Source: an uncultured Prochlorococcus sp. (GTDB lineage: Bacteria; Cyanobacteriota; Cyanobacteriia; PCC-6307; Cyanobiaceae). Taken from it: DNA of 45,349 bases. Within the stretch, counting starts at the first letter, position 1; each line of letters begins with the position of its first letter. The notes under the pieces are model-generated. The model did not search any database and was not told the DNA's origin. It saw nothing but the letters and a program-made list of their open reading frames with translations. Shown here piece after piece: positions 1 to 45,349 of the stretch. Location of the stretch: the NCBI GenBank assembly GCA_902591865.1, contig CACJCK010000010.1:1-45349 (forward strand), written 5' to 3'. A program made the position numbers and the translations under genes.

Positions 1-1
1 A

Positions 2-1990
2 GGCATAAGTGGTCAAGATGGAGCATATCTCGCTAAGTTACTACTTTCAAAAGGATATAAGGTTTACGGATCAACAAGAGATTCTTCAATTTGTGACACT
101 TCAAAATTATCAAAACTTCAAATCCTAGAAGATGTAAATTTATTATCCCTTGCACCAAATGATTTTAGAAGTGTAATAAAAGCAATTAATTCTATAAATC
201 CTGATGAAGTTTATTACTTAGCTGGTTTAACGAGTGTTGGATTATCTTTTGAGCAACCAGTTGAATGTATGGAATCAATATCACTAGGGACTTTAAATTT
301 TCTTGAGGCAATAAAATTAAATGAAAAAAAAATTAAATTTTTTAATGCAGGAAGTTCTGAATGTTTTGGTAATACAAATAAAATTATTGCCAATGAACAA
401 ACTGTTTTTTCTCCGAGGAGCCCTTATGCTACTGCAAAGGCAACAGCTTTTTGGATGGTTTCGAATTATAGAGAATCATATAACCTTTTTTGCTGTACAG
501 GTATTCTTGGTAATCATGAATCACCATTAAGAAATAAAAGATTCGTAACTCAGAAAATAGTTAGTGGAGTATGGGATATAGTTTGTGGAAAGTCTAAGGA
601 ATTGATATTAGGAAACCTAGATACTTGGAGAGATTGGGGTTGGGCTCCAGAATATGTTGAAGCTATGTATTTAATAATGCATACTAAGAAACCTTCTGAT
701 TACATAGTTGCAACTGGAGTTACTAATTCTTTAAAAGATGCAAATATATTTAGAACCGGACTATTTATTTTACCTTCTGCACCAGCATTAGCGTTTTTAT
801 TTATTTTAATCTCACTAATATTAAATAACTCAAAAGTAAAAGGCTCAGGATTTCAGGATAAATCAAATTATCTCCTTATATTAATTACTCTTTTAATGTT
901 GATAAGCTCTATTTTTCAGGTTTTTTTTATAAACAATTCTTATAGTGAAATACTTAATAAAAACGCAACTTTAATTGGGCTTTTTAACTGGATTCCATTT
1001 TTTTGGGTTTTTTGTTCTTCACAAAAATTTCTTAAAACGAAAGAGGATAGAAAACATACTAGTCTCATTTTATGCTTAAGCACAATACCAGTAATATTTT
1101 CTGGAATTGGTCAAATTTTCTTTGACTGGCATGGTCCCTTAGAGTTATTAAATGGAACTATTATTTGGTATCAAAGACCCATCGATTCCATCTCAGGTTT
1201 AACTGCACAATTTAATCATGCCAATTATGCAGGATCATGGTTTACATTTATTTTACCTCTTTGTTTAGCACAATCTTTTAATAATATTCCTAATAAAACT
1301 AAAAAGAATTTTTTAAGAATTATCCTTGCAGGGATTATAACTTGCATTTTTCTTACAAATTCAAGAAATGCATGGGGATCTTCAATATTATCTATCCCAT
1401 TAGTTTTAGGGATATCATCATTAAGATGGTTTGTGCCTTTCTTATTATTTATAATTACATTAATTTTAGTAACGACTCAAAATTACTTAGAAAGCGGAAT
1501 TCAAAATATTTTGAGAGATATTATTCCAAATAAAGTTTGGCAAGAATTTACTAGTGAAGGTTTCAAAAATTTAGATGTAACAAGACTAGAGATTTCACAA
1601 GAAGCAATCAGATTAATTATAAATAATCCTCTATTTGGAATTGGAGCAGCATCTTTTCCAATAATATATGAGATTGAAAAAGGTTTTTGGAAAGGACACA
1701 CTCATAATATTTTAACTGAATTATCAGTTAGCTATGGAATACCATGTACTATTATTCTTAGTTATTTCATCCTGAGAATTTTAGTAAAATCTTTCAACTA
1801 TATTTACATAAAAGATAAAAAAAATATATTCGATAGAAGTATTTGGACAGCTGTAATAATTTTCTTATTATCTCAGCAAATAGATATACAATATTTTGAT
1901 GGCAGGATTAGTTTACTTTTCTGGATATTATTAGCAGGACTAAAATGTATTAATGATGAGAATAAATCTTTAATAAAAAATGAATCTTAA
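2..1990 (+). CDS. In-frame fusion: truncated GDP-mannose 4,6-dehydratase joined to O-antigen ligase (5' partial)
   Basis: The frame is open from base 2, so the gene begins before the window; the ATG at 269 is internal. Bases 2-739 read as Gmd: nucleotide-binding GISGQDGAYL, the SSE catalytic motif in NAGSSECFG, YATAK (YxxxK), NHESP and RDWGWAPEYVEAM. The Gmd match stops after VATGVTNSLKD, where known Gmd proteins continue for roughly another 70-100 residues. From about base 740 the protein becomes a polytopic membrane protein of the Wzy_C/O-antigen ligase type, with NSRNAW, NNPLFGIG and GHTHN (His codons near 1697 and 1703), features typical of WaaL-like ligases that transfer lipid-linked glycan in the periplasm. 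No start codon lies at the junction, so the ligase has no translation start of its own. The stop overlaps the next gene by 11 nt. The chimera may be a real deletion or an assembly error. Domain identities are fairly sure; function of the fusion is unknown. Confidence 0.85.
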   Translation, partial: GISGQDGAYLAKLLLSKGYKVYGSTRDSSICDTSKLSKLQILEDVNLLSLAPNDFRSVIKAINSINPDEVYYLAGLTSVGLSFEQPVECMESISLGTLNFLEAIKLNEKKIKFFNAGSSECFGNTNKIIANEQTVFSPRSPYATAKATAFWMVSNYRESYNLFCCTGILGNHESPLRNKRFVTQKIVSGVWDIVCGKSKELILGNLDTWRDWGWAPEYVEAMYLIMHTKKPSDYIVATGVTNSLKDANIFRTGLFILPSAPALAFLFILISLILNNSKVKGSGFQDKSNYLLILITLLMLISSIFQVFFINNSYSEILNKNATLIGLFNWIPFFWVFCSSQKFLKTKEDRKHTSLILCLSTIPVIFSGIGQIFFDWHGPLELLNGTIIWYQRPIDSISGLTAQFNHANYAGSWFTFILPLCLAQSFNNIPNKTKKNFLRIILAGIITCIFLTNSRNAWGSSILSIPLVLGISSLRWFVPFLLFIITLILVTTQNYLESGIQNILRDIIPNKVWQEFTSEGFKNLDVTRLEISQEAIRLIINNPLFGIGAASFPIIYEIEKGFWKGHTHNILTELSVSYGIPCTIILSYFILRILVKSFNYIYIKDKKNIFDRSIWTAVIIFLLSQQIDIQYFDGRISLLFWILLAGLKCINDENKSLIKNES

Positions 1991-4364
1991 AATTTCTTTT
2001 TTAAATATAAAAAAAACTGAATTTATAATCTTTTTGATAATTATTTCAAATTTCCTTATTGATAAGATTTATCTTTTAAATATTTCATATTTACCTGAAT
2101 GGGATCAAGGTTATCATCTTGCTAATTTATTCAAGACATACAACTCATTAGAAAATTTCAGTTTCAATAATAAAGAATGGTGGGAAAGTTTTTGGAGTAT
2201 ATCAGAAACTTATAGGGGGCCTTTAACCTACATATTTTCTGCAATCTTTTTAAAATTATTCGGCAATAATTATGAAAGCAGTATTTTATCTAACAACATT
2301 TTTTCCATCATCACAATCTTATGTATTTTCAATCTTTGCAGAGAATTAGGAGATAAAAAAGCAGGATTATGGGGCGCATTCATTTTTGCTTTTAATCCCT
2401 ATATTTTTGATCAAAGGGTTGATTATCTAATTGATATTTCTCAGGTTTGTTTTTTAAATCTAAATTTTTATATCCTTTTTAAATTCTTCAAAGCAAATGG
2501 TAGCTATTTATTATCTCTAATATTAGGTATTACTTTTGGATTTCTATTTCTCACAAAACCAACCGGTATTTTGTTCTTATTTTTTCCTTATTTTTATACT
2601 TTTTATTTTTTAATTAAAAATTTTAATCTGAATAAATTTTTATATATAGTATTATTTTTGATGATCTTTTTAATAACAATTTGGCCTTGGCTTAGTATTA
2701 ACTGGCTTACAATAGTTACAAGTATAATCAATTCATGGCAATGGGGAATTAAGTATCAAGAGGGACTAGAAGCTAATACATTGGAGGGAATTCTTTTTTA
2801 TCCTAAAACTATTATAAAATTTATAGATCCTACAATATTTGGAAGTTTTATAGGAATAACCATTCTGGGAATATTTAATAAATCTGAAAAATCTAGTTTA
2901 ATAAAAAACTTCCCTAACTTTTTTAGCAAAAACAATATTTTTCTTTTAAGCTTTCCCATTAATATCTTGCTTATATGTACTTTAATGAGTACTAAGGATT
3001 TAAGATTCATATTGCCCATTTCCCCATCATTATGTGTATTGTCAGGTTTATTAATAACAAATTTTAAAAACTATAGTTGGGTTAAAATTTATAAGAAATT
3101 TATTATTTTAATAATATTATTCAAACTAATTTTGAATTTATTTTTACAGAAAAATATAGTTTTTAAATTTGATAAGCCTTCACAAGCTAAGTGGCCTCAT
3201 AAAGAAATTATAGAGCTGGTAAGCAAATATTCACCAAACTCAAAATCTGTTATAGCTATCTTGCCTGATACAAAGGAATTAAATACCTTTAATCTTGCAT
3301 CAGAAGCAAATATGCAGAACAGTAACATATATATAAGGCAAATTATTAGCGATGAAAAATCTTATAAAGATGATTTAGATAGATTTAATTGGTTTCTCTT
3401 AAAAGATGGAGAACAAGGTATTATGTCTAATAAGTCAAAATTAGCATTATCAAATCTAATAAAGAAATCAAATAAATTTGAAGACTTCTGGTCTTGGAAA
3501 TTACCAGATGGATCACGAGCTACTCTATACAAAAGAAAAATAATTAATGAATCAATTTCAATAATTAATGAGAATTTGATACCTTTAAATTTAGATTTGA
3601 TTTTTAGTTCTAATGGCATTACTTCTAAGTTAAGGGGAAGTAATGAGATTTTAAGTAATAGTAATTTACTTATAAACGCAACTAATAATGATGAGAAATA
3701 TGAAATAAATATTGCCTTTCCAAAAACTATAAATATATCAAATAAAAATATTGAGATAATTAAAAACGTTAATTTTAAAGAACAATTTAATAATGATGAG
3801 AATTTAAAATTTGATTCTATTTTAATATCTAATAAAAACAAAAATCTACCAGTTCAATTAAATAAAGTTATTTTGAACGAGAAAGTTAATAAAGATATTA
3901 AGGGTCAATTTCAAATAAATAAAATTGAAGAACTAGAAAAAATGGGTAAATATTTTAGAATAGGTGAATTTGATAAATTGTTTAATCTTGTAGGATTGCT
4001 TAATCAATCAGATCCTGATCAAGAATATCTAAAAAATGCAGAAAAAATATTCAAATATAGATATCAAATAAATAATAATTATGAATATTTATTTAATATT
4101 GCTATCTCGCAAATCCTACAAAGAAAATCTGATGATGCAGCGAATACTCTTAAAGAAATAATAAAATATGAAAAAAATAATCCTAATATATATTTAGCAA
4201 AATCCGTAGTTGATATTTATAATTTTAATCCTAGAAAAGCAGAAAAAAATATTCAAATAGCAAGTAAATTAAATGAAGATGAAAACTTAATTTCCACAAT
4301 TCATACGATCAAGTTTATTTCAAATTTTTTGAATTTTAAAATTAGAAGTTTAATAAAGATATAA
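1980..4364 (+). CDS. Polytopic glycosyltransferase (PMT/ArnT-like, GT-C fold) with C-terminal TPR-like domain
   Basis: A 794-residue protein. Roughly residues 15-400 are a series of hydrophobic segments. An acidic motif follows the first segment (WDQGYH), and RGPLTY and FNPYIFDQRVDYLID fit the PMT_2/GT39-like family, which transfers sugars from polyprenyl-phosphate donors on the periplasmic side. Residues about 400-680 are hydrophilic. Residues about 680-785 are helical with TPR-like spacing (YLFNIAISQIL, DDAANTLKEI, NPRKAEKNIQIA). The start overlaps the preceding ligase by 11 nt, indicating translational coupling. The long soluble C-terminus is unusual for this family and may contact other assembly proteins (inference). 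Donor and acceptor cannot be read from sequence. Confidence 0.75.
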   Translation: MNLKISFLNIKKTEFIIFLIIISNFLIDKIYLLNISYLPEWDQGYHLANLFKTYNSLENFSFNNKEWWESFWSISETYRGPLTYIFSAIFLKLFGNNYESSILSNNIFSIITILCIFNLCRELGDKKAGLWGAFIFAFNPYIFDQRVDYLIDISQVCFLNLNFYILFKFFKANGSYLLSLILGITFGFLFLTKPTGILFLFFPYFYTFYFLIKNFNLNKFLYIVLFLMIFLITIWPWLSINWLTIVTSIINSWQWGIKYQEGLEANTLEGILFYPKTIIKFIDPTIFGSFIGITILGIFNKSEKSSLIKNFPNFFSKNNIFLLSFPINILLICTLMSTKDLRFILPISPSLCVLSGLLITNFKNYSWVKIYKKFIILIILFKLILNLFLQKNIVFKFDKPSQAKWPHKEIIELVSKYSPNSKSVIAILPDTKELNTFNLASEANMQNSNIYIRQIISDEKSYKDDLDRFNWFLLKDGEQGIMSNKSKLALSNLIKKSNKFEDFWSWKLPDGSRATLYKRKIINESISIINENLIPLNLDLIFSSNGITSKLRGSNEILSNSNLLINATNNDEKYEINIAFPKTINISNKNIEIIKNVNFKEQFNNDENLKFDSILISNKNKNLPVQLNKVILNEKVNKDIKGQFQINKIEELEKMGKYFRIGEFDKLFNLVGLLNQSDPDQEYLKNAEKIFKYRYQINNNYEYLFNIAISQILQRKSDDAANTLKEIIKYEKNNPNIYLAKSVVDIYNFNPRKAEKNIQIASKLNEDENLISTIHTIKFISNFLNFKIRSLIKI

Positions 4365-4425
4365 ATTTTGCAACTTTATAACTTAAGATAGCCTCAGTAA
4401 GAATATTTTTTAAATTTTAATATAA

Positions 4426-5589
4426 ATGTTATCTGATAATAAAAGAAATATAGCAATTATCCATGACTGGTTTTCTGGTCAATTTACAGGGGGGGCAGAA
4501 AAAGTTTTTAAAGAAATAGAACAAATCATTATAGAAAATAATTCTTATTATGAAATTTACTGTTTAGTAAATCACTTAAAGAAAAATCATAAATTCAATA
4601 AAGGGAAAATTATTAATACCTCTTTCATACAAAACTTACCATTTAGCAAAAAACATTTTCATAAGTATTTACCTCTTTTTCCTTTTGCCATTGAACAACT
4701 TGATCTTAGAAAATACGATTTAATTATAAGCTCAAGTCACGCAGTTGCAAAAGGCGTTCTTACATCTCCTGATCAACTGCATATTAGTTATATCCACTCA
4801 CCAATGCGCTATGCTTGGGACCAAATGAATGTATACCTTAAAGATTCATCTTACACAAATCAAGGATTAAATTTTTTGTTAAGAATAATCCTAAAAGATT
4901 TGAGGACATGGGATTATTCGAGTAGTGTGAGAATTGATAAATTAGTAGCAAACTCTAACTTTACTGCAAAAAGAATTAAAAAATATTGGGGTAGAAATTC
5001 ATCAGTTATTCACCCTCCAGTTAATACCAAAAAGTTCTCTCCACTAAAAACAAGGAGTGATTTTTATTTGAGTGTATCAAGATTAGTACCTAACAAAAGA
5101 ATAGATTTATTAATAAAAGCATTTAATAGACTAAATTTTCCATTAATTATTGTTGGAAGTGGTCCAGAGAAAAAAAAACTTATGAAAATTGCAAAAAAAA
5201 ATATAAGTTTTCTAAATTATCAAGATGATCTTTCTATTAAAAAACTAATGGAAACTTGTAGAGCTTTTGTATATACAGGTATAGAAGATTTTGGAATAGC
5301 TCCTGTAGAAGCTATGGCCGCTGGATCACCAATAATTGCACTTAGGAAAGGAGGAATATTAGATACTGTTAAATGTATAAATTCAAATGCTAAAAACCCA
5401 ACTGGGATTTTATTTAATGAGCAAAGCGATAGGGCATTAAGTGATTGTATAAAATTCTTTGAAGAAAAAAAACTTTGGTTAGAGTTTTCTAGCGAGGATA
5501 TAAATTTATGGTCTGAAAATTTTAGTATTGAAAACTTTAAAACAAAATTTTCAAATTTCATAAATAAATCTTGGGAAGATTTTATTTAA
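4426..5589 (+). CDS. GT4-family glycosyltransferase (WbaZ-like)
   Basis: A 387-residue cytosolic GT-B glycosyltransferase. The N-terminal domain has HDWFSGQFTGGAEKVFKEI (nucleotide-sugar side glycine loop) and YIHSPMRYAWDQM, a motif typical of WbaZ-like mannosyl/rhamnosyl transferases in O-antigen clusters. The C-terminal domain has VSRLVPNKRIDLLI, IIVGSGPEKKKL and the E-x7-E donor-binding motif in EDFGIAPVEAMAAG. It lies 61 nt after the previous gene, on the same strand, and before the priming transferase. GDP-mannose is a reasonable donor because manC is nearby, but this is inference. Confidence 0.85.
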   Translation: MLSDNKRNIAIIHDWFSGQFTGGAEKVFKEIEQIIIENNSYYEIYCLVNHLKKNHKFNKGKIINTSFIQNLPFSKKHFHKYLPLFPFAIEQLDLRKYDLIISSSHAVAKGVLTSPDQLHISYIHSPMRYAWDQMNVYLKDSSYTNQGLNFLLRIILKDLRTWDYSSSVRIDKLVANSNFTAKRIKKYWGRNSSVIHPPVNTKKFSPLKTRSDFYLSVSRLVPNKRIDLLIKAFNRLNFPLIIVGSGPEKKKLMKIAKKNISFLNYQDDLSIKKLMETCRAFVYTGIEDFGIAPVEAMAAGSPIIALRKGGILDTVKCINSNAKNPTGILFNEQSDRALSDCIKFFEEKKLWLEFSSEDINLWSENFSIENFKTKFSNFINKSWEDFI

Positions 5590-5666
5590 TTTTATTTTTA
5601 TATTATTAATTAAAAAATATAAAATCGATATTTAAACAACTAAGCAATTATTATAAAAAAAGTTTT

Positions 5667-6296
5667 TTGAGAATTTTGAATTATAAAATTTTAAAGAGAT
5701 TTTTAGATTTTTTATTCTCATTTTTATTAATAATTTTCTTGCTACCACTATTTTTAATTATTGGGATATTAATTAAAACAAGTTCAAAAGGTTCAATTAT
5801 CTATATTCAAAAAAGGATGGGAAAGAATAATGCAACTTTTTCTTGTTACAAATTCCGAACAATGTACCCTCAATCAAAATATCTTTTAAAAAAAATATTA
5901 ATAACAAATCCAAATCTGAAAAATGAATTTGAAAAAACAAGAAAAATGATTAATGATCCAAGAATTACACCCATCGGCAAATTTCTCAGATTTTCAAGTT
6001 TAGACGAATTACCTCAAATATTTAATGTATTTATGGGCGATATGAGCTTCATTGGGCCAAGACCAATAGTAAAAAGTGAAATTAAAAAATACGGTAATAA
6101 TTTTGAAAAAGTATTTTCTGTTAGCCCAGGTATTACAGGCTTATGGCAGGTAAGTGGCAGAAATAATCTTTCTTACGAAAGAAGGGTAGAATTGGATATT
6201 TTTTATTCAAAAAATATAAACTTTATCCTAGATATTAAAATTTTTATTAAAACCTTTAAAGTTATTTTATTTCCCTATGGGAAAGGAGCTTATTAA
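5667..6296 (+). CDS. Priming undecaprenyl-phosphate sugar-1-phosphate transferase (WcaJ/WbaP catalytic-domain type)
   Basis: A 209-residue bacterial sugar transferase of the short PHPT class. One membrane hairpin (about residues 11-33) is followed by the catalytic domain with YKFRTMYP, SLDELPQIFNVFMGDMSFIG, GPRP and PGITGLWQVSGR. The family attaches the first sugar phosphate (often Glc, Gal or an acetamido sugar) to undecaprenyl phosphate on the inner face of the membrane. The start is TTG at 5667; a second in-frame TTG lies 9 nt later, and no ATG is suitably placed. A second, unrelated initiating enzyme (WbpL type) lies at 37210, so two glycans may be started from this island. Confidence 0.88.
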   Translation: MRILNYKILKRFLDFLFSFLLIIFLLPLFLIIGILIKTSSKGSIIYIQKRMGKNNATFSCYKFRTMYPQSKYLLKKILITNPNLKNEFEKTRKMINDPRITPIGKFLRFSSLDELPQIFNVFMGDMSFIGPRPIVKSEIKKYGNNFEKVFSVSPGITGLWQVSGRNNLSYERRVELDIFYSKNINFILDIKIFIKTFKVILFPYGKGAY

Positions 6297-6446
6297 AATT
6301 GATAATAAAAAATTTAGTATGTAAGAATAGGAATTTAAGCAATATTTCAAAATCAAAGAATAAATTTTAATACTTTCCAAGAATCTTATAAATAACAAAA
6401 GTCTAAAATTAGAAAAAATCAAGAGGTTGTATTTTAAAATTTCAAA

Positions 6447-7877
6447 ATGTCTTTTTCTATTAAAAATATTTGTTGTATTGGTGCAGGTTTCGTAGGTGGA
6501 CCAACTATGGCATTAATGGCTAAAAAATGTAGTGATTTAATTTTTAATGTTGTTGATATAAATAAGCAAAGAATAGATGCATGGAATAATAAAGATTTAT
6601 CAAAATTACCTATTTTTGAGCCTGGTTTAGAAGAAATAATAGAGAAAACTAGAAATAAAAACCTTTTTTTCTCCTCCGATATAGAATGTGCTATTGCGTC
6701 AGCAGATCTAATATTTATTTCCGTAAATACTCCTACAAAAACAAAGGGTTTAGGTGCGGGCAAATCTAGTGATTTGAAATGGGTCGAGGCAAGTGCAAGA
6801 CAAGTGGCCAAATTTGCCAAAGGTCACACAATAGTTGTAGAGAAAAGTACGTTGCCTGTAAGAACAGCTGAAGTAATAGAAAGTATTCTTAATTCAACTG
6901 ATTCTAATTTAATTAGAGACAAAAAAAGTTTTAGCGTATTGTCCAATCCTGAGTTCCTTGCAGAAGGAACCGCTATAAATGACCTAGAAAATCCAGATAG
7001 AGTTTTAATAGGTGGAGAGGATAAACAAGCAATGCATTTATTGAGTAATATATACAGAAATTGGGTACCAGAGAATAAAATTCTTTTTACAAATATATGG
7101 AGTAGTGAACTTGCTAAACTAACTTCAAATGCTTTTCTAGCCCAACGAATTAGTTCAATAAATTCAATAAGTGCAATTTGTGAAGTTACAGGAGCAGATA
7201 TTAGGGAAGTTTCAAGAGCTATTGGTCTAGATACTCGAATAGGATCTAAATTTCTAGATTCCGGCCCAGGCTTTGGTGGAAGTTGTTTTAAGAAAGATAT
7301 TTTAAATCTTGTTTATCTTGCGGAATTTTTTGGGCTAGAAGAAGTAGCTAAATTTTGGGAAGAAGTTGTTAATATCAATTTATGGCATCAAAAACGGATT
7401 GCGAAAATTGTTGTTGAAAAACTTTTTGGAACTATTTCTCAGAAAAAAATAATAATATTAGGATTTGCTTTTAAAGCCAACACAAATGATACCAGAGAAT
7501 CTGCTGCTATAAGAATTTGTAAAGATTTAATTGATGAAGGAGCAGAACTTATAATCCATGATCCTAAAGTTAGCCCAATCCAAATCGAAGCTGACCTTCA
7601 AATTAAGCCTTACATTACATATAATGAAAAGTCAAAATCTTTTCTAAATAATAATGCAGGAGGTTGGCGATATAGTAAAGACCTCGATATTTTTGATGAT
7701 TCCCATGCTATTTTAGTTCTAACAGAATGGGAAGAATATAAAAATATTGATTGGGATGATGCGGCAAAGAAAATGGCAAGTCCTGCATGGATTTTTGATT
7801 CAAGATCTATTATTAATCTTGATTTAGTTAAAAAATCAGGGATTAATTTATGGCGATTAGGTGACGGGAGTATATAA
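6447..7877 (+). CDS. ugd: UDP-glucose 6-dehydrogenase
   Basis: A 476-residue protein, the length of the animal-like long Ugd form. It oxidises UDP-glucose to UDP-glucuronate with two NAD+. Visible motifs are the Rossmann IGAGFVGGPTMALMA, NTPTKT, EKSTLPVRTAE, FLAEGTAINDLENPDRVLIG and GPGFGGSCFKKD with the catalytic Cys at residue 280, then the C-terminal GFAFKANTNDTRES. The product feeds the UDP-glucuronate 4-epimerase at 9439. The gene converges on manC with only 17 nt between stops. Confidence 0.95.
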   Translation: MSFSIKNICCIGAGFVGGPTMALMAKKCSDLIFNVVDINKQRIDAWNNKDLSKLPIFEPGLEEIIEKTRNKNLFFSSDIECAIASADLIFISVNTPTKTKGLGAGKSSDLKWVEASARQVAKFAKGHTIVVEKSTLPVRTAEVIESILNSTDSNLIRDKKSFSVLSNPEFLAEGTAINDLENPDRVLIGGEDKQAMHLLSNIYRNWVPENKILFTNIWSSELAKLTSNAFLAQRISSINSISAICEVTGADIREVSRAIGLDTRIGSKFLDSGPGFGGSCFKKDILNLVYLAEFFGLEEVAKFWEEVVNINLWHQKRIAKIVVEKLFGTISQKKIIILGFAFKANTNDTRESAAIRICKDLIDEGAELIIHDPKVSPIQIEADLQIKPYITYNEKSKSFLNNNAGGWRYSKDLDIFDDSHAILVLTEWEEYKNIDWDDAAKKMASPAWIFDSRSIINLDLVKKSGINLWRLGDGSI

Positions 7878-7894
7878 ATTAATATAATTCTAAA

Positions 7895-9349
7895 TTATCT
7901 ACCATACTTATCTTCGAATCTTTTTATATCATCCTCGCCAAGGTAACTTCCACTTTGAATTTCTATTAAGGTCAATTTAAATTTAGTTGGATTTGATAAT
8001 CTATGTTTCACTCCCAATGGGATATATGCACTCTCATTTGGACCAATTATTTTTTCATTATCTTCTATAAGTATCTTGGCTGTGCCACTTACAACAACCC
8101 AGTGTTCAGACCTATGAAAATGCATTTGAAGAGATAAAGAAGCACCAGGGTTTACTTCGATTTTCTTAATTTGCCAAGTTTTTCCTTCTTCAATAGATAA
8201 AAATGATCCCCAAGGCCTATAAACAATTTTATGATTTTGAGCTTCATTAAAGCCCTTTTCATTCATTAAAGAAACTATATTTTTTACACTTTGGGAAGAT
8301 TCTTTATTTGCCACTAAAATTGCATCTTTAGTTTCAACAATTACAACATTTTCTAGACCAATACCTACTACTAATTTTTCCTCACTCCTTATCAAAGACT
8401 CTTTAGTTTCTTTTGCTAAAACTCTTCCTTTTAAATAATTGCCATTTTGATCTTTTTTAGACATTTTCCAAAGAGATTCCCAGCTGCCTATATCATCCCA
8501 ACCGCAATTAAGAGGAATTACAAATGCCTTGTTCGTTTTCTCAAATACAGAGACATCTATAGAAATATCATCGCAATTTCTGAATGCTTCTTCTTCAAGT
8601 CTTAAGAAATCAAAGTCCTTTTTACTCTTTTCCAAACATTTTTGGCAATTCTTTAATATTTCTGGGGCAAAACTTTTGATCTCATTAAGAATAGAAGTTG
8701 CTTTAAATACGAACATTCCGCTATTCCAAGTATATTTTTTATCCTCAATTAAATATTTAGCATTTTCCTCACTTGGTTTTTCTATAAATTTATCAACCTT
8801 ACTAGCAAAATATTGGTTGGGATCTAGTTGGATTTCAGATCTTATATATCCATATCCAGTTGCAGGATATGTGGGAGGTACTCCAAAAATTATTAAATTA
8901 TCATCTAAAGCTTTGTCAATACTATTTTTAATTGCTAATTGGAAATTATTGATATCTTTAATTTGATGATCTGAAGATAATATTAAAAGAATAGGTTCAA
9001 TACTAGTATCTTTAAATATGTTTAAAGCTTTTAAAGCAGCAATTGTAATCGCAGGTGTAGTATTTCTACCAACCGGTTCCAATAATATTTCTAATGGTTC
9101 AATATTTATTTCTTTCATTTGATGACCAACTATAAACCTATGTTCCTCATTACATATAACTATTGGTCTAGATATATCTTCTAAACTATCTATTCTTTTA
9201 TAGGTTTTTTGTAACATAGTATATCTATCATCGTTTAACAAATTTAAAAATTGTTTAGGAAAACTTTTTCTAGATAATGGCCAAAGTCTAGAACCAGTTC
9301 CGCCTGCAAGTATTATTGGTACTATTTTTAATTTATTTTTAGAAGTCAT
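7895..9349 (-). CDS. manC: Mannose-1-phosphate guanylyltransferase / mannose-6-phosphate isomerase
   Basis: A 484-residue bifunctional type II enzyme that makes GDP-mannose. The N-terminal nucleotidyltransferase carries GGTGSRLWPLSRKSFPKQF, SSDHQI, YGYI and FIEKP. From about residue 370 a cupin isomerase domain follows (RPWGSF, LQMHFHRSEHWVVVSG, with metal-ligand His residues). It stands alone on the minus strand between two plus-strand nucleotide-sugar genes and is divergent from the epimerase at 9439 across 89 nt, so it probably has its own promoter. Its product supplies mannose and, through Gmd and Fcl, GDP-fucose. Confidence 0.95.
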   Translation of the reverse strand: MTSKNKLKIVPIILAGGTGSRLWPLSRKSFPKQFLNLLNDDRYTMLQKTYKRIDSLEDISRPIVICNEEHRFIVGHQMKEINIEPLEILLEPVGRNTTPAITIAALKALNIFKDTSIEPILLILSSDHQIKDINNFQLAIKNSIDKALDDNLIIFGVPPTYPATGYGYIRSEIQLDPNQYFASKVDKFIEKPSEENAKYLIEDKKYTWNSGMFVFKATSILNEIKSFAPEILKNCQKCLEKSKKDFDFLRLEEEAFRNCDDISIDVSVFEKTNKAFVIPLNCGWDDIGSWESLWKMSKKDQNGNYLKGRVLAKETKESLIRSEEKLVVGIGLENVVIVETKDAILVANKESSQSVKNIVSLMNEKGFNEAQNHKIVYRPWGSFLSIEEGKTWQIKKIEVNPGASLSLQMHFHRSEHWVVVSGTAKILIEDNEKIIGPNESAYIPLGVKHRLSNPTKFKLTLIEIQSGSYLGEDDIKRFEDKYGR

Positions 9350-9438
9350 CTTTTTTTTTGTTTATTTTAAGATATATCAAACTGACTTTCATTAGTAACT
9401 AAATAAATTTAAATTATGAAAAAGAATAATTAAGAAAT

Positions 9439-10464
9439 ATGCGTAATTTTATTGTTGTTACTGGAGCTGCAGGTTTTATTGGGTTCCATTTGTGCAGGAG
9501 ATTAATTTCAAGTGGAATTAATGTTATTGGAATTGATAACATTAATAATTATTATGATATTAGTTTAAAAGAAAGAAGATTAGAAATTTTAAACAAGATT
9601 CCTTTAGAAAAAAATACTTGGAAATTTTTTAAAATTGATTTAGCAAACAAAGATTCACTTTTAAAGATTTTTGAAAAATATGTTCCCAAAACCGTGGTGA
9701 ATCTAGCTGCACAGGCTGGTGTTAGGTATTCGTTAGAAAACCCAAGTGCATATATATATTCAAATATATTTGGTTTTTCAAATATTCTAGAAGTGTGCAA
9801 AATTTCAGATGTAGAAAATCTTTTATATGCAAGCAGCAGCTCAGTATATGGAGGCAATACAAAAGTTCCTTTTTCAGAAAATGATTCAGTTAATCATCCT
9901 ATAAGTCTGTACGCTGCAACAAAAATTTCAAATGAACTAATGGCTCATACATACAGCCATTTATATGGGATTGCATGCACCGGATTAAGATTTTTCACAG
10001 TATACGGGCCTTGGGGTAGACCCGATATGGCTCCAATGATATTTACAAAAGCTATTCTCTCAAGGAAGTCTATTAGAATTTTTAATAATGGAAATATGTC
10101 TAGAAGTTTTACCTATATAAATGACATCATTGAAATTATTTGGAAGTTAATAAATAAACCAGCAACTCCAGATAGTGAATTTAACAGGGACTTACCAAAT
10201 CCTTCTACCAGTTGGAATTCTCATAGAATTTTTAATTTAGGTAATGAAAACTCTATAAATCTTTTAGATTTTATTCATTTATTAGAAGAGGAATTAGGTA
10301 TCGAATCTCTTAAGGAATATGAGGATATTCAAGCTGGAGATGTTATAAATACATCATCAGATTGTTCTTCTTTAAGGAAATGGATCGGACCAATTGATTA
10401 TACTTCTGTAAATAAGGGTATTAAAGAATTTATAAAATGGTATAAAGATTATTATAAAAATTGA
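9439..10464 (+). CDS. UDP-glucuronate 4-epimerase (NAD-dependent extended SDR)
   Basis: A 341-residue protein. It has TGAAGFIGFHL (NAD binding), NNYYDISLKERRLEIL (a hallmark of the UDP-glucuronate epimerase subgroup), QAGVRYSLENPSAYI, SSSSVYGGN, YAATK (YxxxK) and FFTVYGPWGRPDMAP. The family interconverts UDP-GlcA and UDP-GalA. The ugd gene two positions upstream supplies the substrate, supporting galacturonate as a component of the glycan. Known symbols for the family include lspL and capI. A UDP-glucose epimerase role is less likely because of the DNxNxYYD-type motif. Confidence 0.88.
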   Translation: MRNFIVVTGAAGFIGFHLCRRLISSGINVIGIDNINNYYDISLKERRLEILNKIPLEKNTWKFFKIDLANKDSLLKIFEKYVPKTVVNLAAQAGVRYSLENPSAYIYSNIFGFSNILEVCKISDVENLLYASSSSVYGGNTKVPFSENDSVNHPISLYAATKISNELMAHTYSHLYGIACTGLRFFTVYGPWGRPDMAPMIFTKAILSRKSIRIFNNGNMSRSFTYINDIIEIIWKLINKPATPDSEFNRDLPNPSTSWNSHRIFNLGNENSINLLDFIHLLEEELGIESLKEYEDIQAGDVINTSSDCSSLRKWIGPIDYTSVNKGIKEFIKWYKDYYKN

Positions 10465-10555
10465 TCTATTTTATGTTAATTCCTTAATTTTAAATATAAT
10501 AAGTTATTGGACAATTTGAAATCTCACCAATAATAAAAAGTTATATCAAACAAAA

Positions 10556-11557
10556 ATGAATAAAAAGATTGAGAAAAGCGAGAGAATTTTTATTGCAGGT
10601 GCTAATGGAATGGTAGGGCAATCAATAAAAAGAAGTTTAATAAAATTAGGTTATGGATTAAAAGAGAATCAGGGTGCACTTCTAACACCCTCTCGAAAAG
10701 AATTGGATCTTTTAGATTATAAAAGAGTCGAAAATTGGTTCATTAAAAATAAACCCACTATTGTAATTCTGGCAGCCGCTAAAGTTGGAGGAATTCAAGC
10801 GAATAACTCTATGCCAGCTAACTTTATTCTTGAAAATTTAAAAATACAGAATAATGTAATTGAAAATTCTTGGAAAACGAATGTTAAAAGATTTCTCTTT
10901 TTAGGAAGTAGTTGTATATATCCTAAGTTTGCAAAACAACCTATAAAAGAAGAGTATCTTTTAGATGGTCAACTAGAAAAAACTAATGAATGGTATGCAA
11001 TTGCAAAAATAGCAGGACTTAAACTATGTAATGCTTTAAGAAATCAGTATGGATTTGATGCGATTTCTCTAATGCCTACAAATCTTTATGGTCCTGGGGA
11101 TAATTATCATCCTGAGAATAGTCATGTAATGGCTTCATTAATTTCCAAATTTTCTAAAGCAAGTTCAGAATCTAAACCTTTTGTGGAATGCTGGGGATCA
11201 GGAACACCACTTAGAGAATTCTTACATGTAGATGATCTAGGAGATGCAGCGGTATATTGTCTGGAGAATTGGTACCCAAGTAGTAAAAACTCGCTAAAGG
11301 ATGAATTTGGAATTGCTTTAAATCATTTAAATGTAGGGACTGGGAAAGATATATCCATTAAGCAATTAGCAAATAAAATAGCCGAATTCTGTGGATTTAA
11401 AGGTGAAATAATATGGGATAAGACAAAACCAGATGGTACTCCAAAAAAGCAATTAGATATCTCAAAGATTAGTGAATTAGGCTGGTATCCAAAAATAGAA
11501 TTAGATGATGGCATTAAAAAAACCATATTTTTGTATAAACAACTTATAAAGAATTAA
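10556..11557 (+). CDS. fcl: GDP-L-fucose synthase
   Basis: A 333-residue extended SDR that converts GDP-4-keto-6-deoxymannose to GDP-L-fucose by 3,5-epimerisation and NADPH reduction. Motifs are GANGMVGQSI, AAAKVGGIQANNSMPA, FLGSSCIYPK, EWYAIAKIAG (YxxxK) and PTNLYGPGDNYHPENSHV. The partner gene gmd normally adjoins fcl, but here the only gmd sequence is the truncated fusion at the left edge. The GDP-fucose route therefore depends on a gmd outside the window or on residual activity of the fusion. Confidence 0.93.
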   Translation: MNKKIEKSERIFIAGANGMVGQSIKRSLIKLGYGLKENQGALLTPSRKELDLLDYKRVENWFIKNKPTIVILAAAKVGGIQANNSMPANFILENLKIQNNVIENSWKTNVKRFLFLGSSCIYPKFAKQPIKEEYLLDGQLEKTNEWYAIAKIAGLKLCNALRNQYGFDAISLMPTNLYGPGDNYHPENSHVMASLISKFSKASSESKPFVECWGSGTPLREFLHVDDLGDAAVYCLENWYPSSKNSLKDEFGIALNHLNVGTGKDISIKQLANKIAEFCGFKGEIIWDKTKPDGTPKKQLDISKISELGWYPKIELDDGIKKTIFLYKQLIKN

Positions 11558-11660
11558 TTAACAATAAAATTTACTTTTAAAATAAATTCGATTTGCTTTA
11601 TGCTTAAAAAAAAAATTACTTAAAATTTTCAATAATGCATTATAAGATAATAAATTTAAA

Positions 11661-12716
11661 TTATGTAAATTTACTTTTGCTTCTAATTTTCCACCTCCAA
11701 GCATCTATACACATATCATTAAGGTTCCTTTGTGGTCGCCAATGTAATGTTGAGAGAGCCAAACGATTATCTGCAACTAAATAAGGTATATCTCCATTTC
11801 TTCTTGAAACATATGAGTACTCAAATTGACATTTATTTACTTTCTTAAATGTTTCTACCACTTCCAAAACACTTTTACCATTTCCAGTTCCAATATTTAA
11901 ATTAATAAAAATCGAAGATGAATTCAAAATAAAGTTTAAAGCTGATATATGAGCTTCAGCAAGATCCATTACATGGATATAGTCTCTTATGCAAGTCCCA
12001 TCTCGAGTTGGCCAGTCGGCTCCAAATATAGAAAGCTTTTCATATTCTCCAGAGGCAACTTTAAGTAAAATTGGGAATAAGTTATTTGGTCTTCCCTTAG
12101 GATTCTCGCCTAGAAGACCAGAAAAATGAGCGCCTACAGGATTAAAATATCTCAAATTTATAATTTTCAAATCATTTTGTTGAGATTTTGATAAGTCTTC
12201 AAGTATTTTTTCAATTGTTAATTTTGTTGTTCCATAAGGACTTATGGGACCTAAGTCTGAATTTTCAGTAACTAATTCATTTAAAATAGGTTTATAAATT
12301 GTCGCACTACTACTAAAAACAATATTTTTGCAATTATAGTTTTGCATAGCTTCCAATAAATTTATAGTTCCAACAACATTTGTTTCCCAATAAGTCAAGG
12401 GTTCTTCTATGGATTCGTTCACTGATTTGAGTCCAGCAAGATGAATAACTGCTTCAATAGGTTTTTGTTCATCTACAGCCTTTTCAAAAATATTCATTAA
12501 AAATCTCTTGTCTTTTATGTCTCCTTTAAAAAAGGTAATTCTATCTTTGGGAAAATTATTTGATAAATTGCAAATTTTTTTTATGGATAATAAATTATCT
12601 TCTTCACTATTTATTAAGGAGTCAATAATACAAATACTATAATTTTGTTCAATTAATGATACACATATGTGGCTCCCAATAAATCCCAAACCTCCAGTAA
12701 CTAATATTTTTTTCAT
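11661..12716 (-). CDS. galE: UDP-glucose 4-epimerase
   Basis: A 351-residue protein read from the ATG at 12716, giving MKKILVTGGLGFIGSH. An upstream in-frame ATG at 12797 would add 27 residues before the Rossmann motif and is rejected. Motifs include SSSATIYK, SPYGTTK (YxxxK), NLRYFNPVGAHFSGLLGE, CIRDYIHVMDLAEAH and GTGNGKSVLEV, all typical of GalE, which interconverts UDP-Glc and UDP-Gal. It is convergent with fcl and lies beside a 735-nt non-coding stretch that precedes the rhamnose operon. Confidence 0.93.
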   Translation of the reverse strand: MKKILVTGGLGFIGSHICVSLIEQNYSICIIDSLINSEEDNLLSIKKICNLSNNFPKDRITFFKGDIKDKRFLMNIFEKAVDEQKPIEAVIHLAGLKSVNESIEEPLTYWETNVVGTINLLEAMQNYNCKNIVFSSSATIYKPILNELVTENSDLGPISPYGTTKLTIEKILEDLSKSQQNDLKIINLRYFNPVGAHFSGLLGENPKGRPNNLFPILLKVASGEYEKLSIFGADWPTRDGTCIRDYIHVMDLAEAHISALNFILNSSSIFINLNIGTGNGKSVLEVVETFKKVNKCQFEYSYVSRRNGDIPYLVADNRLALSTLHWRPQRNLNDMCIDAWRWKIRSKSKFT

Positions 12717-13451
12717 TGAAAATTTAAATATATTTATAAAAGAAGAAAATAATTTAATTAATACTAATTTAATTATAAAAGAAAACTTAATTTGCAACTA
12801 ATATTAAATATTGTTTTTAAAAATAGGTATTTTCATATTTTTCCTAAGAATATCTATGTACAAATTTTATTGAATATCTATTGATATAAAACTTTCACCT
12901 TTATTTAGAAGAATCTAGATTCGTATATTCCTACAAAACCTGCTCTAACAAAAATTAAATAAGATATAGTCATAGAACAAAAAATTTCTAAATTCCAAAC
13001 ATTTATATATATTATCAATAATTCATAATGATTTTTAAGACATATGATTATTTATATCCATCCATCTTCACATGTCTAAATACTAAACTTTTACAATAGG
13101 GTGAATTTTTATTTTTGCTGATTTATCCCCCATAATGAGTTCATATATAATTTTATTCACAATAATTTGGTATTAAATTATAGTATTTATTAGTTTCATA
13201 TTTTTTTAATTAAATACATATTTGTTATTTCATTTTTTTGAAATTAAATTTTTTATTAAATTTAATTTCTAATCGAGAATTTAATACAACTAAATACAAT
13301 CATTTTTAATGATTTGATAAATTAACCAATTGATCTAAGAAATATCATGGATATTAAAATTAAAAAGATCGTTAAATTATAGTAGATGAGTTACTATTCA
13401 CTTATGGAGAAAGTTGAGGAATTTCAAAAATTTTATCTCAGATAATAAAAA
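12717..13451. other. 735-nt A/T-rich intergenic stretch between galE and rfbA
   Basis: No convincing coding frame was found on either strand. It lies between the divergent starts of galE and the rhamnose operon, so promoters for both should be here. A TATAGT hexamer at 13378-13383 is a possible -10 for rfbA, but I found no good -35. A perfect 12-bp inverted repeat lies at 13240-13269 (separate entry). The length is unusual for such a compact genome and may reflect decayed sequence. Confidence 0.5.
13240..13269. repeat. Perfect 12-bp inverted repeat, 6-nt loop
   Basis: The arms are GAAATTAAATTT (13240-13251) and AAATTTAATTTC (13258-13269), with loop TTTATT. There is no T-run after the stem on either strand, so it is not a classical terminator. 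It could be an operator or a chance A/T palindrome. Confidence 0.5.
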
Positions 13452-14324
13452 ATGAAAATTACCAGAAAAGGAATTGTTTTAGCAGGCGGAAGTGGAACAA
13501 GATTAAATCCAGTAACACTTGCCAAAAGTAAACAGCTAGTTCCAGTTTATGATAAGCCGATGGTCTATTATCCAATATCTACATTAATGCTTGCGGGGAT
13601 AAAAGACATTCTTCTAATAACTACTCCAAACGAACAAAATTCATTTAAAAATCTTCTTGGAGACGGCAGAAAATGGGGTATAAATATCTCCTATGAAATA
13701 CAAAAAAAACCAGAAGGTATTGCTCAAGCTTTTTTAATCGCCGAAGATTTTATAAATAACAAACCTGTATGTTTAATACTTGGAGATAATCTATTTCATG
13801 GAGATGGACTTTCATCAAAGTTAATTAAATCAAGCAATAACTTCAAAGATGCAACAATTTTTGGATATTCGGTAAGAGACCCAGAAAGATATGGTGTAAT
13901 AAGTTTCGATAATTCAATGAAAGTAATTGAAATTAATGAAAAGCCTTCTAATCCATTAAGTAATTACGCTGTAACAGGAATTTATTTTTATGATACGGAT
14001 GTTTTGGAAATGGCAAAAAGTTTAAAACCTTCAAATAGAAATGAACTTGAAATTACTGATCTCAACAATTTATATTTAAAGGAAGGTCGCTTAAAAGTTG
14101 AGCTAATGAGTAGAGGTATGGTTTGGCTTGATACAGGCACATTTGAATCTCTACATGAAGCATCTGTTTATGTTCACACTATCCAGAAAAGGCAAGGAAA
14201 TATGATCTGCTGTCCCGAAGAAATTGCTTTCCGTTCTAATTGGATAAACAAAAAAGAATTGAAAGCCTTAGGTGAAAATTTAAAAAAAAGTACTTATGGT
14301 AAATATCTTTTAGATTTAAATTAA
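13452..14324 (+). CDS. rfbA: Glucose-1-phosphate thymidylyltransferase
   Basis: A 290-residue RmlA, the first step of dTDP-L-rhamnose synthesis (Glc-1-P + dTTP to dTDP-glucose). It has GIVLAGGSGTRLNPVTLAKS (nucleotide-binding loop), KPMVYYPISTLM, LGDNLFHGDGL, GVISFD, EKPSNP and VWLDTGTFESL. It is the first gene of a tight rfbACDB operon and follows the 735-nt intergenic region, so transcription most likely starts upstream of it. Confidence 0.96.
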   Translation: MKITRKGIVLAGGSGTRLNPVTLAKSKQLVPVYDKPMVYYPISTLMLAGIKDILLITTPNEQNSFKNLLGDGRKWGINISYEIQKKPEGIAQAFLIAEDFINNKPVCLILGDNLFHGDGLSSKLIKSSNNFKDATIFGYSVRDPERYGVISFDNSMKVIEINEKPSNPLSNYAVTGIYFYDTDVLEMAKSLKPSNRNELEITDLNNLYLKEGRLKVELMSRGMVWLDTGTFESLHEASVYVHTIQKRQGNMICCPEEIAFRSNWINKKELKALGENLKKSTYGKYLLDLN

Positions 14325-14338
14325 TAAATAGAAAAATC

Positions 14339-14911
14339 ATGAATATAGAAAGATTACTATCAAATAAAAAAAATCTTTTGAATGGACCCATAATTTTTAA
14401 AGATAATATTTTCAATGATTCACGAGGATTTTTCATTGAAAGTTGGAATGAGAATAAATTTAGTGACTTATTGGGTTTCTCTACAAAATTTGTACAAGAT
14501 AATCATTCTCAATCTCGGAAAGGTGTTTTAAGAGGTTTGCACTTTCAAACAAAACCTTTCGCTCAGGGCAAATTAGTAAGGTGCATAAGTGGCGAAATAT
14601 TTGATGTTATTGTAGATCTGAGACAAAATTCTGAGACCTTTAAAGAGTGGGCTGGAGTTAAGTTAAATAATCAAGAAAGGAAACAATTATGGGTACCTCC
14701 AGGATTTGCCCATGGTTTTTTAACATTAAGTAAACATGCTGAAGTTTTTTATAAAGTTACTCAGTATTGGAACAAAGGATCTGAAGTTACATTGAAATGG
14801 GATGATCCAGAAATAAATATAAACTGGAATAGTAACTTGAACTTTCATATTTCTGATAAGGATTCAAAAGGATTATTTATCTCAAACTTCGATAAAACTC
14901 ATTTTTTCTAA
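14339..14911 (+). CDS. rfbC: dTDP-4-dehydrorhamnose 3,5-epimerase
   Basis: A 190-residue RmlC cupin. It has DSRGFF, QDNHSQSRKGVLRGLHFQ with the catalytic-base His in LRGLHFQ, GKLVRCISGEIFDVIVDLR, and WVPPGFAHGFLTLS. It epimerises C3 and C5 of dTDP-4-keto-6-deoxyglucose. It starts 14 nt after rfbA, and its stop codon shares one base with the ATG of rfbD, indicating translational coupling. Confidence 0.95.
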   Translation: MNIERLLSNKKNLLNGPIIFKDNIFNDSRGFFIESWNENKFSDLLGFSTKFVQDNHSQSRKGVLRGLHFQTKPFAQGKLVRCISGEIFDVIVDLRQNSETFKEWAGVKLNNQERKQLWVPPGFAHGFLTLSKHAEVFYKVTQYWNKGSEVTLKWDDPEININWNSNLNFHISDKDSKGLFISNFDKTHFF

Positions 14912-15819
14912 TGAAAATTTTATTAATAGGTGCAAAAGGTCAATTGGGAAATTCAATTAAAGAAGAATTTAACAAAAATAACCTGAAAAATGAATTCAAG
15001 TTAATTTGTCCTGATAAAAATAATTTAAATTTATTAGATGATAATAATATTGATGACTACATAAGTAGCCTTCTTCCAGACTGGATTATAAATGCAGCCG
15101 CCTATACAAATGTAGATAAAGCAGAAATAGAAATTGATTTAGCATTCAAAATTAATAGAGATTCAACGATAGCAATTTGCAATACTTTAAAGAGAATTGG
15201 AGGAAAGTTACTTCACTTGAGCACTGACTTTGTTTTTGATGGAGAAAGTAATATTTCTTATAAGCTAAATACTATTAGAAATCCTTTAAACATTTATGGT
15301 AAATCTAAAAGTGAGGGTGAATTGGCTATTGAAACTATTCTTGGGGAAAGTGGCCAAGGAAAGATTTTGCGCACAAGTTGGTTAATAGGATTTTCAGGGA
15401 AAAACTTTGCAAAAACAATTCTCTTTCTATTAAGAAAGAATGGGTTAGTAAAAGTGGTAGCTGACAATATTGGTAGGCCAACTACAACAACAACTGTGGC
15501 AAAATTATGTCTAGAAATAATAAAAAAAGATCTTTCAAATCAACAAATTCCTTCAATCATGCATTGCAGTAATTCAGGTATTGCAAGTTGGTATGATTTA
15601 GCAGTGGCAATTAAAGAAATAGGTACATCATTATCAATTATTCCTAACAATGTGAAAATAATCCCTATACCTTCAAATCAATACCCTACTAAAGCAAAAA
15701 GACCAATCTATTCTGCTTTAGATCTCTATGATACTTCAAAAGATTTAGAATTTGATTTTATACATTGGACAGAAGCTTTAAATACACTAATCCTAGAAAA
15801 AGAATCTTATTTCACATGA
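14911..15819 (+). CDS. rfbD: dTDP-4-dehydrorhamnose reductase
   Basis: A 302-residue RmlD that carries out the last reduction to dTDP-L-rhamnose. It has LLIGAKGQLGNSI (NADPH binding), NAAAYTNVDKAE, LSTDFVFDG, NIYGKSKSEGE (YxxxK), RTSWLIG and the C-terminal AKRPIYSALD. The start shares one base with the rfbC stop, and the end overlaps rfbB by 4 nt (ATGA). Confidence 0.95.
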   Translation: MKILLIGAKGQLGNSIKEEFNKNNLKNEFKLICPDKNNLNLLDDNNIDDYISSLLPDWIINAAAYTNVDKAEIEIDLAFKINRDSTIAICNTLKRIGGKLLHLSTDFVFDGESNISYKLNTIRNPLNIYGKSKSEGELAIETILGESGQGKILRTSWLIGFSGKNFAKTILFLLRKNGLVKVVADNIGRPTTTTTVAKLCLEIIKKDLSNQQIPSIMHCSNSGIASWYDLAVAIKEIGTSLSIIPNNVKIIPIPSNQYPTKAKRPIYSALDLYDTSKDLEFDFIHWTEALNTLILEKESYFT

Positions 15820-16904
15820 AAACAGAAAGAGGCAATAAAAGAATTTTAGTTACAGGAGGGGCAGGATTTATAGGTTCATGTCTTGTAAGAAAACTCCTTG
15901 AAGACGATTTTAATAACATTTTAAATGTTGATAAATTATCTTATGCCAGCGACTTAAGAAGTATCTCTGAAAAAATACAAGTTAACAAAGAATTTTCTTC
16001 AAGATACGAATTTATCAAACTAGACCTTAATAATTGCGAAGAAACTATTGAAGCTGTGAAAAACTTCAAACCAGACATTATTTTTCATTTGGCTGCAGAA
16101 AGTCATGTTGATAGATCTATTGATAACCCCTCGGAAACAATAAAAAGTAATATCATTGGTACTTTTAACTTATTAGAGGCTGCCAGAAAATATTGGAATA
16201 AATTAAATCAAGACAAACAAAACTCCTTTAGATTTATACATATTTCAACAGATGAGGTCTTTGGCTCACTTGAATCGAAGGGTTTTTTCAATGAAATTAC
16301 AAGATATGACCCACAAAGTCCTTACTCAGCAAGCAAAGCATCTAGTGATCATCTTGTGAAAGCATGGCATGGGACTTACGGCCTTCCAACTATCATCACA
16401 AATTGTAGTAATAATTTTGGTCCATGGCAGTTTCCAGAAAAGTTTATTCCAACGATAATTCTTAAATCTATAAAGAATGAAGAAATTCCAATATATGGTG
16501 AAGGTAAAAATATTCGTGACTGGTTATTTGTCGAAGATCATATTGATGCTTTAATTTTAGTTGCTAAACATGGTAAACCAGGTCTCAACTATTGTATAGG
16601 AGGTAATAATGAGATAACTAATTTAAAATTAGTAAACATAATTTGTGAAATATTAGATCAATTAAAACCAAAGAAAAATAGTTATAAAAATCAGATTTCA
16701 TTCGTAGAAGATAGACCAGGACATGATTTTAGATATGCAATTAATACAGAATTCATAACAAAGGAATTACTTTGGAAACCCAAATATAATTTCGATGAAG
16801 CAATTCAAATAACTCTTGAATGGTACCTTAATAATATTAATTGGTGCAATTCAATAATGGAAAATTCCTCATTTTATGGACAAAGATTAGGGGTAAATAA
16901 ATAA
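15816..16904 (+). CDS. rfbB: dTDP-glucose 4,6-dehydratase
   Basis: A 362-residue RmlB. The start is the ATG at 15816, overlapping the rfbD stop as ATGA; an upstream in-frame start at 15765 would add 17 unrelated residues inside rfbD and is rejected. Motifs are LVTGGAGFIGSCLV, HLAAESHVDRSID, STDEVFGSL, SPYSASKASSDHL (YxxxK), NNFGPWQFPEKFIP and IRDWLFVEDH. It forms dTDP-4-keto-6-deoxyglucose, the substrate of RmlC, and completes the rhamnose pathway. Confidence 0.96.
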   Translation: MKTERGNKRILVTGGAGFIGSCLVRKLLEDDFNNILNVDKLSYASDLRSISEKIQVNKEFSSRYEFIKLDLNNCEETIEAVKNFKPDIIFHLAAESHVDRSIDNPSETIKSNIIGTFNLLEAARKYWNKLNQDKQNSFRFIHISTDEVFGSLESKGFFNEITRYDPQSPYSASKASSDHLVKAWHGTYGLPTIITNCSNNFGPWQFPEKFIPTIILKSIKNEEIPIYGEGKNIRDWLFVEDHIDALILVAKHGKPGLNYCIGGNNEITNLKLVNIICEILDQLKPKKNSYKNQISFVEDRPGHDFRYAINTEFITKELLWKPKYNFDEAIQITLEWYLNNINWCNSIMENSSFYGQRLGVNK

Positions 16905-16945
16905 ATATTAATTATAATTATTTTTTAATTTGTAATTTCAGATAA

Positions 16946-16954
16946 TGTTATGAT
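16946..16954 (+). promoter_or_regulatory. Possible extended -10 element for the kds operon
   Basis: TGTTATGAT fits an extended -10 (TGnTATAAT, one mismatch). It lies 21 nt upstream of the kdsD ATG in the 71-nt gap after rfbB. No good -35 is present. In such A/T-rich DNA this can occur by chance. Confidence 0.3.
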
Positions 16955-16975
16955 CAATTCAATAAAGTATAGAAA

Positions 16976-17962
16976 ATGCTTAAAGTTCAGCAATGTCTTG
17001 AGGAAGAAGCAAAGGCTATATTTAGATCTTCTGAACGTATAAATTCAGACCAAATAGAACTAGCCTTAGATATACTTTGTAGTTGCTCGAAATCAAAACA
17101 GAAATTAATTACTACTGGTATTGGGAAGAGTGGAATAGTGGCAAGGAAGATAGCTGCAACCTTTTCTTCAGTAGGATTGATGTCAATTTATTTGAACCCA
17201 CTAGATGCTCTTCACGGCGATCTAGGAATTCTTGCCAAAGAAGATGTTTGCTTACTTCTTTCAAATAGTGGAGAAAGTGAAGAGCTTCTTGACATTATTC
17301 CTCATTTAAAATTAAGAGGAGCGAAATGCATTGCATTAGTTGGATCAATAAATTCAACTTTGGCAAAAGAATGTGATGTTATTTTAGATGCTAGTGTCGA
17401 TAAAGAAATATGTCCCTTAAACCTTGCACCTACTGCTAGTACTGCTGTTGCAATGGCTATTGGAGATGCATTGGCAACCGTATGGATGGATAGATTAGGA
17501 GTAACCTCAGAAGACTTTGCCGTTAATCATCCTGCTGGAAATTTAGGAAAGAAATTAACTTTAAGAGTTAGGGATTTGATGTTAAACATTCGAGAATTGA
17601 AACCTGTTAATACTAGTTCTGAAATGAATGAAATAATTACTATGATTACAAAAAGTGGAGTTGGAAGTTGCTGGGTCGAAGATCCTGAAAATAATGGTCA
17701 AATTATTGGTTTAATTACAGATGGAGACTTAAGGAGGGCACTGGAAAATAACGACAGCCTTTCTTGGAATAAGCTCACTGCAGAGAATTTAATGAGTTCA
17801 CATCCAATAACCATTCATGAGAATGCATTAGCGGCAGAGGCTATCAAACTCATGGAACACAATTCAAAAAAGCCTATTTCAGTTTTACCAGTTTTAGATA
17901 AATCAAATAAGGTTGTTGGTCTTTTGAGACTGCATGATCTTATTCAAGCAGGTATTAAATGA
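16976..17962 (+). CDS. kdsD: D-arabinose-5-phosphate isomerase
   Basis: A 328-residue KpsF/GutQ/KdsD-family protein. It has an N-terminal SIS domain (TTGIGKSGIVARKIAATFSS, DALHGDLGI, SNSGESEELL, APTASTAVAMAIGDALA, NHPAGNLGKKL) and two C-terminal CBS repeats (about residues 200-328, with ITDGDLRRALE and LLRLHDLIQAG). It isomerises ribulose-5-P to arabinose-5-P, the first committed precursor of Kdo. Its end overlaps kdsC by 4 nt. In this island the arabinose-5-P pool serves Kdo; the arabinose lipid pathway at 23939 should start from PRPP instead. Confidence 0.93.
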   Translation: MLKVQQCLEEEAKAIFRSSERINSDQIELALDILCSCSKSKQKLITTGIGKSGIVARKIAATFSSVGLMSIYLNPLDALHGDLGILAKEDVCLLLSNSGESEELLDIIPHLKLRGAKCIALVGSINSTLAKECDVILDASVDKEICPLNLAPTASTAVAMAIGDALATVWMDRLGVTSEDFAVNHPAGNLGKKLTLRVRDLMLNIRELKPVNTSSEMNEIITMITKSGVGSCWVEDPENNGQIIGLITDGDLRRALENNDSLSWNKLTAENLMSSHPITIHENALAAEAIKLMEHNSKKPISVLPVLDKSNKVVGLLRLHDLIQAGIK

Positions 17963-18519
17963 GTATCTTAAATGCAATAAAGTGGAGGCTAGTTATTCCT
18001 AAATTAAGTAGAATAAAATTATTAGTCTTAGATGTTGATGGAGTTCTTACTGATGGAGGACTATTCTATACACCAAATGGCGATGTAATAAAAAGATTTG
18101 ATGTTAAAGATGGTTTAGGAATTAAATTACTTCAAGAGTCTGGGATTGAAGTTGCTTTTCTTAGTGGAGGATTAGGAGGCTCAACTGAACTAAGAGCATC
18201 ACATCTAAAAATAAAAAAGTGTTTTTTTAATGTAAAAGATAAATCTTCCACCCTTAGAGAACTGCAACAAGAATTAGGAATAAGCAAAGAGAATACTTGT
18301 TATGTAGGAGATGATTTAAACGATTTAGTAGTAAAATCCTTTGTAAAATTTTTTATCGTTTCTAACAATGCCCCCATTGAGCTCAAAAGGCTGGCAACAT
18401 GTACTTTGAAAAATAGCGGGGGGTATGGAGCAATCAGAGAAATATCTGATAAGATTTTGCAGTCAAAAAATTTGTTAGACAATTACTATAAAGTTGGCTG
18501 GATAAATAATAATATTTAA
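17959..18519 (+). CDS. kdsC: Kdo-8-phosphate phosphatase
   Basis: A 186-residue HAD-superfamily phosphatase of the capless C0 KdsC type. The nucleophile and acid are D25 and D27 in [15 protein letters not shown] follows as motif II, and VGDDLNDL is the C-terminal acidic metal motif. It hydrolyses Kdo-8-P to Kdo. It is translationally coupled to kdsD through a 4-nt overlap and lies 43 nt before kdsA. Confidence 0.93.
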
Positions 18520-18562
18520 AATTAGAATTAATTGTGGTATTTTAATTGGGTATTTAAATTCT

Positions 18563-19396
18563 ATGAATCCATTAAAGCTAATAGCAGGCCCTTGTGTAAT
18601 TGAGAACAAAGATTTGGTTTTTTTAATTGCCCAAAAAGTTGTTGAATTATCAAAAAAATACCCAATAGAATATATATTTAAAGCAAGTTTTGATAAGGCG
18701 AATAGAAGCTCCTGTAGTACATTCAGAGGACCAGGACTAGATAAAGGACTAGAAATATTAGATGATGTAAAAAGAAAGTTTAAAATAAAGGTTCTAACAG
18801 ACATTCATGAAGTTACTCAACCCCAAAGAGTAGCGGATGTAGTAGATGTTCTTCAGATCCCAGCATTTTTATGTCGACAGACAGATTTACTAGTATCAGC
18901 AGCAAAAGCTGTAGAAGGAACCAACAAAATAATTAATATTAAAAAAGGTCAATTTTTAGCTCCATGGGATATGTCGCAAGTTGTTAAAAAATTTGAAGAA
19001 AATGGTATTTCTCCAAATAGCGGGAATCTCTGGTTAACAGAGCGCGGTAGTTCTTTTGGATATAATACTTTAGTTGTTGATTTTAGAAGTTTGCCGCAGA
19101 TGAAAGTCTTTGGTTGTCCCATAATTTTTGATGCCACGCATTCGGTTCAGCAACCTGGAGGCAGAGGTAATAGCAGTGGGGGCCAAAGAGAATTTGTTGC
19201 GCCATTAGCAAGAGCTGCTGCTGCTGTTGGAATAGATGGTATTTTTATGGAAGTTCATCCTAACCCTGAAGAAGCCTTAAGTGATGGCCCAAACATGGTC
19301 CCTTTAAACAAATTAGAAGGTTTAATTAAAGATATAATTAACATTAGAGACGCTGTAGGAGATAATGCCTCTTCTTCTTCAATGGAAATGACATGA
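18563..19396 (+). CDS. kdsA: Kdo-8-phosphate synthase (metal-dependent class)
   Basis: A 277-residue KdsA that condenses PEP with arabinose-5-P. Motifs are [75 protein letters not shown] and [11 protein letters not shown]. Cys11 sits where metal-dependent KdsA proteins such as the Aquifex enzyme have the metal-ligand Cys, whereas E. coli has Asn, so this copy is predicted to be metal-dependent. Its stop overlaps the next start (ATGA). Confidence 0.95.
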
Positions 19397-20109
19397 GTAA
19401 TACTAGTCCAATACCAATATATATAGGATACGACCATAGGGAGAGAGCAGCAACAAATGTTTTAATTGACTCCCTTTATCAGAGAAGCTCTAAAACAATA
19501 AGTATTACTCCATTAATTACGAGTCAATTAAGAGAAGCAGGACTTTATACCAGAGAAAGAGATCCCAAACAAAGTACTGATTTTTCATTTACGAGATTTT
19601 TAGTGCCTTATTTACAGAATTATCAAGGATGGGCCATATTTATGGATTGCGATATGCTTTGCAGACGAGATATTGATGAGCTGTGGAAACAGAGAGATGA
19701 TCAATTTGCATTAATGTGCGTCAAGCATGAACACATTCCATCAGAAAAAACAAAGTTTCTTGGTGAGATACAAAGTGCTTATCCAAAAAAAAATTGGAGC
19801 TCCTTGATGTTAATGAATTGTGAAAAATGTAAGAATCTGACATTGAATAATGTTAATAATGCTTCTGGGCTAGAGCTTCATAGGTTCATATGGCTTGGGG
19901 ATGATAATTTAATAGGTAGTATTCAAGGTGGGTGGAATTTTTTAATTGGAGAGCAAGAACTCAATTTAGATGATCACAATAGTACAAATCCACCACTAGT
20001 TCATTGGACTCTTGGAGGACCATGGTTTAATGAACAAAGAAATTTAAAATCAAGCCTCAACAAAGAATGGTTTGATTACAGAAACGAAATAATTAAACTT
20101 TGGGATTAA
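19393..20109 (+). CDS. Glycosyltransferase-like protein with DxD motif (GT8-like)
   Basis: A 238-residue protein without signal peptide or membrane segment. [14 protein letters not shown] at the N-terminus and [18 protein letters not shown] (a DxD-type metal/nucleotide-sugar motif) resemble GT-A glycosyltransferases of the GT8/glycogenin-like group. Late HWTLGGPWF resembles the HxxGxxKPW-type motif of that group. It is inserted between kdsA and kdsB, overlapping the former by 4 nt and lying 6 nt before the latter, so it is co-translated with Kdo synthesis and may use CMP-Kdo or add a sugar next to Kdo (inference). Confidence 0.65.
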
Positions 20110-20115
20110 TTTTTG

Positions 20116-20940
20116 ATGAAATTTGTTCTAGCGATACCTGCCAGGCTTGAATCAAAAAGATTACCTAATAAAGCTATATTAGATATTGAAGGTAAGCCAA
20201 TGATTCAAAGAGTTCTTGAAAGGTGCCAGGAAACTTCCGAGGAAATTTCTTTAGTTCTTTGCACTGATAATGAAAAACTAGCAAAAGTAGCAAAAGAAAT
20301 AAATATAAATGTTTTACAGACATCTAAAGAATGCAATTCAGGAACGGATCGTATAGCTTCAGTCATTAATAAACTAATTTTTATGGCTTGGGGTAAAAAA
20401 AATGAGAAATTAGATTTAGATGAAAGATCATTACTAGAACAGACTTACATTATAAATGTCCAAGGTGATCAGCCTTTAATAGATCCCGAAATAATTGACA
20501 AAATGATAAGGGAGTTTAAGAAAAAAAATAATGACTACAAAATTATCACTCCTGTGTATAAATTATCATACGAGAATATACATAATCCATCCGTTGTTAA
20601 AACACTTCTAACACATGATGGGAGAGCTATATATTTTTCTCGAGCTGCTATTCCTTTTATAAGAGATGTTTCTCCGGACAACTGGCATAAACTTACAAAT
20701 TATTGGGGACATGTGGGTATTTATGGTTTTAGAGCTGATATACTAAAAAATTGGCCTAACTTACCTTCTTCTCAATTAGAAAATCTAGAGAAACTAGAAC
20801 AATTAAGATTATTAGATTATGGATACACAATAAATACTTTTAAAGTTAACAAGCCCTCTATTTCAGTTGATACGATTGAACAACTTGAAGAGGTTAGAAA
20901 ACTAGTTAGAGAATTTAATTTACAAAATTCTCTAACTTAA
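20116..20940 (+). CDS. kdsB: CMP-Kdo synthetase (3-deoxy-manno-octulosonate cytidylyltransferase)
   Basis: A 274-residue protein starting at the ATG at 20116; the TTG at 20113 is rejected. It has the nucleotide-binding IPARLESKRLPNKAI, IDGKPM-like IEGKPMIQRV, SGTDRIA, INVQGDQPLIDPEII, AIYFSRAAIPF and HVGIYGFR. It activates Kdo with CTP. Between SGTDRIASVI and INVQGDQP there is an insertion of about 30 charged residues compared with the usual family. It completes the kdsD-C-A-B set in one operon. Confidence 0.93.
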   Translation: MKFVLAIPARLESKRLPNKAILDIEGKPMIQRVLERCQETSEEISLVLCTDNEKLAKVAKEININVLQTSKECNSGTDRIASVINKLIFMAWGKKNEKLDLDERSLLEQTYIINVQGDQPLIDPEIIDKMIREFKKKNNDYKIITPVYKLSYENIHNPSVVKTLLTHDGRAIYFSRAAIPFIRDVSPDNWHKLTNYWGHVGIYGFRADILKNWPNLPSSQLENLEKLEQLRLLDYGYTINTFKVNKPSISVDTIEQLEEVRKLVREFNLQNSLT

Positions 20941-20983
20941 TAAATGGTATGATTTTCAGATAAGCAGAGAGATTAAATTTGTT

Positions 20984-21436
20984 ATGAAAATTTTTAAAAT
21001 AAATACAGACAAACTTTTTACGAATATAACTAAAAAAATAAATGAAAATCTTCCGAAGAATTTTAATGGCTTAGCTCATATATATACTCCTCATACAACA
21101 TCATGTATCTTTTCTTTAGAGGATGAACTATTACATCTTACAGATGTTAGATTTTTCTTAGACAAAATAGCTCCTTTTCATAAGGATCCTGAAGGGGACC
21201 ATAAAAATATTAAATATCTCCACGATTTAATTTCATTAAGAAATGATGTACCTAGTGATGAGAGAGTTAATGGCCACTCTCATATTAGATCTCTTTTGTT
21301 CTCTGGAGAACAAATGATCCCTTTTAAAAATGGGAAATTGTTAACTGGGAAATGGAAATCTTTATTTTTCATTGAGCTTGATCCTGGGAGAGATCGCGAG
21401 TACTACTTAAATGTTTTAAAAACTGAAGAATGGTAA
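20984..21436 (+). CDS. YjbQ/UPF0047 family protein
   Basis: A 150-residue small soluble protein. Motifs match the YjbQ fold: HIYTPHTTSCIF (usual TPHTTA), HDL, NGHSHIRSLLF (usual ADAHLxxSLLG), NGKLLTGKWKSLFFIELDPGRDREY (here split: NGKLLTG, then FFIELDPGR). The family's physiological role is unsettled; a secondary thiamine-phosphate synthase activity is reported for some members. It sits 43 nt after kdsB and 18 nt before a second CMP-sugar synthetase, an unusual place that suggests a role in sugar-acid metabolism (inference). Confidence 0.8.
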   Translation: MKIFKINTDKLFTNITKKINENLPKNFNGLAHIYTPHTTSCIFSLEDELLHLTDVRFFLDKIAPFHKDPEGDHKNIKYLHDLISLRNDVPSDERVNGHSHIRSLLFSGEQMIPFKNGKLLTGKWKSLFFIELDPGRDREYYLNVLKTEEW

Positions 21437-21454
21437 AATCAGGAAAGTTTGATA

Positions 21455-22135
21455 ATGAAATTATTTACTATTGTAAAATCGAATTCAGAGAGAATACCAA
21501 ATAAAAACTTTCAGCTTATTTCTAAAAGTCAACCTTTATGGAAGTGGACAATTAATAAATTAAGGTCAAAAGAAAATAAGATTTTTATAAACACAGATAA
21601 TGAAGATGTTTTAAATGAAATTAAAAATGATGATGATATTGTTGGAATAAAAAGAGATGAAAAACATATCATGTGGGAAAAAAATAGCAGAAATCAAGGG
21701 TCCCCAGTTGAGTCAATGTATAAGGAATTTTGTGAAAAATATACTTCGAATCAAAATGAAATAGTTTGTCTTTTTCACGTTACTTCTCCCTTTATAAATT
21801 TTGAAACTATTAAAAATGCATCTGAATATCTTGATAAAGGCTTTGATTCTGTTCAGTCCGTAAAAAAGATACAAGATTTTGTATTTTTTAATGATAATGG
21901 TAACTTTAAACCCATAAATTTTAATCCTGATTTAGTACAAAGGACACAAGATCTTGTTCCAATTTATATTTCATTAGGCGCATTCTTTTTAGGCAGATCT
22001 GGAGAAATTATTAAAACTGGCAGAAGGCTACCAGGCAGGTGCTTTAACTATGAACTTAATTCTATTGAATCAATAGAAATAGATGAATATGATCAACTCG
22101 AATTGTCAAGAATAGTAGCTAAAAGTCTTAAATAA
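21455..22135 (+). CDS. CMP-sugar-acid synthetase (NeuA/PseF/LegF-like cytidylyltransferase)
   Basis: A 226-residue cytidylyltransferase starting at the ATG at 21455, preceded 7 nt upstream by AGGAAAG, one of the few good ribosome sites in the window; a TTG at 21449 is rejected. It has KSNSERIPNKNF (CTP-binding loop), INTDNEDVL, HVTSPFI, SVQSVKKIQDF and QRTQDLVPIYISLGAFF, as in acylneuraminate cytidylyltransferases. It is distinct from KdsB, so the island activates a second nine- or eight-carbon ulosonic acid or a related 2-keto acid. No neuB/pseI/legI synthase is in the window; the aldolase next door may replace it. Confidence 0.82.
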   Translation: MKLFTIVKSNSERIPNKNFQLISKSQPLWKWTINKLRSKENKIFINTDNEDVLNEIKNDDDIVGIKRDEKHIMWEKNSRNQGSPVESMYKEFCEKYTSNQNEIVCLFHVTSPFINFETIKNASEYLDKGFDSVQSVKKIQDFVFFNDNGNFKPINFNPDLVQRTQDLVPIYISLGAFFLGRSGEIIKTGRRLPGRCFNYELNSIESIEIDEYDQLELSRIVAKSLK

Positions 22136-22185
22136 ATTTTTTTTATTGTAGCGTGGTTTAAATTTTTAACCTTAAAATTTATAAA

Positions 22186-23163
22186 ATGATGGATATATTG
22201 AATTTAAACACTTATAAAAATAAAAAACTAAACATAATTGATGTAACTCTAAGAGATGGAGCACATCAAGTTAACTTTGATTGGCCAGATGAATATTCAA
22301 AAAAGCATATCAAATTGCTTTCTAAATCTAAAGATATAAATTTTATTGAATTAGGTTATTGGAAGCAAACTGCAAAGTCAGAAAATCCATTTTACAAGAT
22401 GGATGAAAATTTTTTAAATAAACTTGCAGAAAATAAATCACAATTTAGCAAATTTTCATTGATGGTAGATTGTCATTATTGTAGTCATGAATCTTTCGAA
22501 TATCCTTCTGAAGATGAATTCGGTATCGGGCTTTTCAGAGTATGTTCAAGATCCGAAGATATAGAGCAGGCAACAAAGCTTGGAGAAATGATTAAAAAAA
22601 GGACTGGTGCAAAATTAAGTATGAATTTCTTCAATATAACTAATTACTCCGAAAAAGAACTTAAGAATTGCATAAATTTGGCTTCTAATGCAGGTGCAGA
22701 CTTTATATATTTTGCAGATACACATGGCACCTTAGATTTAATCAAAGAATATGAGAAATACTCCGTTTTTTCATCAATGATCCAAGAAAAAAATATTATT
22801 CCTGGATTCCATTTACATGACCACTCTGGCAAAGCTTACCTAAATTATAGACTCCTACCATATTTAGGCTTTGGCTCAACTGATGTTTCTTTATCTGGAA
22901 TGGGAAAAGGTGATGGAAATTTAAAGTTGGAATTTGTTATCAATCCAAATGATAATCCTGAAATATTTGACCTCCTTGAAGAAAATAGAGAATTATTATC
23001 AATGAATCCAACTTCATTTGGTATTATAAGTTCCTTTTACTCTATTACTGATTACTACGCCCTCGAAGCAATTAAAAATAATTTAAAACCAAGTGAATTT
23101 TTATCCAAGGCTATTGAAATAGGAGGTAAAGATAAAGATAACTATAAAAAAGGAATTATATAA
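22186..23163 (+). CDS. DRE-TIM metallolyase, pyruvate aldolase type (4-hydroxy-2-oxovalerate aldolase-like)
   Basis: A 325-residue HMGL-like TIM barrel. It has IIDVTLRDGAHQVNF with R23, D24 and a His27 placed as the catalytic His of DmpG-type aldolases. It also has FIELGYWK, GFHLHDHSGKAY with metal ligands H209/H211, and LSGMGKGDGNLKLEF, matching the GxGxGAGNxxLE segment of the family. Family members make or cleave 4-hydroxy-2-keto acids with pyruvate. Beside a CMP-ulosonate synthetase, condensation of pyruvate with a sugar aldehyde is an attractive role, but untested. Its stop abuts the start of the SDR with no gap. Confidence 0.78.
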   Translation: MMDILNLNTYKNKKLNIIDVTLRDGAHQVNFDWPDEYSKKHIKLLSKSKDINFIELGYWKQTAKSENPFYKMDENFLNKLAENKSQFSKFSLMVDCHYCSHESFEYPSEDEFGIGLFRVCSRSEDIEQATKLGEMIKKRTGAKLSMNFFNITNYSEKELKNCINLASNAGADFIYFADTHGTLDLIKEYEKYSVFSSMIQEKNIIPGFHLHDHSGKAYLNYRLLPYLGFGSTDVSLSGMGKGDGNLKLEFVINPNDNPEIFDLLEENRELLSMNPTSFGIISSFYSITDYYALEAIKNNLKPSEFLSKAIEIGGKDKDNYKKGII

Positions 23164-23847
23164 ATGCAAAATATTTTAATAACTGGAATTACAAAAGGTT
23201 TAGGTTTCCAACTAGCACAAAATTCTCTGGAAAGAGGATATAACGTAACTGGGATAAGCAGAAATAAATCTTCAATAAATACATCAAATATTTTATGTGA
23301 CTTGGGAGATTTAAAAAATCTAAATTATATCTTAGGAAAGGAACCAAATTTAAAAAAAGATTTTGATACCATTATTTTAAACGCAGGTACATTAGGGGAT
23401 ATTAAAAATGCAAGAGAAGTGACAAATCAAGAACTATTGCAATCATTAAATGTCAACTTTTTCGCAAATAAATTGATTATTGATCACTTTTTAAAAAACT
23501 CTAATTTTACTAAACGCTTTATTTTTATATCTAGTGGTGCAAGTACTAAGGGATATACTGGCTGGCTTTCATATTGTTGTTCAAAAAGCATTTCTGATTC
23601 CTTGATTAGGGTTTATGCAAAAGAACATCAAAAACATATTTTTATATCCATTTCACCTGGAGCTATTAACACTTCAATGCAAAAATCAATACAGACTACA
23701 GACATTAATCAATTCCCAGATATGAAGAAGTTTATTGAACTAAATGAAACAAGTAGTTTACGATCCCCGAAAGAGGCTTCAATAAAAATTATTGATCATA
23801 TCGAAAAAGTTTCTTACAGCGATTCAGGAATGTTCTTAAAAATTTAG
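23164..23847 (+). CDS. Short-chain dehydrogenase/reductase
   Basis: A 227-residue classical SDR. It has ILITGITKGLGFQLA (TGxxxGxG), LNAGTLG, FISSGAS (catalytic Ser), YCCSK (YxxxK) and SPGAINTSM. It begins directly after the aldolase stop, so the two are coupled. In context it could reduce the ulosonate or its aldehyde precursor. The substrate is not readable from sequence. Confidence 0.8.
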   Translation: MQNILITGITKGLGFQLAQNSLERGYNVTGISRNKSSINTSNILCDLGDLKNLNYILGKEPNLKKDFDTIILNAGTLGDIKNAREVTNQELLQSLNVNFFANKLIIDHFLKNSNFTKRFIFISSGASTKGYTGWLSYCCSKSISDSLIRVYAKEHQKHIFISISPGAINTSMQKSIQTTDINQFPDMKKFIELNETSSLRSPKEASIKIIDHIEKVSYSDSGMFLKI

Positions 23848-23885
23848 TATCGTTCTAAATAATAATATTTTAATTTTGTAATTAA

Positions 23886-23915
23886 TTGCGTAGCTACATA
23901 AGATGAATCTATATT
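23886..23915 (+). promoter_or_regulatory. Possible sigma70-type promoter before the arabinose-lipid operon
   Basis: TTGCGT at 23886-23891 and TATATT at 23910-23915, spaced 18 nt, lie 23 nt upstream of the predicted TTG start. The 91-nt gap is the largest between 20940 and 31975. The hexamers are imperfect and A/T-rich DNA gives chance matches. Confidence 0.3.
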
Positions 23916-23938
23916 AGTTAAAGTTTATACATTGAAAA

Positions 23939-24856
23939 TTGTCTTATAAAAGGTTTATTAAAGATCTTATTATTGCTGGAAGACCTAAACAATGGACAAA
24001 AAATTTATTGGTATTTCCTGCATTAATTTTTAGTGAAGATTATGATAACTATATTTGGCTGGTAGCAATAATAACTTTTATTTGCTTTTGTATTATATCA
24101 AGTTCAATTTATTTCTTGAATGATTCATTAGATGTAGAAGAGGACAAGAAACACCCCACTAAAAAATTTAGAATTATTGCCTCAGGCAAAATTTCTATAA
24201 GATCAGCGAGACTAATATCAGTTTTTTTAGCCTTATTTAGTTTATCATTAGCTCTTTTATTCTCTGTAAAAATATCTTTAGCTCTTCTTATATACGCTAT
24301 TATTCAAATTTTTTATTGCTTTGTTTTCAAAAAGATTCCTTTATTGGATATTTTTTGTATTGCATCGGGATTCTTAATTAGATCAATTTCAATTGGATTA
24401 GCTTCAACTTTATTTATATCTCCATGGTTTGTTTTAACAGTAGGTCAATTATCTCTATTTTTGGCTATAGAAAAAAGAAAAGCAGAATTGCTAATTTCTA
24501 AAAGCAAAAATCAAATCCCAACTAGAATAGTATTAAAGAGGTATTCTTATCCTTTGCTCCTGAGGTTAGAGAGTTTAGTAGCTACAAGCACTTTTATTTG
24601 TTATTCATTATGGGCTTCAGGTCCACAATTAAATGGAGCTTCAACAAGTAAAATGCTCATCACAGTCCCATTTGTTCTTGCAGGAATATTTCGGTATCAA
24701 TTATTGAGTGACCCAGAAGAAATAAAAAGAAGGAACAACCAATTAAATATAATTACCACTGAAAAACCAGAAGAAATTCTTCTTCATGATAGGGGTATTA
24801 GGATTATAGTTTTAGGATGGGTGATAATAATAGCATTGATAAGAATAAGTAGCTAG
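23939..24856 (+). CDS. UbiA-family polyprenyl-phosphate phosphoribosyltransferase (DPPR synthase-like)
   Basis: A 305-residue polytopic UbiA-superfamily protein. RPKQWTKNLLVFPAL and YFLNDSLDVEEDKKHPTKK, with the NDxxDxxxD metal/diphosphate motif and the HPTKxFR run, match mycobacterial Rv3806c, which transfers 5-phosphoribose from PRPP to decaprenyl phosphate. It is the first gene of a six-gene same-strand run containing homologues of the remaining pathway steps. The start is TTG at 23939, with no ATG candidate or clear ribosome site nearby, so the exact start is uncertain. The polyprenol here is probably undecaprenol or another C50-C55 lipid (inference). Confidence 0.87.
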   Translation: MSYKRFIKDLIIAGRPKQWTKNLLVFPALIFSEDYDNYIWLVAIITFICFCIISSSIYFLNDSLDVEEDKKHPTKKFRIIASGKISIRSARLISVFLALFSLSLALLFSVKISLALLIYAIIQIFYCFVFKKIPLLDIFCIASGFLIRSISIGLASTLFISPWFVLTVGQLSLFLAIEKRKAELLISKSKNQIPTRIVLKRYSYPLLLRLESLVATSTFICYSLWASGPQLNGASTSKMLITVPFVLAGIFRYQLLSDPEEIKRRNNQLNIITTEKPEEILLHDRGIRIIVLGWVIIIALIRISS

Positions 24857-24865
24857 ATTTTAAAA

Positions 24866-26395
24866 ATGTCGATTTCAGTATTTGATTTTGATGGAACACT
24901 CTTAAAAGGAGATAGCCTATTAATAGCTGCGAGGCAATCTAATAAAGAAATTCTTTTTTTATGGTATTTGTTGAGAATCGTTCCATATTATTTTAAATAT
25001 AAATTAAATCTATTATCAACGAAGAAATTCAAAGAAAAGTTTATTGAGATTTTTAATTTATGTTCAATCGACCAAAGTACAAAGATCAAAGAAAAAGTCA
25101 AAACACAAATTATTTCTAGAATCGAACCCAAAGCATTAGATCGTCTTTATTGGCACAAAAAAAAGGGGGATAGAGTAATTATTTGCTCTGCTTCACCAAA
25201 TTTTATCCTAGAACCAATTGCTGATTATTTAAAAGTTGAACTTGTTTGCACGGAATTCATGAAAAAAAATGGAATATTAATCCCAAAAATAAAAGGTGAA
25301 AACTGTAAAGGTGTAGAAAAAGTCCTCAAACTAGAAAAGTTTTTAAACAATAAACTAAGTGACTTAGATATTGAAGCATATGGAGATAGCGCTGGTGATC
25401 AACAATTATTAGAAATTTCAAAAAAACCTCATTATAGAGACTTCACATCAAAAATTTCAGCATATCCTAAATTCCCTTTTAAGACATTATTAAATGTATT
25501 ATTAATATCTATAATTTTTTATATATATATTTTTTTTTCTAGTAAAGAAAACTTAATCTCAACTTTAATCGAAATAAAGCTTGAAGTCTTAATTGGCTTA
25601 TCAATAGTTCTCTTAGGTTATTTTTTAAGATACATAAGATGGAGAATTTTAATTAAAAAACTTAATATAAAAAGCCCTTTAAAAACTGATTTAAGAATAT
25701 GGATGAGTTCATATGCTTTTACCGCCACTCCTGGGAAAGCTGGCGAAGCCATAAGATCCTTACTCCTTAATAAAGAATTAAATATAAGTTATCCCTTATC
25801 AATAACTGCTTTGTTTTTTGAGAGATTTACTGATGGAATTGCGGTTTTTGTAATTCTATTATTTAATGCTAAATCAATAAGTTATAGTCATTTACCTTTT
25901 AAAGTTGAATATCTTTTAAGTATCTTTCTATTTATTGTATTAATAGCTTTTTATAAAAAAAGATACTTATTTAATTTGTTAGAAAAAATTTTAAATTTAT
26001 TTCCAAAAACAGTATTTAATTCTATTACAAAAAACAAAGAAAACTTAAAAAAGTTATTTGATTCAAAAATTTTGTTGATTTCTATATTTCTAGCAACTAT
26101 TTCATGGTCATTAGAAGGATATTCACTTTCTTTGATATTGAATAAAATTTCTGCAAAAAATTTTAGTTTTGGAATCTCTCTAATCTCTCATACTTTATCA
26201 GGATTTTTAGGAGCCATATCAATGATTCCTGGTGGGATAGGAAGTTCAGAAATATCGAATATCACTTTACTTTCTATAAATGGAGTTTCTACTGCTAATG
26301 CTGTACTAGCAACCCTAATTATAAGACTAATGACTCTTTGGTTTGCAACATTTCTTGGTGTTTTATGTTTGTATTGGGGCTATTATAAAAAATGA
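24866..26395 (+). CDS. Fusion: HAD-IB phosphatase + flippase-like (LPG-synthase TM-type) membrane domain
   Basis: A 509-residue two-domain protein. Residues 1 to about 200 are a HAD-IB phosphatase: FDFDGTLLKGD (D7, D9), CSASPNF (motif II) and YGDSAGDQQLL (metal motif). Residues about 208-509 are a membrane domain of the lysylphosphatidylglycerol-synthase/AglD flippase-like type, with FLRYIRWRILIKKL, ATPGKAGEAIR, FFERFTDG and SMIPGGIGSSE. In context the phosphatase would remove the 5-phosphate from polyprenyl-P-ribose-5-P, and the membrane part could translocate the lipid-linked pentose. In many bacteria a similar HAD domain is fused to UbiA itself, so fusion to a flippase-like domain is notable. 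Substrates are inferred from neighbours. Confidence 0.82.
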   Translation: MSISVFDFDGTLLKGDSLLIAARQSNKEILFLWYLLRIVPYYFKYKLNLLSTKKFKEKFIEIFNLCSIDQSTKIKEKVKTQIISRIEPKALDRLYWHKKKGDRVIICSASPNFILEPIADYLKVELVCTEFMKKNGILIPKIKGENCKGVEKVLKLEKFLNNKLSDLDIEAYGDSAGDQQLLEISKKPHYRDFTSKISAYPKFPFKTLLNVLLISIIFYIYIFFSSKENLISTLIEIKLEVLIGLSIVLLGYFLRYIRWRILIKKLNIKSPLKTDLRIWMSSYAFTATPGKAGEAIRSLLLNKELNISYPLSITALFFERFTDGIAVFVILLFNAKSISYSHLPFKVEYLLSIFLFIVLIAFYKKRYLFNLLEKILNLFPKTVFNSITKNKENLKKLFDSKILLISIFLATISWSLEGYSLSLILNKISAKNFSFGISLISHTLSGFLGAISMIPGGIGSSEISNITLLSINGVSTANAVLATLIIRLMTLWFATFLGVLCLYWGYYKK

Positions 26396-26414
26396 ATTTT
26401 TTATAAAAACACAA

Positions 26415-27155
26415 TTGAACAAAAATTTCCCTATTAAAAAAGCATTTGTTATGGGTAGCACAAGCACAATCGCGCAACAAATATGTATGGAACTTGCCCT
26501 TAAAGGATGTAAACAGTTCTTTTTATTAGCGAGAGATGAAAAAAAAAATAATATTTTTGCGAAAAATCTTGAGCTCAAGTTTAATGTCAAAATAATAAAA
26601 AAAATAATTGATTTAAATCAAATTTCTGAACTAGATCCGCAAACAAAAAAGGATATTAATGATTATGATCTTTACCTTTTATCTGCAGGATACCTTGGCA
26701 ATACTGAATTAGCGAATAATAATTTAGAAGAATCTAAAAAAATTACACTAGTGAATTTTTATTCATTGCTACCTTGGTTATTACAAATAACAACAAAAAA
26801 AAGACTTAATTCAAAAGGGAGACTTTGGATATTAACTTCAGTTGCAGGAGATAGAGGAAAACCATCTAATTATCAATATGGTGCAGCAAAATCTGCTTTA
26901 ACAATTTTTTGCGAAGGTATTTTATTGAGATGCATAAACAAACCGTTCGCAGTGCGCATTATCAAAGCTGGCTTTATTAAATCACCAATGACAAAAGATA
27001 TCAAACCAAGTTTCCTTTGCACAAATCCTAGTTTGATGGCAAAAAAACTTTTAAAAAACCCTAACAAAAGAGGAATACATTATTTCCCTTGGTGGTGGAA
27101 ATGGATTATGTTTGTGATAAAAATCGCCCCAGAATCAATTATTGCTAAGCTATAG
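26415..27155 (+). CDS. dprE2: Polyprenyl-phosphoryl-2-keto-ribose reductase (DprE2-like SDR)
   Basis: A 246-residue SDR counted from the TTG at 26415. An ATG at 26392 is out of frame, and a TTG at 26343 would lie deep inside the preceding gene. It has AFVMGSTSTIAQQI (cofactor loop), LLSAGYLG, ILTSVAGDRGKPSNYQYGAA with the YxxxK Tyr/Lys just after, and a C-terminus (WWWKWIMFVIKIAPESIIAK) resembling DprE2, whose tail also has a membrane-associated hydrophobic segment. DprE2 reduces the keto intermediate made by DprE1 to polyprenyl-P-arabinose. It is one base before dprE1; in mycobacteria the two also adjoin, in the opposite order. Confidence 0.83.
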   Translation: MNKNFPIKKAFVMGSTSTIAQQICMELALKGCKQFFLLARDEKKNNIFAKNLELKFNVKIIKKIIDLNQISELDPQTKKDINDYDLYLLSAGYLGNTELANNNLEESKKITLVNFYSLLPWLLQITTKKRLNSKGRLWILTSVAGDRGKPSNYQYGAAKSALTIFCEGILLRCINKPFAVRIIKAGFIKSPMTKDIKPSFLCTNPSLMAKKLLKNPNKRGIHYFPWWWKWIMFVIKIAPESIIAKL

Positions 27156-27156
27156 T

Positions 27157-28506
27157 ATGAATGAATGTATCGTTTCAGGTTGGGGTCTAACTAATCCAGT
27201 TTCAGTTAGACAATCTTTTCCAAAAAGTATTGAGGATTTAGAAAATTTAATAAATTCGGCGCATCCAAAATCAATAATTACAAGAGGTCTAGGGAGATCA
27301 TATGGAGATGCAGCTCAATTGGAGAAAGCAAATGTTGTTCGAATGGATAATTTTAGTTTTATTGATTTAAAAATTGAAAAGAACGAAGTTACTACTGGAT
27401 CTGGAATAAGTTTTGATAAACTTTTGAATTATATTATTCCAAAGGGATTTTTCATACCAGTTTCTCCGGGGACTAGATATGTAACAGTTGGAGGCGCTAT
27501 TGCCTCTGATGTACATGGTAAAAATCATCATGTTGATGGTAGTTTCGGAAACCACGTAAAATCAATCTTAATTCTCAATGGAAATGGAGAACTACAACGG
27601 CTTAATAAATCCTCCCCAAGAGAAATTGAAAGAAAACAATTTTGGGCAACTATTGGCGGTATGGGTCTTACTGGGGTAATAATTGAGGCCACATTTGAGT
27701 TAATACCGATTGAAACATCCTTAATAAATTTATTTACAAGAAACTTTGAGAATATTGATTTACTTTTGGAAGCTATGATAGAAGCTGATAAAGAATATAG
27801 ATATAGTGTAGCTTGGATAGATAGTCTTCATCCTAATTTAAGAGGTATTCTTTCATGTGGAGATCACGCACTACTAACTGATATAAATGGTAAAAATAAG
27901 AAAAATCCTTTAGAAAAGATTCAAGATCATAATACGAAAGCTCCAAATTATTTCCCAAGAGGTTTGATGAATAATTTTACTATAAAAATATTTAATGAAG
28001 GTTGGTATAGAAAATCAATCACGGCAAAAAAGCATAATATTGAGACAATAGGTAAGTTCTTTTATCCACTTGATGCAATCAAAAATTGGAACAGAATTTA
28101 TGGATCTGATGGATTTGTTCAATATCAATTCGCTATTCCTGATAAAAAAGTTGAATTAATTTTAGATTTTTTAAGAAAGCTTCAGGATAATAAAATTCCA
28201 AATTTTCTCCCAGTCTTAAAAAGATTTGGTGATTTTAAAAATGGCCATTTATCTTTTCCAATTAAAGGTTGGACTTTAGCAACTGATATTCCAGCAAATT
28301 ATGAAATCGCAATGGAATTACTCGACGATTTTGATGAAAAGATTGTTGATGCTGGGGGCAGGATATATTTATCAAAAGATGCAAGACAAAAAAAAGAAAC
28401 TTTTAAAAAAACCTATGAAAGATATTCAGAATGGAAACAAATTAAAAATGAAATGGACAAAAACAATATTTTTTCTTCATCACTTGCAGAAAGATTAGAA
28501 CTTTAA
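27157..28506 (+). CDS. dprE1: Polyprenyl-phosphoryl-ribose 2-oxidase (DprE1-like FAD enzyme)
   Basis: A 449-residue VAO-type flavoprotein starting at the ATG at 27157. It follows mycobacterial DprE1 along its length: VSGWGLTNPV, RGLGRSYGDAAQ, SPGTRYVTVGGAIASD, HGKNHHVDGSFGNH (active-site His region), FWATIGGMGLTGVI, GWYRK, WNRIYGSDGFVQYQFAIP, KRFGD and the ending SSLAERLEL. The lysine equivalent to K418 is present (K407 in GGRIYLSKDAR). The position equivalent to Cys387, the residue trapped by benzothiazinones, is Ala375 in GWTLATDIP. The enzyme oxidises C2 of the lipid-linked ribose, the first half of epimerisation to arabinose. Confidence 0.9.
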   Translation: MNECIVSGWGLTNPVSVRQSFPKSIEDLENLINSAHPKSIITRGLGRSYGDAAQLEKANVVRMDNFSFIDLKIEKNEVTTGSGISFDKLLNYIIPKGFFIPVSPGTRYVTVGGAIASDVHGKNHHVDGSFGNHVKSILILNGNGELQRLNKSSPREIERKQFWATIGGMGLTGVIIEATFELIPIETSLINLFTRNFENIDLLLEAMIEADKEYRYSVAWIDSLHPNLRGILSCGDHALLTDINGKNKKNPLEKIQDHNTKAPNYFPRGLMNNFTIKIFNEGWYRKSITAKKHNIETIGKFFYPLDAIKNWNRIYGSDGFVQYQFAIPDKKVELILDFLRKLQDNKIPNFLPVLKRFGDFKNGHLSFPIKGWTLATDIPANYEIAMELLDDFDEKIVDAGGRIYLSKDARQKKETFKKTYERYSEWKQIKNEMDKNNIFSSSLAERLEL

Positions 28507-28531
28507 TGTAAACTTAATAAAAAGTTTGTTT

Positions 28532-30178
28532 ATGAAAAAATATAATTATATTTTTTGGATCTTTCTTCTGATACCTGTCTCTTTATTAGTTCTTCTTTTC
28601 TTTCAATTTACTGTTGATGATGCATACATAACTTATAGGCATAGTTTCAATCTTTTTCAAAATGGTAATTTATCTTGGAATAATTTTGGTAGTAAAGAAG
28701 AAGCATTTTCAAATCCTCTTTTTGTAATTCTGGGGGGATTAGGAATAAAAATGGGTTTAAAACCTGAGTTACCCATAAAAATTTTTAATTTATCAATCCT
28801 TATATTTTGGTTTCTTAGAGTAAAAGGATTAGTAAAAAGATTATTTTTCTCACAAAAAGCAATTATTTATACTTTTTTCTTTTGGTCATTCCCTGTATTT
28901 ATTCATGCTTTTTCAGGACTTGAAACTTTTTTCTTTAGCTTTTTATTATTTGAATATCTAAATTCAATTTACATAGGAAATCAAAAAACCATTACTATAT
29001 CTTCTATTTTATTAATCACAAGACCTGAAGGTTTGTTGTTCTTTTTGACTTCATTAACTGGACTTCTTTATTCAAAGATTACAAACAAATTAAATACCAA
29101 AAATGTAAAAAAGAATTTTAAAATTTTATTAGCAATTATAATTCCAATCATTTCATTAATAATCCTGATTTATAAGATACATTTTTTCGGTGATTTTTTT
29201 CCAAATACGTACTATGCCAAAAGCAGTTCCAAAACCTTCGTTTCCATTTTAAAGAATTCTAGATCTAACTTATCTTCATCATTACCTTGGGTCTTTATGA
29301 CATTTTTATGCTTCGACTTTAATAAAAAAATTTCTAAAGACATATTTAATTCAATTTTGAAATATGGCCCATTTTTTGTGATCTATTTTTTATATCTTCA
29401 GTCTGCTTTGGCAATGAACTACGCAGATAGATTTTGGTTCCAATTATTTTGGCCACTAATAATTTACTTTATAGCTAACAACAAGAATATATTTATAGTG
29501 AGTATCTCTTTTATCAAAAAAATAATTTTTAACCCTAAAAAAATTAAAAAATTATTATTAGTTTTAATTTCATCTATATGGGCTATCAAGTCTGTTTCAC
29601 TAGCATATGTAAAGGATCCTGACGATACTCCCATTAGATTAGTTAGTAGTTTTGGTAGAATAGTAAGATCTAGAGCAGTTCTAGGGAAAGAAATTGACAG
29701 AATTTTGCCAAATGATGTAAAGATAGTTATTGGTGACGCAGGGCTTCTTGGTTATTACGCAAATAGGCAAGCTTACGACTATTTAAAACTTGGAACAAAA
29801 GAAATTGCAAAGAATGGCCTAACCCAAAAATTTCTCGAAAAAGCAAATCCTGACGTATTTATCCTATATGGTTTCAATAAAGATAAAAAAGGTGCATGTG
29901 ATGAAAAAGATACCAGATATCTTATGCATAAAGAAGAGATTAAATTTATAAGAAAAAATAATTTAAAATTTATTGGCGGCTTTGTTCAGCATCCAAATAA
30001 ATGCCAAAATATTTACGCAAAAAGTGATTTAGTTAACCTATTTAAAGATAAAAAATTTATTTCTTTGATGCATGCATCAGAAAAAAATCATAGGAGCATT
30101 TTAAATGGAACAATAGACGATATTTTATATTCTTATAAATATATTTTTCTACCCTCAAGAAATTTACCGAAATCATAA
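28532..30178 (+). CDS. Polytopic arabinofuranosyltransferase-like GT-C enzyme (AftB-like)
   Basis: A 548-residue membrane protein, started at the ATG at 28532. Near the N-terminus it has VDDAYITYRHSFNL and EEAFSNPLF, the acidic DD motif and following NPL that resemble AftB-type transferases. ITRPEGLLFF and FFGDFFPNTYYAKSSSK are further close matches to the family signature. About ten hydrophobic segments are followed by a soluble C-terminal domain of about 200 residues, as in periplasmic GT-C enzymes. Located directly after dprE2-dprE1, it is the natural user of polyprenyl-P-arabinofuranose, adding Araf outside the inner membrane. The acceptor is unknown. Confidence 0.75.
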   Translation: MKKYNYIFWIFLLIPVSLLVLLFFQFTVDDAYITYRHSFNLFQNGNLSWNNFGSKEEAFSNPLFVILGGLGIKMGLKPELPIKIFNLSILIFWFLRVKGLVKRLFFSQKAIIYTFFFWSFPVFIHAFSGLETFFFSFLLFEYLNSIYIGNQKTITISSILLITRPEGLLFFLTSLTGLLYSKITNKLNTKNVKKNFKILLAIIIPIISLIILIYKIHFFGDFFPNTYYAKSSSKTFVSILKNSRSNLSSSLPWVFMTFLCFDFNKKISKDIFNSILKYGPFFVIYFLYLQSALAMNYADRFWFQLFWPLIIYFIANNKNIFIVSISFIKKIIFNPKKIKKLLLVLISSIWAIKSVSLAYVKDPDDTPIRLVSSFGRIVRSRAVLGKEIDRILPNDVKIVIGDAGLLGYYANRQAYDYLKLGTKEIAKNGLTQKFLEKANPDVFILYGFNKDKKGACDEKDTRYLMHKEEIKFIRKNNLKFIGGFVQHPNKCQNIYAKSDLVNLFKDKKFISLMHASEKNHRSILNGTIDDILYSYKYIFLPSRNLPKS

Positions 30179-30184
30179 ACAAAA

Positions 30185-31975
30185 ATGAATTTGAAAAAGG
30201 AGAAAAATATAAATACTTTTCAAATTATTGAAGATCTCTGGAGAATAATAAGTTTAAAAAGAAAATATCAACTTTCTTTTTTATTATTATTAATGTTCCT
30301 AAGTGGTTTAGGAGAGAGTTTTACATTAGGTGCAATAGTACCCTTACTAAAATTGTTTGATAATAATGAACAATTTCCTAATTTAACTTTTTTGAAAAAC
30401 ATTAATGAAGATATTTATAGTACTTATTTGAACAATCCGTTAATTTTTATAGTTTTTCTCTTTATATTCATTCTTTCATGCTCTGTAATAATTAGAATTC
30501 TTAATCTTTTTTTTAGCAGCTACATATCAGGATTAATTGGGAATGATTTAAGTACTATCGCATTTAAAAAAACAATATATAAGTCATATCTAGAAATTTC
30601 ACAAATGAATAGTAACTCTCTAATAAATGCCATAACAAGTCAAGTAAAAATTACTATTAATGGGATATATGGGATTTTACTACTAATTAGTTCATCAATA
30701 ATTGTTTCAGGCATATTTATATCAATGCTAATTTATAACGCGAAAATTACATATATTTTATTTTTTTCATTTATTTTCATCTATGTTTCTCTATTCCAAT
30801 ACTTAAAAAAGAAACTTTATTTAAATGGGTCAAATGTAGCAAAAATAGCAAAAAATCAAATCCAACTTATAAGAGAAATATTAGGTGCTCTAGATGTAAT
30901 AACCCTTAACAATTTCAGAAATAAATCAGTCTCTAGATATTACGCAATGGATATTAAGATGCGTTTCTCTATGGCACAAAGTATTTTCTTTGCCGCATTT
31001 CCAAGATACTTAATAGAGAGTCTGGCATTAATAATATTTGCCATAATAGGACTTGGCATATCAAAGAGCGGAGGCTCATCAGATTCTATAGAGATTTTAG
31101 GTTTTTTTGCTTTTGCGGCACAAAGATCACTTCCCGCTATTCAACAAATATATGGCTCAGCAGCCTCATTTTCATATCAGAAGAAAGGAATTAAAGAACT
31201 TCTCGCTCAAGTGAATCAAAATAGTTCAGAAATTAAAATTCATAATTTTGAGAATAAAAGATCTAGTGATAAATCAATTATGAGTAATTTTCATTTAGAT
31301 TCTTTAATTATAAAAGATATTAGCTTTAAATACCCAAAACAAAAAGAAAGTTGTCTGACTGATATAAATCTTGAAATACTTAAAGGCGATAAAATTGCTC
31401 TAGTAGGTAAATCAGGAGCAGGTAAAAGTACTTTATTAAAATTATTATTAACATTTATAAAACCGACAAAAGGGGTTTTTTTATTAAACGATATAGATCT
31501 ATATAAAAATGAAAATATCGACTTACTTTTAAATTTCAGAGATGTAATTTCCTACGTCCCTCAGAAAATATATTTGTTTAATGATACGATAAAAAATAAT
31601 ATTGCGTTAAATTCCAAATCTTTTGGTGTAGAAAAACAAATTATTAAAGCGGCAAAAATAGCTGGCATTCATGAAACAATCATAAAATTGCCTTATGGAT
31701 ATGACACTATTGTTGGGGAGGAGGGTGCACTTCTAAGTGGTGGTCAAAGGCAAAGGATTGCTGTTGCTAGATCAATTTATAAAGAATCCCAAATCATAAT
31801 TTTGGATGAGCCTACAAGTTCAATTGACAGTATTACGGAAGACTTAATATTAAATGATATTTTTACTTATTTTAAAAACAAAGTTATAATTATCGTAGCT
31901 CATAACAATAAAATTAAAGCTATGTGTAATAAGATTTTTACTTTAAAAGATGGTTCTTTATTTTCTCAAGATTAA
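30185..31975 (+). CDS. ABC exporter, fused permease-ATPase (PglK/MsbA-like lipid-glycan flippase)
   Basis: A 596-residue half-transporter. About six membrane segments lie within residues 25-310. The nucleotide-binding domain has LVGKSGAGKSTLL (Walker A), SYVPQKIYLFNDTI (Q-loop), LLSGGQRQRIAVARS (signature), IIILDEPTSSID (Walker B and D-loop) and VAHN (switch His). It lies 6 nt after the AftB-like gene and before a terminator, as last gene of the arabinose-lipid operon. A role in flipping a lipid-linked oligosaccharide is likely from context; export of another lipid or peptide cannot be excluded. Confidence 0.85.
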   Translation: MNLKKEKNINTFQIIEDLWRIISLKRKYQLSFLLLLMFLSGLGESFTLGAIVPLLKLFDNNEQFPNLTFLKNINEDIYSTYLNNPLIFIVFLFIFILSCSVIIRILNLFFSSYISGLIGNDLSTIAFKKTIYKSYLEISQMNSNSLINAITSQVKITINGIYGILLLISSSIIVSGIFISMLIYNAKITYILFFSFIFIYVSLFQYLKKKLYLNGSNVAKIAKNQIQLIREILGALDVITLNNFRNKSVSRYYAMDIKMRFSMAQSIFFAAFPRYLIESLALIIFAIIGLGISKSGGSSDSIEILGFFAFAAQRSLPAIQQIYGSAASFSYQKKGIKELLAQVNQNSSEIKIHNFENKRSSDKSIMSNFHLDSLIIKDISFKYPKQKESCLTDINLEILKGDKIALVGKSGAGKSTLLKLLLTFIKPTKGVFLLNDIDLYKNENIDLLLNFRDVISYVPQKIYLFNDTIKNNIALNSKSFGVEKQIIKAAKIAGIHETIIKLPYGYDTIVGEEGALLSGGQRQRIAVARSIYKESQIIILDEPTSSIDSITEDLILNDIFTYFKNKVIIIVAHNNKIKAMCNKIFTLKDGSLFSQD

Positions 31976-32084
31976 TGTTATATTTATCTTGCTTATTTTT
32001 TTTGGACTTTAAATGCTTAACCATTTAGCTTTCTCAGATAATATTTTCGATTTTGCAAAAAAATATCAAAAAATTTGTAAAAAA

Positions 32085-32123
32085 AGCCTTGAGAAAAAAA
32101 GTTTTTTAGAGAGGCTATTTTTT
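32085..32123 (+). terminator. Rho-independent terminator after the arabinose-lipid operon
   Basis: AGCCT (32085-32089) pairs with AGGCT (32112-32116), and A-run/T-run bases inside the arm (AAAAAA with TTTTTT) extend the stem. Six Ts follow at 32118-32123. It lies 110 nt after the ABC gene stop. Confidence 0.6.
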
Positions 32124-32229
32124 CAAATTTAAAAAAGTTATTAAACTCATTGATTCCATCAACAATATTAACCTGAATTCCTAAACTAAAAATCTTTATA
32201 AAAGATCTTTATCCATTCACTTTAAAATA

Positions 32230-33027
32230 ATGAAACACATTCTTAAAAAAATTGGAAGAATATTAAAAAAATTTTTTTTAATAAATGTAATTAATCACTT
32301 AAATAAATATAGATATGCAGTAAATAATCATTACGGATCCTCAAAAGAAGTCTCATTATTATATGAAGAATATAAAACTGAGTTGAATGATCAAAAATTT
32401 TTTGAACTCATATCAGAAATATATAGAAATTATTCAATCGATGATAAAAGTTTTGTGGAACCAAGAATTATCTCTAAATATAATGATGAAAAGGTTTGGG
32501 ATCAATACTTAAAGAGAAAAACAGGAGAACATTACAGATTACTAATTACTATTTTAAAAATAATTAAATCAAAAAAATTTTTAGAAATTGGTACCTTCAG
32601 AGGTGCATCCGCAAAAGTTATACTAGAAAATTATCCAATTGAAAAAATTCATACTTTCGATTTAATTCCATGGGATAAATTTGATGGCACCTTTCTAGAA
32701 AAAAGAGATTTTGAAACTGGTAAAATATCTCAACATATTGATGATTTAAGTAAAAAAAGAGTTTTTGAGAAATATCATCAAGAGATTCTAGAAAGTGACT
32801 TTATATTTATTGACGGACCCAAAAACTACAATTTTGAAAAGCAATTTCTAAAATACCTTTTTAATTTTTTAGAAAATCATAAAAAAGGAATGACAATAAT
32901 CCTACTTGATGATGTGAAACTTTCAACAATGTGTCAAATCTGGAGATCTATAGATCATCCAAAAGTAATATTAGATTTAGTAGGACATTGGAGTGGATCA
33001 GGATTAATTATGATAGATAATTCATAA
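32230..33027 (+). CDS. Class I SAM-dependent methyltransferase-like protein
   Basis: A 265-residue soluble protein. The first about 100 residues are basic and unrecognised. From about residue 118 it has FLEIGTFRGASAKVILENYP (glycine-rich SAM-binding loop), IHTFDLIPWD (acidic residue after strand 2) and DFIFIDGPKNYN, followed by IILLDDVK. This fits the methyltransferase_24/cephalosporin hydroxylase-like group often found in glycan clusters, where members O-methylate sugars. Its start follows a terminator, so it probably begins a new transcript. Confidence 0.65.
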   Translation: MKHILKKIGRILKKFFLINVINHLNKYRYAVNNHYGSSKEVSLLYEEYKTELNDQKFFELISEIYRNYSIDDKSFVEPRIISKYNDEKVWDQYLKRKTGEHYRLLITILKIIKSKKFLEIGTFRGASAKVILENYPIEKIHTFDLIPWDKFDGTFLEKRDFETGKISQHIDDLSKKRVFEKYHQEILESDFIFIDGPKNYNFEKQFLKYLFNFLENHKKGMTIILLDDVKLSTMCQIWRSIDHPKVILDLVGHWSGSGLIMIDNS

Positions 33028-33043
33028 TTGAATATTTATTTTT

Positions 33044-33802
33044 ATGGAAAGTAATTGTTTTTCAAAAATATTAATATTAACTAGTTGCATTTTTCCAAAT
33101 ACTTTTTCTGGGACTATATCTAATTTTAGCCCCGAGAGAAGAGCAAAAGAACTTATTTCAAATTCCAACTATATGTTAAAAAAACAATTATTTGACAAAA
33201 TAATAATAATTGATGGATCTCAAAAAGAATCCTTACCTAAGAAAAAGACTTTTAAAGATTATCTATTTGATCTAGGATTAAAAAAATCAAAAGTTTTAGA
33301 TTTTTATGAATTTAATCCAGACATAACTACTCAAAATTTAATAAAAGAAAAAGGTAAAGGATTTTCTGAAACTAAAATGATTTTAAATGTACTAGAAAAT
33401 TTTAAATATTCTAGAAAAACAATTTTTTATAAACTATCAGGAAGATATTTGATTAAAAATATTGAAAAAGTAATTTTAGATTTGGAAAGATTTTTTAGTA
33501 ATGGCGGAGAATTTGCCATACCAGTATCAAATCTATTTGAAAGAACAAATAGTGTAATGTATATTTTTAGTTCAAATTTCAATAAAAATAAATTTGAAGA
33601 AATTTGCAAAAAAGTATCAGATAATGATGGCTTATACGTTGAACATCTTCTTTATTCAGAAGTTTTTTTAAACTCATTAATCAACACATCAAGATTTAGG
33701 ATTCTTCCAATTTATCCAAGCAATCAAGAAGGTGGATCATGTCAAGGGACATATACTCATTGGAGACAATTAAAAAAAAATTTTATTCACAAATACTTTT
33801 AA
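33044..33802 (+). CDS. Uncharacterised protein, possible glycosyltransferase
   Basis: A 252-residue soluble protein that I cannot place in a family with confidence. It has KILILTSCIFPN at the N-terminus, then NFSPERRAKEL, KGKGFSETKMI, FYKLSGRYLIKN and a C-terminal NQEGGSCQGTYTHW. The combination of a short beta strand start, GKG.E and KLSGRY resembles uncharacterised GT-A-like proteins in capsule loci. It is 16 nt after the methyltransferase gene and 21 nt before the Wzy-like gene, so it belongs to the same operon. Confidence 0.45.
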   Translation: MESNCFSKILILTSCIFPNTFSGTISNFSPERRAKELISNSNYMLKKQLFDKIIIIDGSQKESLPKKKTFKDYLFDLGLKKSKVLDFYEFNPDITTQNLIKEKGKGFSETKMILNVLENFKYSRKTIFYKLSGRYLIKNIEKVILDLERFFSNGGEFAIPVSNLFERTNSVMYIFSSNFNKNKFEEICKKVSDNDGLYVEHLLYSEVFLNSLINTSRFRILPIYPSNQEGGSCQGTYTHWRQLKKNFIHKYF

Positions 33803-33823
33803 ATAAAATGTAAATTAAAAAAC

Positions 33824-34798
33824 ATGAATACTTCTTACAATAAAAATATTTTTAAATTATTTATTTATTCACTATTATTTTATTCTAGCAATTTAGCACT
33901 CAATAATTTAATAATTACAAAAAGGGGTGATTCACATAGATATCTTGAGCTTATTAAAGTAGAGGGAATAAATATTTTCCCTGAACCAACATGGTTATTT
34001 TTAAGGCAAGTTTATCAAAATTTTGGTGAAAATTTTCTTCTATTTATACTAACTTTTTTTTTAACTACCACAATCTATTTATGTATACGTAAATTTGATA
34101 AATCACTAATTACGGCATTTTTTTTAAGTATATTTTTAATCTATGGTGACCCTTTCACATCTCTATATTCTTCTTTATTTTCAACCTGGAGAGCAATTCC
34201 AGGTTGGTTTTGTTATTTTATTTACCTAACATTTTTTTTAGATAGTAAATCCTCATTTAAAAGCATTTACAAAATAGAAGGCACTATTATGATAAAAATT
34301 TTAGAGATATTATTTGTTTTAATTAGTCTTTTATCTCATCCAACAACTTTCTTTTTTACAATTACTACAATAATTCTTTATTTTGAAGATAGTCCGATAT
34401 CTAAAATTTTTAATAAATTTATAACTAACTTTAAAATATTTTTACCAAAATTAAAAATTGTAATATTTATATTTTCATTTATTTTTATATTGTTAGCTAT
34501 AACTATTGTAGATCCTGTTCTTAATGCAAAACTTTTCCATTATATTTCATATGATGAAGTAAACCAATTTTCAAGTTTTCGAGCAATTTTAATTAACATT
34601 ATTATCTCCTTTTTTTGTATAAAGTATAATAATTATTCAAGAGTAATATTAGGCTCAAGTTTTTTTTCAATTCCCATAGCATTTTTAATACCTGCGATTT
34701 CATATAGATTAGCAACAACGATTTATTGGATAAGTTTAATTAGCTTGATTTCAACTTTACTAAAAATATCATTTAGCAAAAAAAGGATATTATATTAA
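33824..34798 (+). CDS. Polytopic membrane protein, candidate polysaccharide polymerase (EpsG/Wzy-like)
   Basis: A 324-residue protein with about nine hydrophobic segments. An early loop carries KRGDSHRYLELIK, similar to the D..RY motif of EpsG-like polymerases, and SLFSTWRAIPGWF has the Arg-containing loop often seen there. Wzy proteins share little sequence, so the call rests on topology, length and position among glycosyltransferase genes. If correct, this polymer would be separate from, or extended before, transfer by the ligase at the left edge. Confidence 0.5.
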   Translation: MNTSYNKNIFKLFIYSLLFYSSNLALNNLIITKRGDSHRYLELIKVEGINIFPEPTWLFLRQVYQNFGENFLLFILTFFLTTTIYLCIRKFDKSLITAFFLSIFLIYGDPFTSLYSSLFSTWRAIPGWFCYFIYLTFFLDSKSSFKSIYKIEGTIMIKILEILFVLISLLSHPTTFFFTITTIILYFEDSPISKIFNKFITNFKIFLPKLKIVIFIFSFIFILLAITIVDPVLNAKLFHYISYDEVNQFSSFRAILINIIISFFCIKYNNYSRVILGSSFFSIPIAFLIPAISYRLATTIYWISLISLISTLLKISFSKKRILY

Positions 34799-34811
34799 TT
34801 CGTGATTTTAA

Positions 34812-35975
34812 ATGGTTATTAATATTATTTTTATATCTTCATATAGTTCTCAATTAGGTGCATTAATAGCATTAATAAACCATAACAAATTAAAATCTAA
34901 TTTCAAAAAAAAGCATATTTTTATTGTTTTTCAATTCCCAACATTAAGTGATCAGAAATGTAAATTTTCACCCTTTGAAAAAAAAATATTAAAAAATTAC
35001 TTTATCAATTTTAAATTTTTCAAGTTTAGAGTAAATAATCATTTTAAAAGAATTATATTATGGGTTTTGCTATTTACAGTATCTCCATTACTTTGGAACA
35101 AAAATTTTATTATTTGGCAGAATCGGCCTGACTGGATGAAAACCTGTTTTACATTCAAGAGATTAATTTTACCGGTAATACTTCCTAGAAAGAATCTCTA
35201 TTATTGCGGTGATGGATTTTTATCATTATGTAGAAGTGCTAATCCTTTCTGGTTAAAACCCACAAATAAATCAGATAAAAAATTAACTGTTGATTTAAAC
35301 GAAAAGAATACTTTTTACTATTTGTATAGTATTGATTATCAAGAACCAACAAGTTACGACATTAAGATACCTATAAACTTTATTAAAAAAATAAATTTAA
35401 AAATAATAGAATCGAAAACAAATTTAAAAAATATCTCCTTAAAGAAAAAGGAACTTGAAAATAAAACTAAATCTTTATTTATTTTTCCCACATCAACATT
35501 CTCTGAGACATTAAGGTGCAGTTTGAATGAAGAAATTGATCTATATTTAGACTTTATAAATAAACAAATAGACATTAAATCGCACTTTATTTGTATTAAG
35601 CCCCATCCTGGAAGTTCAAGAATAAAAACCTTAACTCTTGAAAAAAAACTTTTGGAACAAGGTTATGAACTATTCCAATGGGGAAATTATGATAAGCTTG
35701 GAAAAGTTTACAATTTACCATTGGAAATAATCCCTCTTGAACTATTTATTGGAATTTTAGTAACGCAAATGGGATTAAAATATGAAAAATTTATTTTGGT
35801 AGTAAGTTCAAATGCCTCTTTATCATGTTTAATTTTATATCCTAAATTAAATTATTTAATTGCATTTTCGGAAAATCTGATCAATAAATATCTTGATAAT
35901 AAATTTAAGATGCCAAGACTCGAGCAAGAGAAATTTATTAAAGAATTTATTCATAAGAATATTAAAAATAAATAA
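34812..35975 (+). CDS. Polysialyltransferase-like glycosyltransferase candidate
   Basis: A 387-residue protein. SSYSSQLGALIALINH at the N-terminus, ICIKPHPGSSRIK in the middle, IIPLELFIG and LVVSSNASLSCL later follow the order KPHP ... P(I/L)E ... SS found in bacterial polysialyltransferase/GT52-like GT-B enzymes that use CMP-activated ulosonates. The stop overlaps the next start by one base (TAATG). A second CMP-sugar synthetase at 21455 would supply a donor. The match is by motif order only and should be treated as tentative. Confidence 0.5.
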   Translation: MVINIIFISSYSSQLGALIALINHNKLKSNFKKKHIFIVFQFPTLSDQKCKFSPFEKKILKNYFINFKFFKFRVNNHFKRIILWVLLFTVSPLLWNKNFIIWQNRPDWMKTCFTFKRLILPVILPRKNLYYCGDGFLSLCRSANPFWLKPTNKSDKKLTVDLNEKNTFYYLYSIDYQEPTSYDIKIPINFIKKINLKIIESKTNLKNISLKKKELENKTKSLFIFPTSTFSETLRCSLNEEIDLYLDFINKQIDIKSHFICIKPHPGSSRIKTLTLEKKLLEQGYELFQWGNYDKLGKVYNLPLEIIPLELFIGILVTQMGLKYEKFILVVSSNASLSCLILYPKLNYLIAFSENLINKYLDNKFKMPRLEQEKFIKEFIHKNIKNK

Positions 35976-37051
35976 TGTATATTAATCAACAAAAAAAAAA
36001 GCTCGAAGTAAATTATTATCGATTTTTTTTCTGGATAAAAACAAAAACATGGAATGTGTTTTCAAAAAAAGTTACTACTTATAGTAAAACCCAACAATTT
36101 TTCTGGAAATTATATATATCCATAATTTTTGTTTACTATATTTTAGTAAAATTTAGTCTTTATTTCTTTAATAGCGATTTAGGGAAGATTTATGGATATG
36201 GGTTTCTTTTCAGATGCCTAAATACATTTAATAAATTCTTATCAGCAAGCGAATATATGCAAAAGATAAGAAAATTATTAAAAGAAAATATTCATTTAAA
36301 AAAATATTTAAATGAATATTTATTAAATGAGATATCTTTTTATGATCCCTCAAAATTAATTCAAATTAAAAGAAAAAATATAAATGACAAGAATCATAAT
36401 GAAGAATTTTTTAGATCTTTAACTAAAAATAAAAGTATCTTAATTATAGGTTCTGCCCCACAAGAATTAAATGAAGAAATAAAAACTAAAATAGAAAATC
36501 ATGATTTCATTTTGGTTTTTAATCCAAGAAATTTAACGAAAGTTGAAAAGATTATTCCAAAAAGAAAACAAATAGCTTTTTATAGAGGGGAATATTCAAA
36601 ATACTTAAAAAAAAGTAATTTAAATAACAATATATTTTGTATTTTTAAAGTTAAAAAAACTAAGGAAATATTTGAAAATTATGTTAAAAGCAGAATGATA
36701 ATAAGACCTCTTAATAAAGATAGGATGGGACAAACAAATGGGGTTCAAGATGTTATTTTTGATTTACTTAATTGGGAATTCTCACTTATAGAAGTAATTT
36801 GCTGCGACTTGTTATTGACTAGAGGAAATAGTAAAGGCTATAGAAAAAAATCAGAAGGGTTAATTTTTTATCCATCTACCTTTTATTCACATCCTCCCGA
36901 ACTTCAATTCTCATTTTTAAAAAAATTAAAAAATTCTTATCCTAATAGATTAACTTTTGATGAAAAGTTAGAAAACATCCTTAAAGGTGGTCTCATTAGT
37001 TATCTAAAGGAAATGGAGACTTTATCAAGAAATCATAAAATTCCCAAATAG
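35975..37051 (+). CDS. Sialyltransferase-like protein (GT29/GT42-type motif), tentative
   Basis: A 358-residue protein with a hydrophobic segment near residues 45-65, possibly a membrane anchor. ILIIGSAPQELNEEI followed by NHDFILVFNPRN resembles sialylmotif L of sialyltransferases (VxGxGP then D.V.R.N). Further on are MGQTNGVQDVIFDLL, YSHPPELQFSFLKKL and ILKGGLISYLKEM. It is translationally coupled to the polysialyltransferase-like gene, supporting use of CMP-ulosonates. I cannot exclude an unrelated LPS family. A perfect 15-bp inverted repeat lies inside this gene. Confidence 0.42.
   Translation: MYINQQKKKLEVNYYRFFFWIKTKTWNVFSKKVTTYSKTQQFFWKLYISIIFVYYILVKFSLYFFNSDLGKIYGYGFLFRCLNTFNKFLSASEYMQKIRKLLKENIHLKKYLNEYLLNEISFYDPSKLIQIKRKNINDKNHNEEFFRSLTKNKSILIIGSAPQELNEEIKTKIENHDFILVFNPRNLTKVEKIIPKRKQIAFYRGEYSKYLKKSNLNNNIFCIFKVKKTKEIFENYVKSRMIIRPLNKDRMGQTNGVQDVIFDLLNWEFSLIEVICCDLLLTRGNSKGYRKKSEGLIFYPSTFYSHPPELQFSFLKKLKNSYPNRLTFDEKLENILKGGLISYLKEMETLSRNHKIPK
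36286..36321. repeat. Perfect 15-bp inverted repeat with 6-nt loop inside a CDS
   Basis: Arms are AAATATTCATTTAAA (36286-36300) and TTTAAATGAATATTT (36307-36321). The repeat encodes ordinary-looking residues of the sialyltransferase-like gene. Its perfection is unusual, although A/T richness raises the chance expectation. Confidence 0.8.
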
Positions 37052-37133
37052 AATATTTATTTTTTTATTATTGATAATATTATAAAAAAAGTTAAGTTAT
37101 TTGAGTCAATACTCGAATAAATTCAAAGATGAC

Positions 37134-37158
37134 AGCTTTTAAAAAAGCTAGTTTTTTT
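37134..37158 (+). terminator. Rho-independent terminator before the WbpL-like gene
   Basis: AGCTTT (37134-37139) pairs with AAAGCT (37144-37149) around a short A-rich loop, followed by AG and seven Ts (37152-37158). It lies about 80 nt after the sialyltransferase-like gene and 51 nt before the next start. Confidence 0.65.
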
Positions 37159-37209
37159 AAAAAAGTAAAGTTTTCCCCAACAAGGCCAATTAAATAATTC
37201 AATAATAAA

Positions 37210-38166
37210 ATGCCGCAAATTTTTATATACCTAATAACTTCATTACTTATTAGTCATATTTTTTTAACTTTTACATTTCCATATTTAAAAAAAAACAATC
37301 TTGATATACCTAATAAAAGATCCTCTCATATCGAGCCAAAACCAAAGAGTGGAGGTATTTCATTTGTTTTAACTTCAATAATTGGTGCATTTTTAGACTA
37401 TTTTATAAATGGTTTTAATTTTTCAATTTATTCAATATTAATTTGCTTTCCGTTAGCGATAATGGGCTTTATAGATGATAAATATAATATTAAGGTTAAT
37501 TTTAGATTTGGTTTTCAGATTTTTACAGGGATTTTGATTTTAAAATCATTTATAAATAACAATAACGACACAAGAATAATACTTATTCCATTGATATTAA
37601 TAACCATAATATCAATAATAAATTTTGTGAATTTCATGGATGGAGTAGATGGTATGGTTGCAGGATGCATGATTATTAGTATCGCTACTCAGAATTTAAG
37701 ACTAAATAGTAACTTGTCTATTTGGTTTTTAGTAGGAGGATTAATTGGATTTCTTTTTTGGAACTGGAATCCAGCTAAAATATTTATGGGTGATACTGGA
37801 AGCACATTCCTAGGAGCTATATTTGCAGCTCTTGCCTTAAATCAAGAATCTTTATATCAATCTTTCTTTTCAATGTTTTTAGCTTTCCCTATATTGAGCG
37901 ATGCATTTTTCTGCGTAATAATAAGATATAAAAACAAACAAAATATTTTCCAACCCCATAAGTCGCATCTTTACCAAAGACTTCATCAATCCGGATGGCC
38001 ACACTATAAAGTATCTTTATTATATATTTCAGGAACTTTACTATGTTCAATTTCTTATTTAATATTAGGTGTTAAAGGATTAATATTGATTACAATTATA
38101 GAGTTTTGCATTGGAATCTTCTTAGATAAGTATTATGCCAAATCATTTGCAAAATCAATCAATTAA
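37210..38166 (+). CDS. Polyprenyl-phosphate HexNAc-1-phosphate transferase (WbpL/WecA/MraY-like)
   Basis: A 318-residue polytopic PNPT-family enzyme. Motifs are DIPNKRSSHIEPKPKSGG, GFIDDKYN (acidic metal motif), NFVNFMDGVDGM, NWNPAKIFMGDTGSTFLG and QPHKSHLYQRL. The RSSH-PxPxxGG and HKSH segments match WbpL-like enzymes more than WecA of enterobacteria. It starts a glycan by linking a UDP-N-acetylhexosamine derivative to undecaprenyl phosphate. The adjacent WbpM-like dehydratase makes such UDP sugars, the same pairing as in Pseudomonas B-band O-antigen clusters. Confidence 0.9.
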   Translation: MPQIFIYLITSLLISHIFLTFTFPYLKKNNLDIPNKRSSHIEPKPKSGGISFVLTSIIGAFLDYFINGFNFSIYSILICFPLAIMGFIDDKYNIKVNFRFGFQIFTGILILKSFINNNNDTRIILIPLILITIISIINFVNFMDGVDGMVAGCMIISIATQNLRLNSNLSIWFLVGGLIGFLFWNWNPAKIFMGDTGSTFLGAIFAALALNQESLYQSFFSMFLAFPILSDAFFCVIIRYKNKQNIFQPHKSHLYQRLHQSGWPHYKVSLLYISGTLLCSISYLILGVKGLILITIIEFCIGIFLDKYYAKSFAKSIN

Positions 38167-38183
38167 ATATTAAAGTTTAAATA

Positions 38184-40076
38184 GTGCTTAAAACTAGATA
38201 TTCAAAATTAGCTACAAATTTTGCGTTAGATATATTCTATAAAAGAAGGATTTTAAGAAGAATTTCTTTAGTAATTATTGATATAATTATTATCCTATTT
38301 TGTAATTTTTTTATTTATTGGAACAGTAAAAACTTCGCTCTTAGTAATTCTTTTAATCTATCTATTTTTCTTATTTCACTAGGAATTCCTATTTATCTTT
38401 TTACTGAACAATATAAGGGCTTAACAAAGTTTTTAAATAGCTTTGAAATGTATAAGATCATTATTAGAAATTTATTTTTATTTTTATTGATATTTCTGAT
38501 AAGTTTATTTGATTTTGTTGAATTACCAGCTACAAGATATATTTTCCAAATTCTATTAAGTATTTCTGGCTTAAGTTGTTTAACAAAACTGATTATTAGA
38601 GATCTATTAATAAATTTATCTAAATCAAAAGAAAATAAAGAAAAAACCATTGCAATCTATGGAGCCAATCTTTACGGAGCTCAACTTGAAAGAATTCTTA
38701 GACGAGAAAATTCTTATAAAATTCTTAATTTCTTTGATGATAATAAGCAGTTATTTGGGAGAAATTTAAATGGACTCCCAATATTCTCTTTAAAAGAAGT
38801 TGCAAAATATAAAGATCAAATAGATCAAGTATTTATTTGCGTACCTTCAATAGAACGAAGTTATTTGAGAAAAGTTTTTGATATTTTTCGTGATAATAAT
38901 TTACCTGTATTACAGATACCTTCACTAAAAGATTTAACGGAAAATGATTTAAAAATATCCCATTTAAAACAAATTGAAATTGAAGATATTATTGGGAGGG
39001 ATATCGCCAAGCAAAATACAGAATTACTTTCTAATGCAATAAAAGGCACAGTTGTACTTATAACAGGAGCAGGAGGATCTATTGGTTCGGAAATTTGCAA
39101 TCAAATTCTTCATTTAAAGCCTAAGGAATTAATTTTATTAGATTCAAGTGAGCCAAATTTATATCAAATAGAAAAAACCATATCAAAAATGAATATTAAA
39201 GAAACTATAATCACAACAATTTTAGGTTCTGCATGCGATAAAAATCATATGCGAAGGATATTTTCATCAAACAAAATTGATATTGTTTTCCACGCTGCTG
39301 CTTATAAGCATGTGCCTTTGGTAGAAAAAAATCCTTTAGTAGGAATTTACAATAATGTTGTATCAACTAGATTAATTTGTTCTCTAGTTCTGGAGTTTAG
39401 GGCAAAAAAATTTATATTAATCTCTACAGATAAAGCAGTAAGACCTACTAATATTATGGGCGCCTCAAAAAGACTATCAGAATTAGTAGTTCAGGCCTTT
39501 TCACAGGTCAGTGAGAACCAAGTTGACCAAAATAGAACTTGTTTTTGTATGGTTAGATTTGGAAACGTTCTTGGATCTTCCGGTTCAGTTGTTCCGCTTT
39601 TTAAAGAACAAATCGCCAATGGTGGTCCAATCACAATTACTCATGAAAAAGTAGTTAGATATTTTATGACCATATCAGAAGCTAGTAACCTTGTCTTACA
39701 AGCATCAGTAATAGCTAAAGGTGGAGATGTTCTTCTTTTGGATATGGGCGAACCGACTTTAATTAAAGACTTAGCTAAAAGGATGATCCATTCAAGTGGA
39801 CTATCAATTAAAACTCAAAAAAACCCTAAAGGTGATATCGAAATAAAATATATTGGTTTACGACCTGGGGAAAAACTTTTTGAAGAACTCCTGATAAATG
39901 CCAAATCTTTTAAAACAGAAAACCCATTAATTTACAGAGCCGTTGAGGAATCGTTTCCCCCATCAAAAATTTTTCCAGGATTAGATAAGCTGGAAAGATA
40001 TTTAGCAAGCCAAGATATAGAGAAAACATTAAATTTACTAAATTATTTTGTCCCTGAATGGGTAAGAAAGAAATAA
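38184..40076 (+). CDS. UDP-GlcNAc 4,6-dehydratase, membrane-bound (WbpM/CapD-like)
   Basis: A 630-residue protein with a GTG start. Four hydrophobic segments occupy about residues 28-145. Then come a CoA-binding-like Rossmann domain (AIYGANLYGAQLERIL) and a catalytic SDR domain from about residue 290 (LITGAGGSIGSEI, HAAAYKHVPLVEKNP, STDKAVRPTNIMGASKR, RFGNVLGSSGSVVP, YFMTISEA). As in other large WbpM homologues, Met replaces the Tyr of YxxxK (MGASK). It makes UDP-4-keto-6-deoxy-HexNAc, precursor of QuiNAc, FucNAc or bacillosamine. It lies 17 nt after the WbpL-like gene. Confidence 0.92.
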   Translation: MLKTRYSKLATNFALDIFYKRRILRRISLVIIDIIIILFCNFFIYWNSKNFALSNSFNLSIFLISLGIPIYLFTEQYKGLTKFLNSFEMYKIIIRNLFLFLLIFLISLFDFVELPATRYIFQILLSISGLSCLTKLIIRDLLINLSKSKENKEKTIAIYGANLYGAQLERILRRENSYKILNFFDDNKQLFGRNLNGLPIFSLKEVAKYKDQIDQVFICVPSIERSYLRKVFDIFRDNNLPVLQIPSLKDLTENDLKISHLKQIEIEDIIGRDIAKQNTELLSNAIKGTVVLITGAGGSIGSEICNQILHLKPKELILLDSSEPNLYQIEKTISKMNIKETIITTILGSACDKNHMRRIFSSNKIDIVFHAAAYKHVPLVEKNPLVGIYNNVVSTRLICSLVLEFRAKKFILISTDKAVRPTNIMGASKRLSELVVQAFSQVSENQVDQNRTCFCMVRFGNVLGSSGSVVPLFKEQIANGGPITITHEKVVRYFMTISEASNLVLQASVIAKGGDVLLLDMGEPTLIKDLAKRMIHSSGLSIKTQKNPKGDIEIKYIGLRPGEKLFEELLINAKSFKTENPLIYRAVEESFPPSKIFPGLDKLERYLASQDIEKTLNLLNYFVPEWVRKK

Positions 40077-40993
40077 TGACTATCCTAGCTAAAATTTTTA
40101 TTGAACTTTTTCCATGTTTAATCATTGGCTATACCATTGGGAAACATTCTCCTAAATTATCAAAATTTATAAGCAAGCCCTTAATTAATTATGGTGCTCC
40201 AATAAGTATTGCTGGCATACTTTTAGGAGTTGGAATTGAATGGCAATTAATAAAATCATCAATATTTGCTGTAATTTTGATGACAACTACTTTTGTTTTG
40301 ATAATTATAACTCCAAAATTTTCAAAAATGATGAACGATAACGCTATCAAATTGAGTTGCTCTGTTTCTAATACTGCCTATTTTGGTATACCAATTGCAC
40401 TTGCTCTGTTACCTAAAGAATCTATAAATTCAACAATAGGTTTTGACTTAGGCTCTACACTTCTTACTTGGACTATTGGACCTTTTATAATTTCTCAAAA
40501 TAATATTATTAATTATAATAAAATCTCAAATAATGTATTTAAAATTTTTTCTAGTCCAGCCATGAAAGGTTGTTTTTTATATTTTTTAATTATTTGGACC
40601 CCATACAGCAAAATGATTTCTGAATTTATTTGGTTACCTTCTAAGATAATTCTTTTATTCTCATTGGGTCTAGTAGGAATGATTTTAAGTTCAACTAATT
40701 TTAATTTTAAATCTAATCAATTCTTGAAAGATATAAACTTTCCGCTTTTAATAAAATTATTTTTAATGCCAATAATTGCATTATTACTTTCGTTATTTTT
40801 TAACTTTAACCATTATGAAATAAAAGCTCTTGTTATTCAATCAGCAGGGCCTTCCGCAATATCAGTATTATTAATTTCTCAAGCAGAGGGAATAAAAAGC
40901 TCTTTACTAACAAAACAAATTTTAATTAGCACTTTATTATCAATATTTACTATTCCTTTTACCTTAATTTTTTTAAATCAGATTTTGACATGA
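40076..40993 (+). CDS. AEC-family (auxin efflux carrier-type) membrane transporter
   Basis: A 305-residue integral membrane protein starting at the ATG at 40076, which overlaps the dehydratase stop by one base (TAATG); a start at 40058 is rejected. About ten hydrophobic segments are present. SNTAYFGIPIALALLP and the C-terminal QSAGPSAISVLLISQAEG resemble the paired conserved regions of AEC permeases, which carry small organic anions. It is an unexpected member of a glycan operon; the substrate is unknown. Confidence 0.78.
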   Translation: MTILAKIFIELFPCLIIGYTIGKHSPKLSKFISKPLINYGAPISIAGILLGVGIEWQLIKSSIFAVILMTTTFVLIIITPKFSKMMNDNAIKLSCSVSNTAYFGIPIALALLPKESINSTIGFDLGSTLLTWTIGPFIISQNNIINYNKISNNVFKIFSSPAMKGCFLYFLIIWTPYSKMISEFIWLPSKIILLFSLGLVGMILSSTNFNFKSNQFLKDINFPLLIKLFLMPIIALLLSLFFNFNHYEIKALVIQSAGPSAISVLLISQAEGIKSSLLTKQILISTLLSIFTIPFTLIFLNQILT

Positions 40994-41050
40994 ATTCTTA
41001 AAAGTATTATTTACAAAAAAAATTAAATTCTTGATTAACAAATATAAAAA

Positions 41051-41224
41051 TTTAAAAATGATATTCAATTATTAATTCTAACTATAGCCAAAGATAATAT
41101 TTTAAAGCTTAAAAGATTTCTAATTTTAGGACCGATTTTATTACTAAAACTATTTTCAGATTCAAAAAAAACAAAAATATTTAATAAAAGTATTCTTTAC
41201 TATTTTCTTGCCTTATATCTTTGA
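41051..41224 (+). pseudogene. Possible C-terminal remnant of a membrane-associated protein
   Basis: A start-less open stretch of 57 codons, bounded by stops, reads like natural protein (for example TIAKDNILKLKRFLILGPIL and a tail ending YYFLALYL). It follows an in-frame stop and has no ATG. It could be a decayed glycosyltransferase tail or a chance A/T-rich frame. Confidence 0.25.
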
Positions 41225-41376
41225 AACAATATCGAACTATAAATATTTTCTAGAAGTTAATTTATCAACTTCCAAATCGCCTTAAAGAACTAATTCTATT
41301 AGCATTTTATTTATAAATAATAGTAAACTTCAAATTATTTAGTTTTATTCTTATTTAATTAATTACCAACAGTAAA

Positions 41377-41400
41377 CAAATTCTTATTAAAAAGAATTTG
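41377..41400. terminator. Hairpin between convergent genes, probable terminator
   Basis: A perfect 9-bp stem, CAAATTCTT (41377-41385) and AAGAATTTG (41392-41400), has a 6-nt loop. A T-rich tract follows on the plus strand at 41411-41417. It lies 42 nt beyond the stop of the minus-strand glycosyltransferase and could serve either direction, with weaker U-tract support on the minus strand. Confidence 0.45.
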
Positions 41401-41441
41401 TAGATTATTTATTTTTTAATAAAATAATTAAAATATGTTAA

Positions 41442-42554
41442 CTATATTCTAGAATTTAATTTAATAATTTTTTCGTAAAAATTACCATTAGGAATAATTA
41501 TTACAAGTTCAAAGTTAAAGAAAAGAGAACGAGAAATAAATTCTTTGAATTCAGTGTAAAATTCTATTATTTTATTTGGAAGATCATAATTTTTAATTGA
41601 TATATCATTTAATACATAAATAACATTGTTCTTCTCAAGAAAATCAAAAGACGGGTAATGCAGAGTTATATAAGCTTTTTTATTTAACATTGCTTCAAAA
41701 AACTTATTTGGTAAGGTATATTTAATTCTCGGATTCTTATCCTCAAATTGACCAAATAAAGCACATGAATTCTCAATAAGTAATGAAAGGTTTTCATTCG
41801 ATAAATATTCACTAATATAAATTATATTATTTTTTTTATTTTTTCTTAATTCGTTTAGCAACTTATTGTAAAGAGGTCCATCTCCAAGAATAAAAAAAGG
41901 GATATTTGTATTATTTATATTAGAAAATTCTATAAAATATTTTGCTAGTTTAACTATTCCTGATTCATCATTAAATTTACCACGAAAAAGAAAATAATCA
42001 ATATTTAATAGATTTATTTTATTTTTGGAATTAAAAAATTTATATTCGTTAATTAAACTCTTTTTATTAATATATCTTTCTGGGTTTACTTCACCCTTAA
42101 AAACATAAAAAGTCTTATATTTTTTTTTATACAAGTTTAATAATTTATATTTTTCAAAACGTCTTATTTGCGCATCACTTTCAAATAGTATTTGGTCAGA
42201 TACAATAATAGAAATTAAGTCTGATATCAAATATAAAATTTTCCTAATAAGGTTTAACTCCTTAATATCAAATGCAAAGTAACCAATATCTTTAATTAAA
42301 TAGGATCTAGGGAAAACTAGCTTGATAATTAAGGTTACAAAAATACTATTATTGCCCACTATAAATTTTTCCTTTTTAAAGGAATTACTCTTTAATTGAA
42401 TTAACTGAAAAAATAAATCTATTAATTTGCTAATAGGTCTTTTATTTCTAGAGTAAAAGAAAATAACTTTATGATTTTTAAAATGGGTATATAGAGAATT
42501 TTGTCTAGGGGATAATATTTTTGAAAGAGAAATAAATTTATAATCGGAATTCAT
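41442..42554 (-). CDS. GT4-like glycosyltransferase (GT-B fold)
   Basis: A 370-residue protein. The C-terminal half has FRGKFNDESGIVKLAKYF, IPFFILGDGPLYNKLLNEL, YLSNENLSLLIENSCALFG and RIKYTLPNKFFEAMLNKKAY, the order of motifs in GT group 1 enzymes. The usual E-x7-E is reduced to a PNKFFEAM element. The N-terminal half is basic and divergent. It is alone on the minus strand, flanked on both sides by several hundred bases of apparently decayed sequence. Donor and acceptor are unknown. Confidence 0.7.
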   Translation of the reverse strand: MNSDYKFISLSKILSPRQNSLYTHFKNHKVIFFYSRNKRPISKLIDLFFQLIQLKSNSFKKEKFIVGNNSIFVTLIIKLVFPRSYLIKDIGYFAFDIKELNLIRKILYLISDLISIIVSDQILFESDAQIRRFEKYKLLNLYKKKYKTFYVFKGEVNPERYINKKSLINEYKFFNSKNKINLLNIDYFLFRGKFNDESGIVKLAKYFIEFSNINNTNIPFFILGDGPLYNKLLNELRKNKKNNIIYISEYLSNENLSLLIENSCALFGQFEDKNPRIKYTLPNKFFEAMLNKKAYITLHYPSFDFLEKNNVIYVLNDISIKNYDLPNKIIEFYTEFKEFISRSLFFNFELVIIIPNGNFYEKIIKLNSRI

Positions 42555-42600
42555 TTATTTAATAAAAATTAACGATCTCTATTATTCATAGCTTTTTCAT

Positions 42601-42644
42601 TAATGTAATATGAATCAGCGGTGAATTTTACAATTATTACATTA
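42601..42644. repeat. 10-bp inverted repeat upstream of the minus-strand glycosyltransferase
   Basis: TAATGTAATA (42601-42610) and TATTACATTA (42635-42644) are perfect complements separated by 24 nt, about 50 nt upstream of the ATG at 42554. It could be an operator for the minus-strand gene or chance. Confidence 0.4.
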
Positions 42645-42673
42645 GTTGATTTAAAAGCAGATTTGGTCGATAA

Positions 42674-42823
42674 GAAATTATTTATACATATTTAAATAGC
42701 CTTTACAAAAGTAAAAACCTTCTAATAATAAGCAGAGAAAAATCTTGGAATGACTTATATCTAAAGGCAATACTTCAAGGTATCATCATGCCTTTAATCT
42801 GGCGGAAACTTTCTTTACTTTAA
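42674..42823 (+). pseudogene. Possible C-terminal gene remnant
   Basis: A start-less 49-codon frame between stops reads like natural protein, including SREKSWNDLYLKAILQGI and a tail MPLIWRKLSLL. Two Trp codons and mixed codon use make it less like random A/T sequence. Family unknown; it may be the tail of a lost glycosyltransferase gene. Confidence 0.25.
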
Positions 42824-43118
42824 TAAATCTAATTACAAACTTATCTTTAATTCATTATTTTAGTTTTTAAATATTGATCTTAAGAAGGACAATTAACACT
42901 ATAAGACAAAAAATCTAATCTAATCTAATTTAATATTCACTACATCAAATATTCTTCTAATTTCTTTCTTTTAATTAAGTGTAAATTTCTAAAATTTATC
43001 TTGACTGATATCCTATCTTTCAATCTCTCCTTGTTAGTAATTAAGTAGATTCATTTTCGTTAAAAATATTATATTTACTTTATGTAACTACTAATCTTTG
43101 CAGTTTATGTTTTTTTGT

Positions 43119-43917
43119 TTAGTCCCAATCTACATTACCAATTGATGTAAATGGATTTTTTAAAAAATCAGCAATTTCGGCGAAGGTTTCATTGTCAAAC
43201 TTTTTCTTACAATATTTATGATTCTCACCATGTCTTTCTCTGCATTTTTCATAATAACTTCCAGTAACCCCTTTTTCGCTCCGTTTTTCCTTTTCTTTTT
43301 CGTTCGGATTATTTACTCCTTCTGAAGATTTTTTCATTGAACTTTCAAGTGCAAGTTCAGCACAAATCAAGAAATCTATACCCATCGTAAGACCAGGATT
43401 CATAGATTTTGTTTCCCATTTAAGTTTCGGCTTAAAAATATTTCTTCTATTTTGCCATTTTGTAACTTTCCAATATGTGAAGCCATCAGAATATTTCAAT
43501 TTAAACAAAGTATCTCCAGTTACAATCTCGAGAATTTTAAATTCACCGAGAGTATTTTTTGTACCTAAACTCTCAATTCCCTCATCACATTTATTATTAA
43601 ATCTTGTAAGTGATTTTTCGTAACTTTTATTTTTACTATTTTTTTTCTCCTCCAACCCATGCATTTTTTTCTTTATATCTTTTCTTCATTTTTTCGCTAG
43701 GTTTTTGCCAAACACCCCATCCTTTCCCTATTTTCTCTCTCTCCTCATAATTATCATGTCTTACAAGAAAGAACTCAACACGCTTGGAGCCATTACCATA
43801 TTCGTAAGTTAGCACTTTATTTTTCCATCCTTTGTCTAGAGCAAATGCATCAACTGTATAGAAACAAGTAAAAGGTAAAAGAGCAGTGAAAAATGCAATA
43901 GATTTATTTTTAAACAT
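43119..43917 (-). pseudogene. Secreted hypothetical protein split by a frameshift in an A8 run
   Basis: Two overlapping minus-strand frames appear to be one gene. The 5' part (43917-43636, 93 residues) has a signal peptide with likely cleavage after VDAFA, then GWKNKVLTYEYGNGSKRVEF. It stops just after a run of eight As (near 43637-43644). The 3' part (43664-43119, 181 residues) has no ribosome site, and its first codons only overlap the 5' part. Removing one A would join them into a single protein of about 265 residues. The C-terminal region is highly charged, with EKEKEKRSEKG and CRERHGENHKYCKKKF. Function is unknown. It may be a sequencing error, a true pseudogene, or slippage-controlled. 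Confidence 0.6.
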
Positions 43918-44414
43918 TAATATTAATTACTTAGGAAATTTTTCCATGCAATAGACTTAATTCAAATACATTAGGAAAATAGTAATACTTTTTTAAAAAT
44001 ATTCAAATTTTTAAATATTATTATGGTATTAAAAATCTCTTCACAAAAAAAACTAATTGTCCTTTCTCCACCCAATATTAGTTAGCAGAGTACTTCTGCC
44101 GTTTTCATCATTTCTATCTATTTGCATAACCATCTTGCCACGAACTTCCCTTCCTCTTAAATTCCAATCTTTTCCGTAATCGCCGCGAATATCGGCTGTA
44201 CACGCAGAAATGCCCAACACTATTTCTTTATGATTAGTCGGAATAAATTTGTTTTGGGAAAAGCTTGTATTTTTCTCTAAAGTAAAAAGTATTTTTAATC
44301 TTTAGGCTATTGCATTGGTAAGTTAGGTCAATAAATTTTATTTAATTATGTAGAAAAGACAAAGAAAATTAATAAGATAAAGTATAGTTTTATCAAATTC
44401 TAAAATTTTATCTT
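43918..44414. other. 497-nt gap containing a short minus-strand coding remnant
   Basis: Apart from the 44053-44301 frame (separate entry), the stretch is A/T-rich. It should hold the promoter of the minus-strand secreted gene and that of the plus-strand methyltransferase; TATAGT just upstream of 44400 is a possible -10 for the latter. Confidence 0.45.
44053..44301 (-). pseudogene. Short coding remnant or small gene with unusually high G+C
   Basis: A minus-strand frame ending with the stop at 44053-44055 is open for 82 codons and reads as real protein: EIVLGISACTADIRGDYGK, WNLRGREVRGKMVMQIDR and STLLTNIGWRKDN. Codons such as CGC, GGC and GCG make it richer in G+C than its surroundings. There is no ATG before the conserved-looking part. 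A GTG at 44220 would give a 55-residue protein; otherwise it is the 3' end of a lost gene. Family not recognised. Confidence 0.45.
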
Positions 44415-45239
44415 ATGAAACAAAGCCAGGAAGAAAAAGACCTTCTAGATGATATTTATGAAAAGAAATCTAAAGTAACTTATGATTTTAATTATATAAG
44501 TAGTGCTGTGAATGGCCAAAAAGCAATATTGGGAACCGTAGAAGCAGATGTAAGTGGAAGATTTGGAAGATGGGCTAAAGAAGACTTCAGAGCTCAAAAA
44601 TTAGCCCAATTATCTACTCAAGCCATCTCTAATGGATCAATCTTGGATGTGGGAGGAGGTAATTTATTAGCTGCTAGCTTCTTTGCAAATAAGAAATTTG
44701 AAGTTGATGTTTGTGACTTCGGGACTTCACCTTATCTTTCAAATGATGCTTTAAAGAATTCAGGTATCAGAGATTTTATTGATGGTGATTTTAATTCTAT
44801 TGAGATACACAAAAAATATGACCTTATCTGGACAGCACATGTTTTAGAACATCAATTAAATGTTCACCAATTTCTTGAAAAGGTTGTTCATTTAATAAAG
44901 GATGATGGTTTTATAGCATTAGCAGTGCCACCTCGAAAACCCTTTATTGTTAGCGGTCATATAAATCTCTTTAACCCAGGTTTATTACTTTATAGAGTAA
45001 TCCTTGCAGGGGTAGATTGTTCAGATGCAAAAATTTTTCAATATGATGGAAATATATGCTTATTAGTTAAAGTTAAAAAGATTAAATTACCTAATTTAAA
45101 CTACGATTTAGGAGATATAGAAATTCTAAAAGAATATTTTCCAAACTCTCCAACTGATGGATTTAATGGGGATTTCATGCATTGCAATTTGACTGAAAAC
45201 GAAATAATAGAGATTTATGGTAATAATGCAAATCTCTGA
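44415..45239 (+). CDS. Class I SAM-dependent methyltransferase
   Basis: A 274-residue soluble protein. GSILDVGGGNLLAASFFA is the glycine-rich SAM loop, followed by VDVCDFG (acidic end of strand 2), YDLIWTAHVLEH (strand 4 motif of Methyltransf_11/23-type enzymes) and IKDDGFIALAVPP. The residues HVLEHQLN and PPRKP are typical of surface-glycan methyltransferases, but the substrate is unknown. It stands apart from the main operons, after the decayed region. Confidence 0.8.
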   Translation: MKQSQEEKDLLDDIYEKKSKVTYDFNYISSAVNGQKAILGTVEADVSGRFGRWAKEDFRAQKLAQLSTQAISNGSILDVGGGNLLAASFFANKKFEVDVCDFGTSPYLSNDALKNSGIRDFIDGDFNSIEIHKKYDLIWTAHVLEHQLNVHQFLEKVVHLIKDDGFIALAVPPRKPFIVSGHINLFNPGLLLYRVILAGVDCSDAKIFQYDGNICLLVKVKKIKLPNLNYDLGDIEILKEYFPNSPTDGFNGDFMHCNLTENEIIEIYGNNANL

Positions 45240-45337
45240 GATTAATTTATTTTAAAACAAATTAATATCGCTACATTCCTCAGAAACTTTTTAAAAAATA
45301 TAATCTCAAAACTTAATTAACCCCAAGTTTTAGGTTT

Positions 45338-45349
45338 ATGAAAAACTGG
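45338..45349 (+). CDS. Possible start of a further gene (truncated by window end)
   Basis: An ATG at 45338 begins four open codons (MKNW) before the window ends, in a region where the preceding gene is on the same strand. There is too little sequence to judge. Confidence 0.15.

Follow-up and report, generated by a model that had tools for sequence, protein, structure and literature searches.

A picocyanobacterial contig probably carries a cassette, acquired laterally, for the synthesis and export of lipid-linked D-arabinofuranose (D-Araf), in which an LPG_synthase_TM domain would flip the lipid-linked sugar and a GT-C-type protein would transfer it; the chemistry in this organism, the flipping, the acceptor, how the sugar is linked to it and which way transfer runs are all inferred. 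Lipid-linked D-Araf is chiefly known from the cell wall of the tuberculosis bacterium. Picocyanobacteria rank among the ocean's most numerous cells. If the reading is true, D-Araf on the picocyanobacterial surface would be a sugar facing both phages and grazers, and the cassette's enzymes are related to targets of tuberculosis drugs. The genus to which the window belongs falls in the family of Cyanobium usitatum and is inferred to be Prochlorococcus, in keeping with the cyanobacterial setting suggested by an earlier sequence-only reading of the same DNA. What was directly observed is the identity of the genes, the residues conserved in them, their order and co-occurrence, a domain fusion and, for a low-confidence model, a fold match to MprF.

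The window (the whole stretch of DNA analysed, 45,349 nucleotides) holds at positions 23939-31975 of the + strand a tight run of six unbroken genes with intergenic gaps of 1-19 nt. These encode a UbiA-family PRPP:polyprenyl-phosphate 5-phosphoribosyltransferase (PPPRS), a fusion of a HAD phosphatase with an LPG_synthase_TM domain, a DprE2-type reductase, a DprE1-type FAD oxidase, a transferase-like protein with several membrane spans and an ABC exporter. Order and place agree with the sequence-only reading, which had proposed five consecutive pathway genes and an ABC exporter forming one unit. The promoter-like elements that it placed at 23886 were not recovered, as a consensus scan of 22000-33000 found promoter-like sites no denser than chance (54 vs 67.4 expected), none of them at 23886, the nearest on the + strand being at 23836-23863. 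Its terminator at 32085 was borne out in part: a hairpin 3' of the ABC gene (32071-32130, + strand) folds at -16.9 kcal/mol (z -3.39 vs shuffles) but is missing from the list of that consensus scan.

In the proposed pathway, PPPRS would move 5-phosphoribose from PRPP onto polyprenyl phosphate, the HAD domain would take the 5'-phosphate off polyprenyl-P-ribose-5-P, DprE1 would oxidise C2' of polyprenyl-P-ribose, and DprE2 would reduce the keto-intermediate to polyprenyl-P-D-arabinofuranose. The phosphatase-fused LPG_synthase_TM domain would then flip the lipid sugar over the inner membrane, and the GT-C-type protein would place D-Araf onto a surface glycan outside. The four steps from PRPP to polyprenyl-P-D-Araf had been claimed before, and the gene identities agree with them by family and PDB matches. 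A D-arabinan need not follow from this pathway, single Araf side groups being at least as likely.

PPPRS (23939-24856, + strand, TTG start) scores 218.8 bits against NCBIfam NF008978 (cut-off 207) and stays under the cut-offs of the sister models NF008976 and NF008977. A phmmer search matched it to the solved Rv3806c (PDB 8j8j) at E 3.4e-39. In the alignment to 8j8j, all eight checked substrate residues, as named for Rv3806c in PMC10994848, are kept: R15, K21, N61, D65, K75, R78, Y126 and K131 correspond to R22, K28, N73, D77, K87, R90, Y138 and K143. The protein thus belongs to the UbiA fold family and has the Mg, PRPP and lipid residues of Rv3806c. The enzyme is predicted to transfer ribose-5-P from PRPP onto polyprenyl phosphate, and the Rv3806c-like assignment made earlier holds.

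DprE1 (27157-28506, + strand) matches the solved DprE1 (PDB 4aut) nearly end to end (residues 7-449, E 7.1e-94). It reaches 453.8 bits over residues 6-449 of 449 against NF053785, for which the cut-off is 500; this shortfall lowers the case for its being the NCBIfam equivalog, not for its working like DprE1, the model being named for the decaprenyl enzyme. The DprE2-type SDR reductase (about 26415-27155, + strand; start uncertain, TTG 26415 or TTG 26343) has the solved DprE2 (21gq_C) as its top PDB match at E 1e-10 and carries the S/Y-x3-K centre (YGAAK at 164). The earlier naming of both enzymes is upheld by these matches. NF053786, the DprE2 model, is the second-best NCBIfam match of this protein (81.1 bits, cut-off 250), and PRK07102 scores higher (158 bits) but is also under its cut-off of 267. 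Used as a query on 79 non-cyanobacterial loci (L052-L130), it picked out an SDR close to DprE1 in 76, whereas a control SDR did so in 0, which agrees with its being the ortholog of the SDR found beside DprE1.

The second gene (24866-26395, + strand) had been read as a HAD phosphatase, which is right for its N-terminal part but overlooked a C-terminal LPG_synthase_TM domain. The HAD-IB domain (24866-25480; residues 1-205 of the fusion) matches PF12710 (E 2.9e-29) and TIGR01490 (112.6 bits, cut-off 98.3) and has the motifs DFDGT, SAS, K148 and GDSAGD, including the catalytic Asp; it is a predicted 5'-phosphatase of polyprenyl-P-ribose-5-P. The LPG domain (25511-26359; COG0392/YbhN, MprF-flippase-like) is well over the cut-offs of PF03706 (123.3 bits vs 33.4) and TIGR00374 (78.5 vs 43.2). 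Its model, of mean pLDDT 54, aligned in VIA-align to residues 65-325 of MprF 6lvf with Z 17.3, rmsd 4.8 and 240 residues, where helical models with no clear match gave a typical best Z of 14. The domain is hence a PF03706 member with, as far as a model of that confidence can be read, the MprF flippase fold; it differs from MprF and the COG0392 AglD2-YbhN family in having no lysyl-PG synthase half, in its fusion to HAD and in its place in a lipid-pentose operon.

The LPG half is a candidate polyprenyl-P-pentose flippase, and as such a concrete candidate for an old gap, the long-sought polyprenyl-phosphoryl-arabinose transporter. A 2016 review called the transport mechanism unknown and gave evidence for Rv3789 as an anchor instead (PMC5964476), and as of 2024 the proposed flippase proteins had no direct demonstration of flippase activity (PMC11127046). 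The further proposition seems about evenly poised: HAD-LPG would be a bifunctional phosphatase-flippase, a single polypeptide that both commits and exports a lipid-linked pentofuranose. It would be the first MprF/YbhN-type flippase to be genetically marked for polyprenyl-phosphoryl-D-arabinose, or for the ribose precursor of that lipid, within a pathway taken by picocyanobacteria from aquatic actinobacteria.

The association of LPG with DprE1 is seen in several surveys. Of 34 cyanobacterial loci, 14 have an LPG domain no more than 9 kb from DprE1, and in 10 of those 14 it is fused to HAD, one of the ten (G096) being seen on two contig ends; the LPG and GtrA tallies come from HMMs built on the same loci, whose members match by construction, and the LPG of L150, cut by a contig end, is counted for neither side. 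The same models found neither LPG nor GtrA in the 79 loci L052-L130, for which they may be too narrow. With the independent Pfam model PF03706 at 50 bits or more, 13 of 200 genus genomes had a match; in 7 of the 13 it lay in a DprE1 locus (p 3e-5, kinship ignored), and a strong copy stood away from any DprE1 in the other 6. Fusions matching both domains occurred in 6 of 339 cyanobacterial genomes, all six DprE1-bearing, in a survey that covered E up to 1e-20, so that more distant fusions would escape it; in G540 a HAD-LPG fusion is not near DprE1. Fused and free forms interleave in the LPG tree, which left out L051 (same as L133), fragments under 220 aa including L017, and L150. An orphan LPG of the same type (L146) adjoins a GT2 with a weak likeness to synthases of polyprenyl-phosphate hexoses. 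Among plasmid records, none has a single place covering 80% of the HAD-LPG protein.

The fifth gene (28526-30178, + strand) encodes a candidate GT-C-type membrane transferase. At a loose hydropathy threshold it has 11 predicted TM segments (4 at a stricter one), with DD at residues 31-32, in the loop that follows TM1, and a C-terminal soluble domain of ~190 aa; at that loose threshold it shares the AftB traits given in PMC12041299, namely 11 TM helices, a DD motif in the first outside loop and a soluble cap domain. At E 0.001 the protein matched neither Pfam nor NCBIfam (chance-level Pfam matches only at E up to 10), and phmmer at E up to 10 matched it to nothing in a PDB copy that may lack AftB. 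No relative of the gene was found in 266 genus genomes, among plasmids or viral contigs, or in the collected DprE1 loci, which were also searched by motif; 244 cyanobacterial genomes gave, besides the gene itself, four short stop-riddled matches only. A single-sequence model was unusable (mean pLDDT 40.8; best VIA-align Z 5.2, not meaningful). Hence the AftB-like label of the sequence-only reading, taken as homology, is left with topology and the DD motif, and the same two features are what a GT136-type comparison yields, with no family match. Beside other DprE1 loci, nine large ORFs, from a set that also included one epimerase, were all under the Pfam GT-C cut-off and one was Wzz; among three more, L026 passed PMT_2 while L024 and L025 matched nothing. 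Because the candidate ORFs mostly have no GT-C match, the GT-C gene pattern of three-component systems is not evident in these other loci.

Such three-component pentofuranose systems, exemplified by Citrobacter youngae O1/O2 ORF12-15, have already been published as a widespread Gram-negative pathway of this kind (PMC11127046). They resemble the present run in drawing a lipid-linked pentofuranose from PRPP, in a HAD-type phosphatase, in a neighbourhood of glycan genes with an export step and a GT-C-type enzyme (both predicted here), and in DprE1/E2 homologues where the sugar is Araf. HAD is fused to PPPRS there and the flippase is of the MATE type, whereas here PPPRS stands alone, HAD is fused to LPG_synthase_TM, and that domain takes the place of MATE in the run; MATE was absent from the Pfam matches of the six genes. 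The mycobacterial decaprenyl-phosphoryl-arabinose pathway (Rv3806c, Rv3807c, DprE1, DprE2, then AftA/AftB/Emb) is likewise similar in its first step, which is UbiA-type and PRPP-dependent and whose checked active-site residues are all kept here, in the DprE1 and DprE2 pair, and in the GT-C-type last step predicted here. It differs in the polyprenol, which is presumably not decaprenol here, in the MprF-like membrane domain fused to the phosphatase, and in the lone GT-C-like protein with no detected AftB similarity. The earlier claim that the five genes match mycobacterial steps stands for PPPRS, DprE1 and DprE2 but not for the HAD step, which is like Citrobacter ORF15, while Mycobacterium uses the unrelated Rv3807c (PMC11127046). 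Gram-negative D-arabinosylation with Rv3806c-like enzymes has also been proposed for the Pseudomonas aeruginosa pilin pathway and Azorhizobium noeCHOP, where the acceptors are pilin and Nod factor and where the available parts of the sources mention no HAD-LPG fusion (PMC11127046, PMC2443382). As far as the literature was searched, what is new is the presence of the pathway in picocyanobacteria and the phosphatase-flippase fusion, the general pathway being already known.

It is possible, with a chance well short of even, that the cassette makes lipid-linked D-Araf while LPG serves as a membrane anchor for the phosphatase or handles another lipid, flipping being left to the ABC exporter or an unlinked protein. 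LPG and GtrA occur together in 5 of the 34 cyanobacterial loci and neither lies within 9 kb in 9 of them, so LPG is dispensable in some such loci. The exporter gene (30185-31975, + strand; PglK/MsbA-like, NF050066 E 3e-65 and TIGR02203 E 3e-64, both under cut-off) is the last of the run and begins 6 nt past the GT-C-like gene, and further flippases may be encoded in the genome, for example a divergent LPG on its contig C2, similar copies of which occur in most genus genomes. Anchoring is, however, not the sole use of LPG, which is free of HAD in four loci (L023, L025, L027 and L141), and in six loci (this one, L018, L025, L027, L131 and L132) it lies between UbiA and DprE2 with no GtrA within 9 kb; GtrA also had no match in this genome, whose 72% completeness makes the absence weak. 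ABC homologues are in a minority: 5 of 18 genus loci have one (truncated in one case), as does 1 of the 7 wider loci that were re-read, and the exporter is not a constant part of such loci.

A different pentofuranose as end product (D-ribofuranose or D-xylofuranose), with the DprE1/DprE2-like pair in some other role, is improbable. Two genus genomes (G055 and G099) have PPPRS with no DprE1 match, both DprE enzymes score under their NCBIfam cut-offs, and Ribf or Xylf is made from the same precursor in published systems (PMC11127046). Yet both DprE genes are there, next to each other and conserved along with PPPRS, H120-G-K-N-H, Q322, Q324 and K407-D of DprE1 are invariant in 16 sequences, and PMC11127046 assigns DprE1/E2 homologues to Araf systems and an ORF13-type epimerase to Xylf ones. 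Decaying or mis-binned foreign DNA with no function is very unlikely: the long DprE1 branch (0.85) and the GT-C-like gene with its lack of genus relatives would fit it, but the six genes are unbroken with key residues kept, this DprE1 groups within the genus, and related cassettes are found in many genomes. Another sugar gene of the window has its best match in the genus (up to 63%), which counts for little since matches in other cyanobacteria reach 57%.

DprE1 was found in 19 of 200 genus genomes and 16 of 386 cyanobacteria (the phylum samples of 386 and 339 genomes were drawn separately), and in the samples of 200, 18 genomes were common to the 20 with PPPRS and the 19 with DprE1. Genus-wide, the type A core is kept in gene order and at about 50% identity (47-52% for DprE1, 48-54% for PPPRS). 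A synteny survey and HMM and structure searches had been put forward as checks; the former recovered related DprE1 cassettes in many genus genomes, and the latter gave solved relatives for PPPRS, DprE1 and DprE2 and nothing for the fifth protein. In the DprE1 tree, for which 44 of 113 sequences were dropped for thinning (every third of L065-L130 kept) along with the short L034, type A picocyanobacterial DprE1 nests among Actinomycetota, which suggests lateral gain. If an origin from aquatic actinobacteria is true, a cell-envelope trait would have passed among co-living plankton. A phage origin was also considered and rejected: DprE1 matched none of 50,697 phage records, and viral contigs gave nothing to a single protein query and one 123-base edge fragment (L169) to an alignment query. 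Of the 64 DprE1 matches on plasmids, all below 60% identity, 41 fell in Rhizobium, Sinorhizobium or Agrobacterium.

Six genes on the forward strand at 23939-31975, with intergenic gaps of 1-19 nt, occupy the place where the sequence-only reading had put a five-gene D-arabinose pathway followed by an ABC exporter, and both the run and the pathway reading are borne out, the AftB assignment apart. The first gene belongs to the UbiA family and passes the NCBIfam model for decaprenyl-phosphate phosphoribosyltransferase (NF008978, 218.8 bits, cut-off 207), staying under the cut-offs of two sister models, and its only matches in PDB at E 0.001 are the solved chains of Rv3806c (E 3e-39). The residues described as lipid, Mg or PRPP contacts of Rv3806c in the accessible part of the source (R22, K28, N73, D77, K87, R90, Y138 and K143; PMC10994848) are all kept in the alignment (8/8), as R15, K21, N61, D65, K75, R78, Y126 and K131. 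The third gene has a solved DprE2 as its best PDB match. Of 79 loci, nearly all actinobacterial (L052-L130), 76 contain an SDR close to DprE1 that it matches; a control SDR directly upstream of the operon had 0/79 such matches. The start of the third gene is uncertain, though the positions at which its relatives begin seem to favour TTG 26415 over TTG 26343. From end to end, the fourth gene resembles DprE1 (E 7e-94 in PDB); it scores 453.8 bits, under the NCBIfam equivalog cut-off of 500. Residue 375 of this protein (28279-28281) is Ala (GWTLATDIP), and a solved DprE1 has Cys there (GWNVCVDFP); as this Cys is the benzothiazinone target, the window enzyme would be expected to be naturally insensitive. 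The promoter proposed for the run was unsupported.

The second gene had been called a HAD phosphatase, which is correct but incomplete: residues 5-183 are a HAD domain (Pfam) with intact motifs, and residues 216-498 are an overlooked LPG_synthase_TM domain (LPG; PF03706, 123.3 bits, cut-off 33.4). In a structure model built from two sequences, with a low mean pLDDT of 54, residues 233-508 superpose in VIA-align on MprF's flippase half (6lvf, Z 17.3, rmsd 4.8, 240 residues; 9j8s, Z 16.3; 7duw, Z 15.5), and the next rows are HAD proteins aligned with the other half of the model (Z <=10.2). The margin of this match over background is moderate, since helical models without a clear match typically reach a best Z of 14; Foldseek alone put MprF at rank 37 (E 0.035). 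COG0392 is titled ‘Predicted membrane flippase AglD2/YbhN’ and includes Pseudomonas aeruginosa GpgF, with predicted activity, in the accessible part of PMC12713373.

In 34 cyanobacterial loci (the window, L017-L034 and L131-L145), flippase candidates were surveyed up to 9 kb from DprE1. LPG occurs in 14 of these and GtrA in 16, with both in five and neither in nine; the window's own genome, just 72% complete, gave no GtrA match. LPG is joined to HAD in 10 of the 14 (window, L018, L019, L022, L131-L135 and genome G096, where the fusion was counted from two ends on two contigs), L131 and L132 have an additional free LPG, and LPG is found only in free form in L023, L025, L027 and L141. When the fusion protein was searched against 339 cyanobacterial genomes, matches covering both domains (E <=1e-20) were confined to six, all with DprE1. 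The five other than the window's own span three families and all fall among the 15 of 385 genomes with DprE1 (p 4e-8 for random picks, a value that kinship makes too small). The fusion lies away from DprE1 in G540, and the match in G582 is partial across the second domain. LPG alone, next to DprE1, was matched in G325; G301 (LPG) and G532 (HAD) had no DprE1 among the matches listed. A tree of 18 LPG domains has two groups with fused and free forms intermixed, and its well-supported branches force at least four changes between them. Joining and splitting thus seem, from these sequences, to have happened repeatedly, as expected of partners in one process. Against the link stand six genomes of the genus with a strong PF03706 copy remote from DprE1; four of these copies belong to other subfamilies by the model built for this analysis, one (L150) is cut by the contig end, and one (L146) is of operon type, with a GT2 neighbour weakly like dolichyl- or undecaprenyl-phosphate sugar transferases (best 42.1 bits, far under cut-offs).

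The last step had been assigned to an ‘AftB-like’ fifth gene. Eleven membrane segments are predicted at a loose threshold (four at a strict one); a DD pair lies in the loop that follows segment one, and the tail of ~190 residues is soluble. These features are comparable to those of McAftB, for which the accessible part of PMC12041299 describes 11 TM helices, a cap domain on the periplasmic side and, as catalytic residue, D62 of a DD motif. No sequence method (PDB sequences, Pfam) linked the two, the structure model was unusable, and no relatives were found in 266 genomes of the genus or in 244 of the phylum. Hence, the gene is likely a GT-C transferase, and its likeness to AftB is unproven.

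This kind of system is already known, because the accessible part of PMC11127046 sets out lipid-linked pentofuranose systems with a PRPP:polyprenyl-phosphate phosphoribosyltransferase (PPPRS), HAD phosphatase, MATE flippase and GT136 GT-C. For the Araf systems, the paper also notes homologues of DprE1/E2; ‘cyanobact’ is absent from its main text. As far as that source goes, its systems differ in host group from the picocyanobacterial one, join HAD to PPPRS, and use MATE, whereas in the window PPPRS is free, HAD is joined to an MprF-like domain and the run has no MATE. No earlier report of the pathway in picocyanobacteria, or of the HAD-LPG fusion, was among the matches listed, in which subscription papers are thinly covered. 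How DPA is reoriented is described as unknown in the accessible part of PMC5964476, where Rv3789 may be an anchor; for this long-standing question, the window cassette offers one candidate answer that is open to direct testing.

Of 200 genomes of the window's genus, which belongs to the same family as Cyanobium usitatum, 19 carry DprE1 (8/66 among high-quality ones). Across the cyanobacteria, it is present in 16 of 386 genomes and in 14 of 142 genera. PPPRS is present in 20 of the 200, 18 of them also with DprE1; G139 has a broken DprE1 piece and no PPPRS match. The two with PPPRS alone (G055, G099) possibly hold ribofuranose systems; their PPPRS-type UbiA genes, L173:9244-10155 and L174:9655-10560, had no DprE1, LPG or GtrA found nearby. 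Two layouts occur in the genus. Type A has a free PPPRS (window and 14 others, counting G096, split over two contigs, and G079, truncated where its contig begins), whereas type B (L031-L033) has a HAD-UbiA fusion, a 134-aa protein, scored as GtrA by a model built partly from these very sequences, and then DprE1 and DprE2.

A maximum-likelihood tree of 69 DprE1 sequences places the 20 picocyanobacterial type A rows (two identical) in a single clade (100/100). Adjacent to it are eight rows, seven named as Actinomycetota and one only as a bacterium (joint clade 100/100), with isolate names that mostly point to lakes, rivers or bays, and the joint clade is nested within a wider actinobacterial set; type B clusters with other cyanobacteria. 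Type A would fit one gain from aquatic actinobacteria, the direction being inferred from the nesting because the tree is midpoint-rooted. In L135, a further and more distant DprE1-like flavoprotein (L135:9720-11027, 265.6 bits) lies 7.7 kb after DprE1.

The window is a surface-glycan region, as it holds an RmlA/RmlC/RmlD/RmlB-like dTDP-sugar set and WecA- and FlaA1-like genes (Pfam families; 13452-16904 and 37210-40076). A full-looking CMP-Kdo set lies upstream of the operon (16976-20940), with KpsF/KdsD-type (16976-17962), KdsC-type (17959-18519), KdsA (18563-19396) and KdsB (20113-20940) genes, all of which pass one or more NCBIfam cut-offs; to our knowledge, the LPS of marine picocyanobacteria has been described as devoid of Kdo. 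An orphan operon-type LPG (L146:7393-8364), in a genome 63% complete with no DprE1 match, is also beside an amine-oxidase-like gene. A flavin amine-oxidase-like protein recurs beside DprE1 in L019-L024, L026, L029, L051 and L134 (PRK07233, 457 bits in L019), often accompanied by a 312-aa epimerase-like protein and GtrA.
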